A stretch of DNA of 64,000 bases from Diadema setosum. Its lineage: Eukaryota > Echinodermata > Echinoidea > Diadematoida > Diadematidae. The DNA is taken from contig NC_092697.1 of the NCBI RefSeq assembly GCF_964275005.1, positions 12,941,327 to 13,005,326 on the forward strand, in the 5' to 3' direction. Under the pieces are notes generated by a model. It was not told the origin of the DNA and ran no database searches. It worked only from the letters and a program-made list of their open reading frames with translations. Position numbers and translations under genes: made by a program. This document shows positions 1-64,000 of this stretch, one piece after another (within the stretch, counting starts at the first letter, position 1; the number at the start of each line of letters is the position of its first letter).

Positions 1-965
1 AGAGAAAAATAATACTAATCAGTCAGTCCGCAGCACCCGATAATTCGCTCGTATTTATTCAACTCGTATGCAAGCCCGCTCTAGGCTTGCATACGTAATG
101 AGCTGCGTAAGGGGATTTTGTCATTGGGCTTTCGGCAACAAAAATACACCTTATGTTCACAAATTTGGTATCAAATTCAAGGAAAATAAGTAAACTATCA
201 TCACAGGTTACTCAAATTATTGTAAATGAAAAATATCATAGTGTAATTTGAGCTTGAAAAATGATGAAAAAATTAATTCGCGGAGTACACGTTCAAGACG
301 TCAAAAAAAAAATACCAAATTCACCTTGCGTCTCAATGAAAATGCTTTATTTGGTAGTCTATCTCCTAATCTTTGTATCCATGTAAATATCTTGACAATT
401 TGTTGCTTAATCCAGTCGGGAACCAGTAAAATATACATCGATGTCAGTGCTGATCAGCTTGAAACCGTGCAATCTCAAGAGTAAGCTCTCTCATTGGACA
501 GCGCTTGCATTCAGCGCTTGCATTACGTCATTACGCTGCTACATAACGGTTTCATGCCACTTGCGGTTTCTTGGCACGCGTGTAGTTCAAGCGCTGAATG
601 CAAGCACTGTCCAATGAGAGAGCTCTTTCGCGCCACTGTACACTTTCTGTGGAGCATACTTCCGGCTTAGGAGTGAATTTTACAGACATTTCAAAACGGA
701 AAAACTAGCATAAATCATGCTTGCGTCTCATTGACTCCAATATATGATGAGCATCTAAGTTTCCTCTCTACAAAAAAGCCAAAATCAGAAACAACAGTTT
801 CTTAATCCGGTCAGGAACCAAAAAAGAACTTTAGACGACAAAATCTTCCGTGAAAAGCAGGTAAAATTTACGCAAATTCAACTGATTATGTAGTCATGAT
901 AAGATCCGATTTTATACGCAAATTTAGTATCAAAATAAAGATCAAAGTCTGGACAACAAGTTACC
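1..965. other. AT-rich non-coding flank with a diverged direct repeat
   Basis: No convincing gene is seen here. Two segments, about 150-480 and 690-960, share diverged phrases such as 'atccagtcgggaaccagtaaa' against 'atccggtcaggaaccaaaaaa', together with a similar 'caaattTggtatcaaa' stretch, so they look like an old direct duplication of about 400 bp. A small inverted-repeat element lies between them. The segment may be the 5' untranslated part of the neighbouring LINE, but that is only a guess from position. The 78-codon open frame at 248-484 lacks recognisable protein features. Confidence 0.35.
484..626. repeat. Small inverted-repeat element (MITE-like), 143 bp
   Basis: Terminal inverted repeats of about 37 bp are visible: 'agctctctcattggacagcg' at the left and its near-perfect complement 'tgtccaatgagagagct' at the right, with a unique centre of about 65 bp. 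The left arm itself contains a short duplication (AGCGCTTGCATT twice). No coding capacity. Transposon class cannot be assigned, because no clear target duplication is visible beyond the palindromic ends. Confidence 0.6.
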
Positions 966-2026
966 GTGACTTGTAGCCATGACGAATGTATGTACAAGTC
1001 GCTACACTGTGAAAACCATAGCCCTATAAAAGTCTCGCAAAATCTCGCACGACAAGACACCTTTCGAACGCAAAGATCGTCAACGAGAGTGCTGAATAAA
1101 TCTTGCCGGATCGGCTCATTAGCGTACGTGCTGCGGACTGACTGTAATAGAGTACCTCACGGAGGCATCCACGGCTTAGGTATTTTAATTAAAGATCATA
1201 TCTTTAGACATGTTTCAGTTGTCAAAAATGTAACGTCTGAATCAATTTTGTGGTTGAATATAAATGAGAATGTATTTGGATATCCCTTTTTCCTTGGTGC
1301 TGTGTACATTCCACCAGAGAATTCAAAATACTGTAGTGATTCCATATTTTTTTGATGACATCAAGTGAATTGATATTTCTGACGAACCTATTCAATTTGC
1401 CTTCATAACTGGGAGTTATAGTGAAATATTAACTGATGAAGATGGATTTTACAGTTTCATGCCTCAGTTTGATCAAAATTATGAAGAGTTGCTGTTTACA
1501 TCTCATCTTTCTCAACCAGTTGTATGTCCAAATAGGAATAACATGGACAAAGTAATCAACAATCATGGAAAACAACTTATTGAATTGTGCAGTTTTTTAA
1601 TGTTTCAGAACGGTAATTCTCAACGGAAGGTCGAAGTCTGATAGATATGGCCATTATACTTTTATTGATTATGGCGTGGCTTCATTTGATTTGTTGCGTA
1701 CATTTGAAGACTTTTCTGTTGACATAGTTGATCCACTGTTGTCTGACAAACATATAGTCCTTATTATGCTAACATTATCGTTGTATACAAATTCGGCTTC
1801 TAGGACGATATTTACAGAAACAAAAGATTGGCAAACAAAACCAGTGACTAAAGTTAAATGGTCTGAAAGTTTATCGAAGGAATTTAAGAACCACATTAAT
1901 TTAGATGGCGTTGATAAACTGTACCAAAAAAAAAAAAAAAAAATGACCAGCATGTCAATTAGACGATTTAGTGTCATGTATCCAGCAACTATATCTAGAC
2001 GCAGCGGAAAGTTGAAGAATGGTTAA
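966..2026 (+). mobile_element. LINE fragment, AP-type endonuclease region (decayed)
   Basis: This is the 5' coding part of a non-LTR retrotransposon in the CR1/Jockey/L2 group. Translated pieces resemble an apurinic-type endonuclease: GGIHGLGILIKD, LGAVYIPPENS, GKQLIELC, and a downstream RYGHYTFIDYG...SFDLL...SDKH block that corresponds to the usual YTF..G.S..D...SDH end of the domain. The pieces lie in different frames and the reading is broken several times; a run of 17 A near 1927 adds another break. The element is therefore inactive. Family placement within the LINEs is tentative because no tree could be made. Confidence 0.75.
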
Positions 2027-2040
2027 AACTTTGTCATAAG

Positions 2041-2736
2041 ATGAAGAAAGTATACAAAAATAACCATTGTAAACCATGGTTTGATAGTAAGTGTAAAAAG
2101 TTACGCGCAAATTATTTTCGCCTGAAACGTTTGCTTAAATCTGAGAAAACTTTAAACAGGAAACAGATCTCACAGGAGTTGATAAAGCAAAAATGTATTT
2201 ATAAGAAAGAGTTAAGAAAGGCAAAAACTCAATACAATAACATCCTATATTCAAAATTGCGTAATGCTAAAGTAACTCAACCTAGTGAATACTGGAATAT
2301 GCTCACCTCGTTGAATGATAAAAGAAATGAGATTGATATGAACCTTAACGTACTTGAAGAGCATTTTAGAAATCTTAGTCAGACTAAGGGCACCGAAGAA
2401 ACTCCTTTGTACACGCCTATCCCAGTTAGTCCAATGAATGAAGATTTGAACAGACCTATTGATATTAACGAATTGGTCACGCAAGTTAAACGTTTGAAGA
2501 ATGGTAAAGCATGTGGAGTTGATCAAATTCTGAACGAATTTCTGAACATTCTTCTGGCCGTTTGCTATCTTATATTGTCGTACTATTCAATATTGTTTTC
2601 GACAGTGGTGTTGTTCCTTCTGATTGGACAATTGGACTAATTAGATCTTTGTGTAAAAAGAAAGGAGAAGCAAAAGACCCCAATAACTATCGAGGCATCA
2701 CTTTGCTCAGTTGTTTATATAGGGAAGCTCTTTACA
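2041..2736 (+). mobile_element. LINE fragment, linker and N-terminal reverse transcriptase region
   Basis: The open frame at 2041-2640 encodes a basic linker (repeated Lys/Arg, PWFDSKCKKLR, YKKELRKAKTQYN) followed by SPMNEDLNRPIDINELVTQV and LKNGKACGVDQ, the start of reverse transcriptase in LINEs ('KNGKA.G.D.I..E'). A frame change then leads to DSGVVPSDW and DPNNYRGITLLSCLY, the next conserved RT block. Coding similarity stops abruptly at about 2736, inside the phrase that should read KLFTSILN, and resumes near 6101, so the LINE was split by a later insertion. Confidence 0.8.
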
Positions 2737-2798
2737 AGTGTAACACCCATCCCGCGGTGACAAAGGGGGGGGGGGGGGGGAGTGTATATTGCTTAATC

Positions 2799-2856
2799 TG
2801 TAGGCAGAGAAAGATAAAACATCCAGTCAAAGTGGATGCAGGGATGAAAGTGTGTC
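2799..2856 (+). repeat. Direct repeat, left copy
   Basis: The phrase 'ctgtaggcagagaaagataa' begins a block of about 57 bp that recurs in the same orientation at 5847-5903 with roughly 85-90% identity by eye. It lies close to the left end of the insertion in the LINE. Confidence 0.6.
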
Positions 2857-3879
2857 TTTATTCTCAGTATAAATCATATTGATTTCCAGTGATCAAATCA
2901 ATCACAATCATAGTTATTAAACACATATCTCTTAAATGAGTGATTCATCAACACAATGTAAATGACACATATAAATTGCTGATAACATATGACACCTCAT
3001 TCTTCTTCGGTGTTCTTGATAAGCTTTATATCTTGTTCAGTATAGTACATGATTTATACCTCAAAGAATCTAATTTACAACATCGAAGGTTAATTATAGC
3101 ACTTGTACTCAACATTTACTAATCAAAGTTAATCTAAGTATTACTTGTAATAACTTCTAATTATTCTAATTAACCGTCGAGTTTCTCTATTACCAAAATC
3201 ATACAGCTTAACTGTAACCAGTCATGTGAAATACAAAGGATTCAGCCAATTTAAACACAGCTACATATGGCTTAATTAATCTGTGAATGTATCTATATAC
3301 TAAGTAAACTGACACATCATTAAAAAGGTTTTGATACAATATCAAACCTGAATATGGCAAACATTCACTTCTTTGGTTTGTTGGTAAACACTTTAAAATA
3401 AACTGAAACTGAATGTCATGATATGCTGCAAAACAACTCTACTTCTTTAGTTTTACTTTATCTCTCAAAATGCCAGCTTTTCTCTCTCTTTCCTGCTCGA
3501 TTCTGTATTTTATTCCTCTCTTATAAAACAAAGCACTTCTGTACAACCTTTTGCAATACAAACTTTTACAAAATCAATGATCCCTGCCGTCAGGCAAAAG
3601 CGAAAGTATTTCGGGAATTTCACGACAGTCGCTCTGAAGACCAAACTTTGGGGACGATCCCTGAATGATATCTTTTTAGTTTCTTTATCCAAAAGTGAGG
3701 AACTGGCCAAAAGTGAGGAACTGAGGAGCTGCGAAAGTGAAGGGCTTTTTACACTTGCAATTTTTTGCTTAGTTCCGTACCAACGGTGGGGCTAAGGGGG
3801 GGGGGGGGCCTTAGCGAGCAGGGAGAAGGTGTTGGCGAGTGCTAACACCACCCTTCCAGTTTTCTATCAAAAAACGCAA

Positions 3880-5110
3880 GAAATTTGTACTCATTTCGGG
3901 AAACATTGGGCATCATAATGATAATATGTTTGCTCCTCCCCTCCGCGTCAGCGCTCCCCGTCCTCCAGGATCGACGCCCCTGCATACGAGGGTGCTTTTG
4001 CATTTTTAAAATTCAGATGAAAATATTTTGTAAACGCATTTATGATGTAATCTGGGAAAATTTAAATCCCATGAGTGTATACTATTTTTTTAAATATTTT
4101 TTTTTTTTTTTTAGGGGGGACCCTCCGTTAAATGAAAGTATCTAGATATCTCCTCCCACCCATGAACATTGCATTTTTTTTTTTTTTAACTGAAGTAACA
4201 GACCTGGTGCACACTTTAGATGAAACATTTTAAAATCTGTCAATCTAAAGTGTATTAAGTAGAAAGGACTGAACGGGGAGGGTATGGAAGGGGTTAGGCC
4301 TATCCCCCTCTTACGCGAGGGAGATTTTGTATTTTCAGAATTGAAATTCAGCCATCTTTTGGGTGAAATATTTAGACAGTTTTCTATCCAAAAAGTAAAA
4401 ACATTTCCACATCTCGGGAGTTACGAGGAGGAGCAAAATGATATGTTTGTCCCCAATACTTTTATAGGGGAACCATCCCCCTCCCCCTCCATCGACGCCT
4501 CTGCATATGAGGGAGCTTTTGTAAGTGAAAGTGCACACTCTTTGATAAAATATACTAGCTCTGAAAAAAAAAAATCGAGTGAAAATATTCACTCTTGAAG
4601 GAGAGAATACAAAAAAGAGTGGATTTAGAGTGAAATTGGAGTGAATTTGAGTGAAAATGTTTATTTTCACTCGTTTTAGAGTGACCTCAGGGATCACTTC
4701 AAAATCTTCGAGTGATCCCTGAGGTCACTCCAAAATGAATGAAAATGAACATTTTCACTCAAAATTCACTCTTTTTTTGTATTCACTCCTTCAAGAGTGA
4801 ATATTTTCACTCGATTTTTTTTTAGAGAGTGTAAGGAAATATGTCAATCTCAGAGGTGTACAAAGTCTATCGAAAGGGACCCAGTAGCGGAGCTTTTGCA
4901 TGTTTATGATTGCAATTCAACGATCCGGTGCATAGTTCTGGCGGTAGTTGGACAATTTTCCATTAAGAACGTTAGAGATTTGTCCTCATGTCGGGAATTG
5001 CTTGGGGGACAAATGATTTGTCTGCCCCCAACATTTCCGTATATAGGGGCGGGACAAATGCCCCTTTGCCCCCCCCCCCCCCCCCCCCGAGATAGATTCG
5101 ACGCCCCTGA
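3880..5110 (+). repeat. Diverged tandem repeat, period about 520-580 bp
   Basis: Three diverged units can be lined up by eye on recurring phrases: 'catttcgggaaacattgg' near 3892, 'catctcgggagttacgagg' near 4411 and 'catgtcgggaattgcttgg' near 4989, each followed by a 'gatatgtttg' or 'gatttgtctg' word, a C-rich run, and 'tcgacgcc(c/t)ctg'. Units are strongly diverged and interrupted by the hairpin at 4556-4830, so the array is old. Confidence 0.5.
4556..4830. repeat. Long hairpin element of about 275 bp built from GAGTGA/TCACTC words
   Basis: The sequence from 'aaatcgagtgaaaatattca' at the left to its complement 'gaatattttcactcgattt' at the right forms an almost complete foldback about a short centre near 4695. 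The arms (about 130 nt each) are built from repeated GAGTGA and TCACTC words. It is a foldback MITE inserted in the tandem array; no clear target duplication was found. Confidence 0.65.
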
Positions 5111-5846
5111 TCATCCCTGGGTATGCCCATAGATGTATCAGAGTCATCATCGTTTTAGGAATGATTCAGGAAATGGAGGGGGGTTCAATTATGGCGGTAT
5201 AGTTTTTGTTATTGTTTGTTTGTTTTCGTACATAATTTGCAGATGGTCCCGAGTTGCTCGCGTCATAGCATGTTTACATGTAAGCCTATGCTATTTGACA
5301 TTGTCAACGTCTGGACCATACCTTATGTCGATATCACTTTCTTCGCGAGCTAATAGCGAAGCGAGCGAGCTCTTGAGAAAATTATGTATACATTATCCTA
5401 CAAGATAGAATACTGTCCAGCTCTGTTGCTTGTCTGAAGGCGAACGTCATGCACTATGCTAAAATTGATACAATCACATTTCTGCTTCCTCCATTTTTTC
5501 CCCTCAAATTTCAGGGGGGGGGGGGATGATTGTATACAGGCCATTCCCCCTCCTCCATTTCAGGTGGGGGGGGGGGGATATATCCCCCATCCCCCCGGGA
5601 TTTACGCCTATGACTGGTAGTATCTATAATCAATAACATATCATAATCACGCCGTCATATCCAGTATCGAATGATAACAAAGGAATATTAGACAGCTTCT
5701 CTGAAAACACCGTTTGTGATCTAAATTCCTCTTTTCCTGAAGGAGGAAACATACAATTCAAATACAAAACACGAAATGTCATAGAATTCACTAAATAAAC
5801 AAGTTCACAGTAATGATTTAGAATGATTCAACGGGGTAGTACCTGT

Positions 5847-5903
5847 AGGCAGAGAAATATAAAACGTCCAGTCAAGATGGATGCAGGGATAAAAGTGTGC
5901 TTA
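5847..5903 (+). repeat. Direct repeat, right copy
   Basis: This is the partner of 2799-2856, in the same orientation ('ctgtaggcagagaaatataa', then 'gatggatgcagggataaaag'). The pair lies inside the two ends of the 3.36-kb insertion. The similarity does not extend far on either side, so these are not long terminal repeats of ordinary length. Confidence 0.6.
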
Positions 5904-6096
5904 AAACCACATCCATCTGAGTGATGTCATCTTTCTCTGAATTTTAGGGAACTTGGTTAGCTCCACTACGAATTTTAGGGGTGGATTAGTCAAGTTTGTG
6001 AGGGGTTTGTTCTCTAATTTAAATCAATGCATATACAATGTATGTAGAAACTATAAAAAAAAGTAGGGGGTCCATTTTCTTGGGACCTTTACACAA

Positions 6097-7744
6097 GCAT
6101 AATCATTGAATGAAAGGTTAACGTCTTATCTCGAGGACAATAATTTACTTGGAGAAGAACAAGCTGGCTTTAGAAATGGCCATTCAACTCTACACCATAT
6201 TTTTGTTTTACATTCCATAATTGATTTATACTTAGCCGAAGGTGAAAGAGTATAGTGTGCGTTTATCGACTATAAAAAGCATTTGATTTAGTAGATAGAT
6301 CAGCTCTTTGGATGAAACTTTTTAATGCAAATATTGATAGAATTTTTCTTTTTTTAAGTTATACATAACATGTATGGCCAGGCAAAATCATGTGTAATAA
6401 AAGATAACGAAGTGTCCTCCCTATTTCAATGCAATATCGGGGTTAGACAAGGAGAAAACCTTTCACCCATGCTGTTTGCCCTCTTTCTCAATGATTTCAG
6501 TAATTTTCTAAAATGCAAATGTCATGGCTTGGATGTAATACCAAAAAAGCTCAACGCACATGCCAGACAAAATGAAATCCAAGTGTACATTAAACTTTTC
6601 ACGTTACTCTATGCAGACGACACCTTGATTCTAGCTAAATCACCGGGTGACTTGCAGAATGCGTTAAATGCATCTGAATATTGTTACAACTGGTCATTAC
6701 ATGTTAATTCAGACAAGACAAAAATTGTTATCTTCTCTAGAGGTAAAGTTAGGATACCACCTTCCTTTCATTTCAACAAAAGCGAATTATCTGTAGTAGA
6801 TGATTACGTATATTTAGGCACAATTCAAACATTAAATTATGATAACACATTTAAAAAAGCGCAGATGAAACAGTTGAACCAAGCCAAAAGAGCTATGTAT
6901 AGTTTGTTATCAAAATCACAATCATTGGATCTGCCTATTGACATACTATTAGAATCATTTGACCAACTTGTCATTCCAGTTCTTCTCTATGGCAGCGAAA
7001 TCTGGGGGTTTTAAATTATATGTGATCTTGAGGTATTTCATGTCAAGTTTTGTAAACAGATTTTGAAATTACATACGTCAACGGCAAATTGTATGGTGTT
7101 AGGTGAACTAGGTAGATAGTCTTGGCAAATATATTATCAATAGAATGATTAATTTCTGGAGCAATTTAGAACACTCTGGAGAAAACAAACTTTCGGGGAT
7201 GATATATAGAGTTTTGAAAGTTTTGTATAATCAAAATGTATATCAGTCTTTGTGGCTGAAAAAAATAAAAACTACCATCGATATATTGGGAATGTCAGAT
7301 TTGTGGTTTAAATGCGAAACGACAAATAGCACTTGGATAAAATGTTCAATTGATCAACGTTTGAAAGATTGTTTGTCTCAAAACTGGTACTCTGCTATGT
7401 ATGATAATCCTCAATGTATTAACTACAGAATCTTTATAAAGTCTCTTCAATTAGAAAAATTTATTACTGATCTTCCTAAAAAATATCGAATACGTTTTTG
7501 TAGATTCCGCTGCCAAAATCATCGTCTTCCTATAGTTACAGGGAGATATGAGAATGTTAAAAGAAGCAATAGAGTATGTAAGCTTTGTCAGTCACAACTA
7601 ATAGGAGATGAATTTCATTATTTATTTGTTTGTCCGTCTCTTTCTACGAAGAGAAAATTGTTTCTAGACAGTAACTTCACAAAAGGCCAAACACTTTCAA
7701 AACGGAAAAATTATTTAACACAACCAACTCAGGCACACTTTTAA
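6097..7744 (+). mobile_element. LINE fragment, reverse transcriptase core and C-terminal domain
   Basis: After the insertion the LINE resumes with NERLTSYLEDNNLLGEEQAG (RT block before the first catalytic Asp), then CAFIDYKK...FDLVDR, GVRQGENLSPMLFALFLND, and the catalytic LLYADDTLIL box inside a long open stretch (6370-7014). The thumb region continues to LLYGSEIWGF. A second open stretch (7145-7744) encodes the C-terminal domain with KLCQSQLIGDEFHYLFVCP, the CxxC...H...C knuckle usual at the end of CR1/L2-group ORF2 proteins. At least three stops or frame changes separate these blocks, so it is a pseudo-copy, although the RT core is well preserved and suggests a moderately young insertion. 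Confidence 0.88.
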
Positions 7745-8275
7745 ATCAGGCTAAATATTGCAATACCATTATGCTTCGCTTTTAATTTTCTTTACTCATG
7801 TAATTAATTTAGATAGCTTGACTTATCATGAAGCAATTGTTGTCACCAAGTTGTTTTTTAATACTTTGTCGTGTACATAATGTACAAAATTTTACAATTA
7901 TTTTTAATTTTTGTTTTCTGTTGCTGCTAGTGCCTTGTTACGCATCACTGTTTTAAAGTCGAGTGACCTTTAGATGCATTAATATGCCAAATAATTTCAC
8001 ATTATTTCTGATCTAAGCCTACAAAAATTGATTTTTAATATACAATTTTTTCCTCTAATTATGGATGTGTAAATATGTTTCATCATACTGTGTAAATAAC
8101 TTTCATACTGGATTAAGTGTAAATATGTGTAATAGTGTAAAAGTGTAAAAAAAAATGTTAAAAAAAAACTGCATCAAAGTGTATATATGTTTCAGGTTAA
8201 TATGTTGAAATTGCGTTCTCCAATACCCTAATGGGGCGACATGAGAATAAATTACTGTCATTACTGTCAAAGACG
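7745..8275 (+). mobile_element. LINE 3' untranslated tail
   Basis: AT-rich non-coding sequence follows the LINE C-terminal domain. It ends in 'gagaataaattactgtcatt' and a short repetition (ATTACTGTC twice, 8252-8270), a plausible 3' end with short tandem repeat instead of poly(A), as in CR1/L2 relatives. The exact end is uncertain. Confidence 0.5.
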
Positions 8276-8566
8276 CTTGACAATAACAACAACCACTTCA
8301 AAGACAGCGCGTCTCAGGAGTGTAGCCTGTAATTTTTTAGATCATGTGGTTGCCAAATTTTTACCTCCACGAAATAATAATCTTTATTACTTTAAAATCT
8401 CGTTCTTCAAAAGAATCCCCTTAATCGAAAAAAAAGCTACGACTGTAATTTTTAAATCGTTTTAAGACAATAAAATAAAAATAAAAATACCACTACCTTT
8501 GGAAATGAATGATGTTCCTAGGTGTACTGAGTTTGTACTTAGCTCTCTTTTGTATCGTCATTTACT

Positions 8567-8926
8567 CACCGAACTAAAACATAGTGGAATGCGTGTCCCT
8601 ATTCCCAACATACACGAGACCGTGCAGCCAAATTACCGTCTTGCGTCGCCATCTTGTTCAGGCAATTTTTCTTTATATGGAGTGCACGCTTAGGCGCGGT
8701 CAGACTGGGCCACTGGTTCGCGCGCAAGCAAGAGTACGTCGTCCAGTGGCTAGTGATTATGACGTAACAATGCACGTTTGTACAAATTTTGGTCAATTGC
8801 GCTTCGGAGACACAGCCCGCACTCCATATAAGGAAAAATTGCCCGAACAAAATGGTGGTGGTAGCAAGTTTTGGTGGCTGCGTATTTCCTGGGTGAACAC
8901 GCATTCCACTATGTTTTAGTTCGGTG
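8567..8926. mobile_element. hAT-like MITE, 360 bp, with 8-bp target duplication
   Basis: The element starts CACCGAACTAAAACATAGTG and ends with the complement CACTATGTTTTAGTTCGGTG (TIRs of about 30 bp). It is bounded by a perfect 8-bp direct repeat, CATTTACT, at 8559-8566 and 8927-8934. An 8-bp duplication and TIRs starting CA are typical of the hAT superfamily. A second pair of inverted words (atatggagtgc / gcactccatat) lies inside. It has no transposase, so it is non-autonomous. Open frames across it (8499-8943, both strands) are by-products of the palindromic structure. Confidence 0.8.
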
Positions 8927-8934
8927 CATTTACT

Positions 8935-11900
8935 GGTAGCCATTTTGTGTCCATTTTCATCGCGCGCCTTTTCGTATCTTGTTATCTACTGACGTAACAA
9001 AGGCTTCTATATTGGGAAATTGGGCGACTTTCAGCACACAATGCTATAAGTACGTATGGGTGGAAATCACTGATACATGTATCTCTATGGAAGAACAAGA
9101 TCAGTGGTGGAAATGAGCTGCATGCCTGGCGGAGGTCTGCGCTCTCAGAATGCTTCTCTAGTTGTTGTTGTTTTGGTTGTAATGACGTGTATCACTCAAA
9201 ATTGAGTATTTACGCCAGTCCATTGTCTGTTGTTGCTTTAGGTTTGGATGACAGTTGATTAGAGTCAATCATGCTAGACTCTGTCTGCCAGGCTGTACGA
9301 TCTAAATATGTTTTTCTATTCTAAAGATGTGAATATCAGATTTATTCATCCATTTGAAAGTTTTTAGGGTGTGAAAAGCGAAGATAGTTATGATTTTGAA
9401 TAGATGAAATATTGACGCAAAACTCACATTGTTTGTATCGCATTATTCCATGATAATACAAGACGAGCAGGTGTTATATTCTGTGTATGCAAACTTAAGC
9501 CCCGTCTTAGGATGGTATAGTTTTGGTTGAAATGGGGATTCAGGTTGTTGCGTGTTTTTTTGTTTGTTTGTTTGTTTGTTTGTTTGTTTGTTGTTGTTGT
9601 GTTTTTTTGTTTTTTTTGGGGGGGGGGGAGATAATAAGAAACTACTTGTATTATGAAATATCAAAGAGCATACATTCTCCTGAACTATTCTTAAGGTAAT
9701 TAACCCTAAGAAAATAGTCCTGTGGTATTATCTGTATGTGGCACGTGTCGGTACCAAACGATATACCACTTAAATATAATATGTAACCACAAACACTATA
9801 TGGTAATTTACCACAGGCTCGTACATGGTAAGATGAATAGCTGGCATATTATACAATAAATGTGCGGTTGCAATGCCATGTACCATGTGACATCAGATGT
9901 TACCACGCAAAATACCATAAGAATATCCGATACTATATACAAATCCACACAGAACCATTATCAACAATGATAACACAACAAAATTACAAAACTGCAACTC
10001 CATACACGCACTCTGTAATCTCATCCTATGCAATGATGCATTTTCTATTCACCCACCCCGCAATAAAATGTAGTAAGCCTGGATTGTCTGTATGAAATTA
10101 TATCTAACGATAATTAAACCATATTGTATTCTAAGAGACCGTCATCAAAATCAAGCTTCTACGGATCATCTCCAGTATTTTGTTTTTAATAATTGATTGA
10201 ACAATTTGCGATTTTTCATTTGTTGCTTTCTTATACTCAATTGATTCTTCCTTATCCATGTTATCTGTACATATTATCGAGTGCTTGCGCGGGGCACTAC
10301 GTATATCATTCCATCATGATTTAGATTGAATTTTACTTTTACAAAAGAAAATACTTTGAACTTGTGTTTTATATATTGTGCATTGTTCCTTCCAGATTAC
10401 ATGGGGATACATTATTTTCTTAAAACAGCTTTCTGAAGAATAATAACTTAGCTCATAATTGACAGGGACATTGTGTATTTAAAGATGGAACAATAATGTT
10501 TTTCGACACGTTATTAACAAAAACAAAACAAAACAAAACAAAACAAAACAAAACAAATCCATCCATACATTATACAAAACAAGTTTTTGTCTCTGGACAG
10601 TATCACTCAATTCCCTTGGTAATAACGTTAGATATACATTCACTTTTGATAACGTTAAAATTGAAATTAAAGAAATTTCTTTTAAACCATTGCCAAATCT
10701 CATCGGAGGTCATCATTGTTAATGTCAGTTGACATTCAGATATACGTGTATAGGCCTAAATGTTTCCTTTTTTTTTTCAGACACAAAGTGCCTCTTCCTT
10801 GCAGCCCCCCCCCCCCTCCCATGAGGCATACATGCGCTGTGAAGAGTTGGCCTTTATCACATGCTTTTTTTTTTGTCACCTATAATGTCGTGTATTTTCT
10901 TCGTCCGCAATGTCTTGTAAATTTTCATCCCCTCATTAATAAAAGAAAAACATGATAATAGGCGGTTTGGCAAAACAATGAAACGATGCAATGTATCCTG
11001 ATATTCATGATAAAAAAAATGGCATGTATGATAAAGTGCTTCAAATACCATGTACTGCGACTCAATAGTAAGAAAGAAAAACGTAAGAAAACCAAATTAT
11101 TTAGTCAAACACTTAAAAGAATTTGCCATGATAACTTGTGTGAAAAATAGTAGGTCATAAAGGGAATCAGATACCACGTACGGTGAACAAATTCTTTTAA
11201 ACTATGTTTTCTCTCATGTAAAAATGAAATGAGCAGCATTGATTTCGAATGTAATGCTAATAATATTGTACTTCATACTTTTGTGGAAATGAAATGAAAT
11301 AAAGTTCACTATATACATGAACACATTCAATAATTTGAGGCATGAACATGATTTTTTTTTTTATGACACCTCATATTTATTCATGAAATGCTTATAGTTA
11401 ACAAAGGGGAATACCACTGTCTACATGTTCTATTTTTGGATTTGTTAGATATCGTGATGAAATTTTACTGTGAGGAAAAATAATAGTTATGGCCGAATTT
11501 GGCCCTGAAATAAACTAAGTTTGGCCAGCTTCGATTTGGCAACCCTTGTAGCGACGGCTAGCTGATTTTCGTGCAGTCGCCAAGCCTCTGAGAAGCGAGT
11601 TATCTTCCCCTCTGCTGGAAGAGAAAAACATAAAGACAATGTCCGCATTCGCAAGTTTTGGTCGAGCAACCAAAGCATTATCATTTCTAAAATAATGGTG
11701 GCCCGACATCTATCTTTGGTGGATCCGCAGGCTACCGCTAATGTTTAGCCTTGAGTGTGATGGGCCATCATGGGCCTATCTTATCTATTATACTGATGTT
11801 TTCTCATCATCTCAATTGTAATTCTTATCCCATATTGCACTTATATTCCTCATACTATTAAAGGGCAATAAGAATGAAAGTTCGAAAGTTCAAAGTTCAA

Positions 11901-13027
11901 AGGATATCCCTGATATATTCTGGAAGATAGCATACATTCTCAAACATAATAAATGATCGCTCAGTTGAAAGAGCTAAAAAGGCGAAAATGTTGAATGACT
12001 GTCAAAAAAAAAGGAGCAGGTGGTTTCATTTACACGATCGTTACAATGTTATGCAATCTCGAAGGGTTCATAAAAAGGAGGATTCACTTTCCTGGTTAAT
12101 CATCCCATTCCTTCCTGTGAGGCCCCATCGCACATGCAGGGAGCTTGCCTCATCTGGAGATTTTCATTGATCTAAGGATCTCCACGATAGAACACGTCTG
12201 GCTTTCCTAAAAGCGTTCACAACCACAGAAGAATCTTCTTCGGATATTTACCAATATTTTGATTCGCAAGCTCATATTCATCATCACCTTCAGGACCCCA
12301 TTATTGAGCAGGTAAGGGCCGTACATACGGGTCATCTCAAAATTCAGAGAACTTTAACGGTTTTTTTTTTTTCAACGAAGACGTCGTTCTTGATGACTTT
12401 GTCCTAACTTTACTTAGAACGAATCTATAGTCTCGAAATGATTCAAACGATATTAAATCTATGTAACAATCGTATTGTGTTCACAGTACATCCTGGATTA
12501 ATCATTTGGAGCATCCATGATAATATTGTGATAATATTGCAAGTTGTTTGTTATATTCTTTGTATCGTCGCATTACCCGCAAATACGATCAAACAAGACA
12601 ATGGTATAAGCCTATATCTCATTATTATAAGTATACAGGGCTGGCGAAACTGGGAAGGGTTGGGGGGCCTTTTTTTTTTGCAACCGTACATAGGAATCCA
12701 TACGTTGTCACCACTTTGGACCCCCCCCCCCTTTTTTTTTCCCCGGGAAGTGGCGCTGAAGACCTTTTTTTTTGGGGGGGGGGTGGGGTTGTCAGCTGAA
12801 GAAACCCTGAAGTGAAATGAGAAAGATGCGGTGAAGACTGCTTTTTACTTGTCAGCTGAAGGTTGTCTTTTTTTCATTTTGTTTGTTTGCTTGTTTTTGT
12901 TTGTTTTTTTGTTTGTTTTTTGTTTGTTTGTTTGGTATTTTTTTGCTTGTTAGCTTGTGAAACCCGGAAGTGCCCCCCCCCCCCCCCCACTTCTGAAACG
13001 TGGCGCTGGCCATCATTAATCGCAGGA
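8935..13027. other. Gene-poor intergenic region
   Basis: No gene is supported. The stretch holds a (TTTG)n run at about 9560-9590, an (AAAAC)n run at 10519-10556, G or C runs near 9618, 10806, 12721 and 12774, and AT-rich unique DNA. Two weak exon-like open stretches (11988-12170 and 12174-12311) were examined; neither has recognisable similarity. The region 9700-10100 shows repeated 'taccac/accat' words without a clear period. Confidence 0.5.
10519..10556 (+). repeat. (AAAAC)n microsatellite
   Basis: About seven tandem copies of AAAAC are directly visible. The purine/pyrimidine bias gives open frames on both strands that have no coding meaning. Confidence 0.9.
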
Positions 13028-13454
13028 GGTGGGTCTTCATCAGCTCGAGCTTGAAGAATAACCGGCTATTTCTGATCCAAAGAATTAGCCCGATCAGAAA
13101 ATAGCCCGCTGATTTTGCAATGAAGACCGAAATAGCCGGCTATTCCTATCGGAAAGTAAGCCAAAGAAATCTTGGACTTATTTGCAGAATAGCCAGCTAA
13201 GTTGCAGAATAGCGGGCTAATCTTAACGCGTCTTCATCAGCTCGAGCTTAAACATCGGCACTGCATGCGTTGCGCACCACGCAGGAATGTAGGCAGTCGG
13301 GTGGGAGGGTGTTAGCATTGAGCTTATAAACCTGACTGTGCCTGAAGCTCGAGCTGGTGAAGACGCGATTGTACATTTCAGCTGACTTCGGGCTTATTTC
13401 TCTGATCCCCCATTAGCGAGCTATTATTCAAGCTCAAGCTGATGAAGACCCACC
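13028..13454. repeat. MITE, 427 bp, with nested inner inverted repeat
   Basis: Terminal inverted repeats GGTGGGTCTTCATCAGCTCG at the left and CAAGCTGATGAAGACCCACC at the right (about 30 bp with one or two mismatches). Inside, a second copy of the terminal word forms an inner pair: ACGCGTCTTCATCAGCTCGA near 13227 and AGCTGGTGAAGACGCGATTG near 13350. The body is full of short palindromic 'atagcccgct / agcgggctat' words. It ends about 110 bp upstream of the peptide-precursor start codon, so it may supply 5' flanking sequence for that gene. Confidence 0.7.
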
Positions 13455-13563
13455 TAGGGAGGCTCTTATGGACTCTCGAAAGCTCCCTTATATTAAACAT
13501 CATCAATTTGGTCAAACATTCACTCATGCAAGATAACCGCCACTGTAATTACCGCAGGTCGCC

Positions 13564-13713
13564 ATGGCTCGTACAGTTGCTTTGGCTTGCATCCTTGGCC
13601 TTGCTTTCATGGTCTCTACCTGTCTCGGGTGTGCCTCCCAGGGGGGTCAGGCTTGGGAGGTGGCGGCCAAGCCGTCCAGAGGAGGCCAGCCTGTACCTCC
13701 ATCTGGTCTCAAG
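13564..13713 (+). CDS. Peptide precursor exon 1 (signal peptide)
   Basis: 50 codons, opening with GCCATGG and ending CTCAAG before the donor GTTTGT. The first 20 or so residues form the hydrophobic signal peptide; the remainder is Gly/Pro/Ser-rich (WEVAAKPSRGGQPVPPSG). Codon use is GC-richer than the surrounding DNA. Confidence 0.6.
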
Positions 13714-15045
13714 GTTTGTACAGTTATCCATTCATGATCTTGATGATTAATTATGTTTTCAAAGTTAAGTCTTATTTCAATTTTTTTTTTCATATTTCAA
13801 AGAAATAAAAAATAAGAAAAATTACAAACGATCTTAAATTAAGTACACTACAGTTGACTATATACATAAATAGTACTATACATAGTATACATATAGTACT
13901 TAGACTTAATTAACGAATGAAAAGCTGTTGCGAAAATCAAAATTAGGGGTCCACTAGTTAAAAAGCACAGATCGTATAGAGTGTGGACAACACATACAGT
14001 AAATCGGTGCAAAAACAAAGGAAAATATAAATCAAATCAATAAGTCTGATACTAAACAGGTCGTTACTGGTAGAAATGTTCGAGATTTCCCAGTGTTTTA
14101 TGTGATGCGAATGGGATTGATACAATAGGACCCATGTGGTACCCATATTATTAGAGCCATTAATGACTTGCTTATGACTGTGACTGTAGGCGTTTTCACA
14201 TCAGTCCGATGAAAATCCAAGCTCGAGATATTTTTCGCGATCGCAAATTAGCGCGCTATTTCATTTCCTATTCACATCAGCCCGAAGAGAATTAGCTCGA
14301 TTTTTTTTTTCGAGCTAATTCGACAGCTGAGCATGCGCAAACAGTGTCGGGTATACCAGTAGAGAGCTAGGCATGATGGGATGCATCGCGCTAATTTCTT
14401 GAGGCGATTTCACATTATCAGATAGCGCGCTAGTCCTCAGAATTATCCCGCTATTTTGGAAATTTCCCGAGTTGGACTTGAAAAATTTTCTCGATCAGAG
14501 CGATAAAATTAGCGCGCTAATTTGTATTTACATTATCAAATAGCGCGCTATTTCGTGATCGGGTTAATTTCCCAAGTCAGAAAATAGAGCGCTATTTCGA
14601 AACATCGGGCTGCCATAGCGCGCTATTTCGAAACATCGGGCTGATGTGAAAACGCCTATTTTGACTGGGCTCATAAATGCTCTTATTATAGACCTGAAAG
14701 ATTGAGGATCTGCAAGCTTAGGCCTACCTGCAGGCCTACTTAGACTTAATCAACGTGAGGGGCTTAATCTACTTGAGATATCTGCATAAAAAGTTTAATT
14801 CTAGAGAATCGAGTACACACAGACCACAAGAATGTTGGGGCTTTCACCAATCTCGGGTGGAAAATCAAATCATGGCTCCCATAAGAAGTCAACAAGACGA
14901 GATATTATAGATCTCGCCAGCTAATCTTCTCGTACCCGAAGAGACTGAGAAAATGAGATCGATCGTGACTGACATTTTTTTTTTTTTTTTTTTTGTGACT
15001 GACATTTTTGCCTTCTCGTACCTGAAATGACCTCGTCTTCTCGGT

Positions 15046-15116
<71 letters not shown>

Positions 15117-18100
15117 TTATTTATTTCTTTATTTATTTATGCAGGTTGGCCCCATCAGTGATTGAGTACATGTACTGTTTTCCAGAGGGCCTTTTAATAT
15201 ACATGCGAGAAAACAATTATGTAAGCTCCCTATACAGGATTGCACATAATATAAAGAACTGCGAGCATAGAGCTATGCATACGATTTATTTGTACATGCT
15301 GGAATTGCAGCACAGGAATAATAGCGGAAACCTGTTCCAGAAAATACATTTTGGGAAACATAATATCCTGGAAAACAATTTTTCCCCCGCAAGTGAACTA
15401 CTTAGTGGACAGCGCTGTGCGTCCGGCAAATGCCAGATGTTTTACTGGAGACAGACAGGACAAATGGTTGACTGGTTATGTTATTCATAATCCACAAAGG
15501 ATTGTTTGATATTCTGGAAGAAGAATTACGCATTAAACAACTGCCAATATAACAAACAATAGGTATCCCTCCTGTTGCTTGTCGACAGGTCCTGACCAGA
15601 ATTGCATATGGTATGTAGATCATTGTTGGATTTTATCGAATCAGCTTTGCAAGTTACTAGACCTATCCACTATAATGTCACAATAGCATGTTAAAACAAA
15701 AGCTGAATTTATTGAAATTTAATTATTAAAAGGAAAGAAACCTGGCCAGGAAGAATGTTTAAATGAATGGTGTTAGAAGACATGGGATGGATGTAAAGGT
15801 TATAATGGTGACAATTATCATAATTTTGCATATGACACAATTATTCAAGTCAGTCAATTACTATCAGACACTTCCTTTAAAACAATCATTCAATGATACT
15901 CTTGATGAGTATTATGCTCTGTACTGTTTCATATACATCAAAATGATAAGATTAGATATGCTGTTATAATTATAATCTATGCACTAAATGAACATATACT
16001 GCAGTAACACTGTTTGATATGATGCACAATGAACAGGATGATAACATTTGCTCTCCTATCTGGTCAATATACAGTGATATATGTGATTCAGAGTTCCATA
16101 AAATATCATGTAAGTCCTACTCATGTAAGCGTTATGTATAATGCTTTATTATTTTATGTGGAACTAAAATCACTTGAATTGAGTTTAGGCCTATACCTTT
16201 GAAAATGAAGCGTTCAAGCACGTCGATAACGACGTTGCTGCATGCTGCATTGAAAAAAAAAAAGCAAGATCTCTTGAGAACACGTCGTGTTCTCAAGAGA
16301 TCTTGCTTTTTTTTTTCAATGCAGCATGCATACTTCAGACGATGTGATAAGTTTCCTGCATGGTATCCACCCGCCTCAAATCAGGCAATAATGGGCCTTG
16401 GGACACATCAGAATCATATTTCACGGTGGTATAACAATGACTACAAATACATTTTGATAAAGATTAACAACTTTGGATTAACAATGCAAACTATAGCTTT
16501 GGGTTTCTCCGTGGTGTTACCATAAACTGTAATCTTCATCATTTTCGTCAATGTCGTTTTCATCATAGCTTTTATTTTTGTTTTATGGTGGTACATAGCT
16601 GCATGTTTGCACCTGCTACTCCATAATGTGAATCATCAAATCCTCCGTTCTCCAGGAAAGACAGTGGATGAACTGGCGGATGGGTGATTACCGTTAGCTC
16701 TCTACATGGCGGCAATTACGTAATCATTGCAATTAGCCGATGAACAACGAAGTTATTTCTCACCCATAACTGTCTCGATGGATATTCACTAGCCAGAGGG
16801 GGAGAGAATGAGGGAGAGAGGAAGAGGGAGAGTGATTGGAGTGAGGGGGGGGGGGGGGGGGATATACCCCTACCTCACCGCGACAACAAAACAACTGAAG
16901 CTCAGTATTTCTTTTTCTTCATTACTTGCAACAATGCCTCGTGCCGTTACTTTCTTCAACCATGGACCTACTATATACACTACAAATGTAAGACAGCTTT
17001 TAGGAAGGGAAAATGACAATCCGGTGACAAAACTGATGAACGCAGATAACGTACAGGGCAATCCATAGATTGCGCAGAGAAGAGAGAATGAGAGTATGTT
17101 GCACTAACAGTCATGCGAGTTACAAGTTAATCTTTTTTGTCAACAGCAGTTAATTGTATTTCCGTGTATTGATTTCAGGGAAGTACAATATCAAAGTACT
17201 GAAAAAAACCATAAAAACATGATAAGATCCAAAACATCAGTGGCGGATCAAGGCGGGGGCTCACCGAGCGCGCGCCCCCATTTATTTATTTATTTTTGTT
17301 AAAACAAAAGAAATAAAAGGAAAAAATTGGGGTGGGGCGCGTGCGCCCCCCTTTTAATTTTGTAAAGGCTCCCCTCTTTACCGAATTCCTGGATCCGCCC
17401 CTGAATACATTAGTAAATTGATGTTGCTCAACTCAGCATTATACCGATGGGGATGCTGCATGTGCCGAAAGCCTGGGTCCATATTTATGTTACCATTACC
17501 TGGGCATATGGAATACTTAGTACGGTCCTTTTAATTTTTATAATCTTGCGTTTAAAGTTGTATAACATCTGTATTCATACGAGTAAATAATTATTCGAAT
17601 TGAAAATGATGCGAAAGGTTTTTATTTTTTTTTCTTCTTAACAATGCCATCTTTTTTTCTTTTTTTTTGTCATGAACATCGGGACATGACTGTACCCTCG
17701 CAGCCGCTGTAAGTAAAAGTCTCCATTCTCTTTTATTCTCCAATAAAAATTTGCCAGTAATACATGTCCTCAAAATGTAGGTTATTATAAGATGAGGGAC
17801 TTTTTGTTTTCACGTAGTTTTAATTTCCGGGTCACTTGTATTAGGTGGCTTTTCATACTTTAAGCAGCCGCATTTCAATGTTTGTTGGTATGCAAGCTAA
17901 GTGACTGTATCAAGTTTTATTGAAAGAAAAAAGAAATTACAAACAAATCATAAGATATCTCTTGATTTGAATGTCTTGTCATTTTTAAGATTTATTCATA
18001 TATTTGAGCGCTAAAAACAAGGACTATTATGACCCCCTTCTAAAGTACATGTGTATATACATCCTTATTAAGTACTGAAACAAAGCGTTGTTAACTAAGT

Positions 18101-20620
18101 CCTTGGAATTAAAAACTGGAATCTTTTTTTTTTCTTCTCAAATCCTCGAATCCATTCCTCGTTTCACGATAGACGTGATAAACACAAGTTTGCACAGTCT
18201 GCTGGTAGCCCTCTCTGCACCCTGACTGAAATACCATTGACATAATTTTCTGTAAAAGCATGCTATTCTTAAAGGCATAATTTACCATTTGCAGATGAAA
18301 CAAAACCCAGTACTAGTACTTTAGAATAGTTCTAAAATGTTAGTTATAGGGATAGAACAACCACTGTAAAAATTTGAATCCGTATACCCGTATAATCGTA
18401 CAATACAAAGTATTGTTAAATACATAAAATGTGAACAATAGTTATAATAAGAATGCCTCGAGATTAAACCGTCTACAATTATGGTTTATTGAGAAAAATG
18501 CTGATATCTCCTTATATTTCAGGCTTTATCGCGAAAAGTCTATATGGAAGGATGTTTTGTGATACAACAGACCTACACTATATGCATCAAATGTGATATC
18601 TTGAACATTTTTAAAATCCCTGCTCCCAAAGGTAAACTGGACCTTTAAAGGGTTGAGATGAGGATTCAGTTTTCAACTTTTTGCGAGATGTTTTGGAAGT
18701 CACTTAAGAAATGCAAGAGAGCATACAATTTCACAAGAAATTCAAAGTTTGTGGTTGATAAAAATCGGTTCTGAAACCGCTGAGATATCCAAAAACAAAG
18801 TAAAACAAAGCAATCCAAATTAAAAGGTGGATCCCACCTTTTATTGGGGTCGCTTTGTATTGGAAATCTCAGTCTTTTCAAAACCGTTTGTGCATCAAAT
18901 AAACAATGATTTCCTCTTAGAATGCATGCTCTTTCACATTTCATAAGTGGTTTTTTAATCATCTTATAAAAAATTAAAAACTTGAAGCCCCATCTCAACC
19001 TAAAATTATACCATTTCGTTATAAAGGATAGAGTAATCAGACATTTTATCAATTTCTTGTCACTGGATGCGTTGCCGCTCTCAGTCTTCCTGAAACGGTG
19101 TCCCTCGTCGAGATCTTTAGCCTCGTCGACTCTAACAACGATGGCCATGTGACGTCGGTCGAGTGGACAGCGCTCTTCAGGATAATTATGTTGATGTACG
19201 ACTCGAATGGTAAGCGATGCTCGAAGTGTCCGCACGTCTACGCATAATTATGTTTAGAAGTCGATTTTTATCATCTATAGTTCTACAATGTATTGCGCAC
19301 AAGCCTATTATGTACAGTATTATGCAAAGAACAAGAATGGTAGAATTTTCATCAACGTCTGACCTATGTACTAATGAAGTTATAGAACTTCACCGTCTCA
19401 TGAAATATTGATATTTATGAGCAACTTTCTTTTAGATGATAATAGGTGACGCGATAGTATGACTGTAATGTGATATGCCACACAAGCCCCTCGATCTACA
19501 TACAAATCGTCACTTAATTTCACGTGGAAACGAAACGAACAATTAGAATTAAGAACACCTGCATCCTTGATATTTTTTTATCAAAAAAGAGAGAGTTATG
19601 ATGTTGTGACCTCAGCAAATCTGCGTAATTATTTTGTTGAATACCCCGGTGTCACTGTTCTCCGAAAACGTTGGAAACGTGTATGCATAATAGTCTGTAA
19701 CTGCAGGAACCACGTCCAAACAGCTGTCTGTGTCTCTTTGAAAATAAATTGTAATAAATCTCTTCAACTTTTGATTGTCTATCTTCTTATCAACTCGCTT
19801 TTAACTCGCTCATAGTGCAATTTTGCATACAATTCGACCGCGTCACTGCTGATGCAATATAATAGTAATAATATATCCACTTTGCCGAACTATCATAGGT
19901 GGGCTATCACTGTCAATATTTCGCCGATCTCTTTGTAATGATATTGCTTCTTATAGGTGATGGCAAACTTTCTCTGGCAGAAGTGCAACCAGCTCAGCGA
20001 ACTTCTACGACCATTCGGCAGAAAGGTGAGAAGTACCATGTTTCTTGTTGTTATTGTTATTTATTCATTTTTTAAAAGACAACTGTCTTACCCAAACTCT
20101 ATCCCTAGTATTCTTTTTTACATCTTAAGACTTCCTGTGCAATAGCCAATGGCGTTATTATTCACTAGTAAATATTTTCCCCCCAAAAAAGTACATTCCT
20201 CCAAATCTTTGCATTTGAATTACATTAAACTTCAATTTTAAAATAGACATCAGTGGCGGATCCAGAGGGGGGGGGGGGGGGGCACCGGGCGCGCTTTCGG
20301 GACCTCTATAGTTATATATAGTTATAAAAACAAACCAGAAAATTGATATTGTTTGCCCCCCCCCCCCCACCCCCTTTACGTAATTCCCGGATCCGCCCCT
20401 GGACATGACTGTAGCATAGCTTTTTAGGGAGCAATCATAAAATCATATTGCTGTCACATTCTACATGAATTCACTCTGTCCTTCGTGTTGTCTCTTTCTT
20501 TAAACTCCTACTCCTCCCAAGGTGGCAATCAAGTGTCAGCTGCCGAAGTACAACCAGTCCCGCCAGCAAGACGCCCGCCGCAGCCAGAGAGCGTGCCCGT
20601 TGCACAGATCCCTCCGCTGA
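13564..20620 (+). CDS. Secreted peptide precursor, 105 aa, three exons (product unassigned)
   Basis: This is a gene model I assembled from splice sites: exons 13564-13713, 19957-20025 and 20522-20620, all introns phase 0 with good donors (AAG|GTTTGT, AAG|GTGAGA) and acceptors (TTATAG, CCCAAG after a pyrimidine tract). The product begins MARTVALACILGLAFMVSTC, a typical signal peptide, with cleavage likely near Gly22-Cys23. Exon 2 gives FLWQKCNQLSELLRPFGRK, in which Gly followed by Arg-Lys is a standard amidation and dibasic cleavage site, predicting a peptide ending LLRPF-amide. Exon 3 (32 aa) is basic with two Cys and ends CPLHRSLR. Length, layout and processing signals suit a neuropeptide, hormone or small antimicrobial precursor. 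I do not recognise the family. Further exons in the 6.2-kb first intron cannot be excluded. The ATG context (GCCATGG) is strong. Confidence 0.55.
14187..14658. repeat. MITE, 472 bp, TIR TAGGCGTTTTCACATCAG
   Basis: The left end TAGGCGTTTTCACATCAG is mirrored exactly by CTGATGTGAAAACGCCTA at the right. The body is rich in 'tagcgcgcta', CGGGCTGATGTGAAA and 'cgagctaatt' words arranged palindromically. It lies inside the first intron of the peptide gene. TA lies at both borders; whether it is the target duplication is unclear. Confidence 0.75.
15046..15140. repeat. (TA)n then (TTTA)n microsatellite
   Basis: About 65 bp of alternating TA with one interruption, running into TTTA repeats. This is a simple repeat in the first intron of the peptide gene, with no other function evident. 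Confidence 0.95.
16240..16329. repeat. Near-perfect 90-bp palindrome
   Basis: Reading from 'gcatgctgcattg' at the left, the sequence mirrors itself around 'cacgTcgtg' at 16285 and ends 'caatgcagcatgc'. The only difference between arms is 11 A against 10 T. No longer transposon ends are visible around it, so it is either a solo foldback or the core of a lost element. Confidence 0.85.
17239..17403. repeat. MITE, CAGTGGCGGATCC family, copy 1
   Basis: The ends CAGTGGCGGATCAAGG and CCTGGATCCGCCCCTG are imperfect inverted repeats. The interior is very G/C-rich near the ends with a T-rich middle. A second copy lies at 20252-20402. Flanks 'aaaacat' and 'aatacat' may be an eroded target duplication. 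Confidence 0.7.
18645..19027. repeat. TTAA-bounded palindromic MITE, copy 1
   Basis: A foldback of about 380 bp starts TTAAAGGGTTGAGATGAGG and ends near CCTAAAATTATACC. The centre reads AAAAGGTGGATCCCACCTTT, and the arms carry 'gaaattcaaagttt', 'gctgagatatcc' and their complements. Two further copies are at 27296-27694 and 37734-38128. TTAA borders suggest piggyBac-type mobilisation (inference). The 189-codon open frame across it is not a gene. Confidence 0.7.
19957..20025 (+). CDS. Peptide precursor exon 2 (amidated peptide candidate)
   Basis: 23 codons flanked by TTGCTTCTTATAG and GTGAGA. It codes for the likely mature peptide with one Cys and a terminal FGRK processing signal. Confidence 0.55.
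20252..20402. repeat. MITE, CAGTGGCGGATCC family, copy 2
   Basis: The ends CAGTGGCGGATCCAGAGG and CCCGGATCCGCCCCTG are inverted repeats, with GACAT directly repeated on both sides. It lies in the second intron of the peptide gene and contains a run of 15 G and a run of 13 C. Confidence 0.75.
20522..20620 (+). CDS. Peptide precursor exon 3 (basic C-terminal part)
   Basis: 32 codons and TGA after a pyrimidine-rich acceptor (CTCCTCCCAAG). It encodes VAIKCQLPKYNQ, a basic stretch DARRSQRACPLHR, and the end. The ARR pair is a possible second processing site. Confidence 0.55.
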   Translation: MAIKCQLPKYNQSRQQDARRSQRACPLHRSLR

Positions 20621-22415
20621 GAAAGAAAAGTCCCATCAAGTATCGTCAGCCAAGACATTGACATGTTTATCGGTCGAAAAGATACGAGTGATGATGAAGA
20701 ATACACTCCAGCTATGGAGGAGTTGGTTCTCTTGCAATTCTTGCATTCTTTTGCATGATGTAGATTGTAGATACGTTGTTTTGATATCATAACCTTTTGA
20801 GCCATTTTGTAACTTTTTGGTACATATACCCGTATTAAATGCCCAATGAATGTGAACCTGTTCTCAAATGGTTTGTGATTTTTAGCAGTTTTGATTGTGA
20901 AAGTATTGATTGGGTTGAAAAAACTTTGAGAGTATGAATGATACACGAATACCATGTAGGCCTAACGCGAGAAGTCAGGGGATTTGCCATTCTTCATCGC
21001 CTTGAAGAGATTCTATAGACGAAAGGTACAACCCCCTTCCAATCATACGACCTCGAGAAAGAGAGAATAACAAAATACACAAAACAGGCAAAATTATGGT
21101 AAAGACTGTAGAATTGCAGAAATAATTACCATCAGTGTATAAGTGTTATAATTTTTCATAAGGGGGTGCAAGTTTTTACATTTCTAGTTATTTTATAATA
21201 CATGATAAATATGCACAAGGTCGTACGCAGTGGTGGTGGGAGCATTTATTTGCCCACCTACCCTCGAAACATTCAAACCCTCTTTATTTTAGACTCGATT
21301 ATTAGATTTTCAAATGATTTGATTAGTTAATTAGAAAATCACCCAACAATTAAATAATTTTGGTCTGCTTCTGGTTGTTCGTCGAGTTCCGATGATCGTT
21401 ATCTATATTATCACGAGATTAGGCTGCACATGGCATTTTTGTGATATCTGTTTATAACCACTGCATTCACTGCAACACTGCACACACAGTATACACTAAT
21501 AATTGTTTGCTTGTTTGTTCGGCCCTTGAAACTGCTTAATGTAATGCTATTTATACATGTACACAGACGCTCACGTTCTACTTTCAGCTCTTGCCACATG
21601 AAGGTGGTGCGGATTAACGCAATACAAACAGTGACAAAACGAAATCATCTCCCTGTCTCCGAGAAAAATGACACCGATTTATGGCAGCGGTATACGCGGA
21701 GGTTGCAAATGACTGACAATTTATTCTAATCTGTCTGAGCATCATTATGGATCAGTGTTCTTCAAAGCATGTGTGCAGCCAGTATAATACATAATGTACA
21801 TTCATTAAAAAAAAAAAATTGCGAGAGCCAACAAAAATAATTTTTCTCCCCCTACTTGTGATACAGGCTCTATAGGATCAGACACTTTGTCATTACAATC
21901 GAGTTGCGTAGGGAATCTGAACATGCAATCCTGAGTTGGCTTGCGTAAAAGAAGGGCTCTTGTGAGGGGGACAGTGCCGTAGAAATGTGGGATATCATTT
22001 TGCGCCCTCTAAGTCTGGCAAAGTCCAGTTTTCCAGTCTAATGTCTTCCTCAACATGAATTGAGACCGTAATATGCCTTCCGAAGTTCCACTATTATTCT
22101 CTACGACTATTCTCTGTGGAGGACAATCACTGTAAAGTCTGCAAAATCTCTAATTTCATTCGTATTATACCCAATAGGCAGTCTCTTTATTCAGTGATCC
22201 TAAATGTTTTAGTGTTGGTCTTTGCATTTTTCGAAAAAAAAAACAACAACAACAACTGATGTCATACACTAATGCGTAGGGGTCCGGTTTACACGATTCG
22301 TCATATGTGGTCGTACCACGTACATCCAACAAGATGATAGGTCGATATTTTCTCCCATTTCAAAATCATTATTAACGCTCCGATCCATTGCCACCTCATA
22401 GATCTGAGACTCTCC
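20621..22415. other. Intergenic region between the peptide gene and the 509-aa gene
   Basis: The first part is the 3' flank of the plus-strand peptide gene. The last few hundred bases are the 3' flank of the minus-strand gene and include AATAAA (minus strand, 22186-22191) about 225 nt beyond its stop codon, a plausible polyadenylation signal. No other gene or clear repeat is seen. Confidence 0.5.
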
Positions 22416-23945
22416 TTACTCGTCCTCCTCCTCCTCCTCAATGGCTGGAGGAATTCTGTCACCAAGGAGAGCCTTGAACTTGTACTCCTGAAGTCCTCTT
22501 TTGTTCAGGTGGTCCATGAGGAAATCAGCCCAATCTTTGTTCCGTCTCGGGAGCTCAAACCTCTCTGCAGCCATCCGCCTCTTAATCGATCCCACGAAGC
22601 GTCTCTGCTTCTCGTCCACCTCTTCGAGCTGATGCGTCACTTTGTAGAAGTTGAAGAAGCTCTGGTTCATGCTGTCAAAGTACCTGGAGCATTCCTCCCG
22701 GAGTCCCGAAGACCTTTGGTCGATGACAGTGGCCTTGTCAGAGCCCGGCTGTCGGGAGAAGGGGCCACGTGAGATTCGGGACCACTTTTTGAGGGCCCTC
22801 TCTAGCTGACGAGTGGCGCACTTTGACACTTGGAGCGCCGAGTTGAGATTTCTCATGAGTTCGGAGTTTGGGCAACCGTTCAGCAGGCTTTCGTTGTCGA
22901 GGAAGTCATCGCCTTCCTCACTCGACTCGCAGAAGAACTCGAGCTCCTCCTCTAAGTTGCCTTCATCTTCATAGGAAGTTTTCATCACAGGCTTACGGAC
23001 TTCCTTTTGAATCTCAACGTCACTTTCAGCTGTGGGTTTATTTGAGTCAACGTCTTCTGCGCGTTCGTTGTCGGCCATGTCAATATCCCAGGAGCAACCT
23101 CCTCTGGAGAAGATTACGTCCTCCTTAGCGTCGTTTGAGCTACTTTCAACCCGCTCCTCATCATAAAAAGCGTCAATGTTCCAGAAGCAACCTCCTCTAG
23201 AGAAGACCACGTCGCCTAATATTTCTGTTTGTGCAGATTCACTTTGAACCTCACAGCAGGTAGACGATGCTGAGGTGTCATTAACAGATGGTCTCGAAAT
23301 ATCGGTATTTGAGTCTTTTTCGACCTCATCATCACTCCGATTGATAACGAGGATATCAACTTTGTTATTGGAAGCTTCATTTGTATCAGCACCAAGCCCA
23401 ACTTTATCGTCAGGACAGTGGTTCTTCGAGTCCAGGCCTGACTCACTAGGACTATGCCTAGTCTCCAACGGAGATAGTTTGGAGTTCAGTGGCTGGCTCT
23501 TACTAACTCTGATGTCGTCGTCGGGCACTGCACCGGGAAGGGTGAAACTGAAGTTGGTCAAACTGGTGTCGGAACATCCGTGTGTGCGTCTCCTATTCGA
23601 CTGACCTGTTCTTACTGGGTCCGACTGGGATAATGTCAGCCTACCCAATTCTTGTCTCACCGTTGCTCTCACAGATTTCGATCCTCTGACATTTCGGGAG
23701 CTAAGTGCAGCCTCATCCTCACCAGTATAGGGAGATATCTTATTTTGTGGACGAATCCATAGTCGCCTGAAGAACGGGCGCCGAGAACCTGGCGATGATG
23801 TAGCGGCTCTTCGAAATGTCTTCTTCAGACCGTGCGTGAAGGCAGAAACCCTGGGATTGGGCATGCGCCATGGACAGCACGATCTTTTAGTGTCGTCATA
23901 GCAACCATCGGATGCAAGAGTCATACTTGGTAGACTAGTAGACAT
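22416..23945 (-). CDS. Unrecognised 509-aa acidic protein with a duplicated motif
   Basis: One uninterrupted coding exon of 509 codons on the minus strand; function unknown. Residues 1-75 are basic and Arg/Pro/Ser-rich. Residues 130-240 are polar and low-complexity. A 14-residue motif, DVVFSRGGCFWNID at 245-258, recurs as DVIFSRGGCSWDID at 276-289 (31-residue spacing). An acidic stretch spans 325-352. Residues 360-490 look folded and helical, with SALQVSKCATRQLERALKKW and a conserved-looking block MNQSFFNFYKVTHQLEEVDE...RRFVGSIKRRMAAERFELP. The tail is EEEEEDE. No signal peptide or membrane segment is seen. An acceptor (TTATTACAG) lies 6 nt upstream of the ATG, so a 5' UTR exon is expected; a donor CACG|GTAAGA ending at 24982 fits. 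Low-complexity content and codon bias support a real gene; the function cannot be named from sequence alone. Confidence 0.75.
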   Translation of the reverse strand: MSTSLPSMTLASDGCYDDTKRSCCPWRMPNPRVSAFTHGLKKTFRRAATSSPGSRRPFFRRLWIRPQNKISPYTGEDEAALSSRNVRGSKSVRATVRQELGRLTLSQSDPVRTGQSNRRRTHGCSDTSLTNFSFTLPGAVPDDDIRVSKSQPLNSKLSPLETRHSPSESGLDSKNHCPDDKVGLGADTNEASNNKVDILVINRSDDEVEKDSNTDISRPSVNDTSASSTCCEVQSESAQTEILGDVVFSRGGCFWNIDAFYDEERVESSSNDAKEDVIFSRGGCSWDIDMADNERAEDVDSNKPTAESDVEIQKEVRKPVMKTSYEDEGNLEEELEFFCESSEEGDDFLDNESLLNGCPNSELMRNLNSALQVSKCATRQLERALKKWSRISRGPFSRQPGSDKATVIDQRSSGLREECSRYFDSMNQSFFNFYKVTHQLEEVDEKQRRFVGSIKRRMAAERFELPRRNKDWADFLMDHLNKRGLQEYKFKALLGDRIPPAIEEEEEDE

Positions 23946-24544
23946 TGCTTCCTGTAATAATAAATTTGTAAACTACATTATTAAGTGTTGCTTGAAGGAT
24001 AAAGCATTATAGTACATTATTAAGCATTATATTCACAATTACATGTATTCATCCAAACAGAAACAAGTAGAATCAGAGATTAAACTTAATAAAACACAAA
24101 TATGACTTCACAATCATCCACAAGAAAGGCATATCATTTATCAATGTGTCTACACCGTGCTTTTGCAACTAGTACTTTCTTTTCTATGAGTCGCAGTGAA
24201 AATTAACGTGACAATGTCAACAACTGATTATCATTCTGCAGTGAAAACATTCTCCGAGCTATTGCCTATTAATAAACATAATACTGCATCCTAATCAAAG
24301 ACTACTTTGCAGTCATCTTCAGTAATTATCATACTTTGCAGTCCTAACAATATGCGTTTTTATAAGCCTCAAATAAGATTTTATTTTCAGTTATCACGCT
24401 GATAGGAACAATTTACAGCCGTGTACACTCGTTAGATAACTCAGCAGAGACCCCCCCCCCACACACACACATAAATGCACAATGTAGTTGACAGATGAAA
24501 ACATTGCAATCCTTCAGTATCAAATCATATTACGCTATATAGAC

Positions 24545-24705
24545 CTACTCTAAAAAATGACATGGTACATCAACATTTTAAATGCTGTCACTCCTTTATC
24601 TGTTAAACTATTTTAACACTAAAAATGTTGGATTTCCATTATTTTTAGTTGAAAATGGAATGGTAGATCCAACATTTTGACTGTTAAATTTAACATTTAC
24701 AGAAA
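24545..24705. repeat. Small inverted-repeat element
   Basis: The words 'aaaaatgttggatttcca' and 'tggtagatccaacatttt' are complementary across a short centre, and outer 'catcaacattttaaatg' and 'aaatttaacatt' words extend the symmetry weakly. It lies in the probable 5' intron of the 509-aa gene. Confidence 0.4.
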
Positions 24706-24981
24706 GTTCGGGGGGGGGGGGGGCATTTGGAATGTTGTATAAACCTGTCATATTTCATCTTTTCTGTGGGGTGTCAGCATTACAAATGTTTGTATATTGA
24801 TAATTTAATTTTTTCAAAGTCGTCGTAGTGGCAAGTTGAGAGTTAAAAGTGTATAAGTATAATGTACATTGTTTTCACTCTAGATAGCAGTGATACGACG
24901 TGTTGCTAATACGTGGATTATCAACCATTACTGTCATCTAATGTTAGAGAAAATGGCTCAAAAGAGAAGTAGGAATCTTAC

Positions 24982-25280
24982 CGTGTGCGTAAAGTCAAAT
25001 GGCTTTGTCGACATACGCAAGTCGCAACTCGAATTTCGAAAAAGATATTCGAAATATCACAGAAGGTAGACGAAAAACTCCGATTGCCTCAAGTGCAAAT
25101 TCGAAATTAGTAGAAGTATAAACAAACCGCTATAATCATACATTCGTATGTGGCATGTTATTTAGTGACGACATAATGATGCGCGGAACTACGCGCTTCA
25201 TAATGCTAAAGCTTTGTAAGTTGAGCTAAAGGGTACGTACAACGCATGCGCAAGGGAAAGAAAATGGTACAGTCAGTTAC
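24982..25280 (-). promoter_or_regulatory. Probable 5' UTR exon and promoter of the 509-aa gene
   Basis: On the minus strand a strong donor (CACG|GTAAGATTCC) follows the exon boundary at 24982, matching the acceptor next to the start codon at 23951. Upstream, at about 25237-25252, is CTTGCGCATGCGTTG, close to the palindromic NRF1 site (GCGCATGCGC) often found in TATA-less animal promoters. The transcription start is not determined. Confidence 0.35.
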
Positions 25281-26102
25281 GCGCGCACACACCTATTTTT
25301 ACATGAATATGGGTACTCTGGTAAAGCGCGCAAGGGGGGGGGGGGAGTGGAGGGGTCAACCATGGCAAAGATGTAGGACCCTATGCGTTAATTAGATTAA
25401 AATTTCCGGCATTAGAATTGTAATGTCAGGGCAACAAAGTAACAATGTACATAATTCGAGCTAATGTACGAAATGGCACCATAAAATTGAATAAAACCGT
25501 GGAAATTTCATGAAAGTAAAATTCTCGCATGTTCGCACGAAACAGTGGTATCGGTCCAAACTACATACACACGCAAACAGACGAGGCGCGCTCACAGTGG
25601 ACGCGCTAGCTCTGATGTCATCGCTTCCCAACTCTATCAATGCTCAGAACACGAAACAAAAAATAATGGTAGTGTTGGTCAGTGATTTAGCAAAATAATT
25701 AGGCCTACCCGGGAAACCACTCCGGGCAATTACTATCCCCTTATTGTACTCAGTTACCACAGTTCTACAATGAAATTGTGTGAATGAACATAAAATATAC
25801 TTTGATGGGTTTATAATTTGATCACTGAACTCTCGACAAAACAACGAAATAGTTGAATAGTAATTTACATGTTAATCTTCATGATGTATCTCCGCAATGC
25901 ATAAGTTATCGAATTATCTGTATTCTTCACCCTTGATAAACATTTTTTTTTTTAATAACTCCACAATGATGATGAAAAAATAAACAAACAAACAAACACA
26001 AAGACAAACAAATCTGGGAATTAACCGCTGCTGGCTTTAGATCGGCTGAACAATCAATGCCTGCACATAATTTGGTAGAAAACTGGGACAATGTCTAATA
26101 CA
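25281..26102. other. Upstream flank of the 509-aa gene; no gene seen
   Basis: AT-rich sequence with a G run at 25337-25346, a short (CAAA)n run near 25985, and no coding or element signal I can defend. Confidence 0.5.
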
Positions 26103-26370
26103 GGTGTATAGTCTGATACATACTGCCATTACGCCTCCTCTTTTATTTATTGTATTTATTTCCACTCCGCCTCACTCTCCACTATTTTCCTCTTCTCTCT
26201 GCCTCATTTTCTACACCGCCCTGATGCAACCACACTTTCCATTCCGACTCATCATCCACCATTCCATATTTCTGGTTTATACCTTTAATACTCTCTGTTC
26301 TACCTCAATTACTGCTTTGCCTCATTCTCAACGTACGTATCTATATACCCACACAGTCTCTATCCTTGTC

Positions 26371-26961
26371 TTAGACCCCGTTTACAGTGCGAGGCTCGGC
26401 CGCGGCCGAGCCGCGGCCGAGCCCAGCCCCGCTTCAGTGTAAACGCGCAAAAGGCCAAATGCGAGGCCAAAATTGGCCTCGCATTTGGCCTCGCTCTGGA
26501 GGTGGTCTCGGCCGCGGCCGAGCCGCGGCCGAGCCCTGCCACTTCTTGGTGTAAACGCAAACTGGGCCAAATGCGCGGCCAATTGCGCGGCCAATTTTAG
26601 TCTGGCTTCCAAACCCTCTGCCTGTATCTTTCGCTATTCAGGATATTAACCCCCTCAACGTCGAAAACTAGTATAGTTTAAGGTGGTTTTGTCCTGCAAA
26701 GGATTTTTTTCCTTCGGCAAAGGCCTTTGCACGAACGGCGACTTCGTCGCCACGGAATTCATTTGGCAAAGGGTCTGAAAACCAGACAATACCAAATCGC
26801 ATTTGTTTACAAGCAGAGCGCCACTACGACAAAATATTGAAAGGTTGGAATTAAAAGCGCGGCCGAGCCCAGCAGTGTAAACGGACAAAATTGCGAGGCT
26901 CGGCCGCGCAATTGAGGCCGGGCGCGGCCGAGCCCGGCCCCGCACTGTAAACGGGGTCTAA
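26371..26961. repeat. GC-rich MITE, TIR TTAGACCCCGTTTACAGTGC
   Basis: The left end TTAGACCCCGTTTACAGTGC is mirrored by GCACTGTAAACGGGGTCTAA at the right. Both subterminal regions carry repeated GGCCGCGGCCGAG palindromes and 'ggccaaatgcg/cgcaattt' words. A central AT-richer segment lacks symmetry and may be a second insertion or captured DNA. CpG density is much higher than in the surroundings. Confidence 0.75.
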
Positions 26962-27111
26962 ATCATCTCATTCTCTCTCCACTCTCCCTCACCCCTCACT
27001 CATCATCACCATTCTATTTCATTTTGTAATCAAAAGGCATTCTAATTATTTACACATAGCCTTACCCTTTCCCACTCTCAATTTTGCCTCATTTTCTACC
27101 CTGGCTTATCC

Positions 27112-27142
<31 letters not shown>

Positions 27143-27295
27143 ACACACTATTCCCTAGCTCTTCAGTCTTCTATCATGTCCACTCTCCCTCACTTCCCAC
27201 TCATTTCCTTCGGCATTCCATCTCATTTCCTAATCAATCTCAATCTCCATTCTGCATCAATACCTACCCTTTCCCCACTCTACCTATTTTCTACT

Positions 27296-27694
27296 TTAAA
27301 GGTTATAGGTATAGTTTTGGTTGAGACCTAACTTCAGGTTGCTAACATTTGGGGAGAGATGAGAAACCTTGAATGAAATATGAAAGAACATGTACACTGT
27401 ACACGAAATTCCAAGAAAAATTCAACGTTTATTCGATGTAAATTGGTTTTGAAACGGCTGAGATATCCAAAACATCGCGATCGTAATAAAAGGTGGGGCC
27501 CATCTTTTATTAGGATCTCTTTGCTTTACTCTGTTTTTGGATTTCCTGGCCATTCCATCACCAATTTTCATCAAATCAAGTTTGAATTCCTCGTAGAATG
27601 GCATGGTCCTTACTATTTTATAAGTGGTTTCTTGGTATCTCACAAAAAGATAAAAGCCCAATCCTCATCTCCACCAATACTATACACCATTTAA
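27296..27694. repeat. TTAA-bounded palindromic MITE, copy 2
   Basis: This belongs to the same family as 18645-19027: TTAA at both borders, left arm GTATAGTTTTGGTTGAGAC, centre AAAAGGTGGGGCCCATCTTT, and arms carrying 'gaaacggctgagatatcc'. It is about 399 bp, non-coding and inserted in the pyrimidine-rich minisatellite. Confidence 0.75.
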
Positions 27695-27964
27695 TTGTAC
27701 CTCATTCTTTGCGCTGCCTCACTCTCCACTTTCCCTCATTTTCTACCCTGCCTTATTCCCCTCACTCCCTATCCACTCCACCTTCATTTCTACTCATACC
27801 GAATTCTCCACTCTGCCCCCCCCCCCTCTTCACTCTCTCATCTTCAACTCTCCCCCAATCTCTACTCTGCCTTATTTTTCTGATTTGCCTCATTTTGCCT
27901 CTGCCTCATATCCACTCTACCTCCCTCCCCACTTTGACTCCCATGCAACACTTTCTCTCCAGAC

Positions 27965-28158
27965 TACTGTAAAAGTGGAAATTTTCGCGTTGTTCGCCAG
28001 AAACTAGCGCGAAAATAAAGCACGCGAATATTTTTGCTCGCCATATGTTCCTGTGCGTGATGTCTTGATTCCGCGGAATTAAAAACACGCAAAACGCTTC
28101 TTGCCTGGCCAAGCACGAAAAATTTGTCGCGCGAAAAAAACCACTTTTATTAACAGTA
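27965..28158. repeat. MITE, TIR TACTGTAAAAGTGG
   Basis: The left end TACTGTAAAAGTGGAAATTT and the right end CCACTTTTATTAACAGTA are imperfect inverted repeats. The interior has many TTCGCG/CGCGAA words. TA at both borders could be the duplicated target of a Tc1/mariner-type element. Confidence 0.6.
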
Positions 28159-28159
28159 C

Positions 28160-29890
28160 CCCGTGATTTTGCCTCAATAGCAACATTCCATCGAATAATG
28201 AATTCTTCACCATGGGCAAATTTTGTTTCAACAAAAGGCAATCACTTCTGGCAGTGTACAGAATTAACTGTCCTGCATACCAGTCCTTTATTTCATGAAA
28301 CCTTGGAAACTTGTCATTTTCTCTTTTCTTATACATTGTACTGACATACTGTGGAGTTAGTTTCTGTAATGTAGGCTATGGATCCACTAGCATCTTGTGG
28401 CTTGTGACAGAGCCCTTAAAATCACAATACATACATGTAACAATGCGATAACCACTACCACGCAATAACAAACAAGTCCAGCTGTACTATAGAAAGCAGG
28501 CAATAAATGCGAGTCTATTTTATGAATTTTATGAAGAGTTTAGCAATTAAAGCATTTAATTTGCGTTTATTTGGGTAGTACATTGTAGATGTAGCTGAAT
28601 AAATAGATGAAAGAAAAATCCTCACGCATGATCAAAAAATCACAAAAAAATATAATCAATTGTTACTATGGTAATGGCAATTACAACTTAATACAAGTAC
28701 TGAAACTTGCAAAATTTATGAATCATTGTATGAAAATGACCCCTTGATTTAAATGAGTTGATATGTGACACAGCATAGTTGCATGTTATGTACAGTTGTA
28801 CATACGTGTTAGCTTACACCGCTAAACCACTATAAAAAAAAAAAAAAATGTTTCTTAATCTGACAACTAAGGTTTCTAACAACTAAAGTCATCTTCATTT
28901 TTATTCTCTTGTAATAATAATGGTACTGTATTAGTGGAACCATGCATCTTATAGAGAAATACATTTAATCTGTAATTGCCGGCAAAATGTGAAATGCAAT
29001 GTCCTGGGTAGTGTGTGCCAAGTTGCACGTTGTAGATAACATTCCAGGGCACGTTTTAACACTTTAATATTTTCAGAGTAAAAAATCTTACCTGCAATGT
29101 CCTCCATGCTATTAGGATCATTCCAGTCTTATGGAATATGATTCTATAAAAAAAGCTTGCAGTGTAAAACAATTGATAGATACTGAAAAGAGTAAACATT
29201 TGTAAGTGATCATTCTGGAATAGTCTACTGGCAAGGTTATATATGTATCTGTTCTTAGATGCATGCATCTGGGAAACATGAGGATGCTCTTTTAATATCT
29301 TGTATGAAAACTTTCATAAAATGTGCATATCAGGGGAAAAATAGTCTTTGCTAAAAATGGAGACAAACAGTGGCTTCTAAGAAGACTTGAAATGCAATCA
29401 TTCTCAATTAAAGCAATACTGGAGTACTAAAGATAAAATATTTTCAAAAAAGCAAACAAACGCATACCAAGGATGTGGCTTGTTGATACTCCTCTCTGTC
29501 ATTACAATAAAAGTAAAAGTTGAAATGTGAAGTAACTAAAAAAAAAAAAAAAAGAATGATAAAGGCAGACGTTATATGAAAATGAACACTACGAACTATC
29601 ATTCATGTAAGTCAGGTTCACTGCTGCGAAGCTGTACTAAAAAACTTTGTCACAATTTTACATGTATTGAAATATCATCCTTCCAAATGGCTTCAATTAA
29701 TTTCTTGCAGGTTTACTTCATAACTCTCCTTCAGGGCCTTAGAAAGACAATGAATCACATAAAGCGGATCAGACTATCAAAGACATACATGTATATTTCA
29801 GAGGAGTTGTTGGTTATGAATTTGAGGTGATGGAAATTCAAACCCACAGAGGAATAAAACCATAAACTGACAAACAGTGAGCATTGTATG
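28160..29890. other. Intergenic, no gene seen
   Basis: AT-rich unique-looking DNA with short A runs (28833, 29540) and no open frame of interest; nothing else could be supported. Confidence 0.5.
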
Positions 29891-30458
29891 TTAAAGGACA
29901 AGTTCACCTTCATTAACATAAGGATTGAGAGAATGTAGCAATATTAGTAGAACACATCTTTGAAAGTTTAAGAAAAATCGGACTATCCGTTCAAAAGTTA
30001 TGAATTTTTGAAGTTTTTGTGCAGTCACCGCTGGATGAGAAGAATACTGCAGTGTATGATGTCACATGCGTACAACAATATAAGGAAAATATAAAGAGAA
30101 TTTCACAAAATTTCATCTTTTGAAAAAAGTACACATTCCCTCGACTCGTTACTGACATATGATATGGGTAATATTATTCCCATTGCCATTAGAAAGAGGC
30201 AAGTCAAGTGCTCTTTTATCATGCGAAAAAAGTGAAAATATGTTGAATTTTCTTTACATTTTCTTTATACTGTTGTACTCATATGACATCACGAGCCATA
30301 GTAGTCTCCTCATCCAGCGGTTCCAACACAAAAATTTTAAAAATTCATAACTTTTGCATCAATTGTCCAATTTTCCTCAAACTTTCACTGATGTGTTCTA
30401 CTATAAATTGCTGCATTCTCTCAATCCTTATGTTTATGAAGGCGAACTTGTCCTTTAA
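29891..30458. repeat. TTAA-bounded palindromic MITE, second family, 568 bp
   Basis: It starts TTAAAGGACAAGTTCACCTT and ends GGCGAACTTGTCCTTTAA. The arms mirror each other for most of their length ('caaaagttatgaatttttg', 'gctggatgaga' and complements). Related sequence occurs in the first intron of the peroxidase gene (57494-58057 and, partly, 56290-56530). Piggybac-like by its TTAA borders; no transposase. Confidence 0.75.
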
Positions 30459-31430
30459 TAAGTTAGGTACAGTATTGTACAATTCTTCATTTTTTCATAG
30501 TAGATGTAGCTGCATGGACAGTTTTCTTGATAAAACATGCAGCAATATACGTAGTCCCCAGGATAGGTAAGTGGAAAAGCTTATTTGCCTTGGCTTTCTT
30601 TTTTTTTTTGCACAACTTTCACTTATTCTTCCTCTTCCAGTCAAAAGAGTCGGACATGTAACCAAGGGCTAACATCAAATTGTGTCATCCCGAAACTCTC
30701 ATTCTAGATCACGGTATGTACGTGTATTAATAAAAGCATACCAGATGTTATTTTGAAATCAATCTTAACTGGTGTGCAACATGATTAGTTTGTTATGTTC
30801 AAACATTAAAAAAAAAAAAATCAGGATAAGGAATGAAGATGTGTATCAAGAAGTTAATCATGATCTATAAATATTTTCCACATCTAAGCTGTGTAATAAG
30901 ATATGTATTTCCATGTGATTAAAGCAAATGTAAGTTTAGCAAGTTGCAGGAAATATCAACCATAATATCATATCCACCAAAAGAGTGCATGAATGCTTCA
31001 GTTGAGATACAGCACTGAAACATGGCTCAACTATGCAATGCTAGCAATAACGTAACTTGTTGAAAACTGGTATTCATAATGCAGATTACACTGGAGCCTT
31101 GTCAGAGCTTTCAGACTCTGTGCAGTGGTCGGAGGCTGCACACACCACTGACATGTCCAACTCCATACATTCATGTTTGTAAAGAGGTGAGCCGCACACA
31201 CCATCTACGTACTATAGTCTTGAGTCAAGCCTCTTCAAGTAAAATGTGGCCATGCAAGCACTGGCTCATTTCATGCACTAGTCACTGCATATCCTGTAGC
31301 AATCTGCAGGTGCGAATGAGATGGAGTGTTCAAGTCACTTCCCACAGCAGATCTTCAACAATTCTCGAACAAGGCACACTTTGCAAAAACACGAAGAACA
31401 CATTGGATCCTTTTTTCGGCTTTGATTGTC
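30459..31430. other. 3' flank of CDC20 (minus strand)
   Basis: This follows the CDC20 stop codon at 31431 on the minus strand and presumably includes its 3' UTR. No confident polyadenylation signal was chosen and no other gene is seen. Confidence 0.4.
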
Positions 31431-31618
31431 TCAGCGGATATTTTGCCTCCTGCCGATGGTGCTGTCTGGAAATTTGGCTTTGAGGGCGCTCTTCTCTTTC
31501 TTGGTCTTCTCGCTGGCGGCGAAGCACTTCCACAGCCTGAGGGTCTCGTCCGCCGCTGCCGACACCACGGTGGAGCCGTCCGGACTCATGGCCATGTGAA
31601 GAATACGAGATGTGTGAC
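31431..31618 (-). CDS. CDC20 exon 8 with IR tail
   Basis: [31 protein letters not shown], and a basic tail ending in Gln-Asn-Ile-Arg before TGA. The terminal Ile-Arg is the APC/C docking tail of all CDC20/CDH1 proteins. Confidence 0.95.
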
Positions 31619-34600
31619 CTTTGAGAAATGCAGAAGGTACGGACAAGGTGTGAGATACTGTCAGTTTTAGAATTACAAGGAAAAGTCAGGATGTCAGAAG
31701 ACAGCAAACTCTCATTGAAATAAACCCTTAAGGATGAAGAACAGTTCTTGTTATGTAAAGATTAATGTTACATGAGGGTGACACAAACAGTGACTATAAG
31801 AACAACAACAACAAAAAGGAAATTTGAGGTTTGGGATGAAAAAAAAAAAAAACCCACAAAAACTGTTGAAAAATAAATACTGGGTATATTGTTTTATACA
31901 GCATTCTGTTGGTACCAAGAAATTAGTATAGAGTGAAGATTTGTTCCAAATAGAAGAATATGCAAATTTTTGCATATATTCTGTGCCATAAAAACAAGAA
32001 AATCATATGAAGAAATGAATGGAAACTCACCAAGCAGCTCTGCGATGCGCACCATCGTTGGGTACTTCCACACCACCAGCTGGTTCTGGGCGAAGCCATG
32101 GGCAGAGATCAGCTCCTTGTACTCCTTTGACCACAAGAGGGCACACACCTGAGACTTGGTGTCTACGCTGCTCAAGCACACCCCAGTGTTGCAGTTCCAG
32201 AAGCGGATATGCCTGTCTGCTGTCCCGCCGCCGCTGGCCAACAGGCTTGGTTGCCATGGACACCATGCCAGGGCCTAAAGTGTACAAAAGATAAAACAGA
32301 GTGATGGAAACATTATGCAATATACATACATCTGGGGTTTTTGTTTTCTGCAGAACATATTCGCGGCATGAAATTTTCGTGAATTGGAGCAGACACTGAC
32401 AGCCTTTATCATGGCATGAAATTTTCACAAATTGCCACAGGCGTGCAATGTATATAATGTAGGCAAGAAGCCAAGAACTTTCACATGCACCGCAGATCTT
32501 GGTGCTCGCGAAATTCGCAAAATTAAAATACATGTGAACATTCCTTGCTTTGACAGCATGTGGTGACGGAGCCAGGAAGGAAATACTGCCCATCAATTCT
32601 GCAACACCACTGCTACTATTACAAGTATAGGTTTAAAAAATTATAAAAATAAATCTGCCCGGAAATGGTCGGTCAAAGGTTATATCCTGACATCACTAGA
32701 ACATCTTGTGAAAACAGTAGTGTACTTTAATTTCTTTTATTGTGCAGTCATGAAGAGTGAATGTTCACTTCGTTAAACTTCCCTTTCTAAAAGGGGAATT
32801 CACTCCAAGTATGAAGGAGGCTTCAGTGATTGTAGAACTACTCATAGTATTTAAACAGCAGTGAGGTTCAAGGAAACTCACACAGTGGGTGATTTCAAGT
32901 TTGGTGCTAGTGCTAGTGCTAGTACTAGCCCCGAATAACAGCCGTAAATTGAGTTCCAACACTGACAGTCAGATTAATGAGGCAATACTGATCAAAATTA
33001 TCAATACCCAGCACTAGGTGTTGGAAATCTGCGGGAATAGCACGACGAAAAAAGTGATAGCGCATTGTTAAAGTCAAATATAAAAAGATGTCGCCATGAC
33101 TGCTTAGTTTTAGACACATAACGAGGAAGACTGATTAAAAACGCAACAAATTTCATCCCTTCTTTAAAACAAAATTATCCTAATTTTGCTCTTAGGCTCA
33201 GATTTATAAAGCCATGTCGAGAGTGTTTGTGTACGTTGCGTGGGCGACCAATGCATTAGCATAGACTTTGCACGCGAAACTACTTATGGACGTAAATATG
33301 GGTCTCGCATGGCAATGCTAACACCAGCACCGTACTTGAAATGACGAAAATGATAATCGTTAAATCCCTAGGGCCTAGTGTAAGTCAATGGCGGGAAAAG
33401 CACGTAAATTGCTGATACAAACAGCGGAACTCGGTTCAGCAGATGACATTCAACACCGAGCCCACCACCAGCAACCGGAAATACGTCATAATTTCGAGGT
33501 CAACTCCCAACACCAACGTGATTTCAAGTTCAGTTTTATCGCCAGTGCTAGTGCTGAGATAGCACTAGCACTAACACCGAACTTGAAATCACCCAATCTG
33601 TTCAAAAGTTCAATACTTTTGAATTTCCGAATCTGTGTCTAAATCAATGTGACTACAAGCTTGAAAATTTTCTGGCATAATGAAAGAGCACTTGACTAAC
33701 ATTCAGGAGACAGGGGAAATAATATTGCAATTAACCCATATCGGGCCAACACACTTGTGTAAACAAACACTGCAGTGGATCAGCACCGTTTGCACACACA
33801 CGCCGACAGGCAAACAACTCTCCAAATAATCGCTCTTCATTAGCAAACAGTAAACAAAACATAGACAAGTTTTATATCATTTGAAAGAAGATAAAATTCC
33901 TTTTTCAATGATATATGACATGCTGCCATTCAATGCACAGTGCAGTCATAGCACTCAGCAGAAGTGAAGTACAGTCATCCAAAAGTTACGAAATCAATTT
34001 GTTTGTTTGCTTTCATTCATGGATTAAAAGTAGCAAATGTTGCAATTTTACACATCCAGTACCGGAAATTAAATGATCACGAGTGTCAGCTCTCTGGACA
34101 TATAAATATCATGACCATTGATACAATAATTGCAGGTTTATGTTTATATTTATGACAATGAAGCCATTGCCAGTGCACGGGAAATCGATAGTATAATGTG
34201 TGCATCCTATAGTTTGTTGAAGCGAAACTCGTCACGATAGATACAGCTGCAGCTTTTCAGGTTCGACTGAATTATACAATTATTGTACATACATGTGGAT
34301 GTACACGTGGGACTATTATCACAGTCGAATCATCACCCTGCAAGTGTCCAAACCTCCTTAAAAACTGCTGCAGAAAATCCAAAATCGAGCACTCCATACA
34401 GCTGTACATAGTACCCACTGACGCTTCGGGGTTATTCGCGTTATTCCATGTAAACACACATTTTCCCCCGATGATTTTTACGATTTTGTTGGCGTTCCAC
34501 TGACAAAACCTTCTTGAATTATCGCAGACAGTGTATAGCAAAGCATTCTGGGATATGTTGTCAAAGGTTAGAAGGTGAAAGAACTTTGGAATGACGTTGT

Positions 34601-37600
34601 TTATATGTCATTTCATTCACTACTGGATATTCTGTATGTGGCCCCTGTGGCGTTTGAACGAACTATGGAATATCCCGTAGCTGGCACGATATGGGTTAAC
34701 ACATGTCAGTAGCAAGTAAAAAGAATGCCCTCCATTGAAATACAGTTGAACCTCTCGTATCCGGACAAGTCGGGACCGGGGCTCATCTGGATAAGGGATT
34801 TGGCCGGATACAGGAGACTCAATGCTTTATACATGTACATATACATACACATGTACTGATGTAGCCCATTGTAGCACCACATGTAGTAATGTGTATACTG
34901 CAACCTTTTCATTGTTACACTCAGTAACAGACCCCAAAATAGAGGTGTATGTTAATGTTGGAAGTAATATGTAATTCATGTGTGTTTGTGTAGGAGTTCT
35001 CAAGGAGTTAGAAATCCCCCTTTCCTCCCGTAATTATTAAAAAAAAAAAAATCATGGCGAGATTGCGTCCATATAATAGAGAGATCCGGATAAAGGGAGG
35101 CCGGATAAGAGAGGTTCAACTGTACTTAAAATCAGAGCTGCACACTAACCCATTTATTCTACTGGTCCGACCTGTCTGTCTGACCAGTAGGTACTGGTCC
35201 ATTCCTGAAAAAGTTATTGGTCCGACAGTGAGTTTTATTGGTCCTGTACCTTCAGACCAGTGCCAGTATGCAGCGTTGTGAAAGTAGAGAATTCTTTTTT
35301 ATATTTTCTTTGTTGCTATCCTACTGTGACACAACAAACTGGTGTACTCTTCTCATCCAGCAATGGCAGCACCGAAACTTAGTAGATTTGTAATTTGAAT
35401 TCTAACCGAAGAAAGAAGCAGGAACAAAATAAAGCAGAAGAAAATCATACTGAATCACGTGGAAACTAAAACATGCACAAGACAACAGAAAGCGCAATGG
35501 TGCCAAGGAATCCCACAGTGCATCTGTGACAGGGCTCTTCTTCGTGCGCAGAAGTTTTGGTGATACCGAGAATTCAGCGTGGTCAGAACAGTCCTACATA
35601 CCTTGACTGCAGCCTGGTGCTGGTTGAGGGTGTAGATGGGGACATTGCAGGGGGTGGCAGAGAAGGTCGGCCAGATGTTGAGGAGGTTGTCGTTGCCGCC
35701 GCTGGCCAGGTAGCGTCCGTCCGGGGACCACTTGAGACCGCATACCTCCTGGAGGTGGGCAGACAGTGTACCAATGTGGTGCTGGGCGACGCGCACGTCG
35801 TGGTGGTGGATGGTGCCGCTTCTCGATCCACTGTTGGCAAGATGGGACAACATTATGGAAACAAACTCACCAGACAACCGAAACAAAAAAGTCATCAAAG
35901 TTTCAAAGTCATCCTCCCAGTGATCACATAACTATTATTTTGTGTGTTAGAACATGTGTTCTACTACAACTTAGAAGAGTAATACACATCAGCAGAAGAG
36001 TATGTGCATTTGAGTACTTTAAGATAAAAGTCCATTCAAAGTTTGGTATCATGACACAGTATTTCAAGAGAATGACTTGGGATCATGTTTTCAGTAGTGA
36101 TCTGCTCTAGATTGTGAGGAAATTGAGAGGAAATTTTACATCAAAAGCAAATACAAAGTATTTCTGGAGATAAGGCAAGACAAAGGAGACAAATGATACA
36201 GCAAACTAATGAATAGATAGAAATATGGTTCCACATGAAAGACTCATCACAAATATGAACATACATTTGGATTGCGTGTTGCACAACAGCTTCTGATGCA
36301 TGATTCAAATTACCCTGCATGCCCTCCAAAGATGCTATATACTGCACATACCTGCTGAGTACGTAGGAGTTCCATGAGAGTGCCCCCACCCTAGCGGCAT
36401 GGCCAGCCATACAACGTAGTCTCTTGGCATTCTCAATGTCCCACAGCTGAAGAGAAGAATGAAGATACCAGAGCGTTGTAAGTACAGGAATACTGTATGC
36501 TCTACATTTTTCACTACAACTATGATTGATTATATTTCTTTGGGGGTTGTGTGGTAGAGGTTGTTAAAAATATGGGAGAGGGAAGAGGGGAGGTTGTCAA
36601 TTGTTTTGTGATCTTTGTTGTTGAGTGTGGCAAATTTTAGCATGACTCTAAAGAACTATTTTGCTGTGTAGATGGTCTTATCCCCTACTGCACTTTATTT
36701 GCGGACTAGACAAGCACGCTGTAGTGCTCTCTGCACAAGTTGGCTCAGATGTCTAGTATCTAATTTTCAAAGAACTGAGATTACTTTTAATTCCCTGCTA
36801 TCTTACCATGGACTTCTTGCAGACCTGAGGCATTGTTACTACTGGGCTGTCAAGCCTATGATTATTCAGGAAGGGGGTGGCTAAAATTAACTGAATGCTC
36901 ATAAAAAATCTGTTGGTCTTGCTATACCAGTAAAAAACTCTCCAAGGCTGTAAACTCTTTATTGGGTCATTTTACAACAAACACCAGCACATGGGACACC
37001 ACCCAGTCAACTGCCAGTGTTATTACATGTACACCAAAGATGACTTGTTAGAAACTATGTGCAATGAATGCATAACACATTTTAACAACAAAACAAACCT
37101 CCAGCTCACTAGTTGCTCTTTTTAAAACCACAACAATAGCTCCAAGAAAGGGTTGATCACCAACTGCACCTAGTATTATGCCCATGATCCTTACATCCTG
37201 TCTATTGTTTCGAGTTCACCACTTGGACATGACTGCACTATTCACAAAGACTCTGCTCCTATCACATGAACCCTTTCAGCACCTTGAGGATTATTGCTAC
37301 TTCGACCTCTACTCTAATAAGGAGGGGGGGGGGCACGTTCATGCTACTATTGGAGATGAAATAACAGAATTGAGTGAATCTTGGATGATGTTCTTGTTCA
37401 CAGATATTGCTGATACAGGGAAACAAACCATGTAAATAGGACTGCAGTATTCTTAGGGCAAAAAGGGAATACTTCTATCAGAAAACAGTATTTGTACCTG
37501 TCCTGCAATAGACATGTGTAGTAAAACAATTTGGGAAGAATGGCATTTTCCACGAAACCTGCCATCCTTTTTTTCAATCAAAAAGAAAAGAAAAAGAAAA

Positions 37601-40600
37601 CATACAAAATACTGTAAGGTAACAGTTTGCATCTCTGTTTATGTTTTAGCTGGTAGAGATGCTGCAGCTCATGATAATTGATTGAGTGAAAGTGCTTGAA
37701 ACTCATTGGCTTTTTGCCTAGTCCAGTGAGGTGTTAAGGGGATGGTACAGTATTTGTGGACATGAAAATTGGGCTTTAACTTTTTTTTTTTTGCGAGATA
37801 CCAAGAAAACACTTATGAAATAGTACAGAGCACACCATTTTAAGAGGAATTCAAAGTTTATTTGATGAAAATCGGGTTTGGAATAGCTGAAACATCCACA
37901 AACAAAGTAAAACAAAACGATCGTAAAAAAGTGTGGGTCCCACACTTATCAGAATCGCTCTGTTTTGGATATCTCAGCCATTTCAAAACCAATTTTTATC
38001 AAATAAACGTTGAATTTCTCATGGAATTAAATGTTCTTTCACATTTCATATGAGGTTTCTCATGATATCACCAAAAAATGTTAGAAACCTGAAATTAGGT
38101 CTTAACCAAAACTATAAGATCCCTTTAAGATTTCTCATTTGTACTTATTCCTCGAAAATTCTTAACAAGGCAAAGCTTTGGACAAGTGCTAAAGGTGAGG
38201 AAGAAAGGAGAGAGAAACAGTTCAAATCTCCCTTTACCTGCACCTCCCCACCACTGGTCCCGACAGCCAGATAGTTCCCTTCGGTGATCCAGCTGACTGA
38301 GGTCACGTAGTCCTCCGGTCCCTCAAGCTGGAGGAGCTGTTTGATGTCCCCACTGGCTGCGTTCCACAGGTACACATTGTTGGCCAGGGCCACGGCAAGG
38401 TGGTTGTGGCAACTCCAGTCTATCAGGTTCAGGTCTGAAAGAGGCAGAGCCAGGGTATTGGGACAGGGGAGAGAAACAAAAAATCAAATTTGAAGTGCCA
38501 TGTCACCATCCAACCAACCTCCTAAAGAAGAGAGTCTCTGGCTGCGTTTATCTAACTTGAGAGAGAGAATCTCGTTTCCAAAAGGGTTTGAAACACGATT
38601 CTCGATGAGCCGCGTTTATCTAACCATCATACAATCGTGATTCCAGTGGTGTCACTGCGCAGCTGCTTTGCGCCGTTTGACCCGGGAAATAAAGGTCAAC
38701 TGCAACAAAAAAACATGCCTCCTCAGTCACACACAAATAATGGATAGAGAGTACAACCGGAAACAGCTGGGATTTGACCTTGAGATATAAACGCGTTTCA
38801 AAACGGCATTGCGTTTATCTACTCACAGAACAGCGATCGTGGTCTCAAACGCGTTTCAAAACGCCCTTTGAAAGGCGTTTCAAAACGGCATTCCTAAACG
38901 CGTTTATCTAACCCCTGAAAATGCCTCAAATGCGTTTAGGATCGTGATTCTGCCTCAGAAAATTTTTAGATAAACGCAGCCTCTCTTTCCTCTCTTTAGA
39001 CAGATCCTGGTATCACATCCAAGCAAAAGGCAGTGTCTGTTAACTGAAACTTCATGTGAAACTGAAACTTCATGTGAAATGCAATACCCATAGGTGGTAG
39101 TCACTCTATGTCTCTTCAAAAATGACTGGGTTAACGTTTGCATTTTAGACCAGCAAGTTTGGACCCAGTGAAGTCAACTTTGAAGGACTCTATTCATAAT
39201 ACTGCATATCTACTATGCATTTTTCCACCTTTTACACTGGGAGTTGTCTTACTTCAGGCAAATCCCACCATGAATAGCGTTTTGAGTGTAGTTACGCAAG
39301 TCTCTCACTTTGCTTAATGTGAAGTATCAAGAATTCATTTTCAATCAAATTTTATTTCCATATTTACCCCTTTAGCATGTACATAGTTGTACATATAGGA
39401 GTAGGTACATGTAGCTCAGATTTTTTAAACACTCTTATCCACTACGCAATGATGGCTCCCTGATCACACTTCATTGGAATTTCAGCAAAGGAAATAAGGT
39501 AGACAGCAATAATTTGAGACCTTAACAGAGTCTAGACGTGGCCTGATACTCACAATAGTCATCAAGCATGTCAGGTGCATCCAAGATGCGCTCCGGCTGC
39601 TGTGGGATGTGTCTGACTGTCTTCTTTGTGGATCCTGGTGTACGATTCTGAGAATACAGCACCTTCAGGTTGTTCTGGTACCCTGGGGTTTAACAAAATA
39701 TGACTGCTTTGCTTAGGGCATGTGCCAAGTGAAATGGAATGAATGTGCGTAACATCTTTGTTTCTACAGATGGGGGAGTACAACAAGCAAAATTGATCAT
39801 TTTGCAGTATGAAATAGGACAATTTATAATCATTTACAGAAAAACTAGTTACAGTTTGACATATATTGCGGCATTTGGATTTTTTTCTGCTAACATATCA
39901 TGAAAACAACAAGGTATGCAAACACTATAGAGAAAGTAAATTATCCAAAACAATGCAATCAGTGGTAAGGTAAAAGCATGTACAATGTACATGTACATGC
40001 TAAGATATTGTGAGAGAGATTGACTCTGTATTTAGATAAGCAGTATAATGTGAAAAATGAAAGAAAACAAATAGCACACACTATATTGTAGTTTAGAACT
40101 TTTAGATGTGTGAATAAGTTCCATTTCTGGATTATGCATGCATACTAAAAAAAAACCAACAAAACCTGACACCTCCAGAAAGATTTTAATTTTATGAATC
40201 AGACCTAAAACCTGCAGAATACAATGTCTGGAACATTCAATCATCAAATATGACTTGTGTCCATATTTTGAAATGCTTGAATAAATAAGTAAAAGTAATC
40301 ATGCACATCTAGACAAAATAGCCAGTAAATTCTAAAACCATTAGATGCAGATGTAACTACACTATCCATTTTTAAAGATAAGTAGTAGCCCACAGCAGCC
40401 TGAAACAAGGGTCTACTTTCACACAGCCAGTCTGAGAACCAACCTTCAGGCGCACTCGGGGGCTTGTTCTTGTAGCAGAGGATCTTGGAATTCATGAGGT
40501 CTCCATTTAGGTTCTCTGCCATGGCCCTCTGGTACTCAAGTTTTGAGGGGCTCATCAGCTCTGGATTGGTATTCTCCCCCGCCGCAGAGCTGTCCAGGAG

Positions 40601-42020
40601 CTTGAAGCTGCCCATGTCGAAATTTGTGGCACTCCTGTTTGGGATGAAGCGATCTCCTCCTGGGGTCCTAGTCGGCGTCTTTGACTTTCCTGATGATCAG
40701 AGTTACAGATAATGACATTGTTCAGGAGAACTACAAGCTATTGTACTACTAAGAGATATTCATTTTTTTTTCTTTTAGTTTTGGTCATCTTCTTCTATGG
40801 GCAATGTCAAGTTTTAGGGAAATAACTCGACAAAAATGTTTCTTCCTCTAATGTCCCTTGGAAGTCAGACAAATAAACAAATATGTTTGGTTTGAAATTA
40901 GGATGAATTGACTCTTCACCACTCACTTTTTGAAAAGAAAGAAAAGCAAAGATTGAAATAAAACTTACAGTATCTACCAAAGTTTTGTATATTGTAGAGT
41001 TCAAATTTTGCTCAGAATAGATAATTATGATCCATGCAGAATGTATGGAAATTCCGATTCATCTTTATTTATCTATGACAGGAGGACATAGAAATTTTGC
41101 TTCCTTTTTTGTGCAATGATGCAAACCACACTCACATCACAGTTACTTGTTTCCATGACAGTTACAACGAATGTTACATATTCATGAATGATCATTACGG
41201 ACTTGTATAAAAATTGATGTTTACTGCCCAAGAAAATGTACTGAAAACAGTGAAATACATTTTGGTTTATTCTATCACTCCTACTGATTGAGGCTTTATC
41301 AAAGTTTACATCAAGACAGAAATAAATTATATCTTGCCTGAGTTACAGATAGTACTTACAAACAAGGCAATACTTCAGTCATTTGATAGAGCTCAACCCC
41401 ATGACTAAAGGGAGAACTACATATTGTACTTAGAATTGGTTAGATTTCTTCTTCTAAATTACAATCTACAAAATTCAGGGAAACTTCCCATGGTGGGGAG
41501 AAGGGACACTTTAAACTTTTGATTACAGAACATAATTCATAACATGTACAGCACCTGTGAGTAGTAACTACAATTTCTCTAATGTAAATAGAAAAGGAGG
41601 AGAGAGATCGAGAGACCGAGTGAAAGAGTATGCAAGGGAAAGGAGAAGAACCTTTTAGTCTAATTCAAAAGAAATGATGCACAAAATACATGTACATGAA
41701 TGAGGGCAATTTCAAGCCTAGTGAAATTTGCACCAACCTTTCCCTGGGGTCTTCGTCCTAATGCTTCCACCTGGAGTGCGTGAGGGCGTCTTCGATTTTC
41801 CGTTGCCACCTGGCGTCTTGGAGGGAGTCTTGCTGGCGCCAAAGGACCGGTTGGAGACCTTCATGGGTGAAGTGATGGCACTGCTGTTCAGGCTCTTGTT
41901 CATGGAGACATTGGCACAGCCGCCCACTTCCTTCGCCTTGCGCTGCCAGCGCATCGCCGGGCCGCCCGTTGGCCCATCGAGCTTGAGAAGGCTGTTCAGT
42001 TCATTATCAAAGTGAGACAT
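31431..42020 (-). CDS. CDC20/Fizzy, APC/C co-activator, 536 aa, eight coding exons
   Basis: CDC20 activates the anaphase-promoting complex (APC/C) in mitosis, presents D-box and KEN substrates, and is the target of the spindle checkpoint. The joined exons (42020-41738, 40689-40444, 39682-39554, 38434-38238, 36447-36353, 35830-35602, 32274-32031, 31618-31431) keep frame at all seven junctions with consensus GT-AG ends. Seen: LNSLLKLD and RWQRKAKE near the N-terminus as in vertebrate CDC20; four TP/TPGG repeats (about 64-106); C-box DRFIP at 107-111; ERILDAPD; a seven-bladed WD40 propeller from about residue 220; [13 protein letters not shown]; and the C-terminal Ile-Arg tail that docks on APC/C. 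Length compares with 499 aa in human. Odd: the KEN box reads GEN (132-134) and KILR reads KILC (163-166). The gene is intact and probably functional. Confidence 0.96.
32031..32274 (-). CDS. CDC20 exon 7
   Basis: [47 protein letters not shown]: blades five to six, with the family-specific HGFAQNQL phrase. Acceptor CTTTAG, donor TTG|GTGAGT. Confidence 0.95.
32885..33597. repeat. MITE in CDC20 intron 6 (about 710 bp)
   Basis: The left end GGGTGATTTCAAGTTTGGTG and the right end CACCGAACTTGAAATCACCC are inverted repeats followed by GCTAGTGCTAGTG / CACTAGCACTA words. Near the right end an extra copy in opposite orientation (33519 onwards) makes a smaller hairpin. Non-coding. Confidence 0.7.
33731..34699. 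repeat. TTAA-bounded element, 969 bp, in CDC20 intron 6
   Basis: Starts TTAACCCATATCGGGCCA and ends TGGCACGATATGGGTTAA, so both borders are TTAA with CCC/GGG next to it, as in piggyBac-type elements. The interior has no transposase-like frame; the 83-89 codon frames inside are unremarkable. Confidence 0.65.
34743..35122. mobile_element. Pogo/Tigger-like MITE, 380 bp, in CDC20 intron 6
   Basis: Ends CAGTTGAACCTCTCGTATCC and CCGGATAAGAGAGGTTCAACTG are inverted repeats flanked by TA on each side. CAGTTGAACC-type ends with a TA target are those of the pogo group of Tc1/mariner elements (family knowledge). No transposase remains. Confidence 0.75.
35602..35830 (-). CDS. CDC20 exon 6
   Basis: [40 protein letters not shown] and LNQHQAAVK: blades three to four. 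Ends in phase 0 at AAG|GTATGT. Confidence 0.95.
36353..36447 (-). CDS. CDC20 exon 5
   Basis: [20 protein letters not shown] then [11 protein letters not shown]: second propeller blade. Acceptor TCTTCAG, donor CAG|GTATGT. Confidence 0.95.
37734..38128. repeat. TTAA-bounded palindromic MITE, copy 3, in CDC20 intron 4
   Basis: Same family as 18645 and 27296: left border TTAAGGGGATGG, right border GATCCCTTTAA, centre GTGGGTCCCACAC. It ends about 110 bp downstream of the exon 4 donor (minus strand), inside CDC20 intron 4. Confidence 0.75.
38238..38434 (-). CDS. CDC20 exon 4
   Basis: Begins the WD40 propeller: [23 protein letters not shown], then [18 protein letters not shown]. Ends in phase 0 at CAG|GTAAAG. 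Confidence 0.95.
38540..38981. repeat. MITE, TIR GGCTGCGTTTATCTAA, in CDC20 intron 3
   Basis: The left end GGCTGCGTTTATCTAA is the exact complement of the right end TTAGATAAACGCAGCC. The interior repeats CGCGTTTATCTA, GATTCTCGATGAG and GCGTTTCAAAACG words in both directions. TCTCT flanks both ends. Non-coding. Confidence 0.75.
39554..39682 (-). CDS. CDC20 exon 3
   Basis: Encodes [12 protein letters not shown]...[31 protein letters not shown] (split Tyr), the conserved bridge into the propeller. The vertebrate CRY triplet is VRH here. Confidence 0.95.
40444..40689 (-). CDS. CDC20 exon 2
   Basis: Completes Gly95 and runs to Glu176 plus one base. It contains the C-box DRFIPNR, the GEN triplet where family members usually have KEN, the LNLNG-like AENLNGDLM segment and KILC. 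Confidence 0.95.
41738..42020 (-). CDS. CDC20 exon 1
   Basis: Residues 1-94 plus one base; donor AAAG|GTTGGT. It holds the start, the conserved RWQRKAKE segment and the basic TPGG repeats (CDK-type TP sites). The start is chosen because [12 protein letters not shown] matches the family N-terminus. Confidence 0.93.
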
Positions 42021-42511
42021 GCTGTACCTTGTGTGTTGGTTCCTCTATGACGTACAGTACGTCACAGCAGCCTGTTGCTGGAGAAACAATAATTAGAAAT
42101 CAGCGTACAGATGTAATAATTAGCTACAGTTGAATACACAGAGCGCAGTCATTGTAGAGAAGTGCTGCACACGGCATCTGGTGGATATGTTAACATCGAT
42201 AATGTATTTTATAATAAAATAATGAGGATTTTCTCCAATTTGTTTTCCTCGACTGTTTCCTCAGGTATTATTAGTACCAGTATACACAGCTCTTGTTGCT
42301 GTGTGCTGTACACGGTGTCTGGTAAATGTGATAATCTGGTAAAATGGTAAACAAGGTAAAGACTGTAGTCTGTATCTTCCTCAATTCTATTAATTTTTAT
42401 GTTAATGTTCGAATGTTCCAGTGTAGGAGTAAAGACTTATTCACTAACGTTAATTCTACTCTGCATAACCCCTGGGCCTGGGCGCTCCTTGGTAGTAACG
42501 GTATGGTAACT
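42021..42511. other. CDC20 5' flank
   Basis: This sequence lies upstream of the CDC20 start codon (minus strand) and presumably includes its 5' UTR and promoter. A CRE-like palindrome lies at 42048-42064. No TATA box was chosen. A possible 5' UTR acceptor (TCATAG) is seen near 42046 but is unconfirmed. Confidence 0.4.
42048..42064. promoter_or_regulatory. Palindromic CRE/ATF-like site upstream of CDC20
   Basis: TGACGTACAGTACGTCA is an inverted repeat of TGACGT, 28-44 bp upstream of the CDC20 start codon. CREB/ATF factors bind TGACGT half-sites; the spacing here differs from the classic 8-bp CRE. Its regulatory use is inference from position. Confidence 0.35.
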
Positions 42512-42901
42512 CTACTACACATCGACCACCCTTTTTCGACCACTAGTTTTTGGCGCACAGAACGCTTAGTGCACACTGCATGTGCCCGCAGAGCACATAA
42601 AAACGTACCGGTATTGACTTTGACTGTTGATGAGGATGTGTTGGGAAAATGAAAATTCACTGTTCATTAATGGTTTAAATTAAGGACAAAATTTTGAATG
42701 AAAATTTTAACCGAAAAGAGGGCACTCAAGTTCGACGGCGATATTTTTGCACTGAAACTTCAAATTGAAAAGGGAACAACAGCATTTGATTGTGCTTTGA
42801 TAGGATTTTCTCAATCACGTAGGTCAAGTTTTTATATAGTAAATTCCAGTGTTAATAATTATTCTTATCAGGCAAATAAAAATTAGGCAGTCGATGAGTG
42901 G
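42512..42901 (-). repeat. MITE, TIR CTACTACAxATCGACC, copy A
   Basis: Starts CTACTACACATCGACCACC and ends GGCAGTCGATGAGTGG. About 80% identical by eye to the inverted copy at 54497-55046 (shared: TTCACTGTTCATTAATGG, 'ggacaaaatttTgaatga', 'gcaaataaa.attaggc'). 390 bp, non-coding. Confidence 0.65.
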
Positions 42902-43626
42902 AAATTCTATTACTGTAAGATCAACCCTACAGTCTGTAACTTACAATTGTACTACCAAAGGAGCGCCCGGGGGTTTATGCAGAGTAGAAATTAGAATTAA
43001 CGTTCAAAGAGTTATTAGTGACTGTGTCTGTGTTAACCCCGGCGGGGTAGGTACGCGTTGGGGTCGCTGCTGCGGTTAAATGTCTGTGTGAGCTCTTCGC
43101 ATTCGGGATGGTCGCAGTTATTTAATATTAACACTTTATACTGTACTGTACTGTAATGACTAAACTAGACAGAAGGATCCGTCCGTCAGGAGGAGTCTTA
43201 TTTATCTTTCAGACATTATAACTCTCCTTCAGGAAGGGATCCATGAAGCCAGGCGCAGTCTCCATGGAACATGCCATGTATCCCTGACGACCAGTGACCA
43301 GATACCTGGATACAGACCCATCTTCTGTGATCTTTGTTGTTCAATGTAATGACATGTTACTAGCCGTTACGTATAACAGCAACAGAACAGAGTCAGAGAG
43401 CCCTTTGATATTAACAAAATTGATTGAATAGTATTGTTACACAGCGATGCGACTTGACCGAAATATCAGTCTTTATCTGGTCGTCAAGGATATGTTCCGC
43501 GGAGACTGCGTCTGGCTTCACAGATCCCTAAATTAATAACCCTGCTACGGAGGAGAGCGACGTCATCTTCCAGCCGGACAGGCGACAGGCGGATCTAACG
43601 ACAACGTTAGATCTTTCTGTCTACAC
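42902..43626. other. Short unique segment between MITE copy A and the long-TIR element
   Basis: No gene is seen. A small inverted repeat ('ggtcgtcagggataca' / 'gtatccctgacgacc'-like words near 43270 and 43480) links phrases 'gaagggatccatgaagccag' and 'ctggcttcacagatccct', suggesting another foldback element at about 43166-43530. Confidence 0.4.
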
Positions 43627-43635
43627 AGCGACAGG
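43627..43635 (+). repeat. 9-bp target-site duplication, left
   Basis: AGCGACAGG immediately outside the left arm; identical to 54253-54261 in the same orientation. Confidence 0.75.
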
Positions 43636-45222
43636 GGGGTTGGACAACTCGACCGCGGGATAAGTCGTCCCTGGACAACTCGTCCCTACCCCTGGACAGC
43701 TCGACCGGGTCGAGTTGTCCATGGGCGGGTTTGCGATTGGACAACTCGACCCAACTTTATTTGTGCCTGATTTTTACAGAATGAAACACATTTTTGTCAT
43801 AATATTGACATAGGTTAGTGGAATGATGTATGAAAAAAATGTTTCATGGCATTTTAAGGCAATTCCTTTTTATTTTCTGATGCTGCGAAGCAATATTTAA
43901 CGGTATCTTCTCTGCTCTGAGAGTCTCGGTGACGGAGCTTTTTCTTGTGACGAAAGCTTGCATGGTAAGGTGAAACTTGTTGAGAAATTTCCATTAAATG
44001 CTTAACACCAGCAATAAAATATGGTAGTTTACATAGGTACATGTGTTTTCTATCCTTGGTGACATTTTCATGAGCAGAGGAATCATTTTAGTATGAAAAA
44101 TGAAACAATTGTCTACAGTATGTCGAATCGTCTTCGTTCGTACTTGTTCGGTTTCCATATCGCGGGACGCGCGCCGCGCTGATAGCTGCTGAGAGGCTCG
44201 GCTCGGCGTGGCGCTCGCCCACTGGCCACCGGACCCCCTCCCACGTGCACCGATACCAGCACAACTTGTGACAACAGCCTGTTTGGTAAGGTGAAATTTG
44301 TTGAGAAATTTCCTTTAGATACGAATAACCAACAATAAAATATAGTGTTTCATATAAATACATGTGTTTTCTATCCTTGGTGACATTTTTATAGGCAAAT
44401 GAATCATTTCAGTAAGAAAAATGAAACAAATCCTATGTCGATTCGTCTTCGTTCGGTTTCCACACCGCGGCACGCTGCTCTCGAGAGTAGCGCACGCAAC
44501 CACCGATACCCGGCCTGCGGGCCCCCCGGGCTGTAGGGCTGGCAGTCGTGCAGCTCGATGGGTGGAGCGAGCTGTGTTGCTGCGTAGCTACGAAGTCGAC
44601 CGTGATCTTTTCTTCGACATTTGAACTAAATTCCAGTCAATGAAACTATTTCATTAACTTTCAGCGATGTTATACTGACTAAATGGTTTGAAAAGTGTCT
44701 GAAATTTCACCGGCACTGTATTGATTCGTAAATAAGTCATCATCAACATGACAACCAGTCTTATCATGCAAGCCCAATAATTCTCCGCACTACCACTGCC
44801 ATATTGTACACTTCCCACAAGCAATGGAGAACCTGACTCCATATTGATACAGTACTGTGGGGACCAGTACTGTACTGTCAACAAATAATGGGTAAAAAAA
44901 AAAACATAGTGACAACAAAGGAAATAAAAATTTTCACTCTTTTTCTTTTACTTTTTTTTGTGTGGTTGGTTTGTTTATTTCTGTTTTTGCCAAAAAAAGG
45001 AGAGTTGCTCTGCATGTCCTGCATTCATAAAAAAAAAAAAATGAAAAGAAAAGAAAAGAACAGGGTGTACATGAGGAACTGCTACTGGCTGTCTTAGCTT
45101 GTCTAAAAACTTCAAATGTATGTGTAATCCTCTATTCTTTTTTTTTTTTCTACGCACTTCTCTCTCGGTCTTTGCCGAAGATATTATTTTGGAGAAAAAA
45201 AAAGGCCTGTTACTTACACTAC
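43636..45222 (+). repeat. Left terminal inverted repeat of the 10.6-kb element
   Basis: The outer tip carries five copies of GGACAACTCGACC or close variants within 110 bp. Further in is an internal duplication: about 43970-44165 and 44285-44480 share 'catgtgttttctatccttgg' and 'gttgagaaatttcc'. The inner end is A/T homopolymer-rich and finishes at 'ggcctgttacttacact'. Short open frames here recur in the right arm only because the arms are copies. Confidence 0.85.
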
Positions 45223-46756
45223 AGGTACTCCCACACCCGTAGGTTGCCCAGACTCTGGAACAAATTACCTGACTCGGTAAGGGACTCAGCAGTTATCGAT
45301 TCTCTCTCATCTTTCCTTCAACAGCTGAGAGGTTCATTTTAATGTAGTGTATTGATAACCACAGGTATGACATACATACAATGTACATGTGTATGAGAAT
45401 CTCTGTATCTTGACTTTGTTTGAAATACCCAAATGTGTCAAGTTACAGTTATATTTCTTCTCTGGGTTTCAGATTCTATATGTAAGACATATATAACATT
45501 ATCTGATTAGTAATTGTATATATATTTTTTTAATGTTCATGCCTTAATTCATGCTCACATTATCTAATATTATTTATGAATTTATGGCTCCAGATACATA
45601 ATATACATAGCAAAGTGGTGTATGTAATACCACACAAGGATTTTTCAAAGAAAGTGCTGGGTCATGGAGTCTCAGGGTAATGTAAATGATAAAGTTTAAG
45701 TTTTGAAATTATTTTCATTTTTACTGTGTATCAAAGATGGTTTGGGGTATGGTGATGATACTTGCTGGCACCGTACACTTTGCTGTCTGCAGTGATTTTT
45801 CTTTTTAGGGGAGGGGCCGAGGTTTTGGGCCTTGGGATAGGGTTTGGGTGCAAAGAATTACATTATTAGTCAGAAGTGCAGTTAGAGGGGACATTTGTTG
45901 TTGTTGACATGTACTCTGATAATACTTTTTGTACACTGAATTTTTTTCTTTTTTTACGGGACGGGGTGGAATGAATACCCATTTGCCACAATGATATTTT
46001 TAGTTGTACCATATGTAGAATAATCCTAATGGTGTACACGCTTCATTCAAAATTGTACTGTTTCTTTTCTTTTATGTTCAACTACTCCCTGATGTGCTCC
46101 CTTAAGTTGGTTGGAGAGGCCCAAGGGTCATAGTGATTTTGACTGCTTTTTTCCAACCCAGCTCCTTGGCTTAGGGAAGCTCAACAGGTATCTAGATATT
46201 ACAATTTTTTGTTGCCATGGCAATGCAGTTTCTCCCACTGATGGAAATGTGTCTTTTCTCTTCTTCTGGCTGATGCAAACAGGACTCCACAGCTGGGATA
46301 TTCAGTTGCAGGTGCAAGGTGTTAATAGCAGTGCATCAAAAAGGGACCCCCCCCCCCCCCATGGATTCCTTGTGCATTTTTGTTGTTGTTGGTCTCATCA
46401 GCAATGGCCAACACAATTGTAATTATGGTCATAATTAGATATTTCTATACGGTAACATAGCATACAAAACTGTGTTAACCCCATTCATTTCATTGCAAGA
46501 AAGTATTTCTATGGGGCTATAGTAACAAACTGGCAACCGATGATCATGGCATAAAGGTGAATTCACCAAACTTTTTAGGTGACACTGATTAAATTGATGA
46601 TGACTCGATCCCTTCACGCAGCAAATCGTCACTGCAAACCATTAGGGTCAGGGTAAATAAACAAATGCATAACACAGACAGATTAATGCAAAAGGGCTCG
46701 TACAATCAGAGACATTTCCTCCACCTTTTTTCAATGACTTTGATCTTCAGTTTTAA

Positions 46757-46860
46757 TAATAATAATAGTAATATACATTACATTTATAAGGCGCTTAATA
46801 CGGATGTTTCTAAGCGCACAGTTTACCGGGAAAATTAATATTTAGACCAAAATAATACAA
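46757..46860 (+). repeat. Dispersed repeat with AATAATA start and GGCGCTTAATA core
   Basis: 'aataataatagtaatataca' followed by 'catttataaggcgcttaata' and 'ctaagcgcaca' resembles a short repeat with an AAGCGCTT-type core that I recall as widespread in marine animal genomes; the resemblance is from memory, not from a search. Confidence 0.4.
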
Positions 46861-49800
46861 AAATACCAAAATACAAATACAAAAATATCCAAAAAGAAAA
46901 GATTCAGTGTATAAATGCGATGAGTAGGCCTACTGAAAAATCAAAATCAGTGTGCACCTCCATCGACCAACCCACAACATTCCAAAGGACTACTAGTATC
47001 TACTAAAAAGTTTTATCATGGATTCCTTGTGCATTTTTTTTGTTGTTGATGGTCTCATCAACAATGGTCAACACAATTCTATATCAAGGATCCCTTTATA
47101 GTTTTGTCAGGTAAATGGACAAACGGGCTACAGTTGGAATTTTTTTTTTGTGAAAGGTAACATAATAAATTGTATCAACCTTCCCCACCACCACCACCAC
47201 CACCTCATCTCTCTTTCCAGGTGTAACTGGATGGTTTTCAGCAATGCCGCATTCTCAGCACACTGGCGTACCTTTCACGCTCAACAACCACACGATGACA
47301 CTTTGAAGAACTTCGAAGCAGACAGTGATGTACAATATGTACAAAGATGGTCGTTTATTGTCTTGTAGATGAAGTTCACAAGTCTTCCGGTGCGGTATAA
47401 GAGAGTGGGTATCTCCCACTCAATGAGTGACGGATGAATACATGAATGCTCGAATCAACTAACTTCAAAGAGCAAAATCATTCTATTTATAATGATTCTG
47501 AGGGTGCAGCACATGGTGCTATGGAAAATTTTGTCTAGCACCACCTAGCAACACCTAGCAACAACATAATGAATATAATAGCATTTACATGCTCCACCCC
47601 TTAATAATTTATGCAAACCATCCTCCAATCAGTTGTTGGTTACATGGCTTTAGGCCATGATCATGCCTGTTCAAAAGTGACCATCAGGCTGACCACTAGA
47701 CTACACTCTACTTTGTCTTAGCGACTGTCCACTACCACCTGGCTGGTCATGATGGAAAATCCCATGTATATATGTGTGGTGCTTCTCCCTCCTCTCCGGG
47801 ACTAGCACCCTTCCCAAAACTTTCCATAAGTTTCCCCAGACTCGACATTTCTTATATATTTGATTGTAACAGTTTGTACTGGGGAAACAGCCGAAACTTT
47901 CCACAAATTTCCAAAGACTCAACATCTTCTTTGTATTTCTTTATATTATGGTTTGCGAACTCAACAACTTCTTTGTATCCCTTAATATTATGGTTTGCAA
48001 AGGAGAAGACAGTTTTCTGCTGAATGATCACCTTTTATACCATAGAGCCAATATGGTGGCTGCAGTATTGATGCACTAACTATATGCTGTAAAATGAAAT
48101 GCCATCCTTTCAAACGACTGGTATTCAATATCATCAATTTGTGGTGCATGTATGACACAGGATTGATCCACTTGCTCTGTCACACCAGGCTCTCTCTCTT
48201 GTATCTCTATCTCACCTTCAAATCCCCCAGTTACAGATTAAAATAGTTTTTGAATACCAATTCTGTGAGTTATAACTCCAAATGTATCTCCTTTTGGATG
48301 TCAGGTAGTCAAATCACATTCATTTGCAATCTTTACATTATACATGATTAAGGATTTTTGTTTTTTTTTTTCTAAAATGTTCCCATTTTTCGGCCATTTC
48401 CCTCCTTTTGTGTGTGTGTGAGTGTGTATGCAATATGAACTTAAATGAGGAATAAAGATAGTAAAGACAATGAGTCCGTCATGTTTGACATTTTTTTTTT
48501 TTGGGGGGGGGGCAACATGACTGTTATATTCTGATGATTTAAATGATCACATGATATTTTTTTTGCTGCTAATACATTGTATGTGGCATACACACACATG
48601 TGCATGCACAAATGAAAAAAAAAAAGATACTGTGACATCATAACTTGACCAAAAATTTACCATCTATTTTCAGCCTTCTTATAGTTAGTTTTTTAAGAGT
48701 ACTGATAGTTTTTTAATTTCATTTGTAGAATTCCAGCTACCTATATTGAACATTTTGTCCCATCTTGGTAATTTATCTTCAACAATGTTATCAAAATATA
48801 ATATAGACCACTGGACTTTATTCTCATCAGATTGTGTTATGTTAGCAATTGTCTGTGAAAACAAACAACCATATAGGCCCTATGGGTTAGAAATGTGAAA
48901 TTGCTCATGTTATAAAAAAGCTTGTGTGTTTGTCCTATAGGCATCATAAAATGAAATGTTTTCCTGGTTCTACAACATACTCCTATATGTACACACATTG
49001 GTTTTTTAAGTGTAGCAAAAGAAAAAAAAAAAAAAAACCCTGCTGAAAACTGCTATATCCAATTGTGGAGAGCCAGTGGAGTAAAATTGAGTCAAAAGGG
49101 GCCTGAGCTTTCAATCCTATAGCAGAATCTTTGTGTCAGAGACAAAATAACAAACAGGCAGGGAAAGCAATCATATAATAGGACTTCACACATAAAGAAT
49201 AGTCAGAGACTGGCTAAGGACACAGAACAAGGAAAACAAAAGGGGAGGGTAGGAAGTCATGGGCAAGGAGCCCAACAGGTTTAAGGAGGGGGATTAGAGT
49301 GGGAGGTGGACAGACAAAAGGCTGAGGAGGGTCAGTGATGATCCAGATCCGAGGACCAAAGGGGGAAACCTTTGAAGGAACAGGATGAATAGGGAGGCAA
49401 TATCAAACAAGATAAAGAACAACAGAGGGATAAAAAAGGAAAAGAGTGAAAAGCATGGGGGGGGGGGGGGGCTGAGCAAGCAGTGAGCCTTAATAAGGTG
49501 TACCAAGAGGAGGCAACAAAATGAAAGTGAGTGTCAACCAACCAATGCAAGTTCTCAATCATATCAAAGCATGATAATAGTCATAATAACAGTCATAATA
49601 ATAATTATAATAGGGGCCTAATAATGATAATGATATTGATAATAGAAATAAAAATGATAATTAAAAAAAGAAATATGTATTTGATATGAAAAGGGAGGAA
49701 ATACACAAAATCCCTGGGAGAGAAAATGCATTTTACGTTGATGCTGGCATGAATATGCATAGAAGTATAGAACCACATTTAATTTCATTTCATGGATCCT

Positions 49801-50489
49801 GACTATCTGGGCAGATCAGACTTCTCCCCTTTGCTTTATATTCCACAATTTCTATCAAACTTTAGTGACCACTGCAACTTCATTCTAAAAGGTGTTTGCT
49901 TGTGTTGTTGCAACAATTTGTTCCAATCAAGTTGTACAAGACAATAGCAATGTATTAGTTGAAAATGTGACAAGCATTATTTGTGTTTGTGTCTTTATCA
50001 AGATAATGCAGTTTCTTGAAGGTATGGTGAAGGCTAATGAAGCCATAATAATGTAAAGCTATGTTCTTTTAAAAAATTAATTATGAATGTATTTTAATCT
50101 GTTTTCATAGTTTTTAAGCAAATATCTCAAAACTTTGGTACACATGACTGTGATATGAAAAAGTCCATGACACATCTTTGCAGTGTCCTGAATTGGTTGC
50201 TATGATAATGGCATAGCAAAAATAAAGGATGAAGCATGATTATTAAACCTTATCACAGGATACCCGTACCGGTCATTTTCATGAATTTTGCCACCATTGC
50301 TGGCCTCGATAAAAGACTGTAAGACACTAGGTTTCCTTGACGTGGTGATGGAGTGTTGTATTATGACTCGGAGAAAACCTCCCAAAGAGAAGGAAACTGG
50401 ATGGAGGCAGGAGTACCTGAATACAAGGTAATCATCTTCAGTATATATACAGTAATACTTCATTTTGAGGTTTCATTTTTAGCAGAAAT

Positions 50490-50785
50490 ACTACCTGAAG
50501 CAAGAGGAATCATTCTGAAGGTTACAGCTCGTTATTCCAAAGGTTTGTTATTCGGAAGGCTCTTAGTCCTAAGATTCGTTATTCCAAAGGTTCTTTATTC
50601 CAAATTTCATTTTCGGATAAACGAATCTCGGGAATAACGAACCTTCGGAATAATGCCACAAATGTTCGGATTAACTAACCCTTTTTCATTTTCGGATTAA
50701 TTAAAGAACCTCTAGGTATAGGGCATTTGCGTGTTTCAGATTAACCAACCTTCGGAATAGCGAACTTTGGGAATAACAAACAGCA
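50490..50785. repeat. GTTATTCCGAAGG-type inverted-repeat element
   Basis: The left half repeats 'gttattccaaagg' and 'gttattcggaagg' in direct order; the right half repeats 'gggaataacgaaccttcgga', 'ttcggaatagcgaa' and 'gggaataacaaac', the complement. The whole stretch therefore folds back on itself through many short repeats. Non-coding. Confidence 0.6.
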
Positions 50786-50805
50786 CCCCATTCTGAAGCT
50801 GGTAC

Positions 50806-50917
50806 TAAAAAAAAAAATTGAGTAGTTTGATCCACAAGACTTTGTAAAGGATGGTCCGTCGGTCAGTCCATTGCAAAGTCTTGTGGATCAAACTACCCTC
50901 ATTTTTTTTTTTTAGCA
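50806..50917. repeat. 112-bp hairpin
   Basis: 'gtagtttgatccacaagact' at 50822 is complementary to 'agtcttgtggatcaaactac' at 50877, with A and T runs at the outer edges and GGATGGTCCGTCGGTCAGTCC in the loop region. Stem about 30-35 bp with small mismatches. Confidence 0.7.
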
Positions 50918-52676
50918 GTACATTGTAAACCTAAATCTTGGCAGGTGTAACCGCTAGATCACATGCAGATGTGCACGACACCTTTTCCTCCTTACTGATT
51001 GATGCATTGCCTTGATAATTGCAAAATTTATGAAAATCATGCATCTAAAGTTGTGGATTGAAATATATTCTCTCAATTGGCAATTCAGTTGTATGTATAC
51101 AATCAGTAGGCCTATATTTCAATGTGTAGTTGTGCAAGACACTTTTGTGTGAGTGTCGAAAGATGTCTTGCCACTGTAACAACATTTTTGTACATCATTC
51201 AAAAGTGTAGAATTCTCAAACTATGCTGGTTTTCAAGAGATTCAAACAAAAATTGACTCAATATAAAGTTGTGCAAGATATATTAGTATACAAATGTATT
51301 CGAAGGTGGTTTCCATGATAAATGTAGGCCCTACATGGTGGTCTAGGAAATTACAAAAGGACTTGCAGATCGCACTTCTTCAGTTTTTAAGTGATTAGAC
51401 AAAAGTTTAATAGCACACACGTTGAGCTAAATGTAAAGCTGTGTATGCCCTTACATGCAAACTTGCATTCGGGGGGGGGGGGGGGGGGGGGGGGCTTTAT
51501 GCACTGCTAGACACCTTGCCCCTGCAACCGAATATCCCAGCTGTGGAGTCCTGTTTACCTTATAACATTTTAATCAGCACTGGGGAGAAAGTGTGTTGCC
51601 ATGGCAACAGCAAATTATGGCCCTTTAAATGGGGTAATGGACTAGCAAATAAGACTTGATATGCCATTTTTTTCAAATAGGAATTACCAGATATATGGAA
51701 CACATTAAAAAAACTTGACATTCAAAGTGCAAGATACATTTTTAAAGAGTAAAGTGTGGTGTCATGGTAACAGCACATTTTTGATGGCCTCAAAATCAGG
51801 AATGCCGTGCAGGGTCATGAAATTCTTTTCCAATTTGTGCACATTCAGTCAGTAGAAATAGTAATTATGAAAAATTAATACAAAATTTTTTTTTTTTTGA
51901 GGTCAAATAGGCTTTAATGGAAAATACCAGTATTTAAGTGGGGGTATAAATCATCTTGACAGTGACATTTCTAGTTTTCATTTATACTCCCTTCTTTGAA
52001 GTGCTATTCAGCAAAATTTTAGGTTGTTCTATCTAGATACCAGATAAGTAGACTGATGAGCTCACATCAAACTGGGACATAAAATAAGACAAGATGGTAT
52101 TAAAAATGCACCTTTGTTTATGCCCTGATAAATAAAATGTGATGAAAATTAGTCATGTCCAGACCAGAAATATGTTGTGAAGAAAGGTGTGACATTGTTT
52201 TCTGTGATGAAACTAAGGTTTAGAGAGAACTGGATGGTTTGATGGACTTTAACGTGGCCTTGGGATAATGTGACACCATAACTAATGTGTAGTGAAGTGT
52301 CTGTAACGTCAAACAGTTTTCGCAGATTATATCTTTAGCAAAGACAGAGATAATTTTAAGTACCGTACCATACAGAAATATTTCTATTATGATCATAATT
52401 CTATTTTAAGAAAAATATAATACCTTTGAGTTTAACAGAGAGAGGCAATGTAACCTGTACCATACATATAGGTAACAAAATGAAATTAAGAATTATACAT
52501 TTCTGTTTTTCTGACACAACTCTGTCCAGGGTATTAGAATGATGTTCTACGCAGGCCTGGGATGCCCCCCCCCCCCCTTCATTCCCCCTTTTTTTCTTAA
52601 AAAGGATTAGTTCAGATCATATCATCAACTTCAGAGAAGCACTGTCAGAAATTACTGGTAAATATAACTTACAAGT

Positions 52677-54252
52677 GTTTAAGTGTAAGTAACAGGCATT
52701 TTTTTCCCCAAAAATAATATCTTCTGCAAAGACGGAGAGAAGAAAATAGAGGATTAATACACATACATTTGAAGTTTTCAGACAAGCTAAGACAGCCAGT
52801 ACCTCGTGTACCGGTACACCCTAATTTTCTTTTCCTTTTTTTTTTTTTTTTTTTTTTTTAATAAATGCAGGACATGCAGAGCAACTCTCCTTTTTTGGCA
52901 AAAACAGAAATAAACAAAACAACCACACACAAAAAAAAGTAAAAGAAAAAGAGTCAAAATTTTGTTCGCTTTTGTTGTCACTATGTTTTTTTCCCCATTA
53001 TTTGTTGACAGTACAGTACTGGTCCCCACAGTACTGTATCAATATGGAGTCAGGTTCTCCATTGCTTGTGGGAAGTGTATGGCAGTGGTAGTGCGGAGAA
53101 TTATTGGGCTTGCATGATAAGACTGGTTGTCATGTTGATGATGACTTATTTACGAATCAATACAGTGCCGGTGAAATTTCAGACACTTTTCAAACCATTT
53201 AGTCAGTATAACATCGTTCAAAGTTGAGAGAAATGTATGAAATAGTTTCATTGACTGGAATTTAGTTCAAATGTCGAAGAAAAGATCACGGTCGACTTCG
53301 TAGCTACGCAGCAACACAGCTCGCTCCACCCATCGAGCTGCACGACTGCCAGCCCTACAGCCCGGGGGGGCCGCGGGCCGGTATCGGTGGTTGCGTGCGC
53401 TACTCTCGAGAGCAGCGTGCCACGGTGTGGAAACCGAACGAAGACGAATCGACATAGGATTTGTTTCATTTTTCTTACTGAAATGATTCATTTGCCCATA
53501 AAAATGTCACCAAGGATAGAAAACACATGTATTTATATGAAACACTATATTTTATTGTTGGTTTTTCGTATCTAAAGGAAATTTCTCAACAAATTTCACC
53601 TTACCAAACAGGCTGTTGTCACAAGTTGTGCTGGTATCGGTGCACGTGGGAGGGGGTCCGGTGGCCAGTGGGCGAGCGCCACGCCGAGCCGAGCCTCTCA
53701 GCAGCTATCAGCGCGGCGCGCGTTCCGCGATATGGAAACCGAACAAGTACGAACGAAGACGATTCGACATACTGTAGACAATTGTTTCATTTTTCATACT
53801 AAAATGATTCCTCTGCTCATGAAAATGTCACCAAGGATAGAAAACACATGTACCTATGTAAACTACCATATTTTATTGCTGGTGTTAAGCATTTAATGGA
53901 AATTTCTCAACAAGTTTCACCTTACCATGCAAGCTTTCGTCACAAGAAAAAGCTCCGTCACCGAGACTCTCAGAGCAGAGAAGATACCGTTAAATATTGC
54001 TTCGCAGCATCAGAAAATAAAAAGGAATTGCCTTAAAATGCCATGAAACATTTTTTTCATACATCATTCCACTAACCTATGTCAATATTATGACAAAAAT
54101 GTGTTTCATTCTGTAAAAATCAGGCACAAATAAAGTTGGGTCGGGTTGTCCAATCGCAAACCCGCCCCTGGACAACTCGACCCGGTCGAGCTGTCCAGGG
54201 GTAGGGACGAGTTGTCCAGGGACGACTTATCCCGCGGTCGAGTTGTCCAGGA
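52677..54252 (-). repeat. Right terminal inverted repeat of the 10.6-kb element
   Basis: Inverted copy of 43636-45222, from 'agtgtaagtaacaggc' at the inner edge to GGTCGAGTTGTCCAGGA at the tip. Differences concentrate in homopolymer runs and in a small patch near 52800-52815. Confidence 0.85.
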
Positions 54253-54261
54253 AGCGACAGG
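54253..54261 (+). repeat. 9-bp target-site duplication, right
   Basis: AGCGACAGG immediately outside the right arm; identical to 43627-43635 in the same orientation. Confidence 0.75.
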
Positions 54262-54496
54262 CCTCCCTGCCCTGGCCTGTCACAGCACTGCCAGCAGTCG
54301 CTGTACGGCGTCTGGCCCACTGGTCAGGCTAAATTCAAAGTAAATTTACACTAGGAGGCCTACGGACTATACATTAACAGTTACATGTACCATGGTTACA
54401 GAGCCTAACGTACACACTGCCAGCGTGCCACACACTCACTCCCGATCCCGCACGTGTAATAAATACATAGCTATCAGAATACACAGTAGGGTTGGA

Positions 54497-55046
54497 CCTA
54501 CTACTAATCGACCGCCTAATGTTTATTTGCTTGATAAGAATATTTAACACTGAAATTCACCTAAAAAACTTGACCTACGTGATTGAGAAAATCCAGCTCT
54601 ATCAAATGCCGTTGTTCCCTTTTCGATTCGAAGTTTCAGTGCAAAAATATCGCCGACGAACTTGCGTGGCCTCGTTTCAGCTCCCCGCGGTAAATCGCGT
54701 TTTTAGGATCGACCGCTGATTTTGCATTGACAATGCACGCAAACCGAGTTGTATTGAACACCGTGTTGTACGAAGCTTTTTAGAAGCCTTTTAGAAACTT
54801 CCATAGACATTACATTGTGCTGTCATTACGATTCGGTGAAAATATTCATTCGAAATTTTGTCCCTGATCATGCTGATTAAAACCATTAATGAACAGTGAA
54901 TTATCGCGTTTTCCCACACCATCCTAATCTACATTCAAAGCCAATCCATTTTTATGTGCTTTGCGCGCAGAGAAGTGCGTACTAAGTGTTCAGTGCGCGA
55001 ATTATACGCGGTCGGTTTCAATAAGGGTGGTCGATATGTAGTAGGG
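54497..55046 (+). repeat. MITE, TIR CCTACTACxxATCGACC, copy B
   Basis: Starts CCTACTACTAATCGACCGCC and ends GGTCGATATGTAGTAGG. Inverted relative to copy A at 42512-42901 and longer by about 160 bp. Together the two copies bracket the 10.6-kb element at unequal distances (735 and 235 bp). Confidence 0.65.
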
Positions 55047-55479
55047 CTACTATATATCGCTCATCACAGCTGACACTGACCAAGGAGCTATCTCCTTGCA
55101 CTGACAATGTCACTGCATCACTGAATCGGACGCATAAAAATGAAATATATCATGATGATATATCGGTATCGCTACGCCATTAAACTAAAGGAAGACACAC
55201 TCTAGCTCTATAGATCTACGTATAGACCCTATTTAAAAATGAATCGACAATTTGCCACCATTTTCCTACCTTTTCAAATAAGAAAAAGCCCAAAAGCCAA
55301 GCCCAAGGAATATGAATCTTGAACAGCGAGTAGGCAAAGCGTTTCCGTTGCTGCGTTTTGTTTTGAATGTGATTCGACGTGCGTGTAGAACACTGCACAA
55401 TGTATGCTAGCTAGCTACGTACAGTAATCCAGTGTGAATGCGTCCTCCAGCTGTACGCAGCGGCTACGCGTGAGCTAGC

Positions 55480-55640
55480 TGTATGAAACCTCAAGACCAT
55501 TTAAATCAACCGCGTCTTGATTGGACAAGCCACTTGAAGCGTGTCATCCGGCCAACGCTCATTGGTCGACCAAAGTACTGAAATGATTAGTCTCCTTCGC
55601 ATTGACGTAAATATTCTTCACTTATAAAGAATATAATATA
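55480..55640 (+). promoter_or_regulatory. Probable promoter region of the GPx7/8-like gene
   Basis: Two inverted CCAAT boxes (ATTGG at about 55519 and 55561) lie about 285-325 bp upstream of the chosen start codon, followed by GACGTAAATA and an AT-rich 'acttataaagaatataata' stretch. Position and motif content suit a core promoter; the start site was not determined. Confidence 0.3.
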
Positions 55641-55843
55641 TTTATTTGCACTTATTTTTGCCTAAAAATATGTATGAATTTATATAACATTAATATAAAT
55701 ATACTAAATTGTCATTTTTATGTTTTAAGTCATTTAAATATTTCATTTAAATTATAATGTTCAAAAGACTAATATGTCAGCCCCCTGTGCATGCTCGCTC
55801 CTCAGCTCGGCCAGTAAACAAAGCTTGTGTTTACGTTAGCAAA

Positions 55844-55999
55844 ATGTGGTGCTCTCATCATATTCTGGTCCTCCTTTTAGCTATTTCAGCGATACCACCA
55901 TCTTCTTTTGGTAGAAAGGAGTGGCGAGATAGCTTTTATGATTACACAGTGAAATCAATCGACGGAAAAAGAGTTAAACTTGAAAAATACAGAGGAACG
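55844..55999 (+). CDS. GPx7/8-like exon 1
   Basis: 52 codons: signal peptide, then WRDSFYDYTVKSIDGKRVKL and EKYRGT, the first beta strands. Donor ACG|GTGAGT, phase 0. Confidence 0.88.
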
Positions 56000-58900
56000 G
56001 TGAGTTTTACTTTTTTGCTTACCATGCTCATGATGCTCATGTAACTATACACAGCCCAGTCGCTGTACATGGTACGTCGCATAGCGTAACAGTGTCTGGT
56101 CGGGCTAGATGCTCATGATGCTTTAATAGGCCTATTGTTACAGTGCATTTTACGAAGCGAAGTTTAGAATCCGCCACTACACTGTCACTAGGGTCACTTA
56201 CAAGCTCAAGCCCGAGCGATCGCCGCGGGCCGGCCGAGGGTTAAATAGATGCGTATGAGAAGACAACTAGAATCTACAGCACCACGAGCACAGCTTGTGA
56301 TGTCACCTGCGTACAGTGAGGTTGAACGATAGGAAAATATAAAGAGAAATTCACAAAATTTTATTTTGAGGGGAAAATGCACATATACTACTAGTTCCTC
56401 GCCTCGACTTGCAATTGAGTAACTATAGACCTACATGGTTAAAAAAAGGTATTCGTCAAGACTAGAGGCAAGCGCAAGCCAAGTGTTCTTTTGAAGTTTT
56501 GTGCGAGAAAAGTGAAAATACAATTAAATTTATGCGTATATCATTGTACACATCACGTTAGGCAGAAAGATCCATCCCTGTCCGGAGGAGTCTTGTAATG
56601 CGTTGTATTTTTTATGAGGGCCGAAACGTTTATAGGGTGAACTAACAATAATGACATGACGACAATGCCCCCAATCTGAATTGGGGGGGGGGGGGGGGGG
56701 GACAGTGATGTGACAGCAGGGGCGATCCGCGAAACTATCCAGATACTGTGGCTGCCTGCTAATCTATCTACATGTATGTTCTGGATATAGCATCACGGTC
56801 AACATGCTCATTAAATCATGCATCTATAGTAGGCCTGCTAAGTAGTATTCATGCAAGCTGCCCATAATAAATTCGACAACAACGCCATCCAAAATTCAAC
56901 TGCCTGCTACGTTGTAAAATGTAGAAACCTATAATCCCCCATGCTTTTGCGCATGGTTGAACCTTAATTGGCACTGGAGATCAAATCTTGGTGCAGGTGC
57001 CGATAAATCTAGTCATGTCATCATGATGTAAAGGACAGAGCTACCAAGTCTCACGCATTCTGCGTGAGACTCAAGCATTTACATAGGGTCTGTCTCACGA
57101 TCTCACGCATGGCACCCATTTTTCTCACGCATCTGGTGAAGTCTGCAATTTGGGCCAAAAATAAGGAGCATAGCTCAAAGGATTAGAGTGATAGTTGCAA
57201 TTGAAGGTATATTTCCCTTTTGCCTTTCAAAATTAGTAAAAAATAGTCACTTAAGTATGCACCCGATCGCATCATTAAGAGCTAATAATTTAAAAAAGCT
57301 CCTTATCATGGGAGGGGGACACCCTCCTCGTTTGCGTGCGCATGCGCGCGAGCGCCGAGACGCCGAGTCATAAAAATTTCACGCATAAAAGTTTTTTGAA
57401 CTTGGCATCTCTGAAAGGAACATCTTATAATTTACCGTCATTGGCTTTAAAAGTTTGTATTGTCCAACAGTGCAACACCTGATGAACCTTAGAAGCCAAT
57501 CCACCTTTATAGACAGGTTGACTGAGTGAATGCAGCAATATTACTACACATCATCTTATATGAGAGTTTGAGGAAAATCGGACAATCCGTTCAAAAGTTA
57601 TGAATTTTTGAAGTTTTTGAGCACTCAGTCACTGCTGGATGAGAAGACTACTGTAGATTATGATGTCACATGTGTAACTGTATAAAGAAAACAAAGAAAA
57701 TTCAACATATTTTCATTTTTCTTGCAAAAGAGAATGCTTGACTTGCCTCTTTTAGAAGGTGGGGGGGGGGGAATAATAATACACTCAACATTCGTCAGTG
57801 ACAAGTTGAGGAAATGTGCACTTTAAAAAAAAAAAAAATTCTGAAATTCTCTTTATATTTTCCTTATATCGTTGTACGTATGTAGCATCAATACGCTACC
57901 GGTATCTTTTCATACAGCAGTGAATATGCAGATACTTAAAAAATTCATAACATTTGAACGGATTGTCTGATTTTCCCCAAACTTTCACTGTTGTGCTGTA
58001 CTCTTATTGCTGTATTCACTCAGTCCACATGTCTCTGAAGGTGAACTTATCCTTTAAGTTTTGATTTTAGAGAGTGCTCCCTGCCATTCAGTAAAGGTTC
58101 ACATTTTTTTTTTCAGCCTTCTCTTGTGGTCAATGTGGCGAGTGACTGTGGCTACACTGATGACCATTACCGCAACTTGGTGGAACTCGGCAAAGATCCA
58201 CTCTTTAAGGATCGACTGAACATCCTTGCCTTTCCCTGCAATCAATTTGGTTACCAGGAACCAAGGTCTGATGCAGAAATTGCGCTGTTTGCCAAGTCTA
58301 TGTACAACGTAGAGTTCCCTCTCTTCAGCAAAGTGGATGTGATTGGATTCGATGCTGACCCTGCTTGGGATTACCTCACCAGTAAGTGCATGTTGGCGCT
58401 TGAACTCGGGATTAATGCCCAGATCAAATCAAATCAGACTTGAGAATACAGTGCTGTCCTGCATTTCTGTTCCACTGTTAGAATCTGCACCCCAAAAATT
58501 AGTTTGTGGACTGCGTAACTGAAAAACCATTTGAGGTATCCTAATGAAACTTGGCATGCATATATGAGTGGGTGAAGTCATGCAGGTTCAGCAACTTTTG
58601 GGTGCCAATGCTCAAGGTCAAAGGGCAAAAGATCAAGGTCAAATTCTCAAAATGGCACTATTTCCCCCATATCTAAGCAATGCCTGAAGGTATTTCCTTG
58701 AAACTTTAGTATACATGTTCTACATTACAAAGATTCTTCAGAGAGAGTGTCTGGTCATGAGGTCAAAGGTCAAGTAAAAATATTGAGATTCACTTTTTCC
58801 TCCATATCTCGCAAATGGTAGACCTACAATGCATGTACTGACTGGCAATCATTATCTAGGGAGTTTTTGGGTCATGGGTCAAAGGTCAAGGTCAACGTAG

Positions 58901-59883
58901 TCCTCAAACTTTCAGTATTTCCCTCGTATCTATGCAATGGCTGCAGGATTTTTCAGGGAACTTACATGTACAATGTATTACCCAACAGAGATTTTCTTGG
59001 AAATTTCATGCCAAAAGGTCCAAGGTCCAAAGGTGAAAGCTCAAGTGAAAGTGCTACATGTAAATTTCACTTCGTCCTCCATATCTCGAAAGTGACTCAA
59101 GGTATCATCATGAAACTTTAAAAGTACGCATTTAGCATGTTCTACCTGACAGTGATTCTATTTAGTACTGAAATTACACTTTTTTCCATACCTTAAAAAT
59201 TACTCAATGCATAAACTTATAAAAGGGTCAAAAGTCAAGTAAAAATCCAGAAATTCAAAAATACATGTACCTGTACTTTTTGACAATGTAGCAAACCTAG
59301 TTCAAGGAAAGTGATTATTCAATGCATTTTTGACAATCCTGTTAATTTAGTATCTTGCCAATCATGTTGTATGTGAAATTGTTATGACACACTGTCAAGA
59401 CATTGTACTATCTAGAGCTATTATGAGAACCATACATTACGGCAGTGGCATACCAGACGCCACAGCAACACTTCTAGTTTAATTTATTTTTTCAATTAAC
59501 ATTTCATAATATCTATAATATCTATATATTTATTGTTTCTAGGGTGAAACAAGTTTTATATCAAGCACTATTAACCCGTTGAGGACGAGTCTCGAGTATA
59601 CTCGGGCAAGTGTCTATGGAAAATGCGTGTTGTAGCAAAATCAAACCGTCCTCAACGGGTTAACAGTGATACATGTATGTATTTACCTGTCCATTCAGGG
59701 AATGCTAGGAAGGAGCCGACATGGAATTTCTGGAAGTACTTGGTTGACAGGAACGGGCATGTGAAGAATGCCTGGGGCCCCGAGGTGTCCATCCACAGCA
59801 TCTATGGAGACCTGCTCACAGAAGCAGCCATGGCCCTACCCCATCGCCGCCACTTCAATGACCGGTTTGATGACGAGTTTTGA
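55844..59883 (+). CDS. Glutathione peroxidase, GPx7/8 type (secretory pathway), 201 aa, three exons
   Basis: Thiol peroxidase of the GPx fold; GPx7/GPx8 work in the endoplasmic reticulum, using H2O2 to oxidise protein disulfide isomerases. Exons 55844-55999, 58117-58381 and 59699-59883 join in frame (phases 0 and 1) with GT-AG ends. The chosen ATG opens a signal-like segment (HHILVLLLAISAIPP); an upstream in-frame ATG at 55757 would add 29 residues and hide the signal. Seen: NVASDCGYTD with Cys63 (TGT) where GPx1-4 have selenocysteine; FPCNQFG with Gln95 and Cys93, as in GPx7; and KEPTWNFWKYLV with Trp149 and Asn150, completing the Cys-Gln-Trp-Asn tetrad. There is no tetramer loop, as in other monomeric GPx. 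Length agrees with human GPx7 (187) and GPx8 (209). The end is DDEF, not a classic KDEL-type signal. Confidence 0.93.
56290..56530 (+). repeat. Partial copy of the second TTAA palindromic MITE family
   Basis: Phrases 'aggaaaatataaagagaaat', 'tcacaaaattttattttgag' and 'gcaagcgcaagccaagtgtt' match the interior of 29891-30458 in the same orientation. Both ends are missing. It lies in GPx intron 1. Confidence 0.55.
57494..58057 (+). repeat. TTAA palindromic MITE, second family, copy 2, in GPx intron 1
   Basis: Matches 29891-30458 through most of its length (e.g. 'caaaagttatgaatttttg', 'gctggatgagaagactac'); the right end GGTGAACTTATCCTTTAA is intact, the left end is worn. It ends about 60 bp before exon 2. 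Confidence 0.7.
58117..58381 (+). CDS. GPx7/8-like exon 2 (active site)
   Basis: Acceptor TTTTTTTTTCAG; 88 codons plus one base with the peroxidatic Cys motif, FPCNQFG, and FPLFSKVDV. Donor CACCA|GTAAGT. Confidence 0.93.
58480..59430 (+). repeat. Dispersed repeat with AGGTCA arrays, partial copy, in GPx intron 2
   Basis: Contains the same series of phrases as 63136-64000 in the same order: 'catatctcgcaaatgg', 'gtcaaaggtcaaggtcaac', 'cctccatatctcgaaagtga', 'aatgcataaacttataaaag'. The 5' part with the CCGGAGGC hairpin and CGTC run is absent. Confidence 0.65.
59571..59663. repeat. TTAA-bounded MITE, 93 bp (piggyBac-like ends)
   Basis: Starts TTAACCCGTTGAGGACG and ends CGTCCTCAACGGGTTAA, a perfect 17-bp inverted repeat including the TTAA borders. 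The CCC(G)...(C)GGG next to TTAA is the piggyBac signature (family knowledge). It lies in GPx intron 2, 35 bp before exon 3. Confidence 0.8.
59699..59883 (+). CDS. GPx7/8-like exon 3
   Basis: Acceptor TCCATTCAG; encodes KEPTWNFWKYLVDRNGHVK, the C-terminal helix and TGA. A TTAA-bounded MITE ends only 35 bp upstream of this exon. Confidence 0.92.
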
Positions 59884-61044
59884 AGGAGGGGTGTGGCAAG
59901 GAACACGGGCACTGCACTGCACAGTACAGGTTTCAGGAGTGAGGAATGGAGGATCATTATGATACTTGTGCCCATAGTTTCAGAGTTGTCTTACTCACCG
60001 CTCCACATTTTAGCACCCTCGCAAGAGTCTTGATCGACAAGCCTTTTTCATTGTGCGAGGTGTATCACGTGTAAGATCACATTGTCCACGTGTGAGCAAA
60101 GTGTATTCCACTATTGCACAAGTGAGGGAGGAAAATGAAGTTAGAAAGAGCCTGGCATTTTCAGAATTTGAGGTCCTTGAGGAAGTGTTTGCAAAGTCAC
60201 TACCGAAGATGCCTTGTAACATCCAATGTGATGGAGGAAGGCTTTCTCCATAATGTTTTGTAAGTTGAAAATACATGTACTTTAAAACAAGAAGGGTTAT
60301 ACTTATATTATGGAGACATTGCATCTTTAAACCACAATTCAAAACATTACTGCTGTTACTCTTGCCATATTTCCTATATTGTGTTACCACTTACTCATGG
60401 TATTCAAGTGGGCCTTGAATTTTTTCTTTTCTTTTTAATCTGCTTTACTCTACTGGAGTCCATGAGCCGTGATGCGTTGTGTTCTCTTGTAGTTGTTACA
60501 CAGTCAGTCATTTTTGACAAGATGTATTTGCAATATGCAGGGGGGGGGGGGGGGTGTGGGGGATGACCAAAAGTTACCCAGAGCCTAGAACTAGCTCATC
60601 AGTTTAGTGTATAATCCCCACTTTTTTCCTGTAGTTGCTTACCTTGCTTTTGAGGCACCCAAGGTCATTTGATCCATGAACAAACTTATTTAATGGTGGT
60701 AGTGCTACTCCTTTGATAGTTAACTTCATTAATCAAACCATGAGCATGATTAAAAGCATGGTCTTTCAGGGAGTTATCGTTTCAATGTGAAGAGAGCACT
60801 GCATCAGACATTGTGCATATATGGTGAAGAAGTGTTACACATCCTTTTACTTATTTCATCAGTGATCATAGCTAACCTACTGCCAATTTGTTGTACAACA
60901 GCAAATCGTTATGAATATAGAAAATGACATTTACATTAGTCTAGGGATAGGAATACTCATACTATCTTCTAACTCAAATTTTGCTGGAAATATACCAACA
61001 AGATATGAATGAAAGAAAAATATTATTTAGAGGGGTGAAAGTTC
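59884..61044 (+). other. 3' flank of the GPx gene
   Basis: Presumably begins with the 3' UTR. It includes a G run at 60541-60554 and otherwise unremarkable DNA; no further gene is seen. Confidence 0.45.
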
Positions 61045-61544
61045 AGGTGTGAGTTTCTTCAATTTGTTTCCCTCTACAAATTGAATTTGTTAAGATCGAA
61101 ATTGCTAATCTGTAAATCAACAAACATGTCGGAAGAAAGGAACCAGTGGGACTCATACCTGTCTTTTTCCAACATGTCTGTTAATTTACAGATCAGCAGT
61201 TGCAATCTTAACAAATTCGATTTGTAGTACAAATTTAATTTGTAAAACCTTCATCCCTCTCAATAATAATTTTCTTTCATTTCGAATATGCTTTGTCCAC
61301 CTTGGACTACTGAACATAACAATGTTGGAATTTCGGAGCTTGGGTATTTGTTCCATGTTCATCGTGTCACTGCTGGTAACCAGGGACAGCCTGGTGGTAG
61401 TGTCACTGCCTGGAAAGCAGTAGATGACAGGTTGGAGTCCCACTGGTTCCTTTTTTACGACATGTTTGTTAATTTACAGATCAGCAGTTGCGATCTTGAC
61501 AAACTTAATTTGTAGAGGGAGACAAATTGAAGAAACTCACACCT
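61045..61544. repeat. 500-bp element with about 110-bp TIRs and a third inner arm
   Basis: The left arm starts AGGTGTGAGTTTCTTCAATT and the right arm ends AAGAAACTCACACCT; both carry 'aatttgttaagatcga', 'aatctgtaaat' and 'acatgtcgg' words, and the inner edges share 'ggaaccagtggga' / 'tcccactggttcc'. A third partial arm (61160-61245) lies next to the left arm in inverted orientation. Non-coding. Confidence 0.7.
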
Positions 61545-63120
61545 AAAGATATGAATGTTTGCAGTGTTGATTTAAATTGCTTGTTGCTATGGTTGCCAAT
61601 TTCTGGCATTCTTTAGAGATAGTTTTCAACAAATTCAGTGACATGTCTTTATGGCAACAGTAGTCAAGACTAATGATGTTAAGAGTTGTGATGATCAGTT
61701 TACAGAACAGGGTATGCAAAATCATTGGCGGATTTTAGATACACTATACAGTATATTCTGTATTGCAGCAGATTTTAAATACACTATTATTCTGTGTTGC
61801 AGCTGTTTTATGAGGCTGACAATCATGCGTAATCACATCATGACTTAAATATCATCTTGCTTTGAATTTGATTCACTTGCAAGCACAGAATATTACATAA
61901 TTATTATGTACACAATTTTGGAGGGGAAAGTCAATGAAAATGAGTCACAGGTCAGGCCTGTTTTTCCTACATTCCATATTTCAGTAATTCAGTCATATAC
62001 TTTATATCTAAGAATTTTAAAATGTTTTGTGTCAATTTTTAAAGGAAAAGCTGTGGCCTTCTCTTCTGTGTAAAACTTGTGTTGTCAGCATATATTTATT
62101 TATCTCCAGTTACACCTCTTGTGCCTTCATTCAATGTTTGATATTAATTCAAGAAGTAGGTTCCATGTTTAAAAGAGAAAGGAAAAAAAAAAAAAGGAGA
62201 AACAGTTTAAGATAAGCAACTTTTGCTTCTGTAGACAAATTAGTATTATAGCTGATAAGCATTAGTCTCACAGCAAACTCTTGTAAGTGTTGCTTTGTAA
62301 GGCTCCTTAGGAGCATTCAACATCCAACACATACAAAAAGTAATTATGTGTTACTGATCTTTGATAGAATTATTGAATTCCAGAGTTTAAATTGTTGATG
62401 ACATGTACATTACATGCATGTAGCTAATTCTTGCCTTTAGTGTGATATAGAATTATGATCTACATATGAGCCTGCCATTTCTCAGTATTCTGCCAGTAAT
62501 AGGCTTTATATTGCAACAGTATGTACAGTGACTTAAAAAAAACAAACAGTATTAGGAATAGATTTCCATGTCCAATTTTTATACATTGTTTCTATCATAA
62601 ATCTGCCATGTTTCGGTGCTACACTCATGGTGCTATCAGGTGTACAAATCTATAGAACAAATTGTTTTTCTATGTTACATTTAATATAGTACAAATCATG
62701 CAATCATTATAAAAAGAAGTGAATATATGCTAGTGTACTTGAGTGCTATAGAAACTACAAAAGTATAACCATTAGGGTGTCACATGCAGTTGTATTGTTT
62801 TCTTGACAATTGGCGTATTGGTCATTGCAACACAATTTCATCAGATTATTTCAATATTACGGCTTGTACTTCTTTATATAGTGTACAGAATTTCCAAACC
62901 AGAAGTGTTTTATTCATGGGCATATCAGAAAAATAAGAAATTGGAGATTGATTGATGTTTTTATTTCTTATGATGAGACAGTACTATTTATTGAGGAAAA
63001 GATCTACTTGTACTGCAAATCGTAGCCTACATTTTAGACAGGAGAATGTTTGATGTAATGACATTAATGTGACAGACACTACACCTTCAATGTAGTTTTA
63101 ATGACAGTGAGGTATAATGT
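61545..63120. other. AT-rich intergenic DNA
   Basis: No gene or defined repeat could be supported. Short A runs and scattered 'tacatgtaca' words only. Confidence 0.45.
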
Positions 63121-63135
63121 TGTATGCTTTTTATG

Positions 63136-64000
63136 CCTCCGCCAACGAAGTGGCCGGAGGCATTATGTTTTCGGGTCGTCCGTCCGTCCGTACGTCCGTA
63201 CGTCCGTCCGTCCCGTTTTGTTTTTGTCGATATCTCAAGAACCGTGTGGTGGTTTTGCATCAAACTTGGTATGCGGGTAAATCCTTGGGGGATGATACTT
63301 TGTGTGGATTTTAGGGTCACAGGGTCAAAGGTCAAAGGTCACAGGTTATTTTGTGAAAAAAAAAATTGAAATTTCATGTTTTTCTCTGTATCTCGCAAAT
63401 GGTTCAAGGTATCTTCATGGAACTTAGTGTATATGCTTGTACCGATGGGCAGTGATTATCTAGGGAAGTTGGGGGTCATGGGTCAAAGGTCAGGGGTCAA
63501 AGGTCAAGGTCAACTCCTCAAAATATAACTACTTTCCTTATATTTATGCAGTGCCTGAAGGATTTTTTTAAAACTTGATGTATGCATGTATAACCCAATA
63601 TATATTCTGTGGGAAGTTTCTTGCCAAAAGGTCAAAGGTCAAAAGGTCAAAGGTCAAGTGAAAGTGCTAAATTGCACTTTTTCCTCCATATCTCAAAAAT
63701 AACTCAAGGTATTGTCATGAAACTTACATATTTATGCATGTTCTACCTAACAGTGATTCTCTTTGGAACTGTAGGGTCAAAGGTCAAAGGCCAGGTTTCG
63801 ATAATACTATTTTACCATTTGATACTGAAATTATACTTTTTCTCAATACCTTGAAAATTACTCAATGCATAAACTTGTAAAAGGGTCAAAAGTCAAGTGA
63901 AAATCATCAGTTCCCCCAAATACCTGCACTCTGACGTTTTAATCATTCATCCAATTGAACCTAGTTCTAGGAAAGTGAACATTCAGCACATTTGTGGCAA
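63136..64000 (+). repeat. Dispersed repeat with CCGGAGGC hairpin, CGTC run and AGGTCA arrays; continues past the window
   Basis: It opens with a short hairpin (GCCTCCG...CCGGAGGC, 63136-63162), then a run of CGTC units (63177-63215), 'gatatctcaagaaccgtgtg', and repeated blocks mixing 'atatctcgcaaatggttcaa' with arrays of GGTCAAAGGTCA. Four array clusters are seen at about 63314-63346, 63478-63512, 63630-63658 and 63775-63795. A related partial copy lies at 58480-59430. The 81-85 codon frames across it are artefacts of the repeats. Confidence 0.7.

Follow-up and report, generated by a model that had tools for sequence, protein, structure and literature searches.

The window, a stretch of 64,000 nucleotides of Diadema setosum DNA, contains a transposed unit of 10.6 kb at positions 43635-54252 (about 9.6 kb without a nested LTR). 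Its features are collected in Table 1.

Structure of the element in the window

Table 1. Coordinates of the element, of its parts and of the flanking duplications in the window
Feature	Position	Strand	Basis
Left target-site duplication AGCGACAG	43627..43634	.	Sequence; boundary from family comparison; 9-bp string reaches 43635
Left arm (A end), tip GGGGGTT-GGACAACTCG, TIR ~1.59 kb	43635..45222	+	Self-pairing, genome matches
Subterminal array of GGACAACTCG-type motif, four direct and one inverted	43636..43752	+	Counted in sequence
Internal direct repeat of the arm, ~165 bp, 43944-44108 and 44265-44429, 83-84% alike	43944..44429	+	Self-comparison
Core, common to the family	45223..52681	+	Copy comparison, Pfam, codon periodicity
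Nested solo LTR, 963 bp, TG...CA	47222..48184	+	Sequence, copy comparison
Right arm (B end), tip (GGT)TCCTGGACAACTCG read inwards	52682..54252	-	Self-pairing, family comparison
Right target-site duplication AGCGACAG	54253..54260	.	Sequence and family comparison

When the window was compared with itself, inverted arm pairs were obtained, including 43641-44529 with 53361-54249 (889 nt, 98% complementary), and the pairing ran on with indels to about 45202 / 52699. A genome search with the left arm (43636-45222) returned its partner at 52682-54249 with 94% identity over 1.6 kb. The string AGCGACAGG was read at both 43627-43635 and 54253-54261. The 9-bp flanking duplication given in the initial annotation therefore matches in all nine letters, but its length was revised. 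Since the A tip opens with five G in other family copies, the duplication is best taken as the 8 bp AGCGACAG, with the ninth base as the first G of the element. The B tip of the window copy is without the outermost three bases that are usual for the family.

In the subterminal region of the left arm, a 15-bp period (3.1 copies) was detected by TRF at 43641-43687, and folding of 43636-43780 as single-stranded DNA gave a z of -3.18. Subterminal motifs of the GGACAACTCG type were also present in a sister family. The A-end arm was recovered, whole or partial, in the 15 large loci described below, all of which (15/15) gave secondary hits matching the internal direct repeat of the arm.

The core showed no sign of coding capacity. 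Pfam searches of 45223-52670 in six frames gave no match, in agreement with the earlier report that no transposase is recognizable there, and no clear codon periodicity was seen. Rfam returned nothing at gathering score in 43600-54300, and seven other ORFs from family copies had no Pfam match. The same core was found in the large copies compared and is thus the core of the family. The solo LTR within it is a later insertion: it is flanked by a 5-bp duplication, CCAGG, at 47217-47221 and 48185-48189, and a comparison with 13 other copies found it in C1 alone. At least 29 further copies of this LTR, at 97-99%, were present among the matches listed, several of them paired about 7 kb apart.

Copies of the family and their target-site duplications

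At least 55 arm matches were found in the genome. The long ones pair into at least 15 large loci, the window included, with different flanks, and chance is thereby ruled out. These counts are lower bounds, as genome searches score the best candidates only. Matches of one genome search were paired by hand; at C20, the two pairs, separated by about 15 kb, could reflect a single duplication. Large loci with both ends measured 5.7-21.5 kb, nested insertions included, and the elements themselves roughly 6-12 kb. Small foldback copies of about 1.0-1.2 kb also belong to the family.

Each of the 13 large copies with both ends has its own duplication of 8-9 bp (8 bp in the family, 9 in a few copies). 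C1 and C6a were left unjudged because their ends are lost. In 11 of these copies an automatic test found at least 8 shared flank bases. It found 7 for the window and 6 for C16, where the longer match was established by reading the flanks. The match is offset from one tip by a few bases in C7 and C16. Among small copies, the duplication is 9 bp in x3 and 8 bp (9 matching letters) in x9. As a control, the left flank of one copy was set against the right flank of another for 12 copies; 1 of 132 pairs had a common word of at least 7 bases. The initial annotation had expected multiple copies with different duplications if the unit had transposed, and the arm search indeed gave many copies, each with a different duplication. 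Its description of near-identical inverted arms bounding a single transposed unit is confirmed by the arm pairing and by the copies in different flanks. The window element moved as a single unit and left an 8-9 bp duplication.

C1 and the window are on different chromosomes, but both contain the nested LTR and their aligned bases agree at 98.4%, which indicates that the element moved as a whole. Movement of the family was probably recent, given how alike some copies are. The cores of C8 and C15 differ by 0.2% over 4,002 bases and the A arms of C12 and C17 by 0.0% over the outer 880 bp; in both pairs the duplications differ.

Tips, core orientation and MULE-encoding relatives

Relative to the tips, the core was inverted in five of the 13 other copies, in the same orientation in seven and hybrid in one. 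These inversions amount to at least three flips. The outermost tips differed (one A, one B) in 15/15 copies judged, a count that leaves out the diverged x7, x14, x15, x18 and x19 plus x8, x17 and x18b because a single end or no clear end is visible in them. Family-wide differences between A and B along the arms were confined to four tip columns (75% criterion), and beyond the outermost tips, 1,500 bp of arm showed no fixed A/B difference.

The family copy at C4 is split by a 38,792-bp sister element at C4:28107205-28145996, with a 9-bp duplication, GAGTTGTCC. The C4 flanks, joined with one duplication, matched 27/27 other arms at 97-100%, 26 of them gapless and one with one gap. This 38.8-kb giant is bordered by perfect duplications and carries two inverted PF10551 MULE genes; no FLYWCH match was listed in it. 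Its tip aligned to the family tip with a score of 34, the best of 2000 mononucleotide shuffles reaching 27. The longer relative with a transposase that had been suggested earlier was thus found, with a related tip and MULE genes, but in a sister family and not in the window's own.

The joint tip motif occurred at 480 places in the genome with at most 3 mismatches, versus 8 for a reversed control. One hundred of the 480 were listed, among them all 88 with at most 2 mismatches. Six of 27 MULE matches were located at most 12 kb from one of these 88 places (0.04 expected). Four of the six are copies of one FLYWCH + MULE family with constant spacing; the six coincidences stem from two families only and so count as two independent facts. 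In this third family, the tip motif is found 6.6-7.0 kb downstream in 4/5 copies: in the single copies at C2 and C20 and the two at C18, FLYWCH is matched about 5.2 kb ahead of the MULE match, and the tip motif is beyond the latter. The fifth copy (C6) lacks a listed FLYWCH match and also a tip within 2 mismatches. The FLYWCH plus MULE combination of Phantom-type transposases was not seen in the window's own family.

No copy of the window's family with a transposase gene was found among the MULE matches of the genome or by Pfam on the core. Around 33 family tips at 3 mismatches or fewer, a MULE match was close by only at the C4 copy, the genes being those of the inserted giant. Frames of more than 250 aa were present only in C6b, which holds a nested retroelement, and no autonomous copy was recovered within the family. 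A mid-size sister copy at C2 was rejected as a transposase carrier: its 2.2-kb piece, which matches the right half of the C4 giant at 85-92%, has no ORF above 95 aa. By sequence comparison, the family is connected with MULE transposases through the common tip motif, which does not prove cross-mobilization.

Assignment of the family and comparison with known systems

The duplications of 8-9 bp (13/13 large copies) are within the 8-11 bp of MULE / Mutator elements, and the terminal inverted repeats are long (about 1.6 kb). Duplications of 8-9 bp are also found outside MULEs. Long inverted repeats, internal repeats and a variable middle, as in foldback elements, are present, the short-unit array having only about 3 units. 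Polintons/Mavericks have a 6-bp duplication and polymerase and integrase genes; here the duplications are 8-9 bp and no polymerase or integrase domain was found in the core. We consider the window element to belong to a family of large MULE (Mutator-like) DNA transposons that are non-autonomous and have foldback-like arms (probability about 0.85). The MULE-like character proposed initially is supported by the duplications, the long TIRs and a tip motif of MULE families, and the non-autonomous status holds, as no transposase was seen in the core or in any family copy examined.

A segmental inverted duplication or an assembly fold, with no transposon involved, would also place two near-identical inverted arms at one site. 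It is refuted for the family by the 15 large loci with unrelated flanks and their own duplication in 13/13 judgeable cases; a fold is very unlikely, as these arms recur on other chromosomes within unrelated flanking sequence, and we give this explanation next to no weight. A large core without transposon genes between MULE-like arms could be host DNA captured as cargo, as in Pack-MULEs. This is improbable: the large copies compared all have the same core, no host gene fragment was found by Pfam in the window core (a test blind to non-coding capture), and in the core search, which scored the best 40 of 5081 candidates, every listed match was a family copy or the nested LTR and none was a separate locus of the host. 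A little less improbable, though still doubtful, is a foldback-type element of another superfamily (P/Galileo-like or hAT, which also have 7-8 bp duplications) whose transposase was lost or unseen and whose MULE-like tips are convergent. No transposase was seen inside any family copy examined, the genome search for transposases covering MULE and FLYWCH domains, and long-TIR foldback forms arose in different superfamilies, Galileo being P-type in the sections consulted of PMC3573991. Against it, the tip motif is common to two MULE-encoding families of the same genome, and the duplication of the sister element is 9 bp.

The family of non-autonomous MULEs probably depends on a related Mutator-type transposase. 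Such a transposase, made elsewhere, would bind the GGACAACTCG array at each tip and would then move the element in trans. Recombination between the inverted arms would keep them alike save for the outermost bases, would sometimes flip the core between fixed tips and may once have extended the arms to 3.6 kb. More speculatively, the family and its sister could form one animal MULE clade whose two ends must be unlike, an A tip paired with a B tip, in partial analogy to the 12/23 rule of V(D)J recombination, with arms otherwise interchangeable through core-flipping recombination. Among the members of this clade would be a giant, autonomous MULE as large as 38.8 kb, carrying one transposase gene in each of its two long inverted segments. 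We regard this extension as possible but unlikely. A functional A/B rule is not favoured, because reciprocal arm exchange would keep one A and one B tip without selection and because the copies are related by descent. Were the extended reading true, these elements could show if unlike ends are required for a MULE synapse and what size a cut-and-paste element can reach in an animal.

Copies whose cores are flipped but whose asymmetric tips do not vary offer a direct handle on whether the two ends of such a transposon differ functionally. The size limit of eukaryotic DNA transposons is under discussion (PMC6431247, in part), and a 38.8-kb relative with MULE genes between perfect duplications bears on it. 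Large non-autonomous MULEs seem little described in animals, and a family without detectable transposase has moved here, probably recently. Sea urchin TU elements have long inverted repeats, 15-bp outer repeats and 8-bp duplications; by this description, not by sequence, the present family is like them in its long inverted repeats and 8-bp duplications.

The following comparisons refer to the portions consulted of the papers cited. The sea urchin is cited among foldback hosts (PMC4079207). The same source describes Tetris of Drosophila virilis, which was assigned to Mutator by duplication length and whose autonomous copy was not found. Like the present family, Tetris is an apparently non-autonomous foldback with long TIRs, which reach 1,735 bp, and with 8-10 bp duplications; it lacks a conserved ORF. 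Unlike it, Tetris has tandem repeats of 220 bp in its interior and three copies that are complete in structure, and here relatives with MULE genes carry the same tip motif. Tm1, a Mutator/Foldback family of root-knot nematodes of about 1-2.3 kb (PMC3169594), is similar in its foldback-like composite TIRs, 9-bp duplications, non-autonomous and MITE-like groups, and in a FLYWCH + MULE (Phantom-type) transposase in a relative. The transposase copy of Tm1 has the same TIRs, whereas the link here is through the tip motif only. Galileo, of the P superfamily, likewise has long, recombining TIRs, which expand into the interior of the element and give rise to chimeras, but has 7-bp flanking sequences and a P-type transposase; core flipping between fixed asymmetric tips is not described for it in those portions of PMC3573991. 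The Muta families of Aedes aegypti are MULEs with many non-autonomous derivatives, some of which were moved in trans in yeast (PMC5225508). Muta5 is 3.5 kb with 151-bp TIRs, versus arms of 1.6 kb (3.6 kb in one copy) and 10.6 kb for the window copy, and the present search gave no autonomous copy bounded by these arms. In a survey of 4268 arthropod genomes, complete MULEs measured 1.4-10.0 kb with a longest TIR of 1193 bp (PMC13359780). The size had been called unusual for an animal: the 1.6-kb window arm exceeds the longest TIR of the survey and the 10.6-kb element is near its longest element, but the class of non-autonomous, long-TIR, foldback-like MULEs is already known, and the window copy is an unusually large member of it.

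Copies and target-site duplications

The left arm of the window element served as query against the host genome, which comprises 912.7 Mb in 102 contigs. At least 55 matches were obtained, 28 of them of about 1.5-1.6 kb, and pairing of the arm matches gave 15 large loci, named after their contigs: C1, C3a, C3b, C4, C6a, C6b, C7, C8, C9, C10, C12, C13 (the window, C13:12941327-13005326), C15, C16 and C17. The 14 large loci outside the window and ten diverged loci, including the foldback copies x3 (1.2 kb) and x9 (about 1.0 kb), were retrieved for comparison.

Boundaries were fixed by comparing copies: end A (left in the window) reads GGGGGTTGGACAACTCG and end B reads GGTTCCTGGACAACTCG. C1 lacks the A tip and C6a lacks both ends. 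Each of the 13 remaining large loci lies between duplicated bases, 8 or 9 in number, and no two of these duplications are alike. The automatic test recovered at least 8 bases in 11 of these 13; it gave 7 bases at the window copy, where the right tip was three bases short, and 6 bases at C16, and in both cases the longer match was found by reading the flanks. The match is shifted a few bases on one side at C16 and C7, and the left side of the C4 duplication was read separately from the other copies. The small copies also have a flanking duplication (x3, 9 bases; x9, 8 bases, or 9 letters). When flanks were taken from different copies as a control, only 1 of 132 pairs had at least 7 bases in common. 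The arm positions and the flanking 9-base match of the initial annotation were correct by inverted-repeat comparison and in the sequence. Its claim of a transposed unit is certain for the family, with the same arms at 15 large loci and a separate duplication at every judgeable one.

Core and arm recombination

The core is one common sequence with indels across the large copies compared (mean difference 2.5%). No Pfam match was found in any of the six frames of the window core, and there was little or no codon periodicity, the lowest p in 42 windows being 0.017. Among the family copies examined, ORFs longer than 250 aa occurred only within a nested LTR-type retroelement of C6b, which has frames of 302 and 1336 aa. 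Judged from sequence, the family is non-autonomous, as had been annotated, no coding capacity being found in the core. The solo LTR of the window core, a later insertion, is shared with C1 only among the 13 other copies compared; the window and C1 copies are therefore most likely descendants of a single element that transposed when it already carried the LTR. At least 29 further copies of this LTR, at 97-99%, were present among the matches listed. Minisatellites of 16 bp and similar sequence occur in the window core (50529-50604, consensus TCGTTATTCCAAAGGT) and at another locus (L039, 1033-1100, consensus GAACTTTCGGAATAAC).

Core orientation was compared between the window and 13 other large copies, all but C6a. 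With the tips as reference, C1, C4, C6b, C7, C10, C12 and C17 have the core in the window's orientation, and C3a, C8, C9, C15 and C16 have it inverted; an additional 997 bp of inner sequence is inverted in C7 and C10, and C3b is a hybrid with arms of 3.6 kb. At least three flips are needed on the core tree, whose deeper nodes are weakly supported. Over the outer 880 bp, the two arms of a copy differ by 0.7-4.1%, and between-copy averages are 2.7-3.4%. A and B are separated by only four tip columns over 1,500 bp of arm (75% criterion, eight standard-orientation copies), a pattern also followed by the remaining copies. One A and one B tip were found in every copy with both tips judgeable (13 large, x3 and x9). 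In a sister family, one end matches from position 1 and the other only from position 9 (from position 12 in its giant member) in 20 of 20 pairs, counted on hand-formed pairs with two pairs with a truncated end and several singletons left out; the lack of alignment over the outer 8 bases carries no information on their identity. Reciprocal exchange between the inverted arms would account for both the flipped cores and the A/B tips without selection.

Giant sister element and MULE transposases

Searching the genome for the tip gave 33 places (reversed control, 0), and an extra tip at C4:28107125 revealed that the C4 copy is split by a giant sister-family element, inserted about 85 bases inside the B arm within the subterminal motif array. 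After in silico removal of the giant, the joined flanks matched all 27 of the other arms at 97-100%, with a single gap in one alignment and no gap in the remaining 26. In the giant, the outer inverted repeats measure about 865 bp and are 94% alike; further inwards lie inverted stretches, 4.4 kb or more in length and 98-99% alike. Each of these inner stretches carries a MULE gene. The two genes are 99% alike in the exon compared, and the left one contains a stop codon. This exon matches PF10551 with 31.0 bits (cut-off 27.6), and DGTF, VDFE and NNDVEGFH in frames around it presumably resemble the three catalytic positions. Size at insertion is uncertain, as the present span includes an 18.8 kb centre outside the sequence read and, in the right half, 391 bp from at least one insertion of later date.

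Coordinates of the features
Feature	Position	Strand	Detail
RVT_1 (reverse transcriptase) match	window 6370-7014	plus	Pfam
CDC20-type gene, left of element	window 35455-35898 (ORF)	minus	WD40_CDC20-Fz, 93 bits
Solo LTR, later insertion	window 47222-48184		5-base duplication
Glutathione peroxidase match, right of element	window ~58120-58377	plus	85 bits
Giant sister element	C4:28107205-28145996		38,792 bp; 9-bp duplication GAGTTGTCC
Third family copy	C2:42307859-42319723		FLYWCH + MULE matches
Third family copy	C18:33106967-33118880		FLYWCH + MULE matches
Third family copy	C18:7254172-7266415		FLYWCH + MULE matches
Third family copy	C20:23888733-23901003		FLYWCH + MULE matches

Pieces related to the MULE gene and the TIR of the giant occur together at C10:3559253-3561003, which supports the gene as a probable regular part of the sister family. 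At least nine paired copies of this family are about 1.1 kb long and three measure 4.7-4.9 kb; the retrieved piece of the one among these three that lies on C2 is 85-92% identical to the giant, as expected of a deletion form. Sister-family matches at C12:27443819-27480072 include a segment apparently duplicated about 31 kb apart.

The tips of the window and sister families aligned with a score of 34 (maximum 27 in 2000 mononucleotide shuffles). The joint motif GACAACTCGNCCNCGRGAYAAGTC was found at 480 places with up to 3 mismatches (control, 8). At C1:46250741-46250860 it recurs every 16 bases with 3 mismatches, possibly as a minisatellite grown from a subterminal array, or by chance likeness. 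With up to 2 mismatches, the motif lay within 12 kb of 6 of 27 MULE matches (0.04 expected under uniform placement). Two of these are the giant's and four are copies of a third family; they therefore represent two independent families, not six facts. In the four copies, whose left ends lie outside the sequence covered, the spacing is constant: the FLYWCH match precedes the MULE match by about 5.2 kb, and the tip motif follows 6.6-7.0 kb after the latter, making this family a candidate transposase source. A fifth similar MULE match (C6:32194719) had no FLYWCH match among those listed and no tip with up to 2 mismatches.

Genomic setting and relation to known elements

The WD40_CDC20-Fz score is below the whole-protein cut-off of 200, at the level expected from a single exon; the ORF at 40244-40615 resembles the N-terminal part of the same gene. 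Given the strands of the two flanking genes, the element therefore lies between two divergent genes; MULEs have often been described from such positions in the 5' flanks of genes. No Pfam match was obtained for the ORFs beside the RVT_1 match (2041-2640 and 7145-7744) or for a 509-aa ORF on the minus strand (22416-23945).

The initial annotation had looked to a longer relative with the same tips and a transposase. A longer relative with MULE genes was found in the giant, which belongs to the sister family and has a related tip. From tip motif, duplication and TIR length the MULE type is likely, not proven, since none of the copies found combines these arms with a transposase gene. The class of element is already known. 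Among the titles and abstract openings listed by literature searches, no similar family appeared; size, arm length, the flipping core and the giant sister make it a variant worth describing.
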